From: Endomychus coccineus
Lineage: Eukaryota; Arthropoda; Insecta; Coleoptera; Endomychidae
NCBI GenBank assembly: GCA_958510875.1
Contig: OY294067.1
Span: 194,997,322 to 195,061,321, forward strand
DNA length: 64,000 bases
Direction: 5' to 3'
Within the stretch, counting starts at the first letter, position 1, and every line of letters starts with the position of its first letter. Positions 1 to 64,000 of the stretch are shown one piece after another. The notes under the pieces were generated by a model that saw nothing but the letters and a program-made list of their open reading frames with translations, did no database searches and was not told the DNA's origin. Both the position numbers and the translations under genes were made by a program.

Positions 1-235
1 TCTTCGGAACGGAAAACTGCACTTCTTCTTCGGAACGGGAAACTGAAACTGCTTCTTCAAAACGGAAAACTCAAAACATCTTCTTCGGAACAGAAACACA
101 AAAACTTCTTCTTCAAAACGGAAAAACTTGACTTCTTCCGCGGATCGGGAAACTGACAACTTCTTCTTCGGAACGGACAAACTTGAAACTTCTTCAGAAT
201 GGAAAACTCAAAACATCTTCGGACTGGAAAACTTC
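1..235. repeat. Imperfect short tandem repeat (CTTCTTCGGAACGG core)
   Basis: The core CTTCTTCGGAACGG followed by AAAACT-type sequence recurs at least six times at irregular spacing of roughly 30-37 bp, with point variation (AAAACGG, GATCGGG, AGAATGG). On the minus strand it runs into the end of the Gypsy integrase frame, so the last 70 or so residues of that frame are translated repeat rather than conserved protein. Probably the decayed 3' part of the Gypsy element or an expanded minisatellite in it. Confidence 0.6.
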
Positions 236-1385
236 TCACCATTTTCTGGCATAGGCACGTTCGGCAGTGTGTGCACTGTGATCGGTGGTCCAACATTGGT
301 TCAGGATTCGGAAGGGTTGGAAAATTCTCTTCGGTCTCCACCGGAGCGGTGAAGGAACGGACTATAGAATTCGGTACTTCAAGTTCTCGGCCAAAATTTA
401 AAAAGGCAGGTGAAAATCCAATGGATTCATGTGGGGCGGAATTTAGGGCAAATAGAAAATCGGGTAAAAATGTATCCCATTTACGGTGGTCTCCATTGCA
501 AAATTGTGCAATCATGGTTTTTAAGGTCCGGTTTGTTCTCTCCACGGGATTGCATTGTGGAGTATATGTAGGAGTGAGGCGGTGCTTAATTCCAAACTCC
601 TTCATGAGTGTCTTGAAAACTTTACTCTCATACTGCGTCCCATTGTCGCTGATAACGGTTTCCGGACAACCAAAACGAGTTATGATCTCTTCGTAGAAGG
701 CTTGAGTTACAGCTTGCGCGGTAGCTTTTCTCAACGGTTTCCACTGTACCCACTTCGTAAAACGGTCCTGCATGACAAGAATAAAATTGTTTCCCTTGGC
801 GGATCTTGGTAACGGTCCTACCAAATCGGTGCTCACACATTTCCAAGGAAACTGATTTACTGTCGGCTGCATGAATCCAGGCTTCTGCTGTTGAGACACT
901 TTGAAAGTTTGGCACTGCGTACATCCACGCACGTACTTTGCTATATCGCGGAACATCCCCGGCCAATAATACTTGTGGGATATTCGCTCAATCGTCTTGG
1001 CAATACCTAAATGTCCTGCAGTCGGACTGTCATGGTTTTCTTTCAGAACGCTTAACAGGAGTGGTTTCGGAATACATAACTTCCACGGATCTCTCCTTTC
1101 CGGTTTCGGCAAGTCATTCGAGTCCCAGAAGTCGCGGTACAACCGATTATCTTTGACACAATAATCCGGATACGCTTCTGGACTCTTTTCAACTTCGGCT
1201 TTCTTTGAATTGTACCAATTACAATTAACGGGGTCATTCAGTACGAATAACTCTTGATTGTCATCCATTCCTTCCTTGTTCGGCAATGGATCGCGTGACA
1301 GGGCATCAGCCATACGATTCAACACTCCTTTACTATATTTTATTTCAAAATCGTACTGCTGTAGGAAAATGCTCCAACGAGCCAA
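57..1385 (-). pseudogene. Gypsy pol fragment: end of RNase H plus integrase
   Basis: The frame opens with the end of RNase H (EIKYSKGVLNRMADALSR), then an integrase zinc-binding region (GHLGIAKT, HKYYWPGMF, CTQCQ: an HHCC pattern at about residues 124-160) and a retroviral-type catalytic core with the three acidic positions visible: STDLVGPLP, ISDNGTQY and NPVERTNRTLK. The integrase catalyses insertion of retrotransposon DNA. It closely follows the integrase of the intact element at 41286-44489. After about residue 365 the frame runs into the tandem repeat at 1-235, so the normal C-terminal domain is replaced. It is joined to the upstream RNase H frame only through a frameshift near 1395. Not functional as it stands. 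Confidence 0.85.
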
Positions 1386-1944
1386 TCTCCCACTCGGACT
1401 CTATTGAGTGCAGCCATTTCAATGACTGGTGATAGCTCAATACGGTAAATCTATATCCTTCCAAATATGGTCTCATTTCTTCAATGCCCCACACGATAGC
1501 CAAACACTCCTTTTCGGTAACAGAGTAATTCTTTTCGGCGGCTGTTAATGTTCGGCTAGCATAGGCAATGATTCGGTCAGCTCCCTCAATATTCTGGGTC
1601 AATGCTGCAGCAATTCCCACATCCGAAGCATCGGTTTGTAATATAAACGGTTTGTTGAAGTCTGGACAAGCTAACACGAGGGCACTGGTCAACATATCCT
1701 TCAATTTGTTGAACGAGACTTGCTGCTCTCCTCCCCAACTCCAACGTCGATGCTTCTTTAATAAGACGGTTAACGGACTGATAATTTTTGAAAATGACGG
1801 TATGAAACGGCGGTACCACGAAGCTATTCCTAAGAAATGACGGGCTTGGAATCTGCTTAATAGCTTCGATTTTCTCAGGGTCGATATGAATACCCTCTGC
1901 AGTGACTTCACTTTTCCCATTAATACCGTCGGAAACCTTATCAA
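1345..1944 (-). pseudogene. Gypsy pol fragment: RT thumb and RNase H
   Basis: Begins at the RT thumb/connection (FLGIASWYRRFIPSFSKI) and covers RNase H, with LQTDASDVG and NYSVTEKECLAIVWGI. The Asp of the usual SDH motif is Tyr here (LSYHQSLKW), so a catalytic position is lost. The frame drifts into unrelated residues at its end, near 1395, because of a frameshift; the real continuation is the integrase frame. The RT fingers and palm, including the YxDD motif, are absent. Compare the intact pol at 41286-44489. Confidence 0.85.
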
Positions 1945-2028
1945 CGCTGTGGTCCTAAACGGCGGTGAGGTGAGCGGTTTCCACCTCCTTCATCGAGGCC
2001 TGTTCAACTGGGATCTGCTTCGGCCTCG

Positions 2029-2927
2029 CTACCTCGCAGTCCCGCGGACGTTTCCCTGTACAGTGCACGGACAATCACGCGACATTACCCCAGGGCGACG
2101 GCATCTCGAGCAGAATAATTTCGGCGGATTCCGACAATTACTTCTGCTATGCCTCATTTCCCCACATCTCCAACAGGAGATGGGCTGTGTTGAGGTATTC
2201 GGTTTTAGCCTGGTAGGACACTGCGTCTTGAAGTGGCCCCGGACACCACAATCCCAACAAGTCTGCTCAGGGACATTCGGTATCCCGGACTTGACTGGCG
2301 ATTTCGGTTCAGATGCAGGTTGCCGACCCGGAGGCTCCATAATCTTTACTGCTGGACTTGGAATTTGTGCCCTTACTGACACTGGAAATATCCTCTTTTG
2401 CATGAGTTTCTGCGCAGCCTGCAGATTCTCAAATTCTTTCGCCTGTAACATTAACGACGGCACGTCGTTAAAAGTTCCTTGTCGGATGAATTGCCTATAC
2501 TCCGGCAATAAATTTCGGTGCAGCCAGAACAATTCCCGTTCTGCGGTCATTGCACCATGTCTCCTGATCAGTGTCTGCATATCCACAACATATGCAGCGG
2601 CGGTCTCATTCGCGCGTTGATGCCTGCGGGTGATCTGTACCGCCAGATCAATGTGGTAATTGGCATCCATGAAAAATAGGGTAAAGTCTCTCTGGAAATC
2701 GCCAACTTAGCCCAGCGACTACGGTTATTCCGATACCATAATAATGCAGTTCCATCTAAAACTTCCGGTAACGATAACAATAATGAATCTTTCGGTGTAT
2801 TTAGCTGCATGGCTATCTCATCTAGCCGTTCCAGGAACGTAGCGGGATCTGAAGTTACATTAAATTGGATTCGGTATTGATTCAAACGCTGAGCACTACC
2901 CGGAGCTGAATAACTATATCCAGGCAC
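2029..2927 (-). pseudogene. Gypsy gag, frameshifted
   Basis: Two overlapping minus-strand frames (2927-2568 and 2670-2029) together resemble the gag of the intact element at 40591-41391: an N-terminal capsid-like part with FLERLDEIAMQ and ALLWYRNN, then a nucleocapsid with one CCHC knuckle (CWRCGEMRHSRSNC) and a second (CSRCRRPGVMSRDC) in which the His position is Val. The two frames meet at a frameshift near 2690. No ATG was found at the true N-terminus; the first frame is open upstream toward the PBS zone. Gag would package the element RNA. Confidence 0.75.
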
Positions 2928-2989
2928 CTGCTGAACATGACTGAACGGAATATTGTGCCCTTGCTGAACAGTAGTAACCGGAACATTGT

Positions 2990-3120
2990 GAGTTTTGATT
3001 GCCCCACGTTGTGCGCCAATTGTTACTAATCTCTAATGAGCTTTGATTGCCCCACGTTGTGGCGCCAATTGTTAAGAAACTCTTTACTGAGTTTTGATTG
3101 CCCCACGTTGTAGTGACAAT
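2990..3120 (-). repeat. Triplicated primer-binding-site / LTR-edge repeat
   Basis: Three copies of a unit of about 50 bp. On the minus strand each has a PBS-like core (TGGCGCCACAACGTGGGGC or a variant) followed by CAATCAAA and a short LTR-end-like stretch finishing in TTAACA or GTAACA. The block lies directly inside the LTR at 3121-4774, exactly where the tRNA primer site of the minus-strand Gypsy should be. Only one PBS is needed for first-strand synthesis, so the junction has been tandemly duplicated. Confidence 0.65.
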
Positions 3121-4774
3121 TGTTAACCCAACTCTAATGAGTTTATTAATTAATGATGATTATGTTTGAATTCTAATTTTAATTTAATATTATTCCGGCT
3201 AGCTTTTTATTTATTTTATTCGATTTTAATTTTATTTGTTTTGATTTGAATGTTAATGAAATGATTTGTTATATTTTGAATGAAAATGATCTTTTTATAT
3301 TATATGGAATTAAACACAATATTTAGTTTGAATGTTAAAAATTTTATATTTGAATTTGTTTATGAATCTGTTTTTATGGTTACAAAATTGTTCAATTTAA
3401 ATTTATGTTCTTAAATTTCTATGTTTATAAATTGTTCTTTGTAATTTTAAATCCTCTATGTTTAACCTCAAAACTACTTAAAATTAATTCTTGTTTACAA
3501 ATGACAATCTTACATTCAGAGATACAAATACAATGAGATATTATAAATAAACTTACTTTTAAATATATTCAATAATACGAGAGAAAATGTTGACAATGTT
3601 CAGTTGTTTTATATCTTCTTGGTTATTTGATTATTCACTTTAAAAACAATGTTCTGCTTTGAAACACATACACAAGGTAAACTACGTTGTTACTTCTTTA
3701 TAAATTCAGGAACTGTTGATAATAAATTGTTAACTTGTTTTATTCTTTTAAGATATAAAACTTCTTCTATAATATACTGGAACGGCTATCGAAGACTAAA
3801 TATTCTACGATGCTACTGGAATAACTGGTTATTATAACCTTAAACGTTGATACGAAGATTCTTTAACACTACTTGCTTCGTAGGAATAATTTATTTGCTT
3901 CGGTTACTTTAACTTGTCGAAGCTACAGAGACTATTTGAGTTCTCCGATATTAAAAAAAAAACTAAGGTTATGGAAATTGACTGGAGCTGCAGGAGATGC
4001 TTCTAATATCAGATGTAAATGCAAACTGTCTGGTTTTCCTTCCTGTTTCCTTTTTATAGGACCCACAAAAGGACGCCAGTTTATGTCATTTCCAACCAAT
4101 AAGGTGCTTCCTTTCTTTATCTAGGATGCTATGCTCATTGTTGGATTTTGACAGAACTTTTTAATTGTTGACCCTTTGAAGTATCTAATTTGTCTCGACC
4201 AATCAAAATTGAGTATTCTAGAAATTTTTAATTATTGAAGATTTTCAAATTATTTAAAGTGATGTTGCATTTTGCTATTTAAATTAATATTGCCTACATT
4301 TTTCCACATATTTTGATATAAAATAACCTATGATTAGGTACATATTAACTTGATTATTCTTATTCTTATGTCAATTTTGAGATTTGTCAATTCTTAAATC
4401 TATTAAATAATATAAAATATAAATAACAATTATATAACATTGTAGAACTCAAATTTCTTAATTCTATATTAAATATATAACTTATTTTAATAATTTGTGC
4501 TATCTTCTGATAGTCTTTGATTCATTTTTATTATGATTTCCTCTTTCGTATCACTGTACGTCTATCCACTTTCACTGTTTCTTCTTTACTCTTCTTATTC
4601 TATATAACATTCTGGTTTATTTTGTTATACATTGTTTAATACTACCTATAATTTTAACTTTAAATAATGTTTTTAATTCCATATTTTATATATTTTCTGA
4701 TCTTTTCTAATTTTAATTTTTCGGTAGGTTCAAATTGTATCATTTTGTGTTATGTAGGAAATGAAATCATAACA
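3121..4774 (-). repeat. Gypsy LTR (5' LTR of minus-strand element), 1654 bp
   Basis: Plus-strand boundaries TGTTAACCC...CATAACA, giving inverted TGTTA/TAACA ends. It is related along its length to the LTR at 17466-19103 and to the shortened one at 16888-17389: shared TTCCGGCTAGCTTT block near one end and GGAAATGAAATCATAACA at the other. AT-rich and without a convincing gene; the short frames within it (3649-4124 and others) are not conserved protein. It abuts a (TA)n run at 4775. Confidence 0.75.
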
Positions 4775-4870
4775 ATATATATATATACAACGTGATTTAC
4801 GTAGGCCGTGCATTAGAAGTTTTTCAACTTGCAGTTGGACTAGAAACTTGAAATTTGGTATGCTGTCATA

Positions 4871-5450
4871 ATTGATCATGTGTGTTCTACCTCAAATGTT
4901 TTTAGTCCTACAATTATACAGGGTATGCCAAAAGTCGGTACCAACTTTCTTATTTTAAATGGAAACCTAATGTTTTTTTGTCATGGTTCGATTGGCCTTC
5001 TGATTATGACTTTAGACAACCTAAGCTATGTTTACTTATCTATCACAGTTTTTGAGATATGTCCATTTTTCTGAAAAAAATTACGGCTGTAGTAGTTTAC
5101 GAAAACACGTGTAGCCCGCAAACTGTTCAAAATTAGGAAACCAAATTTATGGAGCAGTTAGCTGGTAGTCCAGGCTAACACATGATGTCCCATCGACGGT
5201 CCCATTTCGTACCATATGGGCGCAGACGATTTTTGAATGTCGCAATATAAAATTGTCAACAACTCAATTTTTTCAAATGGCACCTACCATTTTTTTTCAA
5301 CCATTCGAAAGAAAATTGAATTTTAGGATGAGTTATTTCAGCATTCCCTATACCCAAGTTCCACCTCTATCGAGTTATTCAATAAAAATCAAGAAATGTC
5401 TTATCCTGCCGAATGATTATGTGTGTATGCCATGGAAACAAAAGAAAATT
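4871..5450 (+). repeat. Left inverted repeat of nested mariner-like element
   Basis: Reverse complement of 6605-7186 with scattered mismatches. The frames inside it (4880-5074 and 5253-5462) appear again in the other arm on the opposite strand and show no recognisable protein, so they are repeat sequence and not genes. Confidence 0.8.
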
Positions 5451-5493
5451 GTAATAATTTAATCAAAAATATTGAACAATATTGACAGAACTC

Positions 5494-6525
5494 TAGCGTA
5501 AATGTTCAATATGACCACCATTGTTGTTCAAACATTCTATTATTCTACTTTCAATAGATTGCGTAGCACGTCTGATTTCGTTGGGATCGAGACTGTCAAA
5601 AGTCTGTATTATTCTAAGTCTCAACTCATCTATATTGTGAACTGGTGAAGAATAGACCAAATCTTTTACCCTACCCCAAATATAAAAATCTAAAGGGGTA
5701 AGATCCTCGATTTCCCAACCAACGGTGCTCGAACATGGATGTCAATGTGGTAAACACAGTTCGTGTATTGTGCGGTGGTGCCCCATCCATCTGGTACCAT
5801 GAACGTGCAGCTCTAGCCAGTGCCAAATTGTCAAGAAATGTTTCTATTACATTTCGAAGAATTTCTACATATCTGTCACCATTCAGATTTTCATCGTACA
5901 TAAAGTAGCGTACCTCTTGGTTCATTACCAAACAAAACACATTTATTCGAAATTGTACTTGATTTTCAACTTCGAACACCATATGTGGATTTTCAGAAGC
6001 CCAAAAATGTCGATTGCGCCTATTGTAAACTCCCTGCTGACAAAACTTTGCCTCATCAGTCCAAATTATGTTGTCTAAGAATCCGGCGTGCTCTTGTATT
6101 TTGAGTAATAAGTCCTCGCAAAAGTTTACTCTACGGGGAAAGTCACCTGGGTGTAATTTTTGCAATCGTATAAATTTGAAAGGATGTAGCTTATGGCGGT
6201 GTAAAATGGTTTGTATTGCAGAGTATGAAAATCCCAATTCCAAAGACGCCGTTCGTATTGAGGCTTGAGGATATGCTTGAAAATATCCGAGAATGGTAAT
6301 TTGATTATCGTCATTGCCAGTTAGTGGTTTGACTCTCGTAACGGGTCTAGCCACCTTCCCAAAATGTATAAAATTAGTTTTCAATCGTGAGAACTTGCCC
6401 CGTGTCATCCTCGGTAAGTTTGGATATTTCAAATTAAACTCTCGGACAGTTCGCTGCACAATTTTTTGACACATGCCGTGGATAACAAACAAGTCAAACA
6501 CAACTTCGTTTGTATAATTTTCCAT
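5494..6525 (-). pseudogene. Mariner-like transposase with DUF4817-type N-terminus, frameshifted
   Basis: The N-terminal ~60 residues have the look of the insect DUF4817/HTH region (YTNEVVFDLFVIHGMCQK, then LPRMTRGKFSRL). The DDE/D core follows: IIWTDEAKF (first Asp), WYQMDGAPPHN (second Asp), and a third Asp in DLTPLDFYIWG that is reached only in another frame, past a frameshift/deletion near 5720-5745. With that frame the coding region ends at 5494. The product would cut and paste the element at TA sites; as seen it is dead. Start ATG at 6525. Confidence 0.75.
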
Positions 6526-6604
6526 ATTCCAATCAATTTTATTTAAGAATTAGCACGACTCGTTTTTACTTTGACAGAATAGCACCTTCTTGTTTACAGT
6601 TGTT

Positions 6605-7186
6605 TTTTGTTTTCATGGCATACTTGAATAAACACAAAAGCATTCGGCAGGATAAGGCATTTCTTGATTTTTATTGAATAACTCGATAGAGGTGGAACTT
6701 GGGTATAGAAAATGCTGAAATAACTCATCCTAAAATTCAATTTTCTTTCGAATGGTTAAAAAAAAATGGTAGGTGCCATTTGAAAAAATTGAGTTTTTGA
6801 CAATTTTATATTGCGACATTCAAAAATCGCCTGCGCCCATATGGTACAAAATGGGACCGTCGATGGGACATCAGGTGTTAGCCTGGACTACCAGCTAACT
6901 GCTCCATAAATTTGGTTTTCCTAATTTTGAACAGTTTGCGGGCTACACGTGTTTTCGTAAACTACTACAGCCGTAATTTTTTTCAGAAAAATGGACATAT
7001 CTCAAAAACTGTGATAGATAAGTAAACATAACTTAGGTTGTCTAAAGTCATAATCAGAAGGCCAATCGAACCATGACAAAAAAACATTAGGTTTCCATTT
7101 AAAATAAGAAAGTTGGTACCGACTTTTGGCATACCCTGTATAATTGTAGGACTAACAACATTTGAGGTAGAACGCACATGATCAAT
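6605..7186 (-). repeat. Right inverted repeat of nested mariner-like element
   Basis: Mirror of 4871-5450. The minus-strand frame 7237-6983 in it is the repeat counterpart of the one at 4880-5074 and is not counted as a gene. Confidence 0.8.
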
Positions 7187-7551
7187 TACAGTTCTCGTCA
7201 AATAACTTGGCACCTGTATGAAATAATATCGGCACATTATAAATTGTCTATCTTCTTCTAATACTCATGATTTAGATAAAGAAACATTGTAACGTGTAGT
7301 TTCTAAGAAAACCACGTACGTCAATGGCATTGTCATGATCTAGAAAGAGACAAAACATCCCCGTCCTATCGCATTTGAATCACGTTATTTTTGTCAAGTT
7401 GCAGGCCTGTCTTGTCTTTTGTCTTGTCAATTGTCAAATCTTATGTCTGACACCTGACTCCTGTTATCGCGAATCTAAGTGTGAACAATTTCAATCAATC
7501 ATTTGCTTCCGTTCTTTACAAAATCTGTTCTTATAAGAACAAAAATTTGAG

Positions 7552-9213
7552 ATGTCACACAATAAAGTTCTTCATCGACAAGCGCGTGAGTTCATCAGTT
7601 CACTTACTGAATACTTCGAAAGAGAAAAACACAACGGAGGCCCTTTAACACCACTTTCGTCAGTTCGAGAGGTATATTATTACACACAAATACATTATTA
7701 ACAATCATCTAATTCTAAAATACGATTTTCCAGAGGGTAGCAGAGGCATTGCATATTTCTGTAAGGACTGTTACCAGAATTAAACATGAAAAGGCCACTC
7801 AGCCAATATTGGAATCTCCAGGCAAGAAACGTAGGTCTAGAAGGAAGAAGACAGAAAACTTACCAGAGACAACGAAAATGGAAATAAGAAATTCTTTGTA
7901 TGAGATGTATTCTCAACGTAAGTTCAAGTTAATGCTTTCTCCTACTGTGTGCACAGTAATAATTTGAAAAAACATATAGAATACTGAACTGAAACAGAAA
8001 TTTAAATGATCTACAAAGGTCAATTGCTTAGGTACAATTATTGTTTTCATCAGTTGATAGCTCGCTTTGAAAACGTCCCTGTGTGTTATAAACAATTAAA
8101 CTTGAAGTTCATGTAAATTTGAATTTGTGTTTGATTTCAATATGGTACATAGTTTTTGAAATGAATTTACATCAAGTAAACCCTGAATCTATAGATTGAT
8201 AATTTTACTATTTTTTAGGTAAACATGTGACTACAGCTTCGCTCAATAAAGAAATCAAACGTAAAGCTATTGAAATAAGTGACTCCAGCCTGGGACGTGT
8301 TCTGCATTCAATTGGTTTTAAGTATCAAAAAGATAACCCTAGAAGAGCTCTAATGGAAAGAAATAACATTGTATGTTTAAGACAGCAATTTTTAAGAGAA
8401 TACATGAAAAATTTATCTTCAGCTTTGCGAAGAGATGTAATCTTTTTGGACGAAACTTGGATTTTTTCAAAAGGAAGTACTATTACTTCTTGGCAAGATA
8501 GCAGTATTAAAAGTGTGCGAAAAACTCAATTTCAAGGAAGACGATACATTGTCCTACATGCTGGAGGTAGTAACGGTTTCATAAATGATGCCTCGCTAAC
8601 ATTCACTACTAAATCACAAAGTGCTGATTATCATGGTGACATGAATGGTGAAATATTTATAAAGTGGATTAGGGAAAAGCTCATACCAAATTTAGAAGAG
8701 CCTTCTTTAATTGTGATGGACAATGCCCCATACCATTCGATGTTGGTTGAAAAAAACCCATCAAGTGCTTGGACTAAAAATAAAATAACGGAATGGCTCG
8801 ATGCACATAACGTACATTGGGAAACAAACATGTTCAAACCTGAACTACTACTGTTATCAAAACAAAATGTTCAAGAAAAGAAATATATCATAGATGAAAT
8901 ACTCAGAAGTCACGGACATGAAGTTCTTAGATTGCCACCATATCATTGTGAATTCAATGCTATTGAACTTATATGGGCTAAAACTAAAGCTTTTTATAAT
9001 ATCCATATCAATAATAGTGAAGGAAAATCAGTGGAAAATGTTTGGTATGATGCACTACCTTCTTGCACACCAAATATGTGGGAAAATTGTGTAAGGCACA
9101 CTGAAAATTTAATTAAAAAATGGTATGAAAGGGAAGTACATATTGATGATTTCCCAGAGATAATTATCAATCTTGAACATGACAGCTCCAGCTCCCATGA
9201 GAGTGAAGAGTAA
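7552..9213 (+). CDS. DDE transposase of the outer IS630/Tc1/mariner-type element
   Basis: Three exons fit join(7552..7671, 7734..7917, 8219..9213): 1299 nt, 432 residues, no internal stop. Introns are 62 and 301 nt with GT-AG ends (a GTAAGT donor at 7918). Exon 1 begins at an ATG (MSHNKVLHRQ); exons 1-2 give a DNA-binding HTH region (ALHISVRTVTRIKHEK) and a basic stretch (GKKRRSRRKK). The catalytic domain in exon 3 shows FLDETWIF, IVMDNAPYHS and CEFNAIELIWA. About 81 residues separate the second Asp from the Glu, far more than the 34 of Tc1 and near the spacing reported for the DD82E (Sailor) group. Acidic, Ser-rich C-terminus. It appears potentially functional. Confidence 0.85.
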
Positions 9214-10471
9214 ATTTGTATATAATAATTGTTGATTTCAGTATTTTGACAAGTGAGTAAACAGATTACAAACACAAACCTAAAATAAGGGATTAGAATA
9301 CTTAAATTATAATAACAAAAAATATATGTATTTATATATGTGTATGTATGTATATAACTATATATTAATATTAACTTTTACATAATGTAATTACTCTGTA
9401 AAAAACCAACCTGATCAACAATAAATATTATTATTATTATTTATTATTATTATATACCTGGCAAAGTATTGAATGACATTATCAAATAATTATATTATAT
9501 ACTTTCACATGTTGCATTATTTTTCTACATATAAATACCCATAGCACATATATAAATGCAGAAGTGCATGATGTGAGATCTTAAAAAATTGTAAAGGAAA
9601 AGAACACCTATTTATTCATTATATTTATTAAATGAAGATATAAAAATGAAACATTGAATTAATATATATTTCTCTAATAGGAAGAACTAGTATTATCGGT
9701 GGAGAATTATATTACATTGTTTGACAAGTTTCAGAATGCAGTTTTTGTTAATCGATATTTTCACGGGAGAAAAAGACAACAACACTGAAGCCTCTATGCT
9801 TGAGAATTCTAATTCACAATGTATACTTCATTTATGTGAGATGTAGCTGCAGTTTATCACCACAATATTGAAGTTAGGCCCCTCGAGCACCAGCAAATTG
9901 AAAATCTATTCTGAAAGCGTTTCTACGTAGATTGTATTTACATGTTTTGCTGGGGACAGGTTTTTTGTCTAAATTTCCATCACAGAAATAGTGAAAGTAG
10001 ATTTATAGGTAGGTACTGTCATGTTCATGAAATAGTAACATCATGGTAATGTGGTTCTTCACCATGTCCACATGCAATTGTATTCAAATGCCGTTGCTGC
10101 CTGATTCCTTCATTCACAGGGAACCCAACACAATAACTGCTGCTTAAAAGTGTAATCCGTTCTAATACACGACAATACATTAAAAGTATTGAAATTAATA
10201 TTCACTCTAAAAAGATAAACAAAGTAAACCAACGAATGTTATAGGTTATAACAGCTGCAAATATTTATAAATAAACATGATAAGCTCGGAATGACGAACA
10301 TTATAAGAAACTTGAAAATGCTAACCGACTAGGTACGAATTCAACCGATAAAGTTGATTCTGCAGCGTGTGGCTTACGGAAATTTCTGTACCACGTCTAC
10401 CAACTTAACAATATAACACGTGTGAATCAAGAAGTTTTCATAATCAGATACGCCCATTGATGACGTACGGG
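9214..10471. other. 3' non-coding part of the outer transposon
   Basis: AT-rich sequence between the transposase stop and the right inverted repeat. Several AATAAA-type signals lie just after the gene (for example near 9420). I see no conserved frame, RNA gene or further repeat of note. Confidence 0.5.
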
Positions 10472-10576
10472 CCTAGTTATTTGACGAGAACTGTATGACA
10501 GCATACCAAATTTCAAGTTTCTAGTCCAACTGCAAGTTGAAAAACTTCTAATGCACGGCCTACGTAAATCACGTTG
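10472..10576 (-). repeat. Right terminal inverted repeat of the outer transposon
   Basis: Reverse complement of 4788-4870 plus 7189-7208. Ends in ...CGTTG followed by TA. It also marks where the 3' part of the minus-strand recombinase gene is lost. Confidence 0.8.
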
Positions 10577-10685
10577 TATATATATATATTTTCCTGTTAT
10601 TTTCCTTTTTTCCTGTTATTTTTCTTAATAGTACCTATAACAATGAACTATGATTTTAAAATCCTCAATTGAACAATTAATTTAC

Positions 10686-13600
10686 CTTCATCGCTTTCTG
10701 AGCTGGAATTGATCTCATCTTCCAAACACTCAGCAGTTTGTTCATTTTCTTCAATTACAGATTTTTGTTTATTACTCCACCACCCACGTTGTTGATCTTT
10801 AATTTTTTTCATATTATTTTCCTTACTAGTACCTACAACATTGAACTATTATTTTGAATTCCTCGATCAAACAACTAATCTACCTTCATAAGGTTTTGAG
10901 CTGAAATTGACCTCATTTTCCAAACACTCAGCAGTTTGTTCATTTTCTCCAATGCTAGATTCTAAAACATAATGCAATAATATCAGGGTTATAACGAATA
11001 GATTATGTTTCCACAGCTTTTAGACATTCCCTTCGAAAGTTTACAATCAACATCTGATTGATGTAGCCATGCACAATATTTCGCCATAAAAAAAAGCATA
11101 CAAAACTTAATTCAAAGAATTACCACTGTCACTGTCCTTTTTCCCAAGATCACATTCATTAAAACTTTCTAAATTTACATCAATTTCTTCAAGAGCTTTT
11201 CCATGATACTCGGCCCCTACTCCTTTATCCATCATGAGTAATAATTTAGCTATCTTCGCCGTTTGATACACATCTTGCGGTAGTCTACATTCGAAATCAT
11301 AATATAATTTTAATATAGACAGATTATACATTTACCTATCAAGTTAAGATACTGAGATAAGAATATTATGCAAGGGGGCGATATGATATACCATTTAAAA
11401 CAAGTTAGTTGGACCCTATATTGGTTAGGATGTAGTAGCTAATTGGAGATAATATACTATTCTCATCGAATATTATATCATACTTGATGCATAACTGAAT
11501 GCTGTATGAAACATCAACAAAAAGCATGTCAAATTTATGAAGTGCGAAATTGACCAAACTAACAGTGCCGCATACTCGACTTATCAGAATTGCACAGTCA
11601 TCAGTTTTATGTTATTTGAATTCAGCCAACGATATTTGTAAATAGAACTGACCATGTAGCAAATTTTAAATTTTGAATGTGAAAAGACCAATAGAAAGAT
11701 ACACTCGTTTTTAAAGACTAGTTTGGAAGACCAACAAGGGTAGCCTCACCTGTAAAACTCTTCATGCGTTTTCTTTGTGTGACCCATGAAAGAGGCCATC
11801 TGTTCTTTTTCAGTTTCGTTCAAATTTAGCAGTTGTAGAACAGTGGCTATTTGTTTCCTCAAACGTGAAGATGTCAATGTTTTTGGATTTACAGCGCCAC
11901 AGGAAGCTGCATATTTTCGGAGGACCGATGACCCATCTACCCATTTTTCTTTACTGCCGATTAATGCAAAAAGGAATGGATTTTCCGTTGGAATTAGATT
12001 ATTTTTCTCTCTGCTAGATAAAAGCACTTCTACACATCTTTGAACATTTTTTGGAAACAGAATCGGAATAGATTTGCTACCTTTTCCAATGGTTATAATT
12101 CGCTTGAAATGGGCTGATAATACTTTTTCTGCTTCAGTTAATACTTTCAGACACTCTTCTTGACTTTTGTTAGTAGTGCTTTGTGTGTAGGAATCTAATT
12201 TGATATATTGAACATCACCAACTCTTTTCCGATTAAGTAGAATTGTTAAAACAAGAACAGATTCTGTCAATTGTTTAAAAGATAATACATCATTAAAGTT
12301 TTCGTTTAATATGTCCATGCTTCGTTCAGCAATACTAAGAGCATACTGTTTAAATTTAATAACATCACTTGTTATCGGTAACGTTTGATATTTTTTTCCG
12401 TGTTTTTCATTGAGATCTTTCAATGCCAAACTGCCCATGTCAAATTTCCATCTTTCGTTCACCAATGACCGAAAATTTTTGACAGACTTGAGCGCTCTCG
12501 TGTAATCAGTGATTGGAAGAACAGGATCCTGCTTCAATAATAGCGTTTTAGCTGCTAAACATGCAGCCAAAAGAATTGTTTTCAAATGCATTGCTAAAGA
12601 TGGTGATTTGAACATTTTCGATGTGGCATCGTAGCCACAGATTATTTGTGCTGCATGGATAACCTTCTCATAGTTTTTTGTATTCATTGCTTCTTGCATT
12701 GTGGCTAAACCATAAATATCTTGAAGAGGAATAAGAAGCCTGCCAAGTTCTCGTATTTTATTAGAAACTGCATTTCTAATGTGAGGTCTTTTATGTTTAC
12801 GTAAATAATCTTCACCATACTGGCAGATAACAGGGTCATTTTTGCCGTTAAAAGATGCTCTATCTGCGTGCATTTTCGGAAACACCTCAGTTTTCAATCT
12901 CAGTTTATCAAAAAAAGATTTCCGAGATGCCTTAAAAACCAACAGATTTTGTCCTAGACTTGCAATATTACATTTATCGCCATTATGTGGTTTGTATGAA
13001 CATATTTTTGAATGCTTTCGCAGCAATCCTAAACGATATATGCCTTTGCAGTATGGACATGGCATGAACTCTTGAGCTTCTTCTACATCTCCCTGCCTCT
13101 TTTCATAATTTTGTGTGGCTCTTTGAACTGGTCTAATTTTGTTTTCATCTAGTAGAGTTAGGTTCCCTTCCTTCCTCAATAAATTAATCATGTGTTTCCT
13201 TTTTTTATCCCCTTTCGGAAGTTGCACAATTTTAAGAACTGAATCTTCTTTTTCGTGATTTCGAAGTAAGTGTCGCGAAAAATTTGTAACATCGCGGTTA
13301 CAATAAACACATCTATCTTTCTTATCCCATATTCTACTTTTTCGGTGGCTAATGTCAACAAGTTTCTTTGAATCGCCTATTATTCCAACGCTCTGTATGT
13401 TTGAAAAAAAGGTATTGATCATAAAATGCCAAATTTTATAAGCTATGAATCATTAAATTTAATTTATAAATGCTGAAAATTGTCAATTATACTCTCATTT
13501 TGTTTTTTTTGCTAACACAATTAATAGTCACTTTCCTTACCTGAATACTAATTTTATTTTTGGCTGCTATGGTGGTGGTATTGCTGTTGTTTTCATCTCT

Positions 13601-15399
13601 GGTTAACAAGAACTAAAACAAAATTGAATAGGTCCATGTTGAAAAACAATTTTTGAATATTCTAATAAACATCAATTTTTGAACAAGATGATTTTTTTAT
13701 GGATCATTTGAGCACTGTTTCTTTCACTATACTTATTATTTGATATCAATTTTGCCTAATATTATTACTTACACTGATGTCCTGCAAAATTGTTGTATTC
13801 GCATTATCTATATCATTATTATTATCTTCCTGCATATGAAATTGCTCCTACAACAAATTAATGAGTAAAGAGAGTGTTAAAAAGAATTAGTTATACCTAC
13901 TTCATACATGATAGACTTTGAGACTGGTATTTGTTCTGATGACATATATTCTGTACTATCACATTCATTCTCATCGGGTTTCCATGATGTCTGAAAAATA
14001 CAGTTAAATACACAAGTCACATAATAATAATTAATTATATTGTATTCATATTATCTATTAGATATTGAGTATTTTTCAATTTGCATTATAAACCTTATAT
14101 ATTTTCAAATGATAAAAAATTTGCAAAGTCCATATCTATCCTACTAAACTTACTGATGATTCTATAACCTCCGTCTCAGATTTATTTTCTTCCCCAGCAT
14201 CATTTGATTCATGCTCCGATTCCATTTGAATTCCCTTGAAGAACAAAACTAAATTGAGGACGCACAATTGAGTATTCATAAAATACAAATATTTTCAAAA
14301 ACAGAAGGTTTCGGCAATCATTAATTCATAAGCTCCACACCAATACCAGATTCAAAACACTACATATGAGTTTTCTTGAATACTCGTAACATCATCACAA
14401 GAAAATAATTGATTTACATGCATTTTCTGATTACATTGGCATAATCATTTAAATAATGTAAGTACCTATATGATCCTTCAGAACCAAATATTCCAATTTT
14501 ACCTAAAATAGATAAGTACTCTTTAACTCACTTGATTGCTACGTTTTTCAATTATATTGGTTTTCCACTTTTTAAATTCAATCCAAGGATCATTTACTTC
14601 GAATTCGTCGATTTCATGTACATCATAAATTGAATTGTCTATATTGGCTTCATTTTTTCTGTAAAAGCTGCTTTCTTCTAGAAGAAGTATGGATTTCTCC
14701 ATTTCTGATTTTATATGAAAATAAAATAAACTTACCCTTCTTCTCTTGAGTACCAATTGTATTATTTTGTAATAAATTTACTGATGACTCTGTGGCCTCT
14801 GTCTCAGATTTACTTTGATCCTCAGCATCATTTGATTCATGCTCTGGTTTCATCTCAATTTCCTTGAACAACGAAACTAAATTGAGATTATCACCAAAAA
14901 CAGAAGGTCTCAACAATCACTTATTAATAAGCTCCACACCAATTCCAGATTTTAAAAAACTAGGTAATTCTATTGTTGAATATTCCAACATTACGAGAAA
15001 ACCATTTGTTTATATTTCAACATTACGAGAAAACCATTTGTTTACATGCTTTTTTCTGATTATATTGGCTTAATTATTTAAATAATATAAGTACCTATAT
15101 GATTAATATTCTAATAACCTAAAATAGATAAGTACTCTTTCACTCACTTGATTGCAATGTTTCTCAAATTCAATCCCCGGATCATCTACTTCAAATACGT
15201 CGATTTCATCTACATCAGAAACTAAATTGTTTTTTCCGTAAAAGCTGCTTTGTTCTAGAAGAAATTTCGGTTTTCTCACTGTCTCATCTTATGAAAATCT
15301 GATTATAAATTTAAACTTACCTTTCTTCTCCAGACTACCAATTGCAGTATTTGGAGTAACACGTGCTAATTCAACGAGTCGTTTGCCACGATCACCCAT
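10686..15399 (-). CDS. Zinc-finger plus tyrosine-recombinase-like (Crypton-like) gene, 12 exons, 3' end missing
   Basis: Exons in reading order on the minus strand: 15399-15321, 15287-15148, 14862-14736, 14704-14532, 14234-14154, 13990-13901, 13847-13773, 13612-13541, 13392-11750, 11284-11124, 10961-10884, 10796-10686. All junctions are GT-AG and all phases agree, starting at an ATG (MGDRGKRL). Exons 2-8 encode acidic, low-complexity sequence. The large exon has two zinc-finger-like motifs (CVYCNRDVTNFSRHLLRNH and CPYCKGIYRLGLLRKH) and a C-terminal tyrosine-recombinase pattern: LLNRKRVGD (Arg), GKGSKSI (Lys), SSRLRKQ (second Arg), FMGHTKKTHEEFYR (His and Tyr). Exon 10 continues FYR-LPQDVYQTAK, typical of this family. 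If exon 10 is not spliced, a stop at 11107 ends the protein. Otherwise the frame is still open at 10686, where the mariner-type element begins close by. It could be a Crypton-like transposon gene or a domesticated one. Confidence 0.7.
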
Positions 15400-15916
15400 T
15401 ATTATTGTTTTATGAATAATGAATCACTTTAACTTAACCCAAATGTAAACACTACGCGAAGATTCTTGAAATAGCGGTAAAACGACGAGATGAGGTTATA
15501 TTAGCATGAACATAGGACTAGGATCTCATTCAGACCGTAGCGTAGACCATAAAGTTTAGTGATTCGTTGTAAGGCTGCCTGAACAATTCTACTAGATTAA
15601 TGGTTATGACAAATTTGGCAACAGCGCAGGATCTCAACTATTTCTTATACATAATATAATACACTTAAGGATCTCTACTTGCATATTTTTGTAGTGGATC
15701 TCACTTCACCTAACTTTTAACATGAAAAATAAAATGCAAAGTTACTTTCCCCTCTGTGGTAGTAACGTTCAAGATCATTGTATATAGACTGTTTATGAAA
15801 GATATATTCAAAGATTTATATTTCACATGAGGGATCTCAGGTTGTCCTAGTTTTATTCGGATCTCATCTTGGATAGAAAACGTATATATATATATATATA
15901 TATACGTATATATATA
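15400..15916. other. Upstream region of the recombinase gene; no gene seen
   Basis: Presumed 5' flank and promoter of the minus-strand gene starting at 15399. No conserved frame was seen. It ends in a short (TA)n tract interrupted by CG at 15883-15920. Confidence 0.4.
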
Positions 15917-16220
15917 TATAAACAAGTTTAAAGTTTCTTTGCCTAATTGGCCACTATCGTGTATGTAACTTAAGAGATATAGAATTAAATTTTCTGAATT
16001 ATGAAGATAACTTAGATAATTTAACATAGGATTATAAAGATGAATAAACGTAAAAGATTGAACCATAGGCGGGATTCGAACCCACATTTCTGGATTTCTA
16101 GTCCAGGGTGTTTACCAATTACACCACTTCGGTCCTATTAGATTTTTATATTTTTGTAAATATAAACCTCTGAAAGGATAGTAGATCATTGATGAACACA
16201 ATGCGATTCGATGCCCTACC
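15917..16220 (-). repeat. 304-bp repeat unit 1 with tRNA-like core
   Basis: Repeated almost exactly at 16390-16693, 473 bp away. It contains the tRNA-like unit at 16060-16135. The frames within (15710-16087 and 16321-16560, minus) are the same repeat read through and are not counted as genes. It could be a duplicated tRNA locus or a tRNA-derived short interspersed element. Confidence 0.8.
16060..16135 (-). tRNA. tRNA-like gene, apparent anticodon AGA, copy 1
   Basis: 76 nt on the minus strand. The anticodon arm CTGGA/TCCAG closes a 7-nt loop CTAGAAA (anticodon AGA, Ser). The T arm GTGGG-TTCGAAT-CCCGC is perfect, and the polymerase III A box (TGGTGTAATTGG) and B box (GGTTCGAATCC) are present. 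The acceptor stem pairs 6 of 7 with two G-U pairs and one A-A mismatch. A genuine tRNA-Ser needs a long variable arm, which is absent here (about 5 nt), so this may be a pseudo-tRNA or the head of a SINE. Confidence 0.55.
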
Positions 16221-16389
16221 ATAGATCAACTATTCACGCACATTCATCTAAAGTTCAGTCGTTTTTTGAAGTAAGGATTGTAGGTTAGTACTGCTATGGT
16301 TGGCAGTTACTTGACAGTTCTTATTCAAATGACAGCATCCTGGTTCTTATATATTTCAATAGAACTGACTGAGAATTGTTCTGGTTAAT

Positions 16390-16693
16390 TATAAACAAGT
16401 TTAAAGTTTCTTTGCCTAATTGGCCACTATCGTGTATGTAACTTAAGAGATATAGAATTAAATTTTCTGAATTATGAAGATAACTTAGATAATTTAACAT
16501 AGGATTATAAAGATGAATAAACGTAAAAGATTGAACCATAGGCGGGATTCGAACCCACATTTCTGGATTTCTAGTCCAGGGTGTTTACCAATTACACCAC
16601 TTCGGTCCTATTAGATTTTTATATTTTTGTAAATATAAACCTCTGAAAGGATAGTAGATCATTGATGAACACAATGCGATTCGATGCCCTACC
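16390..16693 (-). repeat. 304-bp repeat unit 2 with tRNA-like core
   Basis: Second copy of 15917-16220. Right after it, 16694-16752 is an inverted copy of the first ~60 bp of the unit, so this copy can fold back into a hairpin just before the (TA)n tract. Confidence 0.8.
16533..16608 (-). tRNA. tRNA-like gene, apparent anticodon AGA, copy 2
   Basis: Appears identical to the copy at 16060-16135, including the A and B boxes, the AGA anticodon loop and the short variable region. The same reservations apply. Confidence 0.55.
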
Positions 16694-16751
16694 TAAGAAA
16701 TTATCTAAGTTATCTTCATAATTCAGAAAATTTAATTCTATATCTCTTAAG

Positions 16752-16887
<136 letters not shown>

Positions 16888-17389
16888 TGTTAAGAAAACT
16901 CTTATGAGTTTATTATTATTTAATTATGAATTATTATTAATTCTTCCGGCTAGCTTTCATTTGTATTTTATTCTTATGTCAATTTTGAGATTTGTCAATT
17001 CTTAAATCTATTAAATAATATAAAATATAAATAACAATTATATAACATTGTAGAACTCAAATTTCTTAATTCTATATTAAATATATAACTTATTTTAATA
17101 ATTTGTGCTATCTTCTGATAGTCTTTGATTCATTTTTATTATGATTTCCTCTTTCGTATCACTGTACGTCTATCCACTTTCACTGTTTCTTCTTTACTCT
17201 TCTTATTCTATATAACATTCTGGTTTATTTTGTTATACATTGTTTAATACCTTATACTACCTATAATTTTAACTTTAAATAATGTTTTTAATTCCATATT
17301 TTATATATTTTCTGATCTTTTCTAATTTTAATTTTTCGGTAGGTTCAAATTGTATCATTTTGTGTTATGTAGGAAATGAAATCATAACA
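16888..17389 (-). repeat. Internally deleted Gypsy LTR, 502 bp
   Basis: Has both ends of the 3121-4774 LTR family (TGTTAAG...CATAACA) but lacks about 1.1 kb of its middle; the join is just after TTCCGGCTAGCTTT. It is surrounded by (TA)n sequence, so any ATAT-type target duplication cannot be told from the microsatellite. Confidence 0.75.
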
Positions 17390-17394
17390 ATATA

Positions 17395-17465
<71 letters not shown>

Positions 17466-17469
<4 letters not shown>

Positions 17470-19103
17470 AAGAAACCTCTTATGAGTTTATTATTATTTA
17501 ATTATGAATTATTATTAATTCTTCCGGCTAGCTTTTATTTGTATTTTAAATCTTATGTTTGTTTTGATTTGAAAAATCTAATGATTTGAAAAATCTAATG
17601 ATTTGAATAATGAACTTTTACCTTTTTATTTTATATCTATGGAATTAAACACAATGTTCTTTGAATGTTAAAAACTTTTATATTTAAATTTCTATGACTA
17701 TTTTTTTTTATCTCGAGTATTAATTTTAACAATTTTATGTTCAAATAGATCTATGATCTAACCTCACAATTATTTACTATTTATATTTGTTTACACAGTT
17801 ATAATCTACAATCTTTCTTTCAGATTTACAGACAGATAATAATACAATGGAGAAATAACAAATAAACTTACGTTTAGTTTATATCCAAGAATATGTTTTT
17901 TTTAAATGTAGGCAATGTTCACTTGGCTTGATTTTTTTATTGATTTGGTAATTCACTTTACCCGTAGGTACACAGTTTTTATGCTATACACAAATCACAG
18001 GTGAACAATGTGGTTACTTCTTTAGAAATCAGGAACTGTTGATAATTGTTAACTTGTCTTATTCTTTTTCAAAAGATATAAAACCTTAAATGATGTCTTG
18101 GAACGTTGTCGAAGACTAACTGTTATACGATGCTACTTGTGAATTATGGTTATAATAACTTTTAAAAACTTTGTTCGCAGACTGGGAACACTACTTGATT
18201 TGTATAAATTACTTATTTGCTTCGGTTACTTTCAACCTTACGAAGCTACTGGAAGACTTGAGTTCACCGATGTTCATCCAATAATCTAAGGTTATGGAAA
18301 TCTTTTGAGTAGCTTGAGTATCTTGACTCTTCAGATGTTGATGGCTAACTGACTTGGCTTGATCTTCAGAATCCTTTTATAGGCCTTCAAAAAGGACGCC
18401 AAGTATTTTCAAAAATAACCAATGAGGTGCTTAGTTTCCCTATCAAGAATGCTTTGTTGATTGTTAAAACTAACAGAACTTTTACATTGTTACTAATCTG
18501 ACGTCTATAAAATTGCATCGACCAATCAGAATTCAGTATTCTTTAAATTTTTAATTATTGGAGATTTTCAACTTATTTTAAATGATGATGATTCCTTCTT
18601 TTTAAATTCATATTGCCTACATTTTTCCACACACTTTGGTATAAGATAACCTATGATTAGGTTATTATTAATATGATCATTCCTACAATTATTATAAATT
18701 TGACAGTTGCCATTATCAAAAAACCAATACATAATATAACATATCAATAACATTTCTTTAACATCATATAACTCAAATTTACTAATCCTAACTTATATCT
18801 ATAACATTTTCAATAGTTTGTGCTATCTCATGATAGTTTTTGTAATCATTTTAATTATGATTTCTGTCTTCGTAACACTGTACGTTTATTCACTTTCACT
18901 GAAGTTCTTGTTTTTCACTTTTATTCTAATTACATTGTTGTTTATTATGTTTTACATTGTTCATTATATTATACTAACTATTATTTAACTTTTAACATTG
19001 TATTTAATTGCATATAATATCTTTTTATTAATCTTTTCTGATTTTCAATGTTCGGTAAGTTCTAATTTTATCATTTTATTGTTTAGGAAATGAAATCATA
19101 ACA
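17466..19103 (-). repeat. Gypsy LTR (3' LTR of minus-strand element), 1638 bp
   Basis: Plus-strand ends TGTTAAG...CATAACA. Immediately to the right, read on the minus strand, is a purine-rich tract (TTTAGGGGAATT) leading into the LTR start TGTTATGATTTC, as expected for a polypurine tract and 3' LTR. No conserved frame inside. Confidence 0.8.
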
Positions 19104-19120
19104 AATTCCCCTAAATCAAT
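19104..19120 (-). other. Polypurine tract of minus-strand Gypsy
   Basis: On the minus strand, TTTAGGGGAATT lies directly against the LTR boundary. This is the usual primer site for plus-strand DNA synthesis. Confidence 0.6.
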
Positions 19121-19192
19121 TTTAACATATTAACCAACATTAATATTTAAAATTTATTTATCTTTTGATTTCATTTTCTTTAACTAGATTTA

Positions 19193-21835
19193 TTAATAAT
19201 TATACTTGTATATTTGATCAATATTAAATATTCCCCTTATCTTTCCAGTTTCAGGATTCATTAATTCATAACTATTCTTAGCATTTTCATTTGTTACCAC
19301 ATATGGACCTTCAAAAGCAAAACATAATTTTCCACATATATTCTTTTTATTATTAGTTACTCTCATTGCTCTTACTATTACTTATTCACCTATTTCAAAT
19401 TTAATTAAATTCCCTCTTTTTCTCATTTCCCTACTCATATACTTTCTTGCAATTCTTTCTATCCTATTACTAATATCTTTCAAAATTTCATTTCGTTCTA
19501 CTGAATTTTCATCTAACCATTTTCTATCAGGTTCTTCACCTTTCATAATTAATACAGGTGTTTTCTCTGTTGTAGTATTTGGACAATGATTTAAACATTT
19601 TTCTACCCTGGATATTGATTTATCCCATAGACGATGTTTACCCTCACAAGATATCCTTAGATATTTTATTACTTCCTGTATATATCGCTCTGATGGATTG
19701 GATTGAGGATGTCTGATGCTTGTTAATTGATGAAAAATTAAATTCCTTTTGCAAAAATACTTGAAACGGATGTTTTTGAAATATGTTGCGTTATCTGTAA
19801 TTAACTTTCTTGGTCTACCAATTTCTTTAAAATAGTTTTCTAAATTATGCATTACTTCTTTACTTTTTGTCGTTTTGCAAGGATATAATTTTATATATTT
19901 AGAAAATAAATCTACTACAACTAAAATATGTCTATTTCCTTTTTCTGTTACTATTAACTCACTTAAAAAATCTATTGCTACTACTTCTAAACATTCTTTT
20001 ACTATAATACTCTTTGCTAAATTATGATTAATTATATTTTTAGGCTTTGCTCTTTGGCATATATCACATTTCTTTGTGATTTCCTTTGCTATTTGGTAAT
20101 CTCCTTTTCCTATATAATTTTCTCTAAATATGAGCCACATTTTTCTTGCTCCTATATGATTGAATTCATTATGTAAATGATTTTAAATTTTTAAAGTTAG
20201 GTCTTGATTTATTCTGTATAATTCTTTCCTGCCTATTTCTTGTAAATAAATTCCCTTTTTGATTTTATATTTCTTTTTATCCTTCTCTGATAAAGTACTT
20301 TGATTGTTTTTAATACTCTCTAATGAAAATAAACCCCTTACTTCTAATAAAATATTTGCTCCTACTTTATATTTTCTTTTATCAATTTTTAAATTTCCCT
20401 CTTCCCTTGTTAAAGTATCAGCTATTATATTTAATTTTCCTGGAATATGTTTTATTTCAAAATCATATTCCTGTAATAACAAAATCCATCTTTGAATCCT
20501 ACTGTTTACAAACTTGTTTTTAAATATACTTGTTAATGCACTATGATCCGTCTCTACCCTTACTTTATTCCCCAACAAATAAAATCTTAATTTCTTTACA
20601 CAAAAAACTATGCTTGCTAACTCTAATTCAGTGACATTGTAATTTTTTTCATGAACTTTTGTCATTCTAGACACAAAACTTATGGGAACTTCTTCATTAT
20701 TTTGTTTTTGTAATAAAACACCACTGAATCTTTGTTTAGAAGCATCTGTTCTTAATATGAAAGGTTTATCATATTGTGCATGGTAAACTTTTAATTTTTG
20801 AATGAAAATATCTTTTAAATTTTGGAAAGCTTCGTGTCTTTCATTATCTCATTTCCATCTTACCCCTTTCTTAAGTAATTCTACTAATTTAATTTCCTTC
20901 TGACTTAAATCAGGAATGATCCTTTTGAAATAATTTATCAAACCTAGGAATCCCCTTAAAGTTTTAAGACTTGTGGGTCTCTTGGAAATTTTTAATTACA
21001 TCTAGCATATCTTCATCTATTTCTAAACCTTCCCTCGTTAATTTATAACCCAAAAATGTAATTTCTGTTTTATAGAATTCACATTTCTCAATATTTATTT
21101 TCAAACCTGCTATATCTAATTCATTCAAAACTAATTTTATGTGATCTTTATGATCTTCTACTGTTCTAGAAAATATTAATATGTCATCTATATAATGAAC
21201 TACAAAAATTTCAAATCTATTTAATATCTGATTCATACTTCTAACTAACGCACTGCATGCACTTTGAATACCAAAAGGCGTAACTTTAAAACGATACACT
21301 TCTCCATCTATCATAAAACCAGTGTAATCTCTACAATTTTCGTGTAATGGAATCAGCCAGAAACTATGCCTTAAATCAATTTTACTAAAAACTTGTGCCT
21401 TTACTATTCTACCAAAAATTGCCTCTATATTTTTAGGAGCTTCATATTGTGGTACTGAAAAACTATTTAATGTTCGAGCATCTAAACATAACCTAATATC
21501 ACCATTTGACTTTTTTGCGATCACAATAGGGTTTATATATTTTGTTTTACTTCTTTCTATTATGTCTTGTTCTAGCATTTCACCGATTTTCTTTCTTACA
21601 TCTTCTATGTACTTGTATGGGATTGGATAGTTCTTGGATTTAAAATTTTCAATTTCTTTGACTTGGAATTTATGAATATATTTACTAGCTATACGAGTTT
21701 CATCTATTATTAGACCTTTATGTTGTGAAATTATTTCTGATATGATTCGCCTATACTTCTCGGATACTTTCATCTGCGAGATTATTTCATTTAAATTTCT
21801 GCTTAAGTCTTTTCTTTCGACCGCATTTATTATAT
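19193..21835 (-). pseudogene. Gypsy pol (RT, RNase H, integrase), multiply broken
   Basis: RT in 21835-20964: FSKIDLRHSFWLIPL, FKVTPFGIQSACSALVR and YIDDILIFSR. A frameshift near 20990 leads into RNase H (FILRTDASK, EKNYNVTELELASIVFCVKKLRFYL, ETDHSALTSIF). The integrase has CDICQRAKPK, VVAIDFLSEL, LITDNATYF and NPSERYIQE, then a C-terminal part running to a stop at 19193. In-frame stops lie near 20849, at 20183 and at 19382. gag, protease and the 5' LTR are missing: at 21835 the frame passes directly into a non-LTR retrotransposon fragment. This pol is clearly from a different Gypsy lineage than 41286-44489. Confidence 0.85.
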
Positions 21836-22420
21836 TGCACTGATGGGATATAAAGTAGCTGTTGGCACGGAATAGAAAACCAAGTTTAAATTTAGCGGTG
21901 GACCTCACATGATATTACCATGAGATGGTGCTGGTGCTGGAGATTCCAAGCATAGATATGGAAGACCTCATACCAATAGTTGTCCCCTTGAGGGATTGTG
22001 GGATCCGTCTTCCTGGATAAGATGTAATTGTATCCTGACCTCCATTAATTGCAGGAACCTGCCTCTGTCTCGCTACTTTTGTTTCATTGGATGTTATAGG
22101 GGTTATAGATGAGAAAGCTGTATGAAGTGTGCTATCATCTGCAAAGCTGTGAACGGGACAGGTGGTCACTTCCAACAGATAATTAATAGCGTTGATAGCC
22201 ATTGTCTCACATGGAATGATCTATCTGAGAGAAAACTCGATAGTAAGCGACAAATTTGAGGTGACAAATCATATGACGTTCCCAAGAAAGCTTTGGTGCC
22301 AGACACGGCCAAATGTTTTGGAGATATCCAATGATGCAGCTAGAGATTCCCCATTATTTTCAATAGATTTCTGCCATACATGTGTTACGTAAGCCAGGTC
22401 TCCTATTGATCTCCGCTGGC
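21836..22420 (-). pseudogene. Non-LTR retrotransposon RT fragment
   Basis: Read on the minus strand, pieces in one or two frames match a jockey/R1-type reverse transcriptase: ASLDISKTFGRVWH (the FDRVWH region), CPVHSFADDSTLH (the catalytic xADD motif, in frame 22202-21915) and, further down, KFKLGFLFRANSYF near 21890. The last piece is fused in frame to the Gypsy RT at about 21835. Frameshifts and missing segments make it non-functional. Confidence 0.65.
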
Positions 22421-23479
22421 GAAAGCTTTATTGCCGGTCATCTACAATAATTAGTCAATATTCCATACAAAATTTTGGCCTGGACACATAGAGCTGAGGA
22501 GTGGAACTGAAATGATGAAAAAAATTACCAATTCCTTTTCACTCTATATAACTATCATCTGGTTTCCTTGATGCTATTGCGTTATCGACACAGCCTGTGT
22601 AGAGTCGATATCTTCACATGATTTTCTGAACCTTTTAGCTCACCTTATTTCTTTATTGTAGGTAGTAAGTTTCTCGATGTAGCTCTGTCAATCTCCAATT
22701 GGTTCCGTTGAACAGCTTCCTTGTGTCAGATCTTAGTTTTGCCCGATGATCATTCGACCAAGGTCAAATTTCTTCATTTACTTGTTCGCGATCATTCTCC
22801 AGGTACGTTATACAATTTCAAAATTGTAATTGTAAATAATTTTAACAAACGACGGGAGTCTCATAACAATATTTAAAGCTGACGAAAGCAAAATGAAACA
22901 ATTGTCGTGTTACTTGTTTACTATTTTATTTAAGAAACATAGCACTTCATCTAAGATCTTCTATAGAGAATGTTGATGGATAGTTTTCATATTGTTCCAA
23001 GTTGAAATCTAACCGAGCTATGGGGATCAGGCGGTTAAACCGCCAGTGCAACCCTGCAAGCCCGTTAGAGCCCAACGGGGGCTTACAATGCCATCGCCAG
23101 ATCGCGCCATGTACAGATACCTCTCTGAATCTGCCGTTAATTGACCGTGATTAACTCCTCTTTCCCCTCGCCGGCTGCTCAGCAGAATTGAGCGTTCACC
23201 CCGATAATATCCATTGTCACTTATTACAGCAATCAAACGGGGGCGGTTTCAGATAGATTTTCAGTGACAGAATCAACAACTTCATCTCCATGTTTATATC
23301 TTCGTAATCGCCTTAACAACATACCCAAATGACATCTCATTTCATTTATCGCCCTGATGGATTTATGGGAAAGTTGTATTTTCCGAAAATGTTGTATTAT
23401 ATAACTATTCAAAATCGTTTAGTTATTAATTTTTGGTAGACCAAAAAGAAAGACACCGTCAGTAACTTTACCAATGGTC
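22421..23479. other. Unassigned sequence between two non-LTR fragments
   Basis: No convincing gene. The part at about 23020-23240 is richer in G+C than its surroundings and carries an open minus-strand frame (23236-23027) without recognisable motifs. It may be an untranslated part of a non-LTR element or an unrelated repeat. Confidence 0.35.
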
Positions 23480-24185
23480 AGGAGACATACATGTCGACGC
23501 AATAAATAAACATCTGGCAAGAATTTTGAAATGGGGATCTGATAATGTACGAGAGCTTGATGCACCCAACACTCAGCTTTTCTCCAGGAAGGTGGATCCT
23601 ACCTCCCTAATATGGTCATGTTAACAAAATTATTCCTTCCAAGTCCTCACTATCCATGTTGGATATCACCACCAACAGCACCCTCTCATATGTCGATGAT
23701 GTAATGTCCATCGCGAAAACTGCTCCACCGGAACTTGATATTCTATTTCATGCCAAGGCCTACTTTATACTGCAATAGCTCCTGATAATCTACAAAGCAC
23801 AGATTCGATCTGTCCTCAAGTACTGTTCACACGTTCGAAGTTCAGCTCCCAAACATATACTGAAGATTAAAATTCTGTTCGGAAGAGAGCTATTGGTCTG
23901 ATTGTCACACTCACGAATTTATTGACCTCTCTAGAACATCGTGCAAAGGTGAGGTATATCTCCCTTGATCGGTGCTTTTCAGAAAACTCGTCTGTTCTTA
24001 CACCAAGAGCGATCCCGGATAGGCAGATTAGACAAGCTCAGGCTGGTCATCCTTTCAAGTTTCAAGTCAAAGTCAAGCTCGAGACCTACCAGAATTTATT
24101 TTTCTACCGACCAGCGAAGTTATGGAACGGTATGCCTAGTGAGGTTTTTCCTGATACCAATAACCTCTCCCAAATATTCTGCTAG
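23480..24185 (+). pseudogene. Non-LTR retrotransposon RT C-terminal fragment
   Basis: On the plus strand, broken pieces follow the C-terminal region of jockey/R1-type RT proteins: ILKWGSDNVRELDA, then LLIIYKAQIRSVLKYCSH, and finally SLEHRAKVRYISL...FFYRPAKLWNGMPSEVFP in the frame 23922-24185. It is opposite in orientation to the fragment at 21836-22420, so the two form a broken inverted pair. Not functional. Confidence 0.65.
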
Positions 24186-24284
24186 CTCACACGATGCTCT
24201 ACCAACATTATCTATAGATTTTCCTCGTATACCAAAATAGTAAACAGTATCTAATTGTTGTTCACCTAATTTAGTATCATTTAC
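24186..24284 (-). pseudogene. Displaced 3' fragment of Polinton B PLA2-like gene
   Basis: On the minus strand this continues, in frame, the PLA2-like gene interrupted at 37503 (right side of the inserted Polinton): after the conserved AKAVN the reading runs into DTKLGEQQLD and onward. The 6 bp ATTTAC at 24279-24284 is the target duplication. Left of about 24186 the sequence is non-LTR retrotransposon. Confidence 0.7.
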
Positions 24285-24691
24285 AGTAGGTGTAATGGGC
24301 TAGTTCTGGGGCGGAAGTGCATCCGGTCTCGAGTATAGGGAATTGCGTGAGTGTGAGAGAGAGGTGTATATGTTTGATGCGATTCTGTGTTCTGAGGGTA
24401 ATGGACCATAGAGTTGGATGTTGTGTATAGAATAGAATAGAAGTGTGTTGTAGACCATAGAGTTGGATGTTGTGTGTTGTGTTCAAGACCACAGTAGATG
24501 AACTGGGCTAGTTCTGCCTCAGGATATCCGGTCTCCACTTCCGGTCTAGCTGTCGATGTGCATCCGGTGCATGAGCTCGTCCTTATCAGTTTTGAAAGGA
24601 TGTAGGTGATAAGGATTTTATTTGTAAAGAGTATACAGGGTGTGTTTAAAAAGTGTGTCACATGTACAGAGTCACGTGACTAACACATGAC

Positions 24692-25130
24692 AGCATGGCG
24701 ACCATAAGGACCAGCTGTCATGGCGATCATAAGGACCAGCTGTCATGGCGACCATAAGGACCAGCTGTCATGGCGGGCATAAGAACCAGCTGTCATGGCG
24801 TCCATAAGGACCAGCTGTCATGGCGGGCATAAGAACCAGCTGTCATGGCGATCATAAGGACCAGCTGTCATGGCGTCCATAAGGACCAGCTGTCATGGCG
24901 GCCATAAGAACCAGCTGTCATGGCGACCATAAGGTCCAGCTGTCATGGCGATCATAAGGACCAGCTGTCATGGCGTCCATAAGAACCAGCTGTCATGGCG
25001 GCCATAAGAACCAGCTGTCATGGCGACCATAAGGTCCAACTGTCATGGCTGACCTAAGGTAAAGCTGTCATGGCGACCATAAGGACCAGCTGTCATGGCG
25101 ACCATAAGGTCCAGCTGTCATGGCGGCCAT
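24692..25130 (+). repeat. 25-bp tandem array in the TIR
   Basis: About 17 imperfect copies of a 25-bp unit with the invariant core CAGCTGTCATGGC and a variable ACCATAAGG-type spacer. Mirrored at about 36720-37100 in the right TIR. The unit carries a CAGCTG E-box. Confidence 0.85.
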
Positions 25131-25540
25131 CAAGTGACAGCTGTCATGGCGGACCTAAGGTACAGATTGCTTCGTGAAGATGTCACCACCACGTGACAGC
25201 TGTCATGGCGACCCTTGGGTACAGGCTGCTTCATGGAGATGTCGCCACCACATGACAGCTGTCATGGCGGACCAAAGGTACAGGTTGCTCCGTGTAGATG
25301 TCACCACCACGTGACAGCTGTCATGGTGAGCTAAAGGTACAGGCTGCTTCATGGAGATGTCGCCACCACATGACAGCTGTCATGGCGAACCGAAGGTACA
25401 GGTTGCTTCGTGTAGGTGTCACCACCACGTGACAGCTGTCATGGTGAGCTAAAGGTACAGGCTGCTTCGTGTAGGTGTCACGTGACAGATGTCATGGCGG
25501 ACCGAAGGTACAGGCTGCTTCGTGGAGGTGTCGCCACCAA
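25131..25540 (+). repeat. 59-bp tandem array in the TIR
   Basis: About six to seven copies of a unit of about 59 bp combining GACAGCTGTCATGGC with AAGGTACAG...TGCTTCGTG and GTCACCACCACGT. It grew from the same CAGCTGTCATGGC core as the 25-bp array. Mirrored at about 36400-36720. Confidence 0.8.
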
Positions 25541-25924
25541 TTCGACTCGTCCGACTCATGCGACTCGTACGGTTTTGAAATCACATGATCTGTCACGCGG
25601 TGAGATATGGTGTCTGTCACTTCGACGGAGAGTGTCTGTCACAAGGTGTCATGGTGGCTATCACGTACCATAGAGCTGAAGGTTACAGAGCTAACCCAAC
25701 TCAAAACCATAGAGCATCATGGTGGTGGAAAGAGTTGTCATGATGTCTGTCACGTGAGGTCTTCATCGAGGTGTCATGTCGCGTCTTGGAGGGTGTGACG
25801 TGGTGGATCCATGAAGCATCTGTCACGCGAACTGTCAAGACGGATCTATGAATGTCAACTATAGCTTTATAGGTATCAAATGAAAAGTCTTGATATGCAG
25901 AATGTTAATTTTATTGAATTGAAG

Positions 25925-26180
25925 ATCCTACGATCATAGTTTATCAACGGTGATGACGTCACGGGAGGCATTCATTGTTTCAATCCGGCGACCATAGTTT
26001 ACGAACGATGATGACGTCACTGCTTCAAGCCAATGACAGTAACTGATTCAACCCGGCGACCATAGTTTACGAACGATGATGACGTCACTGCTTCAAGCCA
26101 ATGACAGTAACTGATTCAACCCGGCGACCATAGTTTACGAACGATGATGACGTCATCATCGTTCACGAACTATGATGGGC
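25925..26180 (+). repeat. 68-bp array with TGACGTCA palindromes
   Basis: Three to four units of about 68 bp, each with ACCATAGTTTACGAACGATG followed by a full TGACGTCA (CRE-like) palindrome and GCTTCAAGCCAATGACAG. The innermost copy (26127-26173) is an imperfect palindrome of about 46 bp centred on TGACGTCA. Mirrored at about 35708-36010. Its position at the inner edge of both TIRs suits a promoter for the outermost genes. Confidence 0.8.
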
Positions 26181-26234
26181 TAATGAGGAATAAAATGTGA
26201 ATAATCATAATGATTGTAATACATTCATGCACAT

Positions 26235-26405
26235 GTTTTTCGCATGATTCAACACGTGTTTCAACATTCAGACACGTGTTTCAGACACGTGCTTCAACAT
26301 TCAGACACGTGTTTCAGCATTCAGACACGTGTTCCAGCATCCAGACACGTGTTTCAGCATTCAGACACGTGTTTCAGCATTCAGACACGTGTTTCAGCAT
26401 TCATA
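26235..26405 (+). promoter_or_regulatory. 20-bp array of CACGTG E-boxes upstream of the ATPase gene
   Basis: About eight copies of a unit around TTCAGACACGTGTTTCAGCA, each carrying the palindrome CACGTG. The array lies just inside the left TIR and ends about 120 bp before the ATPase start; no copy is present at the right end. It may be an enhancer-like array or merely a minisatellite. Confidence 0.6.
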
Positions 26406-26524
26406 CCTATTTAACATGTATTTGATACCTGATTTTGACAGAAGCGTAGAAGCACCTAACCGCGTGATCAGACATACACAATATAACATCATCATCTAGT
26501 ATATAAACAAATGCTTATTAACAT

Positions 26525-27250
26525 ATGTTCCAGTATGATTTCGATTCGCCTTCAGGCATGATGAAGATTGTTAAGCAAAAAGACTCGTTGAGTATTATGA
26601 ACTTAGGGTCAAGCAATGAGAATGTTGAACAACCACAACTTCACAGCTCTTTGCTGCCTAATACTCTACGAACAATAATCTGTGGTCCAAGTAATTGTGG
26701 GAAAACAAATGTGATGTTATCTCTATTGTTAGATGCAAACGGTCTGAAATTTGAAAACGTGTACATATATTCAAAGTCTTTACATCAACCAAAATACCAG
26801 TTACTAAAGGAGACATTGAAGAAAATTGAGGGGCTTGGATATTTTCCTTATACCGAAAGTGATGAGGTCATAGACCCCACAGAAGCGAGGCCTAATTCGA
26901 TAATAATATTCGATGACGTGATGTTTGAGAAACAGGAGAAAATTCGTGCTTATTTTTCAAGAGGGAGACACAACTCAATTGATAGTTTCTATCTTTGTCA
27001 GTCTTTTGCTAAATGTCCAAAACATGGATTGCGCGACAATGCCAATTGCTTGATTATTTTCAAACAGGATGAGCTCAATTTGAAACATATATTCACCGAT
27101 CTTGTAAGTACCGACATGTCACTCGAAAAATTCAAAGAGATATGTAGCGTATGTTGGAAAGATAAATATGGATTCCTTATGATAAACAAAGACTGTGATA
27201 TGAACAAAGGACGTTATCGCAAAGGTTTTGATAGTTATATATACATCTAA
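26525..27250 (+). CDS. Polinton packaging ATPase (FtsK/HerA, A32-like)
   Basis: 241 residues. Walker A GPSNCGKT at residues 54-61 and Walker B IIIFDD at about 126-131; the conserved AYFSRGRHNSIDSFYLCQ and DNANCLIIFKQ segments are shared with the split copy at 38983-48793. This is the genome-packaging ATPase family of Polintons and many large DNA viruses, thought to drive DNA into capsids. The ATG at 26525 gives a short N-terminal extension before the conserved part; a second ATG follows at residue 12. It is the first gene inside the left TIR and is followed after 42 bp by the DUF8207-like gene on the same strand. Frame intact. Confidence 0.9.
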   Translation: MFQYDFDSPSGMMKIVKQKDSLSIMNLGSSNENVEQPQLHSSLLPNTLRTIICGPSNCGKTNVMLSLLLDANGLKFENVYIYSKSLHQPKYQLLKETLKKIEGLGYFPYTESDEVIDPTEARPNSIIIFDDVMFEKQEKIRAYFSRGRHNSIDSFYLCQSFAKCPKHGLRDNANCLIIFKQDELNLKHIFTDLVSTDMSLEKFKEICSVCWKDKYGFLMINKDCDMNKGRYRKGFDSYIYI

Positions 27251-27292
27251 CATGTATATATACTTTCATTTGAAATAGACAACCCGCTCAGC

Positions 27293-28357
27293 ATGGACGT
27301 GGGTGTGAGTAACATGCTAAAGGAAAAACAACAATTGAAGAAAAAAATTTGGGAGTTAGCAAACGTTGTGAGGAAAAAATATATGGCTGTGAAATTGGGT
27401 AAAGCTGAAAATGATGAGATTTTAGATAATATGTTCAGGAATGTATCTAAACCTCTGGAGGAAATTGCGAGAAATGCTGAAATAATCAAACAAAATTCGT
27501 TGGTTAAACCTAAAAGTATTGTTTCTACAGCAACACAAATGGAGAACATACCAATCCCAAATATTGTAACTGAAGGGGAAGAGTTCGTATATAACCCTCA
27601 AAATACTGAGGAGGATGTGTTTACCCTCGAACCTAGTATCGATCAGATTCGTGAAGAATTCAGAAAACATAAGAAAGATAATGCAGAGGCTACAGAGGAG
27701 TTTCTGCAACAATACCCCACATTAGCACGTTGTTACTTGGAAGGATTCCTATTGGATGATGATGTCAAGAAATACGATGATAGAATGGGATTGCAATATA
27801 ATTCAACTTTAGACAAATGGTTCATGGGTAATCAACCTATAGAAATTGATAGTGAGAGTAGTATAATTATCAAGGGTACTCCATTCAAGGGTACCACAGG
27901 ACTGTATAATTTGATATTTTACAGAGATGTTCTACCTGATACTTACACTGTGGAAGATGGGAAAAATTACAGTCAAATGATGGAAATGACTAGTGCCCAT
28001 AGACGTAATAACGATCCAGCTGATCGAATAAGAAACATTGTAAAATACAAAAATGTACTGAAACCTTTGATTAATTCCATGAAAAAACCCAGAGCCAAAA
28101 CATACACTGGAAGTGCATATATCAAAAATGATATGCTTGAATATAACGAGAAACCTATCGAATATGTTTATTGGGATGACGTTAACGAAATTGTGGATAG
28201 ACTGAGACTTCTTGTTGCATCCTCGCATGCAGGTAACCATAATCATCACAACGAGATAATCTCTATAATAGAAGAATTGATAGAGGCAGGGGTAATTGAA
28301 CAAAAACCAGGTGTAAGACAAATTCATCACAGTTATAAAGATGGTTTCAATGGATAA
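27293..28357 (+). CDS. DUF8207-like Polinton protein
   Basis: 354 residues. Lys-rich N-terminus (MLKEKQQLKKKIWELANVVR), an acidic middle, and a conserved C-terminal half: GLQYNSTLDKWFMG, FKGTTGLYNLIFY, NEKPIEYVYWDDVNEIVDRLRLLVASSHAGN. Copies at 49018-50142 and 57109-57987 share the same blocks. As far as I recall, this domain (DUF8207) is found in insect Maverick-type elements; no biochemical role is known to me. It overlaps the start of the fibre-like gene by 17 bp, which suggests tight genetic packing. Frame intact. Confidence 0.8.
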   Translation: MDVGVSNMLKEKQQLKKKIWELANVVRKKYMAVKLGKAENDEILDNMFRNVSKPLEEIARNAEIIKQNSLVKPKSIVSTATQMENIPIPNIVTEGEEFVYNPQNTEEDVFTLEPSIDQIREEFRKHKKDNAEATEEFLQQYPTLARCYLEGFLLDDDVKKYDDRMGLQYNSTLDKWFMGNQPIEIDSESSIIIKGTPFKGTTGLYNLIFYRDVLPDTYTVEDGKNYSQMMEMTSAHRRNNDPADRIRNIVKYKNVLKPLINSMKKPRAKTYTGSAYIKNDMLEYNEKPIEYVYWDDVNEIVDRLRLLVASSHAGNHNHHNEIISIIEELIEAGVIEQKPGVRQIHHSYKDGFNG

Positions 28358-28994
28358 GTTTGGCAGAGCCTCCTCTTCCATGTGGATATATGATACAAAT
28401 GTATTTAATAATAATTTCAAACAAGTTCACGGACAAGGATTATTCCTAACGAGCGATGGAAGTTATGATATGGAAAATCGTAGATTGTGCAACGTGAAAT
28501 CACCGAATGATGATGGAGATGTTGCAAATAAAGTATATGTTGATAAATTAACACACAAACTGAATCTGAAAACGGAAACCAGTCTTAAAGATACCTTCAA
28601 TGTTAGGGTTGATAATTTGATCAAAGATATCAACAAGGATCTGGATGAACATAAATTAACGAATGAGAAGGTTATTCTCAACATTGATAAACATATGATG
28701 AACCTTCAGAATAAATATAATGGAATGGGGATCTATATAAAATCAGAGTATAAAACAATCAGTGATAGTGTGAGGGAAAACAGAAATGAATTGAAAGAGA
28801 TCAATAACACATTTAACAGTGTGAACATGCGTCTAAATGACATTACTAGTAAAGTGGAGGCGTTAGAACGACGGATGACATCTGTGGAACCTTCTTAGAA
28901 GAGACCCTCATCATCCACAATAACAAAGCAGGGCTCTGTGAAACGTATATCTCCAAATCCTGTGAATATACCCAAAAAATTAATTCTACACTAG
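28341..28994 (+). pseudogene. Fibre-like coiled-coil protein, one premature stop
   Basis: The frame opens with DKFGRASSS, has a NRRLCNVKSPNDDGDVANKVYVDK segment of the sort seen in phage tail-fibre proteins, then long heptad-like helices to the end. A TAG at 28896-28898 ends it at 185 residues, but the frame resumes at once with KRPSSST and VKRISPNP and stops at 28992-28994. The copy at 56451-57119 has the matching KKRPNDATT and PKRMTPNP tail, so the stop is a nonsense mutation. It probably makes a virion surface fibre; that is inference. Confidence 0.7.
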
Positions 28995-29011
28995 ATTTCC
29001 ACATTGATAAG

Positions 29012-29935
29012 ATGAGTAGAGAACAAGTTGTGCATGAGCTTCATAAGCCGAGTAGGAAGAATTTCAAACGACGCAGAACAATCATAAAAGGTTTAGATGA
29101 TTTGTGGCAAATGGATCTGGCTGAAATGTGTAATTACGCTCGTGAAAATAGAGGATTCAAATATATTTTGATTATGATCGATTGTTTCTCGAAATTTCTA
29201 TGGACACGCCCGCTGAAAACGAAATCAGCCGAAGAGGTTCGGAAAGCGGTCAGTTCTATATTGTTAGAAGGACATCGTAAGCCTAGGAATCTGCAAAGCG
29301 ATCAGGGAAAAGAATTCTTCAATAAACACTTCAACGATCTAATGAAGAAACATAATATCAATCATTATAATACGTATAGTGTGAAAAAAGCAGCCATTGC
29401 TGAACGTGTCATTCGAACATTAAAGGAATCGCTCTACAAACATTTCAGTCTTAGCGGGAAATACAAATGGCTTGATATACTTGAAGAAACTACAGAAAAA
29501 TATAATAAACGTAAACATAGTACTATAAATATAGCTCCAATAAAAGTGAAGAAACAGATTGAGAGCGGGATATTGAAGCGATCCTACTCACACATCAAGT
29601 TAGCTCTGCCTCACAAATACAACGTTGGAGATGTGGTACGAATAAGTAAGGCTAAACATATTTTTGAGAAGGGATTTACGCCCAATTGGAGTACGGAATT
29701 ATTTAAAATCATCAAAGTAAAAATTACCAACCCGGTCACATATCTACTAGAAGATATGACCAACGCACCAATCAGCGGCTGTTTCTACGAGGAAGAATTA
29801 CAGAAAACAAAACAACCCGATGTGTATTTAGTCGAAAAAATATTACGAAAGAGGAGGGGTCAACAGTATGTGAAATGGTTGGGTCTAGATAATAATCACA
29901 ACAGTTGGATCAATAATTCGGATCTCGTTCAATGA
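29012..29935 (+). CDS. Polinton integrase (retroviral-like, with chromodomain)
   Basis: 307 residues. Catalytic triad in WQMDLAEM, NLQSDQGKEFFN and AIAERVIRTLKE; a C-terminal SH3-like part (YNVGDVVRISKAKH) and a chromodomain-like end (PDVYLVEKILRKRRGQQYVK then WLGLDNNHNSW). This is the c-integrase typical of Polintons and catalyses insertion of the element with 6-bp target duplications, in agreement with ATTTAC found around this element. Starts at ATG 29012, 18 bp after the fibre frame's final stop. Frame intact. The chromodomain may direct target choice. Confidence 0.9.
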   Translation: MSREQVVHELHKPSRKNFKRRRTIIKGLDDLWQMDLAEMCNYARENRGFKYILIMIDCFSKFLWTRPLKTKSAEEVRKAVSSILLEGHRKPRNLQSDQGKEFFNKHFNDLMKKHNINHYNTYSVKKAAIAERVIRTLKESLYKHFSLSGKYKWLDILEETTEKYNKRKHSTINIAPIKVKKQIESGILKRSYSHIKLALPHKYNVGDVVRISKAKHIFEKGFTPNWSTELFKIIKVKITNPVTYLLEDMTNAPISGCFYEEELQKTKQPDVYLVEKILRKRRGQQYVKWLGLDNNHNSWINNSDLVQ

Positions 29936-30217
29936 ATCCATCATTAACCATTTGGAGATTATTAGGAACAAACAAATAGCTGGAATATTATTGACTCGAG
30001 GGTATGGTTATTATTATAATAGAACAAAATTCCGTGAATATGAGGGTGAATCAAGAGTGAAGATTATAATATTTGAAACATATATTGTTAAGATTATACT
30101 TAAGTCTTTTGTATTGAGAAAATTTTGAAATTAATAAAAAATATTATTTTGAAATCTTTGGTCTTTCTCCCTCCCCTCGTTAAATAACGGTGCAATCTTG
30201 AATTCTCATCAGTCTGT
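29936..30217. other. Intergenic spacer, integrase to PLA2-like gene
   Basis: About 280 bp, AT-rich, with AATAAA-like sequence near 30130. No frame of note. It may hold the 3' end of the early transcription unit and the promoter of the capsid gene block. Confidence 0.4.
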
Positions 30218-31000
30218 ATGGAAGCGTACGTAGGAGAAGGTGTTCTCAATACGCTTATAAACAAGCTCCCGTTTGAACTTCATATTCCTGGTTATCAATT
30301 CTGTGGTCCCGGTACAAAATTAGAAGAACGGTTGAGAATAGGTGATTCAGGTATCAATCCACTCGATAAAGCTTGCCGCCAATACGATATTTCATATCTG
30401 CGAAACGCTAGTTTGGAAGGACGTCACGAGGCGGATAAAATATTAGAGAACGCTGCTTGGCAACGTGTCAAATCTAAAGACACAAAATTTGGAGAACGGA
30501 TTGCCGCTTTCGGTGTGAATAAAATTATGAAGGTAAAGAGGAAATTGGGGATGGGTATGAGAAAGAAGGTTGGGTTCGGAAGTGCAATTGTCGATGGGGT
30601 GAGAAAAGTTATGAAGAATAAGTTTGACTCATCCAATCTGAAGAAACGATCCCAAACAGCGTTGAAAGTTGCACGAAAACAATTCAAAAAAGCAGGTGGT
30701 CGGAAAAATGTTCGGTTACCAAGAGTAATTCCTATTCCAAAGACTGGAGGATTTCTACCATTTTTAATACCTCTGTTTGCCGGCTTATCAGCTGCTGGAG
30801 CATTGGCGGGAGGTGGTGCAGGCATCGCTAAGGCCGTCAACGACAGCAAAGCAGCTCGGAAAACCTTGGAGGAAACGGAAAGACATAATAAAACAATGGA
30901 AGCTATAGCTTTGGGAAAACAAGGATCTGGTCTATATTTGAAAAAGTATCGCAAAGGTCTTGGTCTATATTTAAATAAACATCCAAAAAACTGTCAGTAA
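30218..31000 (+). CDS. PLA2-like domain / membrane-hairpin minor virion protein
   Basis: 260 residues. The N-terminal ~60 residues follow the parvovirus-type phospholipase A2 domain: a Ca-binding-loop-like PGYQFCGPG at about 24-32 and the active-site-like CRQYDISY at 53-60. The catalytic His of the usual HD pair is Tyr here, while the related copy at 38865-38329 keeps CKQHDIAY. A basic middle follows, then a Gly/Ala-rich hydrophobic segment (GGFLPFLIPLFAGLSAAGAL) and a repeated GLYLKK/GLYLNK tail. In related viruses such proteins help breach membranes during entry; without the His, this copy may lack lipase activity. It overlaps the start of the protease frame. Confidence 0.75.
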   Translation: MEAYVGEGVLNTLINKLPFELHIPGYQFCGPGTKLEERLRIGDSGINPLDKACRQYDISYLRNASLEGRHEADKILENAAWQRVKSKDTKFGERIAAFGVNKIMKVKRKLGMGMRKKVGFGSAIVDGVRKVMKNKFDSSNLKKRSQTALKVARKQFKKAGGRKNVRLPRVIPIPKTGGFLPFLIPLFAGLSAAGALAGGGAGIAKAVNDSKAARKTLEETERHNKTMEAIALGKQGSGLYLKKYRKGLGLYLNKHPKNCQ

Positions 31001-31371
31001 ACCTACCCAGAAGACCTCTGACCGATCTCGATCTACGAAAACTAGCAAAAGCTCTGAAAATTCCCCATTTTAGAGGAGTATTTATGCGTGATGAACTGCC
31101 ATCCAACGGACCATGGAAAAACGAGCGTGGAATAGTTAATTTAGATAGCTCGGACAATGGAGGCACTCACTGGGTTGGGTTTAATAAAGTCGGTGATACA
31201 GTTTTATATTATGATAGTTTTGGCAATTTACGCCCCCCTCGCGAACTAGTGGATTATTTCAAAAAGTGTAAGATATTATTCAATCACGATAATTTTCAAC
31301 AATATAACACTTATAATTGTGGTCAGTTATGTTTAGATTTCCTCTCTAACTCTTCAGTTGTGCTCGACTAA
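30979..31371 (+). CDS. Adenain-type (C5/Ulp1-like) cysteine protease
   Basis: Catalytic motifs are visible: GGTHWVGF (His), YYDSFGN (Asp) and NCGQLCLDF (Cys), in the order of adenovirus maturation proteases. The first ATG in frame is at 31084, but the open frame extends upstream to 30979, overlapping the PLA2-like gene, and encodes the family-typical LTDLDLRKLAKALKIPHFRG before MRDELP. No ATG lies in that extension, so the true start is uncertain (a spliced transcript, a non-ATG start, or a lost start). Its likely role is cleavage of virion precursor proteins. The same overlap is seen in the third Polinton near 58340. Confidence 0.8.
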   Translation, partial: TSKKLSVNLPRRPLTDLDLRKLAKALKIPHFRGVFMRDELPSNGPWKNERGIVNLDSSDNGGTHWVGFNKVGDTVLYYDSFGNLRPPRELVDYFKKCKILFNHDNFQQYNTYNCGQLCLDFLSNSSVVLD

Positions 31372-31422
31372 CCCTGCATTTATTAGTATATAAACAGATT
31401 GTTGGTAAAGTTTTCATCAATC

Positions 31423-32154
31423 ATGTCTCAGACGTTCACTATCACGGGTAAGAGCTCCCGCTTATCTGTAGATTTCCACCCACCTATAGAACTAGATCCT
31501 CATTCATATTATTCTATCGCACTTGTTGGCTTGCATACGTACAATAGCATTCCGAACATTGAAGAAGGTTTTAATAAATTTTATTATAAAATGTGAAGGG
31601 TGAGGAAGAAGTAGTAACTATACCTACGGGGTCCTACGAGTTGACAGACATCGAGGATTTCATACAAAGTGCAGTTTGTGGGATAGGAGTGAAGCAAGAA
31701 GAACGTGACCGGAAATTATCAATAAAATCTAACAACAACAGAGCTGAAGAGTGATTTTGAAGTGAATTTTATTCCTAAAGATAGTATAAGCGAACTGTTG
31801 GGATTCAGCAAAAAGAAATTGACATCTCGTGAACTACACGTATCTGATCGACCTATAAACATAATCAAAGTTCAAACAATACGAGTAGAGTGTAACTTAA
31901 CCGCAGGAGCATATTATAACAATAAGATAGCTCATACGATATATGAGTTCTCACCTCTTGTACCACCTGGGTGTTCCATTAATATAGAGCCGAAGAATCT
32001 TATTTATCTACCGGTCATCAGCAAGACGTCCTTCGATAACATCACACTGAATATTTTAGATCAGAATTGGAAACGGGTAAATTTTCGTGGAGAAGAAATT
32101 ATTATACGGTTGGAGTTGAAAAAGACCGCTAGGGATTATGGCTTCCAACAATAA
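31423..32154 (+). pseudogene. Penton-like minor capsid protein, two frameshifts
   Basis: Starts MSQTFTITGK at 31423. The frame is lost near 31595, continues in another frame (VTIPTGSYELTDIEDFI) to about 31745, and then shifts again into 31762-32154 (LLGFSKKK, YNNKIAHTIYEFSPLVPPG, IYLPVI). The matching gene at 59206-59830 shows the same blocks. In Polintons this position and size fit the single-jelly-roll penton protein; the assignment rests on order and similarity between copies. Two frameshifts make it unlikely to be functional. Confidence 0.65.
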
Positions 32155-32376
32155 ATAATAATCCAATACTCACCACCACTCATTATATGAAAAGAATTCA
32201 TCTGAGAAGGTTGTTGTTGCAGTAGCCATCACTTGAGAACATGGGTTTGGATTTCAGCAATAAAAGACATACCCATAGTGGTCATCAGTCATTATCTACA
32301 ACAAGTTCAAGGGAGAAGGTTGCTTCTGCATCACTATCATTGGAAAATATCAATTTTTTGAAGTCCCTTGGTTACA

Positions 32377-33579
32377 ATGTCGGAAAAACTTCAAATATTC
32401 AACGAGCCAAACTTCAATGAAGACATCATCCGAGAAGAAACTCATACCTACTATCCCCACACAACATCTTTTGGCAACAGCGATGAAATTGAGATATTAA
32501 TCAATCAACAAGATGTGTTGGTAGATTTGGCCTCGTCTGCTTTATTCATCGAGGCAGAATTCCAGCCAGAAGCAAGTGGTGATGGTGAATGTAAACTAAC
32601 GAATAATTTCGGAGCGTTTCTCTTCGAATATATCAGTTATGAATTGAATGGAAAAGAGATAGACAAAGTACGTGATCCTGGTATTGTCAGCACCATCAGA
32701 GCTTATCTAACATATGCCAAACATGAATCTATACCTCTAGCTATTTCTGGATGATCATTTAAGGATGTATTGAGTTCAGTCTACAATAATAAAATCAATT
32801 TATGGATACCGTTGAATTTTCTACTAGGCATATTCATTGACTATAACAAAGTTTTGAGTGGAAAACATAAGCTGCGCTTGATAAGGTCTCGAACCGATAA
32901 CGATTGCTATACTAATAGCACAGGCACGAAAACGGCTAAAATAAATGTGAAGACGATAGCATTAAAAGTGCGACATGTGTTTCCAAGTGATCAAGTTAAA
33001 TTTCAAATGTTGGGGAATTTGAGTGCTGAGAAGCCTATTTTGATTCCATTCCGTAGTTGGGATCTGCATGAAAATCCGTTGATGAAGGAGAGCACTCGTT
33101 ACATTTGGGCTGTTAAAACATCAATGAATTTGGAACGTCCTAGATATGTGATTCTAGCTTTCCAAACTGATCGAAAAAATAATCCTGTTAAGCACAGTGC
33201 ATATTTCGATAATATAAACTTGCTAAATGTAAAATTATACTTGAATTCAGAGTGTTATCCATATGAAGCAATGAAATTGAATTTCACCGACCAGCAATAC
33301 GTGGAAGCATACCAGATGTACTATGATTTCCAGAAATCATTTTCAAATAAAATAATAAGCGAACCCAAGTTAGATTATATAGCATTCAAGAATAGAGCAA
33401 TTTTTGTGATTGACTGTTCAAAACAAAACGATGCTATAAAGTCATCAACAGTTGACGTCAAACTAGAGATGGAAAGTTTCCTGAATTTCCCCAAAAACAC
33501 CAGGGCTTATTGCATCATCATTAACGATCGTATAATGGAGTATTCTCCGATTACAGGATCAGTTCGGAATTTGGTGTGA
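32377..33579 (+). pseudogene. Major capsid-like protein (double jelly-roll), one in-frame stop
   Basis: About 400 codons from ATG 32377. A TGA at 32752-32754 interrupts the frame, which otherwise continues uninterrupted to 33579 (WIPLNFLLGIF, VFPSDQVKFQMLGN, YVEAYQMYYDFQKSF). The N-terminal half has a conserved AEFQPEA...FLFEYISYELNGKEIDKVRDP region. Size, place between penton and end genes, and the absence of another candidate suggest the Polinton major capsid protein; I recognise the family by its general pattern only. The stop may be a simple nonsense mutation, or TGA read through; the other decayed genes favour mutation. Confidence 0.6.
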
Positions 33580-33716
33580 AGAACCAGGTGATGAATCATA
33601 ATGTTATAATTTTAGTTCTAAATGATGTACTATCAAAATGTATCTTTCCCAATAAATGTTATTATTATTATTATATTTGATATTTTATTTCTCAAACGGT
33701 AGGTGGTGATGTAAAC

Positions 33717-33750
33717 ATCCGACGATCATAGTTTGTAAACTATGGTAGTC
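33717..33750. promoter_or_regulatory. Internal palindrome related to the TIR motif
   Basis: A near-perfect 34-bp inverted repeat whose centre reads CATAGTTTGTAAACTATG. The half-site CATAGTTTA recurs in the 68-bp arrays of both TIRs. It lies between the capsid gene and the MSV199-like gene, upstream of the latter. Confidence 0.5.
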
Positions 33751-33915
33751 GGTTGCTGGAAATGAAACAAATTGAAACAACTAGTGACGTTATCAGTCAG
33801 TTATCAACGTTTGCAATGACATCGAAACGGAGAGTTACCCCCCACCCTCACTATTCACGTTCACGTTCTCACGTATGTAAGAGAGAATCATTTCAGAAAA
33901 TGTTCAGTTATAAAA

Positions 33916-34815
33916 ATGAACTTAGCAGCGTGCGTTCGTGATTCAAATGTGTCTACATGGTCCACCAACAATCTTATTAAGTTAACAGTTAATGAAGTGT
34001 GTCTAAAATTTGGGATCGATATAAGAAACGATAAAAGAAACTATTTATTTTGGAATATTCAACTAAACCAACGCGTTCTGATGAATGAAGATCTATTGGA
34101 TTGGTTAGGTTATCGCGGCAAAAAATATCATGCTAAAAAGGGTGTTATAACAAGATTGTTGAGGAAAAACCCGCATATACACCATTTAGAAATTTGTGAT
34201 AAGACTGATGCACGAAAGAAATATTATGTTCTAGATGCTATTGATTTCGAATCATTATTGATGCAAATGCGAACTCCTAAAGTCATCGAGTTACGTGAAC
34301 TGTTTTCGTTAATGAAATTTATTATGATGAAATATTGTGAGTACGAGAAATTCTATGAACAACAAGAACGTCAAAGAGCTGAGGAACGTGAATGTCTTGC
34401 GAAAGAACGATCTCAACGCTTATCTCAACAAATTCAAATGAATGTTATCACCTTACGGAATAACATTGCACCAAATATTGTTCCACCTCCTATAAATTTC
34501 GGAAAGAGACGAAATTTAGGTAATTACTTTTGTTTTTTATAATAAAATTTATATAATATATATTATTTAGGATTATATCGAACATCGAATGATATGAGAC
34601 CAGAATGGTACCTGATGCGTCGACAGGAGGATGGTTGGCGTGATGCCGACAGAAAATTACAAAATCGAGGAATGCGATTAATACGTAAATGGTCTAACAT
34701 ATCTCATGCTATCGATATTGGTAACGAAGTGAAACAGAATTTCCGCCGCGATTTGAAATGGTATGCAAGAGGAGATATTATTCATGCAGCAGAAGAAGAG
34801 GGGGTGAACAATTGA
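33916..34815 (+). CDS. MSV199-like domain protein with a 51-nt intron
   Basis: join(33916..34519, 34571..34815), 282 residues. The first exon alone would run into a stop after a few intron codons; splicing the GT-AG intron 34520-34570 keeps the frame (NLG-LYRTSND). The N-terminal half, with LMNEDLLDWLGYRGKKYHA and a basic helix-rich stretch, resembles the MSV199 domain of entomopoxvirus and other insect-virus proteins (family recall, not tested). The C-terminal part (RPEWYLMRRQEDGWRDADRK) may correspond to the DUF3627-like tail that often follows it. The middle holds a long charged coiled coil. Role unknown, possibly DNA-binding. The frame upstream (33753-33941) is taken as chance. Confidence 0.65.
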
Positions 34816-34958
34816 TTAGTGACATCAACATCGAGTCATTGATAGAATGTGTTATCAATCACAAAAATAAAGCTTATGAACTAGCAAATGATAATGTCAA
34901 TATATTATTATAATTATCATTCCTTTTGTTTTATTAAAACACTTATATCTTCATACAA

Positions 34959-35480
34959 TCATTTATTTACATGGTAAATAGCCTTCTTTACATATTTAAC
35001 AAACATTTTCAACATTAGTACTGATAAAGAAGATAAAATTGCATACAAAATTGCGAAAATTTTAGAAATTTCTTCGTCTAGTGAGGATGATGTACGTGTG
35101 GATGGTGTTGATATTGTCTTTTGTATGACATGTGGTAAACATGATGATTGTTGGAGCAATTGCCATTCAGCCATATCTCCCTCACTCCGATCAAAGAATA
35201 AAAGTTTAAGTTTATAATGTATGGTGGTACGATTATCTTGAGGAATGTTGAATGCGAATACCTCTAATTGATTATCGTTGATTTTTCTAAAATTCATCGG
35301 AATCCATTCGGTACGGTTACACCCCCCACCACCATCGGTTGCAACATCCTTCAGACAAATATAAATGCGCTCAACGTGTTGGGGAACGTTCGCGTATAGA
35401 ATACCATTCAGAATTGTGGTAAGAATCACGAAATTTGTTTTTAACATCCCCACTCCCATCATTATCTTCACTTTTTGCAC
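34959..35480 (-). CDS. Predicted single-pass membrane glycoprotein
   Basis: 173 residues, minus strand, the only gene in Polinton A on that strand, ending the gene block before the right TIR. A hydrophobic N-terminus (NFVILTTILNGILYA) suits a signal peptide. The ectodomain has two N-glycosylation sequons (both NRT) and several Cys, and a C-terminal membrane segment (IFAILYAILSSLSVLMLKMF) is followed by a basic tail. I do not recognise the family. It could be a virion surface protein, but that is inference from topology only. Convergent with the MSV199-like gene. Confidence 0.5.
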   Translation of the reverse strand: MQKVKIMMGVGMLKTNFVILTTILNGILYANVPQHVERIYICLKDVATDGGGGCNRTEWIPMNFRKINDNQLEVFAFNIPQDNRTTIHYKLKLLFFDRSEGDMAEWQLLQQSSCLPHVIQKTISTPSTRTSSSLDEEISKIFAILYAILSSLSVLMLKMFVKYVKKAIYHVNK

Positions 35481-35675
35481 TTGTAAATGTATTCAACAGT
35501 CTTATAACTTTTATTTTATCTTCGTAAAAATTCAAGTCTCTTCTTAGTTCATGAACTTTCTCCACAAATTTTCAAAGTATACGTGTGTATTCTTCAAAAG
35601 ATATATGCATAATGACACATTTACAAACTTACTGGATATCTTTATCATAACCTCCAACTATTCACATTTACACAT

Positions 35676-37502
35676 AGAGTATCATTATTATTACTCACAT
35701 TTATTCCTCATCTGACCATCATAGTTCGTGAACGATGATGACGTCATCATCGTTCGTAAACTATGGTCGCCGGGTTGAATCAGTTACTGTCATTGGCTTG
35801 AAGCAGTGACGTCATCATCGTTCGTAAACTATGGTCGCCGGGTTGAATCAGTTACTGTCATTGGCTTGAAGCAGTGACGTCATCATCGTTCGTAAACTAT
35901 GGTCGCCGGGTTGAATCAGTTACTGTCATTGGCTTGAAGCAGTGACGTCATCATCGTTCGTAAACTATGGTCGCCGGATTGAAACAATGAATGCCTCCCG
36001 TGACGTCATCACCGTTGATAAACTATGATCGTAGGATCTTCAATTCAATAAAATTAACATTCTGCATATCAAGACTTTTCATTTGATACCTATAAAGCTA
36101 TGGTTGACATTCATAGATCCGTCTTGACAGTTCGCGTGACAGATGCTTCATGGATCCACCACGTCACACCCTCCAAGACGCGACATGACACCTCGATGAA
36201 GACCTCACGTGACAGACATCATGACAACTCTTTCCACCACCATGATGCTCTATGGTACGTGATAGCCACCATGACACCTTGTGACAGACACTCTCCGTCG
36301 AAGTGACAGACACCATATCTCACCGCGTGACAGATCATGTGATTTCAAAACCGTACGAGTCGCATGAGTCGGACGAGTCGAATCGGTGGCGACACCTCCA
36401 CGAAGCAGCCTGTACCTTCGGTCCGCCATGACATCTGTCACGTGACACCTACACGAAGCAGCCTGTACCTTTAGCTCACCATGACAGCTGTCACGTGGTG
36501 GTGACACCTACACGAAGCAACCTGTACCTTCGGTTCGCCATGACAGCTGTCATGTGGTGGCGACATCTCCATGAAGCAGCCTGTACCTTTAGCTCACCAT
36601 GACAGCTGTCACGTGGTGGTGACACCTACACGGAGCAACCTGTACCTGTGGTCCGCCATGACAGCTGTCATGTGGTGGCGACATCTCCATGAAGCAGCCT
36701 GTACCCAAGGGTCGCCATGACAGCTGGACCTTATGGTCGCCATGACAGCTGGTCCTTATGGTCGCCATGACAGCTTTACCTTAGGTCAGCCATGACAGTT
36801 GGACCTTATGGTCGCCATGACAGCTGGTTCTTATGGCCGCCATGACAGCTGGTTCTTATGGACGCCATGACAGCTGGTCCTTATGATCGCCATGACAGCT
36901 GGACCTTATGGTTGCCATGACAGCTGGTCCTTATGGCCGCCATGACAGCTGGTCCTTATGGACGCCATGACAGCTGGTCCTTATGATCGCCATGACAGCT
37001 GGTTCTTATGCCCGCCATGACAGCTGGTCCTTATGGTCGCCATGACAGCTGGTCCTTATGATCGCCATGACAGCTGGTCCTTATGGTCGCCATGCTGTCA
37101 TGTGTTAGTCACGTGACTCTGTACATGTGACACACTTTTTAAACACACCCTGTATACTCTTTACAAATAAAATCCTTATCACCTACTTCCTTTCAAAACT
37201 GATAAGGACGAGCTCATGCACCGGATGCACATCGACAGCTAGACCGGAAGTGGAGACCGGATATCCTGAGGCAGAACTAGCCCAGTTCATCTACTGTGGT
37301 CTTGAACACAACACACAACATCCAACTCTATGGTCTACAACACACTTCTATTCTATTCTATACACAACATCCAACTCTATGGTCCATTACCCTCAGAACA
37401 CAGAATCGCATCAAACATATACACCTCTCTCTCACACTCACGCAATTCCCTATACTCAGACCGGATGCACTTCCGCCCCAGAACTAGCCCATTACACCTA
37501 CT
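35676..37502 (-). repeat. Right terminal inverted repeat of Polinton A
   Basis: Reverse complement of 24285-26213, with the 68-bp, 59-bp and 25-bp arrays in mirror order and slightly different copy numbers. Frames inside (36100-36507, 37127-37704) are repeat counterparts of those on the left and are not genes. Ends ...CACCTACT at 37502, followed by the target duplication ATTTAC. Confidence 0.9.
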
Positions 37503-38865
37503 ATTTACTGCCTTCGCTATTCCAGCAGCACCTCCACCTAGTGCACCGAGTGCACTTAGTGCTGCAAATATTGGTATAAGTGGTAATATGCCACCAGTTT
37601 TACGTACTTGTATTACACGTGCAGGTCTTATTCGTTTTTTAAGTTTTTCAACTGATTTCATTGCAGCCAGAATAGCATCATTGAAATTTTTAGGCTTACG
37701 TTGAACAACCTTTTTCTTAATTTGTCATATTTCATTCTTCAAACTTATTAACTTTTTCTTTTTTCAACAATTTTTTTCATTTGCATTTTTGAACGTTTTT
37801 TAGATTTTTTTGATTTGTGTTCATTTGATACCATTTTTTCTTTTCGTAACCAATTTGCATGTTAACTGTTTGAAAATCGTTTTTGTACTGAACATTTCAA
37901 CACTCATTAATATGTTTTTATTTTTTCCACCGATCCATCACCGGCATCATCATCCAACTTACGTTTATTAATATTTGATTCAAGTTTCAGCTTCTTAGTA
38001 GTAGTGATATCAGCTTCATCGTCTTCATTAAAACGTATTTTCCTTTTTCTCGCGATGAGTTTAGGACGTTTAGTAATCCTCATTTTTCTAATAGGAATTG
38101 TACTATCACCATCTTCTTCTAATTTCCTTTTTAGTGGTGATGGTTTAATAATACTCATTATAGGAGTGTTTAATGTAATATCTTTCGTTTTCACATCATC
38201 CACTTTCTGTTTTCTAACTTTATTACATATTTTTCTTTTTTTAAAAGCAATTGTACTATCATCTTCTTCTAATTTTCTTATTAGTGATGGTTGTATTATA
38301 GGGGTAATATCTTTCGTTTTCACATCATTCAATTTCCTAACTTTATTTTTATAGTATATTTCCTAGAATTTGTTTTAGTTTTTATTGATGTTTTGTACTG
38401 TCTTATATTATTTAAGCTGATTTCAATATTTCTTAAAGAATTTTCTACAAACTTTTTAGTCTTCTCCATGGACTTGAAGCAATTATTAACAATTTGATTG
38501 CAATTATTGTTGTATCCCATACCAAGTTTTACTTTAGCCTTCATCGTACCAGCTATCCCCAATGCAGCCATTTTTTCACCTAACGATGCATTGTTAGAAT
38601 GAAATCTAGCAAGAGCTTTATCAGCTAGCATTTTGTCAGCTTCATGACGACGTTTAATATCCTTTTCCTGAGAATATGCTATGTCATGTTGTTTACACGC
38701 TTCATCCAATTCATTCACCTCCTTATCGCCTCGAGCTAATCTTTTTTCAAGTTTTGTACCCGGACCGCAATATCTATATCCTGGTATATGCATTTCAAAC
38801 GGTAAATTATTTATAACGCTATTCATAATACCCTCCCCCTCTACAATATTCGGATAAAATCTCAT
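37503..38865 (-). pseudogene. Polinton B PLA2-like gene, split by Polinton A
   Basis: Minus strand from ATG 38865. PLA2-like N-terminus with PGYRYCGPG and an intact CKQHDIAY active-site motif; then a frameshift near 38330 into a Lys-rich stretch (38332-37907), and the hydrophobic Gly/Ala segment (PLIPIFAALSALGALGGG) near 37600-37540. At 37503 it is cut by insertion of Polinton A within the conserved AKAVN; its continuation is at 24284-24186. Related to 30218-31000. Its 5' end faces the ATPase gene of the same element, 117 bp away. Confidence 0.75.
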
Positions 38866-38982
38866 TTTTCTTATTTTCGTTAAGATTGTAGCTTAATCAA
38901 TTTTCAGCCTTGACTGATTATTAATTTTTTATGAATGATAATTTTATAGTTACAGTTGATTTATTGTTTGGAGAAGAGAGCA

Positions 38983-39100
38983 ATGAAAGTGATAAAACAG
39001 CGAACAACTTCAAGTGTAAATAATCACGATTTAGTTCAAGATAAGGATAATAAGAATCATGACTCACTTTTACCTTCCACGATAAGATGTATAATTGTGG
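38983..39100 (+). pseudogene. Polinton B packaging ATPase, 5' segment
   Basis: Starts MKVIKQRTTSS and ends at the codon just before the P-loop, where the Gypsy element 39101-46403 is inserted. Across that element (counting one copy of the duplicated GTGG) the reading frame goes directly on to PSNCGKT at 46408. Homologous to the N-terminus of 26525-27250. The short divergent region 38866-38982 should carry promoters for this gene and for the PLA2-like gene. Confidence 0.8.
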
Positions 39101-40523
39101 TGTAATGAAGCATTCTTCATTACTTACAAATAAATTTGAATATCTCAGTAGAATCGAATTACATAGGCAAAGTTAAGAGATCAAACTTCGTGCACATCTA
39201 TGTATAAAAACTGGTGAACAGAATTCGCCAGCCGGTCACCTGTTCACGTTACGTCACACGCCGCGATCTGTATAAAAGCAAGCCCATTTCATAGCGAAAG
39301 GGGACTGACTTGCCAGACCAGCACCGAGATTGACCTGCCGTAATCTAAACAACCCGAAGCCGTTGCTATTGTGCAAATCCGAGAAATAGAGAGTGAGTAT
39401 TAATTGCCGTTTAAAATCCATTCAAGTCATTGAATTAACATTCCAGGATATAAGTCTGATTTCAAATTCGAACTTTGTTTATAAATTCAATAGTCTACAA
39501 AACAATCCTGATAGCTTGGACGAATACGATTCAGCTTCTGCGAATTGTTTTTCTAGAGACTAAGTTAGGATTTTGTCCGAGACCGATTTGTAGAATTGTG
39601 AATAAACACACAGCCGAAACCGCTGGGAAAAACAATCCTTATAGCTTGGACGAATACGATCCAGCTTCTGCGAATTGTTTTTCTAGAGAATTAACATTCC
39701 AGTATATAAGTCCGATTTCAAATTCGAACTTTGTTTATAAATTCAATAGTCTACAAAACAATCCTGATAGCTTGGACGAATACGATCCAGCTTCTGCGAA
39801 TTGTTTTTCTAGAGACTAAGTTAGGATATTGTCCGAGACCGATTTGTAGAATTGTTAATAAAGTCACAGCCGAAACCGCTGGAAAAATCAAGCCTTATAG
39901 CTTGGACGAATACGATCCAGCTTCTGCGAATTGATTTCAGGGGCTACGTGGTGATTCTCTCCGAGACCGACTTGTGAAATTATTAAGTCAGTCATAGCCG
40001 ATAGCTGACAAATCAACCTAGTCCGTTATACCCCGTTCCGTAAGAAATTACGTCTGAAATACAGGTCAGAGCGAATACACGACCCACGCTCCGTCGAAGT
40101 TAACAGTGTACTAAATATTTAGATTGTCGCGATTCATTTCATTTCTAGACCTAGGGACAAAAACTTGTCTACCATCTCACGCAGATGGTGGAGACTCCCG
40201 ACGATAGGAAAACATCTAATTAGCGCGTTATTTTATACACGGAAAACGAACACATTAAAACGGCCTGTTCCTAGCAACATTTTGTAAATAGATTGTACAT
40301 AGCTGGTGTAAATGTAAATAGAGATAATTAATAAACTTAGTTAAGCAAGAAATATCTGTTTTATTTGGCAATCCACACGAAAGAGAAACAGCAATTTTAA
40401 AACCTATATAAAAAGGGAACCTGGACCCTCAAGAAACCCGAGCAGGTCAGTTACTGTCATAAGAGGACAGTAAGTGACAACCTCCCCACTTGTAATTAAC
40501 CATTCAAGCGGAAGGAGGTTACA
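39101..40523 (+). repeat. 5' LTR of the Gypsy element
   Basis: TGTAATG...GTTACA, with TGTAA/TTACA inverted ends. A TATAAAA box near 39270 is followed by the likely transcription start. The middle holds four tandem copies, spaced about 129-136 bp, of a segment with AGCTTGGACGAATACGAT and GCTTCTGCGAATTG. Frames at 39475-39934 are these repeats and not genes. Confidence 0.9.
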
Positions 40524-40526
40524 AAA

Positions 40527-40540
40527 TGGCGCCCGAGATT
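40527..40540 (+). other. Primer-binding site of the Gypsy element
   Basis: TGGCGCCCGAGATT, three bases inside the LTR end. The TGG start is complementary to a tRNA CCA end; I cannot name the tRNA. Confidence 0.7.
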
Positions 40541-40590
40541 TAAAGTAACGGAAACTAGATAGAAATTGCTCTCTTTGATTGCCAAATAAA

Positions 40591-41391
40591 ATGTCATTAG
40601 TAGAGAAGAATAATGACAGAGGTAAACTCATGGATCAGGTCCGTAAATGGGGTGTACACTTCGAAGGGAAAAGGGACAGCCTGGAATTCTTAGAACGATT
40701 TTCCGAGCTCAGGATAGCATATGGAATTGAAGAAGAAGATTGTCTGCAGGTATTGCCCGAATTATTGAAAGGCCAAGCCTTATTGTGGTATAGAAACAAT
40801 AACACACAGTGGCAAACATGGTCGGATTTTATAACAGATTTTGAGTTATATTTCCTTCCAAATAACTATCGACAGGATATCCTAGATTCAATCGTGAAAA
40901 GGGTGCAGGGCCCTCAGGAAGACACAAAGGAATTTATAATTGCTTTGCAGACTCTGTGCAGAAGGAGTCAAGTTATAAACAAACAAGAGGAATTGAACAG
41001 AATTTATAGAAACCTGCGGCCAGAAATCCGACGGTACGTTAGGCCTAGGGATTTCTCTTCTCTGTCGGACCTAATCCAACTCTGCGAAGAGTATGGAAAT
41101 TTACAGAAGGAGTTAGGGGATGATCGAAGAAAATGTAGTATAGAACCAAAAGAGACTGTAAACTACATACAAGCGAATAGAGCATTGCCACGGAATATAG
41201 ATCAGCAAGAAGTATGTTGGAGATGCGGTGAAAAGGGACACCGGCGTTTCGAGTGTAGGGGCACTTTTAAACGATTCTGCTCGCGATGTGGCAAACAGGG
41301 TATTCTGACTCGAGAATGCCAATGCAGGAATACGAAACCGGGAAACGAGCGGACGTCCAGCGGACAAGCAGGAGCCGCTGGGACGTCATAG
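40591..41391 (+). CDS. Gypsy gag
   Basis: About 266 residues from ATG 40591 (MSLVEKNNDRG); an upstream in-frame extension to 40579 has no ATG. Capsid-like domain with FLERFSELRIAYGIEEEDC and ALLWYRNNNTQW, then a nucleocapsid with CWRCGEKGHRRFEC (a canonical CCHC knuckle) and CSRCGKQGILTREC, where the His position of the second knuckle is Ile. The same loss is seen in the gag at 2029-2927, so it is a lineage trait. The 3' end overlaps pol by 106 nt in another frame, which suggests programmed frameshifting. Gag assembles the virus-like particle and binds the RNA. Confidence 0.9.
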   Translation: MSLVEKNNDRGKLMDQVRKWGVHFEGKRDSLEFLERFSELRIAYGIEEEDCLQVLPELLKGQALLWYRNNNTQWQTWSDFITDFELYFLPNNYRQDILDSIVKRVQGPQEDTKEFIIALQTLCRRSQVINKQEELNRIYRNLRPEIRRYVRPRDFSSLSDLIQLCEEYGNLQKELGDDRRKCSIEPKETVNYIQANRALPRNIDQQEVCWRCGEKGHRRFECRGTFKRFCSRCGKQGILTRECQCRNTKPGNERTSSGQAGAAGTS

Positions 41392-44300
41392 ATCACATAC
41401 CTGTAATAAAGGATGTATCCTCCACAACCGAGGGCACAGTGGACCCGAGGATACATTTTAAGGTTGCAATAGGGAGGCAAGTGTTCTCAGCACTAGTGGA
41501 CACAGGATCAGTTAGGTCCTATATTAATGAGGAGGTGGCCGATCATTGTTCAAGATGGAATGTTCCACAACAAGAGGTCAGACAAAGGGCGTGTTTAGCG
41601 AATGGGGCCACAGTACCAATTAACCGAGGGTTTTATATCAAATGTACTGTGGATAACCAAGACAAGGAAGGACATTTTCTGGTCTTACCGGGAATGATGT
41701 CCCAGATTATTTTAGGGATGGATTTATTATATAAATGGCAGATAACCATTGACCTGCGAGAGCCCGATATGCCCAGGAACGCGGTTGAGACCCAAACGGA
41801 AATAATAGGTAGTATCTCTAAATTGGAGACTAGTCAGGAAGAGAGACTGAAAGCATTCCTGAAACACGAGCTGGGGAAATTTATAGGCGTGAAAGGATGT
41901 ACGCCGCTGGTTAAACACCAAATCAAGCTGAAGGATCCCACCCCTATAAAACAGCGGTATAGACCACAGAATCCCGTAATGCAGGAAATTGTGGACAAGG
42001 AGGTAAATAAAATGTTGGAAGAGGGAGTAATTGAGCCATCGAACAGTCCATGGAGTTCACCAATAGTGCTCGTCAAAAAGAAAGAGGGTAAGCATCGGTT
42101 CTGTATAGACTTCAGGAAAGTTAACGCCCAGTCAGAAAAGGACGCATATCCGTTACCGTATATTACTGCCACGCTTGAAAAGCTGAAAGAAGCAAAGTAT
42201 GTGTCTACCCTGGATTTAAAACAAGGCTATTGGCAGATTCCGCTTACTCCCGAAAGTAAACCTGTCACTGCCTTCACTGTCCCTGGCCGAGGACTATATC
42301 AATTTACAGTGATGCCTTTCGGATTACATTCAGCACCATCCACATTCCAACGCCTACTCGATAGAGTAATAGGACCGGACATGGAGCCAAATGCGTACCC
42401 ATATATCGACGATATAATTGTGGTTAGCAAAACCTTTGAGGAACATTTGGCCCATTTAAAGGAAGTGCTGAGAAGATTGAGGATGGCCAATCTGCAAATT
42501 AACGCAGAAAAATGCCACTTTTGTAAGCCGGAACTACGGTATCTAGGGCATGTAGTGGGAAAAGAAGGGATAAAAACAGACCCAGAGAAAGTGGAAGCTA
42601 TCGTGAAAATGAATCCTCCAACGAATGTACGTAGCTTGAGGAGATTTTTGGGAGTCGCATCTTGGTACCGCAGGTTCATTCCTGAATTTTCAAAGATGGT
42701 GGGGCCTTTAACGAAACTATTGAAGAAACAAATGAAGTTTCAATGGCTTCCCGAGCAACAGGTAGCTTTCGAGAAAATCAAGGAAAAACTTACGCAGGCT
42801 CCGGTTCTAACGTGTCCTGATTTTTCCAAACCATTTACGCTGCAAACAGACGCCTCAGATAGCGGGCTTGGGGTGGCCCTCACTCAAAAATTAGGTTCAC
42901 AGGAACAAATAATAGCCTTTGCTAGCCGAACGCTAAGTTCCTCAGAAAAGAACTATTCCGTGACGGAAAAAGAGTGTCTAGCCATTATTTTTGGAATTCG
43001 AAAGATGAAAATGTACTTAGAAGGTTACAAATTTACCGTTATCTCTGACCACAGGGCTTTAAAGGGGTTACGCGATTTGAAAAACCCATCCCAGAGGCTG
43101 GCCAGATGGGTCATAGAACTGCAGCAATATGACTTCGAGATTGTGTATCGGAAGGGTGTATTAAACAGAGTAGCAGATACTCTGTCCCGAGCCCCATTGC
43201 CGGATCACGAAGAAGAAGAAGAGATTGCCCTTATCGAGCCTGTTATACCGGATCCCTGGTGGGAAAAGAAAGTTAAAGCCGTCAACGAAAAACCCGAACT
43301 ACTTCCGGATTATCGAGTGGAAAACGGTAATCTATACAGACACTTTCACGAGGCTAATGATTACACGGAAGGAGCCTCCCCCGAACCATGGAAGTTATGT
43401 GTTCCAAAGAATGCCCGAACACGGGTTCTGTACGAATGTCATGATGAGAACACGGCAGGACACCTAGGGATTAATAAAACAATCGCAAGGGTGGCTCAGA
43501 GATACTACTGGCCTGGTATGTTCAGGGAGATATCCCGCTATGTGAGGAAATGCGAGCACTGCTTGAAATACAAAGCTTCGCAACAGGCACTTCCGGGATT
43601 CATGCAGCAAAGCAAAATATCCAAACCATGGGAAATGGTGAGTGTGGATCTAGTAGGACCCCTACCTCGATCGAACAAATCCAACAATTATTTAGTAGTG
43701 CTGCAGGATCGGCTGACCAAGTGGACAGAATGTCAAGCAATTCGGACAGCGAACACGGAAACTGTCATGAGGGTGCTGAAAGATAGGGTGCTTATGAGAT
43801 TCGGATGTCCCAGAGTGTTAATTAGTGACAATGGGGCCCAGTTTGTCGCTAATAAATTTCGGAAATTTTTAGAAGAGTTTGGAATCAAACATAAACTCAC
43901 CCCTCCCTATACCCCACAGGCCAATCCAGTAGAGAGAGTTGATAGAGTGGTAAAAACGATGATTGCGCAATACTGTGAGGACGATCACCGTACATGGGAC
44001 GCATATTTGCCGGAATTAATATTTGCCATCAATACGGCCCGACATGACTCAACTGGATTTACTCCCGCATATTTAAACTACGGTCGAGAAGTGGACCACC
44101 CGAAGACTTTGTTCCGGGAAGTTCAGGGACCGGGTAGCGACGATGATGATGGAAACCCCGATCCTACTAGACATGAGGAACAGTTAGGAAAATTGAGAGA
44201 CGCCGTCAACTTCGTCAAATTACAGTTGAATAAAGCCTTCACTATCCAGAGTCGACACTATAATCTGAGACGGCGCGATTGGGCACCTAAAGTAGGGGAG

Positions 44301-44489
44301 GAGGTCATGTGCAAAGAACACCCGCTATCCTCGGCAGCTCAAGGTTTCGCCGCTAAACTGGCCCCGAAGTTCGCAGGCCCGTTTAAAGTGAAGAAAATCA
44401 TTTCACCGGTAGTGGTCGAGCTGGAAAATGGAACTAGTCGTAAACCCGTTCGAGTCCATGTAAAGGACTTGAAAAAAATTAACTGTTAA
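41286..44489 (+). CDS. Gypsy pol: protease, RT, RNase H, integrase
   Basis: 1067 codons without a stop. Protease ALVDTGSVRSYI (Asp at about 72); RT with LDLKQGYWQIPL, FTVMPFGLHSAPSTFQRLLD and YIDDIIVVSK (about 373); RNase H TLQTDASDSG (about 521) and SDHRALKGL; integrase zinc motif (GHLGINKT, YYWPGMF, CEHCLKYK) and core acids in SVDLVGPLP, ISDNGAQF and NPVERVDRVV (about 787, 848, 884); a C-terminal DNA-binding part to KDLKKINC. The frame overlaps gag, so it is presumably made by ribosomal frameshifting; the first residues before the protease may not be the real start. All catalytic residues are present. Confidence 0.92.
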   Translation: MWQTGYSDSRMPMQEYETGKRADVQRTSRSRWDVIDHIPVIKDVSSTTEGTVDPRIHFKVAIGRQVFSALVDTGSVRSYINEEVADHCSRWNVPQQEVRQRACLANGATVPINRGFYIKCTVDNQDKEGHFLVLPGMMSQIILGMDLLYKWQITIDLREPDMPRNAVETQTEIIGSISKLETSQEERLKAFLKHELGKFIGVKGCTPLVKHQIKLKDPTPIKQRYRPQNPVMQEIVDKEVNKMLEEGVIEPSNSPWSSPIVLVKKKEGKHRFCIDFRKVNAQSEKDAYPLPYITATLEKLKEAKYVSTLDLKQGYWQIPLTPESKPVTAFTVPGRGLYQFTVMPFGLHSAPSTFQRLLDRVIGPDMEPNAYPYIDDIIVVSKTFEEHLAHLKEVLRRLRMANLQINAEKCHFCKPELRYLGHVVGKEGIKTDPEKVEAIVKMNPPTNVRSLRRFLGVASWYRRFIPEFSKMVGPLTKLLKKQMKFQWLPEQQVAFEKIKEKLTQAPVLTCPDFSKPFTLQTDASDSGLGVALTQKLGSQEQIIAFASRTLSSSEKNYSVTEKECLAIIFGIRKMKMYLEGYKFTVISDHRALKGLRDLKNPSQRLARWVIELQQYDFEIVYRKGVLNRVADTLSRAPLPDHEEEEEIALIEPVIPDPWWEKKVKAVNEKPELLPDYRVENGNLYRHFHEANDYTEGASPEPWKLCVPKNARTRVLYECHDENTAGHLGINKTIARVAQRYYWPGMFREISRYVRKCEHCLKYKASQQALPGFMQQSKISKPWEMVSVDLVGPLPRSNKSNNYLVVLQDRLTKWTECQAIRTANTETVMRVLKDRVLMRFGCPRVLISDNGAQFVANKFRKFLEEFGIKHKLTPPYTPQANPVERVDRVVKTMIAQYCEDDHRTWDAYLPELIFAINTARHDSTGFTPAYLNYGREVDHPKTLFREVQGPGSDDDDGNPDPTRHEEQLGKLRDAVNFVKLQLNKAFTIQSRHYNLRRRDWAPKVGEEVMCKEHPLSSAAQGFAAKLAPKFAGPFKVKKIISPVVVELENGTSRKPVRVHVKDLKKINC

Positions 44490-44520
44490 CTAATGTAATT
44501 TTCTTTCCCCAGGGGTAAAT

Positions 44521-44964
44521 ATGACTTCAGTTCCGGAAATTAGAACTCCCGGGAAAGACGCCGAGGCTGCCATCCGACTGGGAAAGAGGCTGCACGATCT
44601 ATTTGGTTCCAGTCCGGAATCAAGTCCAGAACTCCAGCTGTACTATTCGCCGATCCCCAATATGACACCGCCTACTCCCGATCTACCCCAGCAGCAACCG
44701 TCCTTACCAAAGAAACTATCAACCCCTTGTGTAAATAACCCCCTGAAATATAGTGACAGAGACACCGTTAGTGGTATAAATAGATTAAGTGTAGATAGTA
44801 AGAAACCATATTTTAAGAAACGTTTACGTAAAATGCATGACTATAGGGTGTATGATCCAATCGGCCGGCTTGTGGCGCGCGTGAAAATACCGTGGAACTG
44901 TGAGGTCAAGCCGACGTACGAAACGTATCGTACGTTCGAAAATTTTCAGGAGAAAATTTTCTAA
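44521..44964 (+). CDS. Third ORF of the Gypsy element, unknown product
   Basis: 147 residues, hydrophilic, Pro-rich middle (MTPPTPDLPQQQPSLPKK) and a basic C-terminal half. No signal peptide or membrane segment, so it does not look like an envelope protein. Just before it is a pyrimidine-rich stretch and AG (TTTTCTTTCCCCAG, ending 44512), a good splice acceptor, placing it where env would be expressed from a spliced RNA. Not recognised. It ends 16 bp before the LTR. Confidence 0.55.
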   Translation: MTSVPEIRTPGKDAEAAIRLGKRLHDLFGSSPESSPELQLYYSPIPNMTPPTPDLPQQQPSLPKKLSTPCVNNPLKYSDRDTVSGINRLSVDSKKPYFKKRLRKMHDYRVYDPIGRLVARVKIPWNCEVKPTYETYRTFENFQEKIF

Positions 44965-44980
44965 GAAAGAAAGGGGGGTG
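44962..44980 (+). other. Polypurine tract of the Gypsy element
   Basis: Purine run (AAGAAAGAAAGGGGGG) followed by TGTG, directly before the 3' LTR at 44981. Confidence 0.75.
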
Positions 44981-46403
44981 TGTAATGAAGCATTCTTCAT
45001 TACTTACAAATAAATTTGAATATCTCAGTAGAATCGAATTACATAGGCAAAGTTAAGAGATCAAACTTCGTGCACATCTATGTATAAAAACTGGTGAACA
45101 GAATTCGCCAGCCGGTCACCTGTTCACGTTACGTCACACGCCGCGATCTGTATAATAGCAAGCCCATTTCATAGCGAAAGGGGACTGACTTGCCAGACCA
45201 GCACCGAGATTGACCTGCCGTAATCTAAACAACCCGAAGCCGTTGCTATTGTGCAAATCCGAGAAATAGAGAGTGAGTATTAATTGCCGTTTAAAATCCA
45301 TTCAAGTCATTGAATTAACATTCCAGGATATAAGTCCGATTTCAAATTCGAACTCTGTTTATAAATTCAATAGTCTACAAAACAATCCTGATAGCTTGGA
45401 CGAATACGATTCAGCTTCTGCGAATTGTTTTTCTAGAGACTAAGTTAGGATTTTGTCCGAGACCGATTTGTAGAATTGTGAATAAACACACAGCCGAAAC
45501 CGCTGGGAAAAACAATCCTTATAGCTTGGACGAATACGATCCAGCTTCTGCGAATTGTTTTTCTAGAGAATTAACATTCCAGTATATAAGTCCGATTTCA
45601 AATTCGAACTTTGTTTATAAATTCAATAGTCTACAAAACAATCCTGATAGCTTGGACGAATACGATCCAGCTTCTGCGAATTGTTTTTCTAGAGACTAAG
45701 TTAGGATATTGTCCGAGACCGATTTGTAGAATTGTTAATAAAGTCACAGCCGAAACCGCTGGAAAAATCAAGCCTTATAGCTTGGACGAATACGATCCAG
45801 CTTCTGCGAATTGATTTCAGGGGCTACGTGGTGATTCTCTCCGAGACCGACTTGTGAAATTATTAAGTCAGTCATAGCCGATAGCTGACAAATCAACCTA
45901 GTCCGTTATACCCCGTTCCGTAAGAAATTACGTCTGAAATACAGGTCAGAGCGAATACACGACCCACGCTCCGTCGAAGTTAACAGTGTACTAAATATTT
46001 AGATTGTCGCGATTCATTTCATTTCTAGACCTAGGGACAAAAACTTGTCTACCATCTCACGCAGATGGTGGAGACTCCCGACGATAGGAAAACATCTAAT
46101 TAGCGCGTTATTTTATACACGGAAAACGAACACATTAAAACGGCCTGTTCCTAGCAACATTTTGTAAATAGATTGTACATAGCTGGTGTAAATGTAAATA
46201 GAGATAATTAATAAACTTAGTTAAGCAAGAAATATCTGTTTTATTTGGCAATCCACACGAAAGAGAAACAGCAATTTTAAAACCTATATAAAAAGGGAAC
46301 CTGGACCCTCAAGAAACCCGAGCAGGTCAGTTACTGTCATAAGAGGACAGTAAGTGACAACCTCCCCACTTGTAATTAACCATTCAAGCGGAAGGAGGTT
46401 ACA
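44981..46403 (+). repeat. 3' LTR of the Gypsy element
   Basis: Same length as the 5' LTR. Differences noticed: TATAATA instead of TATAAAA near 45150, and C/T changes near 45337 and 45356. Such low divergence implies recent insertion. Frames at 45478-45814 are the same internal repeats as in the 5' LTR. Confidence 0.9.
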
Positions 46404-46407
46404 GTGG

Positions 46408-46646
46408 GTCCGTCAAACTGTGGAAAAACTAATGTGATGATCAGCTTGATCGAACACGAAAACGGATTGAAATTTGAAAATGTTTACTTATACTCAAGAT
46501 CCTTACATCAACCTAAATATATATATATTTGGAAAAATTATCAAGACCCATCAAAGGTATTGGTTTTTATCCATTTAGCAGCAGTGAGGAAATACTAGAG
46601 CCATCTAAAGCAAAGCACAATTCACTATTCATATTTGATGATGTAG
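46408..46646 (+). pseudogene. Polinton B packaging ATPase, middle segment
   Basis: Begins within the P-loop (PSNCGKTNVM) and ends just after the Walker B region (LFIFDDV). A 2-bp expansion in a short ATATAT run near 46520 shifts the frame between LHQPKY and the following block; in the next frame the conserved FDDV region is recovered. At 46646 it is cut by the LTR-like insertion 46647-48457. Confidence 0.75.
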
Positions 46647-48457
46647 TGTAACGAAGCTCAAAAATATGGTAGATTATCAAATAAGGAACAGGAGAAATTG
46701 TTCGTACAGTCAGAATGAAAGTCATAATATCATTTCAAAACTTGCAAAATGAAATATTATTGAATGATTCCGAATAATCATATTATTGTAAAGTACTTAT
46801 GTTATTTAGCACCGAAATTATCTAGTTCATATTTCGAATAATCCAGGATTGATTCATTTAACGCTGGAATTAATCGATTCGTTAGATTAGTTAGTTAATT
46901 AGGGTCAAAATCCTGTACCCTCTTCTAGCATGATTCGGAAGATGCGCCGAATATGTTAATTATGATGATGTATGTGAGTCGCGGTAGAGGGAATATCCCT
47001 CCACATAATCCCTTTCCATGATACCCGGAGGAAATAAGGTATTTAAACCAGATCGCAGCCTAAGAATGACACTTCTACCTTTGACTTCGATTTCTAACCT
47101 TCGACTCCGACTTCTAACTGGTAATTTGAACTCCAAGAAGTAAGTAACCGAGGTACTACCGAAAGTGATTATTATTCCAGATTCAATTAAGGTGAGATTT
47201 AGAACCGCATAATACCTGTATATCACCGCTTGCTTATTTTAGCGGAAACTGTTCTGGATTCATTACTTGTGACTGCGCCGTGGCATTGTCTGTAGAAATA
47301 ATCAGATAAATTGTTTAAATTATCCGAAGTAGATTTATTCTGGCTCTATCTATACCTCGTTTACCGATAATAATTATATTGATTAAACTGTAAGTAATTG
47401 TATGGTGTCAGAGTGTGAAAAAGGTGAAACAGGATCACACCCTTCAGTTGTACACTGTGATCTCCGGAAATAACGGAAGGGTGTAGATGAGCTACCGGCA
47501 GTTTTTGCACACTGTGATCTCCGGAAGTAGGAACTGCAGGTCAAAGTGTGTTTGTGGATCACAGTACTCAGTTGTACACTGTGATCTCCTGAAATAAAGG
47601 AGGACTGTTGATTGAGATATATATAGTTTTTGCACACTGTGATCTCCGGAAGTAAGAGCTATAGACATCCTTTGTATGAATGAAGTTGAAAGAGCTGACA
47701 CTACTTTGCAATTACCGTGTAAAGGGATTCCGTGTACTAACTCAGATTAGAGCAGAATCAATTGAAGTGCATAATCATATTTTGTAATTATTTGAACCAT
47801 AAATAACTACAGATGATCTGCGGATGCGGGGGCGAGTATTGATAGCCGGACGGAAAACCGTTTGCACCCGTTTCACCTGCACTGCTTTTTAACCGCTTTG
47901 ATTAGTACCTAATAGAAAATACCGCACGAATTTATATTAGTTGCTTGCTTCCTTGCTTGATAAAATATCTGTAAATAACTTATTAATTTGCTATAACCGC
48001 TTGCCGAAAAGAACGTACAGAGTTTCCTTGCATTCCCTCCGAAAAATTAATGATTACATAATATGTTGTTGAATATTCATTCACCGCTGTTATCATTGTG
48101 TTTTTCTTTTTAATAAACTCAGTAGTTGAAAAAGTTGTCTTTCTGCAAGGAACTGAATGAAACCTCTGCTAACATCAACTTATAAAAGACAGTATAACCG
48201 TTCTCGCATTTAGTTACAATTAAAGCCTGTAATTCCATGCAAATCATGTTGCCCTGTCAAATACGGCCTCTGGTTATATTTCTTCACTGACGCTATCCTG
48301 GGACAAGGCAGTCTTTAGACAGCACTGTGACGGCTTTGTTAAGAGGGCCCTAGCAGAAGTTCTCAATGAGGAGTTAACCTTTAACAAAAATCTGGCGCCC
48401 GAGATAAAGATCATTCCGAAGTAAGTATTAAACGCCAAAGTGACAAAGCACGTCACA
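46647..48457 (+). mobile_element. 1811-bp LTR-like insertion (solo LTR or truncated element)
   Basis: Ends TGTAACG...CGTCACA (nearly inverted), TSD GTAG (46643-46646 and 48458-48461). Removing it restores the ATPase frame with exactly the right spacing (10 residues between FDDV and YFSRGRH, as in 26525-27250). A PBS-like TGGCGCCCGAGAT, the same as in the Gypsy at 40527, lies at 48393, only about 65 bp from the right end. So either the LTR ends near 48386 and the rest is a stub of internal sequence, or the PBS-like motif lies within a solo LTR. No coding frame of note. Confidence 0.75.
47400..47660 (+). repeat. Short tandem repeats inside the LTR-like insertion
   Basis: The motif ACACTGTGATCTCCGGAA recurs four times between 47453 and 47655, alternating between GTTGTACACTG and TTTTGCACACTG contexts, in a higher-order unit of about 120 bp. 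Minus-strand frames here are read-through of the repeats. Confidence 0.7.
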
Positions 48458-48461
48458 GTAG

Positions 48462-48793
48462 CATGCAATAATCAAAACGTGATAGGAGATTATTTCAGTA
48501 GGGGAAGACACAATCATGTGGATTGTTTCTATCTTTGTCAAACTTATGCTAAAATCCCTAAGCACTTGATACGAGACAATGCGAATGCATTCGTTCTCTT
48601 CAAACAGGAAGAGCTAAATTTAAAGCACATTTACAATGATCATGTGGGCACCGATATGACTTTTGAACAATTTCGAAATATGTGTGCTTTATGCTGGCAG
48701 AAACAGTACGGTTTCCTATCAATTTTTGAAGATAACAATATAGTCAATGGGAGGTACAGAAAAGATTTCGATCATTTCATTTTTCTTCAATAA
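48462..48793 (+). pseudogene. Polinton B packaging ATPase, 3' segment
   Basis: Continues the ATPase after the insertion: DYFSRGRHNHVDCFYLCQ, RDNANAFVLFKQEELNLKH and a GRYRKDFDHF end, matching 26525-27250 to its stop. With the segments at 38983-39100 and 46408-46646 this is one gene split by two LTR-type insertions and carrying one 2-bp frameshift. Confidence 0.8.
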
Positions 48794-48796
48794 ACC

Positions 48797-48915
48797 ACTT
48801 CTCTCATCCGCTCACAGATCAGACCGGTTCAAAGCAGTTCAAAGCGGTTAAGAAGCAGTACTTCTCTCATCCACTCACAGATCAGACCAGTTCAAAGCAG
48901 TTAAAAAGCTGTTTC
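48797..48915 (+). repeat. Two-copy direct repeat after the ATPase gene
   Basis: The motif ACTTCTCTCATCC-CTCACAGATCAGACC followed by GTTCAAAGCAGTT occurs twice about 56 bp apart. It fills most of the spacer between the ATPase and DUF8207-like genes. Confidence 0.6.
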
Positions 48916-49017
48916 CAGATCTAAAGAAAAAGCAGTTAAAAAGATTGAATATTAACAAAACAATATCAGATGAGAAACCAACTGTAACCACATCAGACCT
49001 ATTCCTAAAAAATAAAA

Positions 49018-50142
49018 ATGAATATTAATGATAGACATTCGAAACGAAGACTCATACAAAAGCGTAAAGATGTTAAGAACAAATTAGATATATTGAAACA
49101 TGGTGAGATCGTTCAAGCAAAAATGTTTTCACCTATAACTAAACATTTAAAAAATATTGAACATAAGTTAGATTCATCAACGAATAATAATAAAGTAAAA
49201 AATCAACATGAAGAACCTGAAGTTAGTGATGAAAATTTCATTAAATTTGATGGTGATAATAAACATTCTAACAAAGCTAAAATGGAAATTGATTTTCAAG
49301 ATGATGATGATGATAATGATGTGAACCATAGAAAAACATCTGCTATTGATAATTTATCAGATATTATGTATCATGCAACACCAGTTCCTGAAAAGAAAAT
49401 AAAGTTCACACATTCTACACCAAAGCAAAGAAATTGGTTTGAAAACGTGAGCGCAATAGTAGAACCAAGCAGTTTAAAGCAATCCATTATAGAAGAACTT
49501 GATTCAAATGAACATGAAAATTCTGCAGACAAATCAGCCTTACTACTACATAAGACTCGCAAGGAGGAAATAGATGAAAAATCTTTTATTGATTATTTAG
49601 AGCAGTACGATTCGTTACCGAGAAAATACATTCGAGATATGATTACTGATGATAGCAATGAGTTTGGTCATAAATATGGTGTTAGACATAATCCTGCGAC
49701 AGAAAAATTTAACATTGGAAACTAATCTTTAAAAATAAACGGTTCAGATGTAGTTGTAAAAGATAAGACGTATAAAGGTACACAGGGACTGTATGAGTTG
49801 CTTTTTAAAAAGAATCCTCGACACTTTACTGCTGAAGATGAAAAATCGTATAGAGATATTATTTTTAAAACAAATGCACATATAAGATACTATCAATCAT
49901 CGAAGCAAGTGGATGGTAGTAAATTGGATAAATATAAAAAAATTATTGCACCTATAATTGGACGTGGAATGTTTATGCAGGCTACTAACAATCCAATCGA
50001 ATACGTACCCTGGGATGATCCAAATGAACTTGTTGAAAGATTACGTTTATTAGTTGCATCACAAGAAGCAGGTCATACAGGTCATGCAAATGAAATAAAT
50101 TCCATCATAGAAGAGTTACGTAAAGCTAAAATTATCAAATGA
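49018..50142 (+). pseudogene. Polinton B DUF8207-like protein, one premature stop
   Basis: ATG 49018. A basic N-terminus and a long acidic middle (DFQDDDDDNDV), then the conserved C-terminal half (GHKYGVRHNPATEKFNIGN, YKGTQGLYELLFKK, NPIEYVPWDDPNELVERLRL, EAGHTGHANEI). A TAA at 49723-49725 interrupts an otherwise single frame of 374 codons. Longer than the copy at 27293-28357. It overlaps the integrase start by 4 bp (ATGA-type junction), a sign of original tight packing. Confidence 0.75.
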
Positions 50143-51000
50143 GTAAATTCATAACTGAAGCCAAACGACAAGTTGTTGAAGAAATTCATAAACCTGCTCG
50201 CATTAATTTTAAACGTCGTAAAGTAATATTAAAATCCCTCATCGATTTATTTCAAGCCGATCTCGTCGAGATGTTACCGTATTCCAAGGAAAACAATGGA
50301 TTCAAATACATTCTAGTTATAATTAATTGTTTCTCAAAATTTGTGTGGGCTTTTCCTCTCAGAAACATGTCCGGTCCTGAAGTTACCAATGCTATGGAGA
50401 AGGTGTTCAAAATACAAAAGCCGAATAATTTACAAACCGATATGGGCACTGAGTTTTTTAATAAGAATTTTCAAATGTTATTAAGCAAATATCGAGTGCA
50501 TCATTATAATGTGTTTAGTGAAAAAAAGGCCTCACTCGTTGAACGGGTTAATAGAACCTTGAAAAATATCATGTGGAAGGAATTCAATTTACAGGGAAAC
50601 TATAAATGGCTAGATTTACTAAAACGTGTGGTACACAAGTACAATACAACAATACACAAGACAATCAAAATGAGACCTGCAGATGTTAAGAGAAAACATG
50701 AAGAAACACTTTTAAAAACAGTATACAACAGAATAAAATTAACTGATAAAAATCAGAAATTCAAAGTTGGTGATCACGTTCGCATTTCGAAAACTCGGGG
50801 GTATTTTCGACAAAAAATACATGCCTAATTGGTCTACTGAAGTTTTTACAATCAAAACAGTTCAACTTACTAATCCAACCACGTATTTATTGCAAGATGC
50901 CAACAATCAAGACATTCAAGGTGGATTTTATGAATTACAATTGCAGACAGTTGAATATCCTGATGTTTATTTGGTGGAGAGAAATTTAAAAGTTGGATAA
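50139..51000 (+). pseudogene. Polinton B integrase, frameshifted
   Basis: Catalytic positions in FQADLVEM, LQTDMGTEFFN and SLVERVNRTLK, with a C-terminal FKVGDHVRISK segment. A frameshift in a run of five G near 50800 separates it from the rest (YMPNWSTEVFTIK, PDVYLVERNLKVG), which stops at 51000, short of a full chromodomain. Homologous to 29012-29935. No fibre-like gene lies between DUF8207 and integrase here, unlike the other two Polintons. Confidence 0.8.
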
Positions 51001-51290
51001 GTTCTGATAATATTGCATAACTATTTTATTATATTTCTTCATTATATATGTTAATTGACATTTACTAATAAATAATAATAGTAAAAACTGTATTTATTTT
51101 TCCCATAATTGAAAACATATATCGTAAAAATAATTCCCTAAACAACAAGTTAAGTTATGGAATGGAAAATGTAGAAAATTGAAGTTAGATAAATAAAAAA
51201 CAATATAAATTAGACTTTTAATAAAACACAATTAACTTTTTTCTTATTCTTTTTATTTAAAATATAATTTTCAAGTTGCACATGTGTAGA
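51001..51290. other. Convergent intergenic spacer
   Basis: AT-rich, between the integrase (plus) and the next gene (minus). AATAAA-like signals on both strands (near 51068 and 51220). Nothing else seen. Confidence 0.4.
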
Positions 51291-51911
51291 TCATTGACAT
51301 GTCTCTTTGATGTTATCAAAATTTCGAAAGAGAGTGTCCAAGCACAAAATTTGTAATGATGGTGAACTTATTCTATAGTTGGTATCGACTTCACCCTCTA
51401 CCCCAGAAAACATTCGGAACAGCTTGAAGGCTTGAGAATTAGTATCTCTTCGGATACCACGCATGTCCATTATCTCACATCGGTACGGTAGAAGTGCGAT
51501 TCGATAAAAATCAATATCAATATCATGTAGCACTCTGAAACAATCGAGTATATACGATCCTGGTTTCGGGGCGATACCCGAAATTTGATGTAATATGATT
51601 TTTTTCATTCTTCTATGTTTATATTTAAACTGACCTTCAAAATTCATATCGATTATCTTCCAATCTTCTGGAGGTGGATCGAAATCTCCTCCGAAATAGA
51701 AAATATCAGCATACGCCCAATCGGTCGAGGCCCCCACAAGGAAAGTTACGAATTCTCCAGCTATTATCCAATTTTTGGATGGTAAGTGTAATCCTTCGAG
51801 GATTTTCATCAAATTCGGAGGACATACGCTTGTTACGAATTTCTTTGCATGGTACACAGTGGTGAGCACACTATGAATAAAACTGTTGTATAATTGTGAA
51901 GACATTATCAC
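51291..51911 (-). CDS. Unrecognised Polinton B protein
   Basis: 206 residues, intact frame, ATG 51911. Starts MIMSSQLYNSFIHSVL; contains WIIAGEFVTFLVGASTDWAY and ADIFYFGGDFDPPPEDW. The order of a Gly-rich strand-turn and an acidic D-x-x-x-F stretch recalls viral nucleotidyltransferase-like proteins, but this is weak and I do not claim it. No membrane segment or zinc motif. It faces the integrase tail to tail, so it probably belongs to the same element. No counterpart was found in the other two Polintons. Confidence 0.5.
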   Translation of the reverse strand: MIMSSQLYNSFIHSVLTTVYHAKKFVTSVCPPNLMKILEGLHLPSKNWIIAGEFVTFLVGASTDWAYADIFYFGGDFDPPPEDWKIIDMNFEGQFKYKHRRMKKIILHQISGIAPKPGSYILDCFRVLHDIDIDFYRIALLPYRCEIMDMRGIRRDTNSQAFKLFRMFSGVEGEVDTNYRISSPSLQILCLDTLFRNFDNIKETCQ

Positions 51912-53039
51912 TAGTTGATGGTATTGAAGCTATGATTCTATTTTGCTTGTTTGGTTTAGTTGAGAATGCATTCTGTATTTATACTCTGAAATAGCATTCA
52001 GCATTTTTATAACTTTGGAATAGATTAATAAACAAGTAATAATGATGCAACTAAGCGTAATTGCAGTAATAATCCTAAATTAGAATGCAGATTACATTGT
52101 TTATCACAAAAGATGATGCAATAAAAACAAAATTCGTGCAATAAGCCGAACCTAACCGAACCTCATATGAATAAGATTATCGAACGAATCGAAACTTCAA
52201 GGTCAGTCAAACCGAGTATTACCCAATACTTCAAGTTGAAAACATGTATCGAAGATTGAAAGCTGCTATAATTTGAAGCAGAATTGAAATATATATGTTG
52301 TAGATATATCCGACTACAGAGGGAACAATCTAATGTACCTATGATCGAAAGCAGTAAAGCCAGATCTGAAACTTTCCACAAATTCAAAACCCCTACATCT
52401 AAACAGGATGTTATTGTGATGCTTGGAGATACTTCCCATCCGAAGTACAATGTTTTCCGCGATAACGATGTAGTAACAACGATAGCAGTTGGAATCTTTG
52501 ATTGTGTGAATGAAACATGAAATTTATATTCTGACAACCCCAAAACGACAGAGCCTCTTGTCACATTACCTTTAGTGTTGAAGACTAATAAAAATTGATG
52601 ATTTTACCAGATAGTACCTAATGGCTTTAATTATAATTATAGTCGAAATATTACCGAACATAGCTGAATCAAGGTCAACCAAACCGAGTATACACGAGTA
52701 TTACCGCACATAGTCGAAACTAGCTTCAACACCTTTTTTCAACCCTTAACAATGCTATTCTCACCACCTCTTCAGCACACCCTAAGCCTCTGGTCATTGG
52801 TATCAAGCTACAAGAACGAAACTTCAAGGTCAACCAAACCGAGTATACGTGAATATTACCCGAACATAGCCGAAATATTACCGAACATAGCCGAAAAAGC
52901 CTCTGGTCATTGGCGTCAAGCTACAAGAAGTGCGGTCGCTGCACGAATACACACGAGCATTCACGAACATTGCCGAAGGGGGTAGAAGTGGATGGCTTGC
53001 ATCCAGAACCGGCCTTACTATACTACTCACGAGGCCCAT
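51912..53039. other. Non-coding region with short dispersed repeats
   Basis: No conserved gene. From about 52640 to 52980 a phrase like TTACCGAACATAGCCGAA recurs, together with AAGGTCAACCAAACCGAGTA and CCTCTGGTCATTGG-CAAGCTACAAGAA repeats. This may hold the boundary between the second and third Polintons; no clear TIR was identified. Confidence 0.4.
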
Positions 53040-54845
53040 TCTCATCCCCCGTAAAATTCCGATTCATAGATTCATATAGATTTTTGAATACATCACTAGA
53101 TCAGCTAGTTTCCTTCTTGAATGTTAACCAATTGAAAATTTTAAAGCGTGAATTCAATCATTTATCAGAAGATCAGTTCAATTTATTAACCCGTAAGGGG
53201 GTTTTCCCTTATGAACATTTAGATGGGTGGAATCGATTGGATGAGTTAAATTTACCATCAATCGAAAAATTCGATAATAAATTGAGAGATGAATCTATAA
53301 GTGCGGAGAACTATAAACATGCACAAAACATTTGGCAGAAATTTAATTGTAGTAATTTAGGGGAGTATTCAGATATATATTTTAAAACGGACGTTTTGTT
53401 ATTAGCTGATGTTTTTGAGAATTTTAGAGCTAAATGTATTGAGATAGGCAGTTTAGATCCATCGTACAGCTTCACTTTACCTGGATTCTCGTGGGAGTGT
53501 ATGTTAAAATATACTAAAATTTCTCTCCAAATTCTCAAAGACATCGATATGATTATGTTTATAGAAAGGGGGATAAGAGGAGGTGTGAGCCAATGTTGTA
53601 ATAGATTCACAGCAGCTAATTATAAATATATGAAGGATTATAATCCACAAGAGGAGAATAGTTACCTCATGTACTCCGATGTATGTAATTTATATGGGTG
53701 GGCTATGGCCCAATATTTACCGTATGGAAATTTTGAATGGTGACAAATATTTCCGATGAAAGTCCTATTGGATACATTCTAGAAGTAGATCTAGATTACA
53801 TGATGTTCGCAAAGATTTACCGCTTTGTCCTTTACACTCAACACCCCCTAATGCTAAAGAACCTAAATTATTATCCACTCTATTTAATAAATCTAAATAT
53901 ATTAATCACTATAGAAATGTGAAACAATGTTTAGCATTAGGAATGGTCTTGAAGAAAGTGCATAGGGTTTTGAAATTTAGTCAATCCGCTTGGTTGAAAG
54001 TGTATATCGATTTGAATACGCGACTACGCGCAGGTGCGCAGAATAAATTTGAGGAGGCTCTTTTCAGACTAATCATAAATGCAATATTTGGGAAATCGAT
54101 GGAGAACGTACGTAAGCATCGGAGCGTTAAGGTAGTTAATAAATGGTATGGACTATTTGGAGCGCGATACTATATTTCGCAGCCGAATTTCAATAGTAGT
54201 AAGATTTTTGATGGAAATTTGATAGCAATCAAGCAAAACAAACTCGAAATATAATTAATAAACCAATTTATATAGGAATGGCTATTTTAGATATTTCAAA
54301 AACTTGTGTGTTTGATTTCCATTATAACTTTATGCTGAAAATATATAAAGATCCTGAAGCGATAAGGCTGTGTTATACAGATACTGATAGGTTGATCTAT
54401 CATATAATCACTGACGATGACATCTACGAGACGATAATCAGGAAAAATGTTTCAAAATCTGATACAAGCGACTATGCTGTGGATAATATTTTTAATGTCC
54501 CACTTGTGAATAAGAAAGTAGTAGGACTTATGAAGGATGAGAACAAAGGATTTTTAATGACGAAATTTGTAGGCTTACGCTCCAAAATGTATAGCTATAA
54601 AGTAGAAGGAAAAGAACCTGTTAAAAAAGCGAAGGGTATTAGAGATGCTGTATTGAAATATTCCATCTCTTTTGAAGACTTGTTAAATGTCTCGGGGAGG
54701 AAATTGAGATTTATAGAGTGCAGAAATCAATCCGCTCTTTTGATTTCAATCTTTACACCATCGAACAGAACAAAATTGCTTTGAGTCCGTTTGATACCAA
54801 ACGTCACCTGATAAAATACCGAACAAATACCCTGCCTTATGGGCA
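53040..54845 (+). pseudogene. Polinton DNA polymerase B, multiply frameshifted
   Basis: Protein-primed family B polymerase pieces: FRFIDSYRFLNTSLDQLVSF, YSDIYFKTDVLLLADVFENF, TLPGFSWECMLKY, GIRGGVSQC and YSDVCNLYGWAM (motif A region, DxxxLY) up to 53743; after a shift near 53800, the stretch LALGMVLKKVHRVLKFSQSA and IINAIFGKSMENVRKH; after another near 54250, CYTDTD (motif C, followed by Arg where Ser is usual) and KFVGLRSKMYSYK, ending near 54845. The N-terminal exonuclease half is missing or unrecognisable. It probably belongs with the third Polinton. It would replicate the element; it cannot be functional here. Confidence 0.8.
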
Positions 54846-54850
54846 CTATT

Positions 54851-55165
54851 CACTGTGCTAATTTTAAGATTTTATGCTTTTTAGTTTTATATTGTAAAAT
54901 TTAATGTGTTTGTGTTTCATAAATTTAAAATGATAATGAAAATAAATTGTTTACTATGATGTCACTGCTAATTTTAAGATTTCATGCTTTTCAGTTTTAT
55001 ATTGTAAAATTTATGTGTTTATGGTTCATAAAATTTAATAATAATGAATAAATTGTTTACTATGATGTCACTGTGCTAATTTTTAGTTTTATATGGTAAA
55101 ATTTAATGTTTTTATGTTTCATAAAATTTGATAATAATAAATAAATTGTTTACTATGATGTAGGT
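54851..55165 (+). repeat. Three-copy ~105-bp tandem repeat after PolB
   Basis: Units start near 54851, 54962 and 55068, each with CTAATTTTAAGATTTCATGC-type sequence, TATATTGTAAAATTTA, and AATAAATTGTTTACTATGATG. Each carries an AATAAA signal, so the presumed poly(A) region of PolB has been tandemly copied. Confidence 0.75.
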
Positions 55166-55274
55166 GTATTTTAATAATGAAACAAAGATAATTATTAATC
55201 ATAATTTATTGTTCTAAATCATACAAAACCTTATTTTTATAGAAGAATAACATTTCTCTGAGTGTATTGGTCAA

Positions 55275-55759
55275 TTAACATTTTGGTGATGCAATATTAA
55301 TAAAACAATACAAGAGTTCTAATGCACTGGCATGATTCCTCATGCTTTTTATCACATCAATAACATTGTGATAGTATGAAGAAAAATCAAATTGTTCGAG
55401 AAAAGACACTCGATGTGATAACACTCCATCGTTGATAATTATTATTTCTCGAACATCTTCCTCACACAGCCAAAAGTGAATACCATGCTTCGTAACTTGA
55501 AGTTTTTTTTTCATTATTGTCCCACACAAAATGAACTATTTGGCAATATTCATCGGATGCTATGGGGGCAGGATAGGAAATCTGTTTGTAAACTTGAGAA
55601 GAAATCTCTGATTTTAGTTAGAAGCATTTCGATGAAGTCATACCATTCCAGCAGTCCAAAGGTGAGTTTACAACTTTGCGAAGAATGGATAAGTGATATT
55701 GTTGGTGCGAAGATTTGCATAGGACTCAATCCATACTTAATTTCATAACCCCCCTCCAA
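55275..55759 (-). other. Broken minus-strand coding region, unrecognised
   Basis: Two frames (55759-55550 and 55529-55275) appear to be one broken protein of about 155 residues: FAPTISLIHSSQSCKLTFGL, then VTKHGIHFWLCEEDVREIII and FLEQFDFSSYYHNVIDVIKS. It directly follows, and slightly overlaps, the truncated integrase. It does not resemble the integrase C-terminus of the other copies, so it is either a separate small Polinton gene or inserted sequence. Confidence 0.35.
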
Positions 55760-56409
55760 TGGGTATGTTTGGCTTTGCTTATACGTACCACATCGCCAAC
55801 GTTGAATTTATGTGGTAAAGCCAACTTTAGGTGTGAGAAGGATCGCTTCAATATCACGCTCTCATTTTGTTTTGTCACTTTGAATGGAGCCATATTTATA
55901 GTTCTATGTATACGTTTATTATATTTTTCCGTGATTTCTTGAAGTATATCAATCGATCTATATTTTCCTTTCAAACTACATTGTTTGTAAAGCGCTTCTT
56001 TCAAGGTTCGAATAACACGTTCAGCAATGGTGGCTTTCTTCACACTATACGTATTATAATGGTTGATTTTGTGTTTTTTCATCAGCTCGTCAAAATGCTT
56101 ATTAAAGAATTCTTTACCTTGGTCGCTTTGCAGATTCCTAGGTTTACGTCCTCCTCCCTCAGTCAATATAGAATTAACTGCTTTCCGCACCTCTTCGGCT
56201 GATTTCGTTTTCAATGAACGAGTCCACACGAATTTCGAGAAGCAATCGATCATCACCAAAATATACTTGAATCCTCGATTTTCACGAGCATAATTACCCA
56301 TTTCGGCTAGATCCATCTGCCACAAGTCATCCAGTCCCTTCAAAATTGTACGACGACGTTTGACATTTTTTCGGGCTGGCTTATGAATCTCATCGACAAC
56401 TTGTTGCAT
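55726..56409 (-). pseudogene. Polinton C integrase, C-terminus lost
   Basis: Very close to 29012-29935: WQMDLAEMGNYARENRGFKY, NLQSDQGKEFFN and TIAERVIRTLKEAL carry the catalytic acids. After VVRISKAKH, at about 55760, the sequence departs from the family, so the end of the SH3-like part and the chromodomain are missing. Tail to tail with PolB. Confidence 0.8.
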
Positions 56410-56450
56410 CTTTTTTCAATTATTGTCCATTTAAAATAAGTTTTATCGGT

Positions 56451-57119
56451 CTATTTTATAGGATTTGGAGTCATACGTTTCGGGTTGGTTGATGAGGTGG
56501 AGGTGGTAGCATCATTTGGTCTTTTCTTCGAGGGTGTCGTCATACGTTGTTCCAACGCCAGCAGCCTACTCATAATATATTCCTGATGTACATCTATTAT
56601 GTTATAATCTATAGTGATCTTGTTCAATTTATCATTATGATCACGCAAAATAACGCGTTGACTCTTATGATATGTTTCGAAATTATCAGAGAATTTCTTG
56701 AAGATATCGAGTACATTCGCTCCAACGGTTTTGAGATCCTTAGCATTTTTCTTCTTGTATTCATCCAATTCTTTATGTAAACTCGTAAAGCTAGCATCAC
56801 TTTGATTTTTGTGCGATTGTATGTTGATGGAGAAACTACTCATCTCTCCAATTAATTTCTGAATCTTATGTGAAAAGTCATCGTTGAAGATGCGCTCCAA
56901 GTTCTCCCCAATCTTCGCACTCGCATCATCGACATAAATCTTGCTTGCAACATCGTTCTTGAATGTGGGCGTTTTCACATTACAAATTTTCACGTTCTCG
57001 ATATCTACATCACCATCTGTTGTACGGGCTAGAACGTGTGAAAACATCGATTGTCGAAGAGCGTTGATGCTAGTTGAACCACCAATCACAGATCTTCGTC
57101 CGAACTTATCAAGACTCAT
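56451..57119 (-). CDS. Polinton C fibre-like coiled-coil protein
   Basis: About 222 residues from the Met of MSLDKFGRRS (57119). The longer frame to 57185 has no support from the other copy. Shows a NVKICNVKTPTFKNDVASKI segment, long heptad-type helices, and a Ser/Thr/Pro-rich tail with PKRMTPNP. Related to 28341-28994, here without a premature stop. It overlaps the end of the DUF8207-like gene by about 10 bp, as in Polinton A. Confidence 0.65.
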   Translation of the reverse strand: MSLDKFGRRSVIGGSTSINALRQSMFSHVLARTTDGDVDIENVKICNVKTPTFKNDVASKIYVDDASAKIGENLERIFNDDFSHKIQKLIGEMSSFSINIQSHKNQSDASFTSLHKELDEYKKKNAKDLKTVGANVLDIFKKFSDNFETYHKSQRVILRDHNDKLNKITIDYNIIDVHQEYIMSRLLALEQRMTTPSKKRPNDATTSTSSTNPKRMTPNPIK

Positions 57120-57987
57120 CGTGTAAATGATATGAAACAGTAATGAACACACAGTAATATATGATATCGGCTTCTCGAAGCTCATTTATTATAGCGACTA
57201 TCTCATTGTCGTGCGATGTATTCCCAGCTTGTTGAGATGCCATCAAAGGACTCAATCGTTCCGCAAGCTCGTTCGGATCGTCCCAGTTCACGTACTCCAC
57301 TGGTTCGTTGTTATATGTCAATTGCATACCGCTACCGGGAGCGTCCTCATGAATTAGAGGTCGAATTATTTTAATGTACTTGTATTTTCGAGTACCTTTC
57401 AAGTTTCCAGCACTATTTCTATGGGGATTTGTCAAGTTCAGAATCATCCTGTAATTCATCTTATCTTTCTTGGTGAAATTTTTAGGTTTGTCATAGAATA
57501 TAAGTTCACACAGACCGACGGTGCTTTTGAATTTTCTTCCTTGTGTCACGATAGTATCTCTATTTTTGAAATCGATCAATTTACCTCCTAGTAACCATGA
57601 CAACAAACTAGCATCGTAAACTGGGCCATAAACTCTATCGATGTTTCTACTCCCTGACCAATAATCACCGATATATTTTTGAAATAACTCTGGGTAAGAT
57701 TCTAATACGTCATAGTCATCATCATCGTTGTCAGACTCTTCAATAACAGTTTTCATACTTGCATCGCTTACATCCAATACCGTTCCTCTTTCATCTTCCT
57801 CCTCCTCCTCTTCCTCCACATCATCCTTTTCTTGCTTAATTTCACGTTTAATTAATGGTGTATTATTGGATTTGATTATTTCCCGAAGTGGTTCCGATAT
57901 GGGTTTAAATAATTTATTGATCGACTCGTCCTCTTCCGTCTTACCCAGTTTCAATGTGAGATATTTCTTGCGTATAGATCGCGCCAA
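57109..57987 (-). pseudogene. Polinton C DUF8207-like protein
   Basis: 292 codons with SIRKKYLTLKLGK, an acidic Glu-rich tract (EEEEEEDE), SLLSWLLGGK, FKSTVGLCELIFY and EPVEYVNWDDPNELAERLSP. No ATG lies at the start of the frame; a plausible ATG (MDAK) at about 58026 is out of frame by a small shift, so the 5' end is damaged. Otherwise like 27293-28357. Confidence 0.7.
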
Positions 57988-58084
57988 TTGAGCGATTTTT
58001 CGTTTACCTGCTAACCTTTGCGTCCATTGTGTATTTGCTATATATAGATTTCACATTCCCACTTTAATATATACATCGAAACCT

Positions 58085-58348
58085 TTGCATTATCTTCCAT
58101 TGTTCAAATCGAAATCTTTAACAATTATCAATGTCCCAAATTTCTCCATCCAAATAGGATCAGTTACAGGAGGTGCAAGTGCTATCGCAAATACGGTGGT
58201 TAATGCTAAAAATGCCAAAAAGAAGTTTGAAGAAGATCAACGTCACAACAAAGCTATGGAATCGCCGGGAAAAGGTTTATACTTGAAACGCAACGCTAAA
58301 GGAGGATATGGATTGTTTTTGAAGCAGCAGCAGCAAAAAAACTATTAA
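58085..58348 (+). pseudogene. Polinton C PLA2-like protein, C-terminal fragment
   Basis: Similarity starts at GSVTGGASAIANTVV (about 58157) and covers the end of the family: KKKFEEDQRHNKAMESPGKG and GLYLKRNAKGGYGLFLKQ. The PLA2 domain and most of the hydrophobic segment are missing. Divergent from the DUF8207-like gene. Confidence 0.7.
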
Positions 58349-58699
58349 TTGAGCTACCCGATGATAGACCAATGTACGATCGAGATTTGATACGTTTCGC
58401 TACAATTCTGAAGTCTTTATGCGAGATACGCTACCGCACAAACCTAGACGTCGTGAATGTATCATTCTAAAATTGGACTTGACTAAAAACAATGGAACGC
58501 ATTGAGTAGCGTTCAGAAAAATCGATAACGATGTAGAATATTTTGATTCTTTTGGAAATTTGAAGCGGAACTCGTTCGATATTTGGGTGAGAACGTTAGG
58601 ATTTTCTACAATAATGACACCTATCGGAACTATAATCAAGTGATATGTGGACAGTTGTGTTTGAAATTTCTCAGTCACACTCGATTATTCAAAGAGTAA
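58335..58699 (+). pseudogene. Polinton C adenain-type protease, broken
   Basis: Pieces in several plus-strand frames: PMYDRDLIRFATILKS, FMRDTLP, NNGTHW (catalytic His), EYFDSFGNLK (Asp) and ICGQLCLKFLSH (Cys). Broken by a frameshift near 58415 and a stop right after THW (58504). It starts over the end of the PLA2-like frame, as in Polinton A. Confidence 0.7.
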
Positions 58700-58714
58700 C
58701 AACCACACACCACC

Positions 58715-59176
58715 ATGGATTTCACTTCTGCAATAATACAATACATATGTGAAAATGAGAGTAGTAGTGGGAGTAGTTTGAGGAGAATCATCGATTTTAT
58801 TTATGGAAATTTGATCGAGGCTATCAATAAACCTACGAGCGAACTTACACGTAAGAATTTAACGTTTCTGTCTATAAAATACATCCTAAAACATTTGGAT
58901 GTGGTGTTTCTCAATCAGAATGAGGTTCCGGAACATATGTTCGATTACCTTTACCGTCATATGCAGTGTAAGGAAGATGTCGATGAAGATTGCGATGGTC
59001 CACAACCCCCACGCAAACTATGTTCTCAATGTTTATCTGAGCAGATTTCTCACATCATGGAGAACGAGGAAATAACTCATCACGAGAAGCAAGAGTTGAT
59101 AGAAGAAGTTTGCAAAGACGACCCATACTTTATGAGATCATACTTATTCCATATATTAATGTTAAAATATAAATAG
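58715..59176 (+). CDS. Small unrecognised Polinton C protein
   Basis: 153 residues, intact, ATG 58715 (MDFTSAIIQYICENESSSG). Largely helical in look, acidic, with a possible zinc-binding group C-x2-C (LCSQCLSEQ) preceded by a C near MQCKEDVDEDC. It lies between protease and penton genes; Polinton A has no gene there. I do not recognise the family. Confidence 0.5.
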   Translation: MDFTSAIIQYICENESSSGSSLRRIIDFIYGNLIEAINKPTSELTRKNLTFLSIKYILKHLDVVFLNQNEVPEHMFDYLYRHMQCKEDVDEDCDGPQPPRKLCSQCLSEQISHIMENEEITHHEKQELIEEVCKDDPYFMRSYLFHILMLKYK

Positions 59177-59205
59177 AGATGTTTCAATAAATTTTTATGA
59201 GTATC

Positions 59206-59830
59206 ATGTCTCAGTTGTTCACGTTAACAAGCACCAACTATATATTGTCATTTACACCGCAGAATTCGATTGTGCTGAGGCCAGACAAAAAATATTATTT
59301 AGCATTGTTGAGATTCAATTCATACAATTCCATACTCAATATAGAGAACGAGAAATTCTACTATTACGTAGAAGGAGATAAAACAAAAGCGAAGACTAAG
59401 ACGCTTGAAGCGATAACTATTCCGGTTGGGAACTACGAGATAAGCGATATCGAAGAATTTATCAGGAAAAAATTGAAGGTTAAAGAAGATATATTCTCGC
59501 TGAAACCGAATAACAATACGTTAAAGTGTGAAATATTCCATAAAAATCACGATATTTCGTTCGAAAAAAAACGATAGTCTTGCTAAAATATTAGGATTTT
59601 CGCGGGGGGTATTGAAGAAGGGTGTGGTGCAAGTGCCTGATTTACCTGTCAACATGATAAAAGTCACCAACATACGTTTCGAGTCGAACATTACAGTGGG
59701 AGCCTTCTATCGAAATAGACCTGCGCATACGATCTACGATTTTCCTATCACCATCGACCCCGGCTATAGGATTGTGGAGCGTCCGAGGAATCCTCTCTAT
59801 CTACCAGTGTTGGATGTAAACCAATATATT
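59206..59830 (+). pseudogene. Polinton C penton-like protein, frameshifted and truncated
   Basis: Starts MSQLFTLTSTNYI. Frame 1 goes to about 59575, where a run of A causes a shift into the frame with SLAKILGFSRGVLKK, RNRPAHTIYDFPITIDPG and PLYLPVLDVNQY. At 59830 it is cut by the BEL LTR. Matches 31423-32154 block for block. Probably the single-jelly-roll penton protein. Confidence 0.65.
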
Positions 59831-60031
59831 TGCAGGCTAAAGTCTAGCATAGCGGCGGCTCTGCGCTTCGCATGACAGTATCCGTGCAATCTCCATGACT
59901 GCAAGCAATTCTGTTGTTATAATCATTACAATATTTGTTATGTCACTATAATACATCTTTTATAAAGTGCAGTAGTGTTTTATTATCAACAAAAACCTAC
60001 AAAAAAGCTCAGATGAACTCATCATCAAACA
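59831..60031 (+). repeat. Probable 5' LTR of the BEL/Pao element
   Basis: TGCAGGC...TCAAACA. The left edge is placed where similarity to the penton gene stops; the right edge just before a TGG that can begin the PBS. About 201 bp, short but possible for BEL elements. The partner LTR lies outside the window, so the boundaries are tentative. Confidence 0.45.
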
Positions 60032-60049
60032 TGGTCCTTCAACACCGGA
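60032..60049 (+). other. Possible PBS of the BEL/Pao element
   Basis: TGGTCCTTCAACACCGGA, just after the proposed LTR end. TGG at the start fits pairing with a tRNA CCA end. Nothing else is seen between it and the gag start apart from an untranslated leader. Confidence 0.45.
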
Positions 60050-60345
60050 TATAAAAACAGTTTATTGGAAAATACACAAGAGCGAATCGGAAGGCAGGCA
60101 GCGGTTTTCAGCGTGGGAATCAAACGACGCAGGAAGTTGGCGCGATCAAAGAGCAGAACTTTTTGGGCACGATTGGGTCAGAAATTCATGGTATAAGCAG
60201 ATAGAACATACACAAGCACGGTAGGGCAAGAAGTAAATAAGTGAGTGCATTCCTCCTTTTCCTTTTTATCCATTAAACGGGCTCTGTCTGTGTTATATTA
60301 CTATTTAAATTGGCATTTTCGGTATATTCAATAAATACATTTACA

Positions 60346-63300
60346 ATGGCGGATGATTTGAATGAATCAATTCGAAAACGAGGCATTTTGAAGGGAAAGT
60401 TAACGAGATTCGAGTCGTTCATGTCATCGGCTTCAGAGGATATGTTAGTTCAGTTGCCGGCACGCATAGACAAGTGTAGAGAGTGTTGGACTGATTTTGA
60501 TGCCTTACAAACTTACATAGAAAAATTGGATGTGTCACAGGCACAAGTCGAAGAGAGGCAATCTTTTGAAGATAATTATTTTAAACTCATTGCTATGGCG
60601 GAAGGCAAACTCAATGCGAGCGCTTCCTCAAAAAATAACAACGCATCTGGTAGTCAAAACGTTAACCCCGGAACACAACCTGTTGACAGAAATGTTAAAT
60701 TACCAATTATGGAAATTCCATCATTTTACGGGTCGTATAAAGAATGGTTAGAGTTCCATGACACTTTTAATGCTTTGATTCACACAAACAGTTCTTTATC
60801 AGGTATACAAAAATTTTATTATTTAAAAAATTCACTGAAGGGTGATGCTGCTGAGGTGATTCGTGCTCTAGAAGTTTCGGAGCAAAATTACGTAGAAGCT
60901 TGGAAATTATTAAAAGATCGGTTTGAAAACAAAAAACTGATAGCTTTAAGTCATATAGACTCCATGTATAATTTTCCACAAATTCACAAGGAATCGTTCA
61001 CGCAATTGAGAAAACTTTTGGATCTTATAAAAAGGGATATTAGATCTTTGAAATCTTTAGGTCAGCCCATCGATTCATGGGACATACTCTTGATCTATAT
61101 TTTAGAAAATAAACTAGATTCAATCACAAAAAGGGAGTGGCAAAAAAGTGGTGCATGTAACAAATTTGCCACTATGACCGAATTTCAGGTATTTTTAGAA
61201 AAAAGGTGTCAACTTTTGGAGGCAATGGATTCAAATAAAACAGTAAATAAAATATCAGAATGGAAGGTCAAGTCAGATAAGCAAAATGTGTCAAGGTCGT
61301 TTGTGGCGGTCACAAAACCTTGCATCATCTGTAAAGAAAATCATTTCTTATTTACATGTAAAAAATTCCAAAATTTGGCAGTATCAGCCAGACGGGACGA
61401 GGTTAAAAAATCAGGGGCTTGTTGGAACTGCTTAAAATACGGACATCGGGTAGATAGTTGTACATTAGGGGGCTGCAAACAATGCGGAAGGAAACACAAC
61501 ACTATGATACATCATAGTGAACAAACACAATCTAGGTCAGTAATTGCATCATCAGGGTCACAGGACGGTTCAGGTCCTTCGGAAGAACCTCGTACTTCGA
61601 GAACACAAAATACGGTTCAAAATTATCAATGTATTGCAAACACATTATCCGCTGAAATTCTTTTATCCACAGCACTTGTACACATTGTTGACGGTTTCGG
61701 TAATTTACAAGAGTGTCGAACACTATTGGATTCAGGGTCACAATCGAATTTCATTTCAAGGGATCTTTGGAAAAAATTACATCTTTCAGCACAAAAAATC
61801 AACATACCAGTGTTGGGTATTGGTCAGGGTAGAACAAACATCACACATTCTGTTAATGCAGTTGTTCATTCCAAATTTAACAATTTCAAGTTTGAATCTC
61901 GTTTTTTAATAATCGATAAAATTTCTGAAAACTTACCATCAATAAATATTGACTCAAACAGTTTAGTTATTCCACAAAATATCACGTTAGCAGATATCAC
62001 ATTTGACAGAACCAACAAAATAGATCTTCTGTTAGGTGCTTCCATATTCTGGGATTTAATATGTGTAGGCCAATTGAAATTAGGAAAAAACAAACCGGTG
62101 ATTCAAAAAACAAAATTGGGTTGGGTTATTTCAGGGCCGGTATTAGGAATTCATAAATTAACAAATAATATAACAACATGTAATATTTCATCAAATATAC
62201 AAATTCAAGATCAACTTGAGAAATTCTGGGAAATAGAAGAATGTCATAATAAAAAACCACTTCCTAATGAAGAGATGCAATGTGAAAAAATATTTCATGA
62301 AACAACTAAACGGGATGAAAACGGTAGATTCATTGTTCATTTACCTTTGCGTGAAAACATAGGTAATTTAGGAGATTCATTTAACACAGCATTAAAAAGA
62401 TTTCAGCAACTAGAAAGACGGTTAGACAGGGATGGCAAAATGAAGCTACAATATCAGGATTTCATTCGGGAATATATTGAGCTAGGTCATATGACAAAGA
62501 TCGGAACATCAGAGGAGTTAGGCAGATTAAGGGATATTAATCAACCAATTTACTATTTACCACATCACGGAGTTTTCAAAGAAACATCTTTAACAACAAA
62601 ATGCAGGGTGGTATTTGATGGATCTGCAAAAACCGATACGGGTTTATCTTTGAACAATGGTTTGATGGTTGGGCCTAAATTACAAGATAACCTTTTTAAT
62701 ATATTATTACGCTTTCGAAGATACGAAGTAGTTATTGCAGGGGATGTGGAAAAAATGTACCGGCAGGTTTTTATTACAAAGGAGCACAGAAACTTACAGA
62801 GAATTTTATGGCGATTTTCATGTGACCAACCAATTGACGTTTATCAACTTAATACGATCACGTATGGGACGGCACCGGCATCTTTTTTAGCAGTGAAATG
62901 TTTGCAACAGTTAGGTTTAGACAATAATGAAGGGTTTCCTATTGCTAGTCAAACTATATTGCACGATTTCTACATGGACGATTTATTGGTGAGTACAAGG
63001 TCGGTACACGAAGCAAAAATAATAAAAGATCAAGTAAGTCAAATTCTAGAAGGGGTTGGTTTTATTTTGAGGAAATGGATTTCGAATAGAACGGAGGTTT
63101 TAGTAGGTGAAAGTAAGAATTCAGAAATTGAGCATTATCTGTCAAATGATGAAACAACAAAGGCTTTAGGGTTATTATGGAATTCGGATAGGGATATTTT
63201 ACAATACAAAATACAAATTGATGTGACGCAATCAAGGGTAACAAAACGAACAATTTTGTCTGTAACTTCACAAATATTTGACCCTCTGGGTCTGGTAGGT

Positions 63301-64000
63301 CCTGCTATTATAAAGACTAAGCTTATAATGCAAGAAATTTGGAAATTAAAAGTAGGTTGGGACGAGTCTCTTCCTCTTGATATTCACACATCATGGTTGA
63401 AATTCAAAACACAAATCACATCGTTGGAAGAACTGGAAATACCAAGGGAAACAATTTGTCGTAATACACAGGAAATTCAATTACATTGTTTTTCGGACGC
63501 TTCTGAAAAAGCATACGGCACGGCAATTTATATAAGATCGACAGATCAAAAGAACTGTCATCAAGTTCGATTGATATGTGCGAAGTCAAGGGTGGCTCCG
63601 GTAAAAACGGTAAATCTTCCACGACTCGAATTATGTGCAGCTTTATTAACAGCAAAACTAGCACGGGAAGTATTAGACTCGTCAAAGGTTAAATTCAACA
63701 CGGTTCAATTTTGGAGTGATTCCATTATCGTATTAGCATGTCTGAGCTCGGAACCTTTTCAGTGGAAAACGTTCGTGTCAAACCGAACAGCTGAAATTCA
63801 ACAACTAACCAAAGGATATCAGTGGAAGCACATTCCTTCTAGGAATAATCCAGCTGATATAATTTCCAGGGGTTTGGATTCAGAAACTTTGAAATTTTGT
63901 AAATTGTGGTGGAACGGACCAGAATGGTTGAGTAACGACGAAAATTTATGGCCAAATACTAGGTATGAGGTTCCAGAAAACATTCCTGAAATTAAAGTTA
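60346..64000 (+). CDS. BEL/Pao gag-pol polyprotein (open at window end)
   Basis: A single frame from ATG 60346 (MADDLNESIRKRG), at least 1218 codons with no stop seen. A DUF1759-type gag region (about residues 110-290; IPSFYGSYKEWLEFHDTF, FYYLKNSLKGDA); Cys/His motifs CIICKENHFLFTC (about 326), CWNCLKYGHRVDSC (about 359) and CKQCGRKH; an aspartic protease of the A17/DUF1758 type (LLDSGSQSNFIS, about 461); RT with CRVVFDGSAKT, VEKMYRQV and YMDDLLVS (about 876); then RNase H-like CFSDASEKAYGTAIY and LPRLELCAALLTAKL (about 1047-1110). Gag and pol are fused in one frame, usual for BEL. Integrase lies beyond the window. It appears intact so far. Confidence 0.9.
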   Translation, partial: MADDLNESIRKRGILKGKLTRFESFMSSASEDMLVQLPARIDKCRECWTDFDALQTYIEKLDVSQAQVEERQSFEDNYFKLIAMAEGKLNASASSKNNNASGSQNVNPGTQPVDRNVKLPIMEIPSFYGSYKEWLEFHDTFNALIHTNSSLSGIQKFYYLKNSLKGDAAEVIRALEVSEQNYVEAWKLLKDRFENKKLIALSHIDSMYNFPQIHKESFTQLRKLLDLIKRDIRSLKSLGQPIDSWDILLIYILENKLDSITKREWQKSGACNKFATMTEFQVFLEKRCQLLEAMDSNKTVNKISEWKVKSDKQNVSRSFVAVTKPCIICKENHFLFTCKKFQNLAVSARRDEVKKSGACWNCLKYGHRVDSCTLGGCKQCGRKHNTMIHHSEQTQSRSVIASSGSQDGSGPSEEPRTSRTQNTVQNYQCIANTLSAEILLSTALVHIVDGFGNLQECRTLLDSGSQSNFISRDLWKKLHLSAQKINIPVLGIGQGRTNITHSVNAVVHSKFNNFKFESRFLIIDKISENLPSINIDSNSLVIPQNITLADITFDRTNKIDLLLGASIFWDLICVGQLKLGKNKPVIQKTKLGWVISGPVLGIHKLTNNITTCNISSNIQIQDQLEKFWEIEECHNKKPLPNEEMQCEKIFHETTKRDENGRFIVHLPLRENIGNLGDSFNTALKRFQQLERRLDRDGKMKLQYQDFIREYIELGHMTKIGTSEELGRLRDINQPIYYLPHHGVFKETSLTTKCRVVFDGSAKTDTGLSLNNGLMVGPKLQDNLFNILLRFRRYEVVIAGDVEKMYRQVFITKEHRNLQRILWRFSCDQPIDVYQLNTITYGTAPASFLAVKCLQQLGLDNNEGFPIASQTILHDFYMDDLLVSTRSVHEAKIIKDQVSQILEGVGFILRKWISNRTEVLVGESKNSEIEHYLSNDETTKALGLLWNSDRDILQYKIQIDVTQSRVTKRTILSVTSQIFDPLGLVGPAIIKTKLIMQEIWKLKVGWDESLPLDIHTSWLKFKTQITSLEELEIPRETICRNTQEIQLHCFSDASEKAYGTAIYIRSTDQKNCHQVRLICAKSRVAPVKTVNLPRLELCAALLTAKLAREVLDSSKVKFNTVQFWSDSIIVLACLSSEPFQWKTFVSNRTAEIQQLTKGYQWKHIPSRNNPADIISRGLDSETLKFCKLWWNGPEWLSNDENLWPNTRYEVPENIPEIKV

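What the first reader, a model, noticed from the sequence alone, without database searches (positions are those of the whole stretch)
24279..37508. Complete Polinton with perfect 6-bp target duplication but no PolB gene
Both ends (AG...CT), 1.8-1.9 kb TIRs and the ATTTAC duplication can be placed to the base. The interior holds integrase, ATPase, protease, capsid-like and PLA2-like genes, yet no family B polymerase or trace of one. Autonomous Polintons are expected to encode a protein-primed PolB. This looks like a virion-forming Polinton type that is replicated by another element's polymerase or by the host, or a deletion derivative that still moved.
Basis: partly seen in the sequence, partly recalled or inferred. 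Interest (0 to 1): 0.9.

Follow-up and report, generated by a model that had tools for sequence, protein, structure and literature searches.

The report
Polinton family borrowing another's ends
An insect genome holds a virus-like mobile element that has no DNA polymerase of its own, occurs at many independent sites, and carries the same ends and nearly the same integrase as a second element that does have one, which suggests that the first relies on the second to be copied.

Summary
Element A (24285-37502) has AG..CT ends, 1.8-1.9 kb TIRs, a perfect ATTTAC duplication and no trace of PolB. It is not a one-off deletion. The nine other A-type elements whose interiors were read (eight full copies, one palindromic) lack PolB, and each has its own perfect 6-bp duplication. 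Integrase, capsid, protease and PLA2-like genes are under purifying selection. A differs from D in gene order and content; 8 of 9 shared genes have synonymous divergence of 2 or more, integrase 0.66. Yet terminal positions 28-260 are as alike between A and D (97.1%) as within A (97.1%). So A-type looks like a capsid-coding, polymerase-less Polinton satellite that wears the ends and integrase of a PolB-bearing Polinton and is probably replicated by that PolB in trans (inferred). A and one other copy also carry a second TIR type outside the first; it also ends elements 18.6-18.9 kb long, whose genes I could not read. Polymerase-less relatives are reported in protists; the search listings I saw show no such helper pair in animals.

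The parts
24279..24284 (.). left copy of 6-bp target duplication ATTTAC
37503..37508 (.). right copy of target duplication ATTTAC
24285..26194 (+). left TIR (25-, 59-, 68-bp tandem repeats)
35700..37502 (-). right TIR
24285..24492 (+). outer TIR unit (TIR2, AGTAGGTG..); elsewhere the end of pairs 18.6-18.9 kb and 12.9-14.2 kb apart
37296..37502 (-). outer TIR unit (TIR2), right side
24493..24752 (+). start of inner TIR (TIR1, AGTAGATG..), the end shared by 24 A-type and 5 PolB-bearing D-type elements
24501..24519 (+). 19-bp hypervariable block of TIR1 (positions 9-27); 27 distinct versions in 29 elements, same on both sides of one element in 11 of 11
37269..37287 (-). the same block in the right TIR, identical
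26525..27250 (+). packaging ATPase gene (A32/FtsK type), 241 aa
27293..28357 (+). ORF2, 354 aa, unknown; present in D and in both relic elements
28341..28898 (+). ORF3, 185 aa, weak tail-fibre-like N-terminus and coiled coil; pN/pS 1.25 among copies
29012..29935 (+). rve integrase with weak chromodomain-like C-terminus; the long nucleotide match to D (29016-29934) coincides with this ORF
30218..31000 (+). PLA2-like gene, 260 aa
30979..31371 (+). adenain-like cysteine protease frame
31726..32154 (+). minor capsid candidate, 142 aa here, longer in other copies; assigned by position and homology to D
32362..33579 (+). double jelly-roll major capsid gene with a private in-frame stop at 32752-32754
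33820..34542 (+). MSV199-domain gene, first exon; 62% aa to a protein of Microctonus hyperodae filamentous virus
34573..34812 (+). probable second exon of the MSV199 gene after a short intron
34959..35492 (-). ORFm, 177 aa, no family found
37377..38865 (-). older Polinton ('B'): its PLA2-like gene, which A interrupts
53048..54784 (+). PolB of a separate relic element ('E'), N-terminal part missing; not part of A

Best explanation
A belongs to a multicopy family of capsid-coding Polintons that have lost PolB and live as satellites of a PolB-bearing Polinton family (D-type) in the same insect genome. Shown: no PolB, many independent insertions with perfect 6-bp duplications, purifying selection on integrase and capsid genes, and a TIR pool and integrase shared with D although the other genes are old and diverged. 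Inferred: when both are active in one nucleus, the D PolB with its built-in terminal protein initiates on the shared TIR ends and copies A as linear DNA; A makes its own capsid, ATPase, protease and integrase; its integrase inserts the copy. A has since gained a second set of ends (TIR2), which fits end-swapping between helpers.
For: (1) Recurrence: 10 A-type elements with both ends read (A, 8 full copies, 1 palindromic) have 10 perfect 6-bp duplications, all different. (2) None of the 9 others shows PolB in its interior by tblastn or profile; 14 further elements typed from 6 kb each are A-type, and tblastn found no PolB in those stretches. (3) D-type elements keep an open PolB: 1158 aa in D with motifs DVCNLYG and YTDTDS; open in three others as far as read, broken in one. 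(4) TIR positions 28-260: A-A 97.1% (276 pairs), A-D 97.1% (120 pairs), D-D 97.3% (10 pairs); one D and one A share the same hypervariable block. (5) A versus D: synonymous divergence is 2 or more, or saturated, in 8 of 9 genes; integrase has dS 0.66, and its long blastn match covers 29016-29934, the ORF itself (compared over 28301-30600, where the only other match is 80 bp at 74% in ORF3). (6) pN/pS among copies: integrase 0.15, capsid 0.15 and 0.27, protease 0.25, PLA2-like 0.27; pooled over all genes 0.34. (7) One copy is a palindrome of two left halves (arms 5001 bp, 99.86%) with its own duplication GATGAC, as expected if linear genomes with equivalent ends replicate and integrate. (8) The two ends of one element carry the same hypervariable block in 11 of 11 elements.
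Against: No experiment or expression data. The first TIR search used A's own TIR and scored 40 of 1938 candidates, so copy numbers are lower bounds and biased to A-like ends. Shared ends could come from gene conversion between integrated copies rather than shared replication. Other PolB copies are abundant here (150 scored of 1686 candidates), so D need not be the helper. MSV199 (pN/pS 0.94), ORFm (0.64) and ORF3 (1.25) show little constraint. Whether TIR2 elements carry PolB was not seen, and 4 of the 15 TIR2 pairs are 8-34 kb apart and fit neither size class.
Confidence: 0.68

Rival explanations
1. A-type elements move by their own integrase and are copied only by host chromosome replication and repair; no helper polymerase is involved.
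For: A encodes a constrained integrase. Copy gain could follow from excision with repair.
Against: Retained capsid, protease and ATPase genes under constraint, the palindromic copy and the TIR pool shared with PolB elements are not expected.
Confidence: 0.12
2. The helper is a large nuclear insect DNA virus (filamentous-virus type), as giant viruses help virophages.
For: A's MSV199 protein is 62% identical over 169 aa to one from Microctonus hyperodae filamentous virus, so the two kinds have probably exchanged a gene.
Against: The shared TIRs and integrase point to a Polinton. One shared gene shows exchange, not dependence.
Confidence: 0.07
3. A-type encodes its own unrecognised replication protein (ORF2, ORF3 or the MSV199 protein).
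For: ORF2 is unassigned; it has a weak, below-cut-off match to YabA, a replication-control protein (15.3 bits, cut-off 30), and its model is too poor to judge (mean pLDDT 45).
Against: ORF2 and ORF3 also occur in PolB-bearing D, so they are no substitute. MSV199 is a small domain family, and pN/pS is 0.94.
Confidence: 0.07
4. A is a recent internal-deletion derivative of a PolB-bearing parent, one that still moved.
For: One A-type copy with an internal deletion exists (L062), so deletions do occur.
Against: The 9 other elements whose interiors were read lack PolB. D has an inverted gene block and, integrase apart, genes with synonymous divergence of 2 or more. No closer PolB-bearing parent was seen, though genome searches with A's own genes did not complete.
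Confidence: 0.04

Closest known systems
Polinton/Maverick elements (adintovirus-type in animals)
   Same: 6-bp duplication, AG..CT ends, long TIRs, rve integrase, A32-type ATPase, adenain-like protease, DJR capsid, PLA2-like gene (the list of what is typical is partly recalled)
   Different: no PolB, 13.2 kb against the 15-20 kb given in PMC4028283 (passage), an MSV199 gene not found in the interior of D
Polinton-like viruses without pPolB, and polymerase-less protist elements
   Same: capsid genes without pPolB; PMC10120064 (passage) says many of its protist elements lack a detectable polymerase
   Different: PMC11071308 (passage) says PLVs mostly lack both pPolB and the rve integrase and have other replication proteins; A has the rve integrase and no replicase found
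Virophages (Maveriviricetes)
   Same: capsid-coding small dsDNA elements that depend on another virus (recalled)
   Different: the likely helper here is a Polinton, not a giant virus; A has no recognised replication gene
Non-autonomous DNA transposons (MITE-like; recalled)
   Same: mobilised through ends shared with a complete element
   Different: A keeps its own capsid set and integrase under purifying selection

Membership tests
Polinton (autonomous) | 6-bp target duplication | tested here: met
Polinton (autonomous) | long TIRs with AG..CT ends | tested here: met
Polinton (autonomous) | rve-family integrase | tested here: met
Polinton (autonomous) | protein-primed PolB | tested here: not met
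Polinton (autonomous) | A32/FtsK-type ATPase | tested here: met
Polinton (autonomous) | adenain-like cysteine protease | tested here: inconclusive
   Pfam below cut-off; homologous to the D frame in the same place
Polinton (autonomous) | DJR major capsid protein | tested here: met
   A's own copy is broken
Polinton (autonomous) | penton-type minor capsid protein | tested here: inconclusive
   no Pfam match; position and homology to D only
Polinton-like virus (PLV) | other replication protein in place of pPolB | tested here: not met
   no Pfam match above cut-off to a polymerase, primase or primase-helicase in ten A frames and the mCP frame; only weak, below-cut-off hits. The second MSV199 exon was not scanned.
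Polinton satellite with a PolB-bearing helper (proposed) | ends shared with a PolB-bearing element | tested here: met
Polinton satellite with a PolB-bearing helper (proposed) | replication shown to need the helper | not testable with these tools
   needs live insects or cells

The most novel reading that the evidence does not exclude
In an animal genome, one Polinton family parasitises others: it keeps its own capsid but wears the helper's ends and integrase, is copied by the helper's PolB, and switches helper by adding new ends outside the old ones (TIR2 outside TIR1). Each genome also carries a 19-bp near-terminal block that varies from element to element and is matched at the two ends.
Probability: 0.45. 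Interest if true: 0.87.

Novelty: new variant of a known kind. Interest (0 to 1): 0.75.

Why it matters
Polintons are usually taken to be self-replicating because they carry PolB (recalled). A young family with constrained capsid and integrase genes, no polymerase, and the ends of a PolB-bearing neighbour makes trans-replication between Polintons testable in an animal. It would place helper-satellite relations inside the Polintons, a group that some authors put at the root of virophages and adenoviruses (recalled). The palindromic insertion and the matched terminal block also give indirect marks of a linear replicating form.

Tried and rejected
Related contigs in IMG/VR by capsid protein and by a capsid alignment: 31 stretches matched patterns each time, none a relative. 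Phage collection: only matches at E>=0.5. ORF2 structure: mean pLDDT 45, not used. Three of 11 left/right TIR comparisons (C3, C5, D) ran past the TIR and were dropped; for these I use the terminal 260 bp (99.2-100%). Five ends (one left, four right) were first placed wrongly by my script and corrected. In one search, 13 matches were left out (gaps, under 88% identity, or under 40% of the gene; recounted). The second end of the second complete D copy was not found in L067, so its duplication is unknown. In six full copies about 1 kb of each TIR was not read. Simple deletion from D was rejected (gene order, synonymous divergence). Whether TIR2 elements carry PolB or an A-type core was not settled. 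No genome search with integrase, MSV199, the integrase-PLA2 junction or D PolB was ever answered.
Full report
WHAT IS THERE. Element A runs from 24285 to 37502. Its ends are AGTAGGTG and CACCTACT, and both sides are flanked by ATTTAC. The TIRs are about 1.9 and 1.8 kb, made largely of 25-, 59- and 68-bp tandem repeats, and differ by 7 substitutions in 1628 aligned bases. Gene order is ATPase, ORF2, ORF3, integrase, PLA2-like, protease, mCP candidate, major capsid, MSV199-domain gene (all plus), then ORFm (minus). A profile from 120 PolB proteins hits PolB in the window only at 53048-54251, in another element; inside A the best hit has E=1.1. This copy is not intact: the capsid gene has a private in-frame stop that the eight other full copies do not share.

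WHERE IT SITS. A interrupts the PLA2-like gene of an older Polinton on the minus strand. The right flank matches A PLA2 residues 143-208 at 56%; the left flank gave no significant match. I infer that the same old element continues to the right, its ATPase gene split around repeats and a polyprotein frame spaced like an LTR retrotransposon (39100-45817); the first ATPase piece rests on a weak match (40%, E=0.007). The window's PolB belongs to a further relic to the right, with an integrase 81% identical to A's.

THE FAMILY. Searching the window's own genome (906 Mb, 129 contigs, unnamed) with A's TIR gave 60 matches from 40 scored of 1938 candidates. Besides A, the interiors of eight full copies and one palindromic copy were read (in six full copies about 1 kb of each TIR was not). 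None shows PolB, and the full copies keep A's gene set and order; nearly all protein matches are 90% identical or more, a few pieces lower, down to 77%. The other 14 A-type elements were judged from 6 kb each. Duplications: A ATTTAC; C3 CAGGTT, C5 ATCGAA; TCCTTT, AACTCG, ACCTCT; GCCATG, GTCATA, GTTATA, and GATGAC for the palindromic copy. D has TATATA within a TA repeat, which is weak evidence. pN/pS over pairs of 7 to 11 sequences: integrase 0.15, capsid 0.15 and 0.27 (two parts), protease 0.25, PLA2-like 0.27, ORF2 0.37, ATPase 0.41, mCP 0.41, ORFm 0.64, MSV199 0.94, ORF3 1.25; pooled 0.34. Pairs are not independent, the two halves of the palindromic copy count as two sequences, and 13 matches were left out.

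THE POLB-BEARING PARTNER. D (C1:201460176-201479409, 19.2 kb) has the order ORFm, PolB (plus), then minus-strand x51, integrase, ORF3, ORF2 and ATPase, then plus-strand PLA2-like, protease, y58, mCP and capsid. Its PolB frame is 1158 aa with palm motifs DVCNLYG and YTDTDS (motif meaning recalled). Pfam's own PolB family did not pass E=0.01 for it, but the 120-sequence profile gives 839 bits. A has the ATPase-integrase block inverted relative to the PLA2-capsid block, lacks PolB, x51 and y58, and has MSV199, which was not found in D's interior. A versus D: 8 of 9 genes have dS of 2 or more or saturated; integrase has dS 0.66 and 84% identity, and its long nucleotide match covers 29016-29934, that is, the ORF (over 28301-30600 the only other match is 80 bp at 74% in ORF3). 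In contrast, TIR positions 28-260 are 97.1% alike between A and D and 97.1% within A; label shuffles give no separation (859 of 2000 reach the observed difference). In the hypervariable block A-D pairs (65.4%) are even slightly more alike than A-A pairs (61.0%). D-type ends fall in two places in the TIR tree. So ends have been exchanged far more recently than the genes diverged.

SECOND ENDS. A and the C5 copy carry about 200 bp of another end type (TIR2) outside TIR1. A search with A's outer 204 bp scored 40 of 141 candidates; by my own pairing the 40 full-length rows make 15 pairs and 10 unpaired rows: six pairs 18.6-18.9 kb apart, three 12.9-14.2 kb, A and C5, and four others of 8, 26, 26 and 34 kb.

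MECHANISM. Shown: a recurrent, recently inserted, polymerase-less, capsid-coding family under purifying selection that shares ends and integrase with a PolB-bearing family. Inferred: trans-replication by the partner's PolB from the shared ends, packaging by A's own capsid set, insertion by A's integrase. The palindromic copy (arms 5001 bp at 99.86%, own duplication) fits a linear replicon with equivalent ends; an assembly fault is possible. The matched hypervariable block (27 versions in 29 elements, equal at both ends in 11 of 11) fits copying of one end from the other.

LITERATURE. PMC4028283 (passages seen): Polintons are 15-20 kb with pPolB, RVE integrase, ATPase and protease; nine elements without capsid genes also lack protease and ATPase, the mirror image of A. 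PMC10120064 (passages seen): many protist elements lack a detectable polymerase. PMC11071308 (passages seen): PLVs mostly lack pPolB and the rve integrase. PMC10403939 (passages seen) describes Microctonus hyperodae filamentous virus, with five KilA-N genes and 17 BRO genes; A's MSV199 protein is 62% identical to one of its proteins over 169 aa. PMC6431247: passages seen, general. In the listings of searches (25 of 71, 15 of 597, 15 of 377, 11 of 11, 12 of 49 and 10 of 35 papers shown) I saw no title or abstract on an animal Polinton satellite; they cover open-licence PubMed Central papers only.

LIMITS. Counts are lower bounds.

Noticed in passing
G000:C1:200634691-200648594 (L023, L024, L031, L032): Palindromic A-type insertion, two left halves head to head (arms 99.86% over 5001 bp), with its own 6-bp duplication.
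   Followed up: partly
24501-24519 and 37269-37287; 29 elements: 19-bp block near the TIR1 end is hypervariable and looks combinatorial between elements, while the next tens of bases hardly vary; it is equal at both ends of an element. Cause unknown.
   Followed up: partly
33820-34812: MSV199 gene of A resembles one of an insect filamentous virus and probably has a short intron.
   Followed up: partly
39100-45817: Repeats and a polyprotein frame spaced like an LTR retrotransposon lie within what looks like the ATPase gene of the older Polinton.
   Followed up: no
G000:C1:124616700-124622700 (L062): A-type copy with an internal deletion from integrase to MSV199.
   Followed up: no
28341-28898: ORF3 has a weak fibre-like N-terminus and pN/pS 1.25 among copies, perhaps a diversifying attachment protein.
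   Followed up: no
53048-60000 and L045: Relic PolB element 'E' right of A, with integrase 81% and an ORFm piece about 84% identical to A's.
   Followed up: partly
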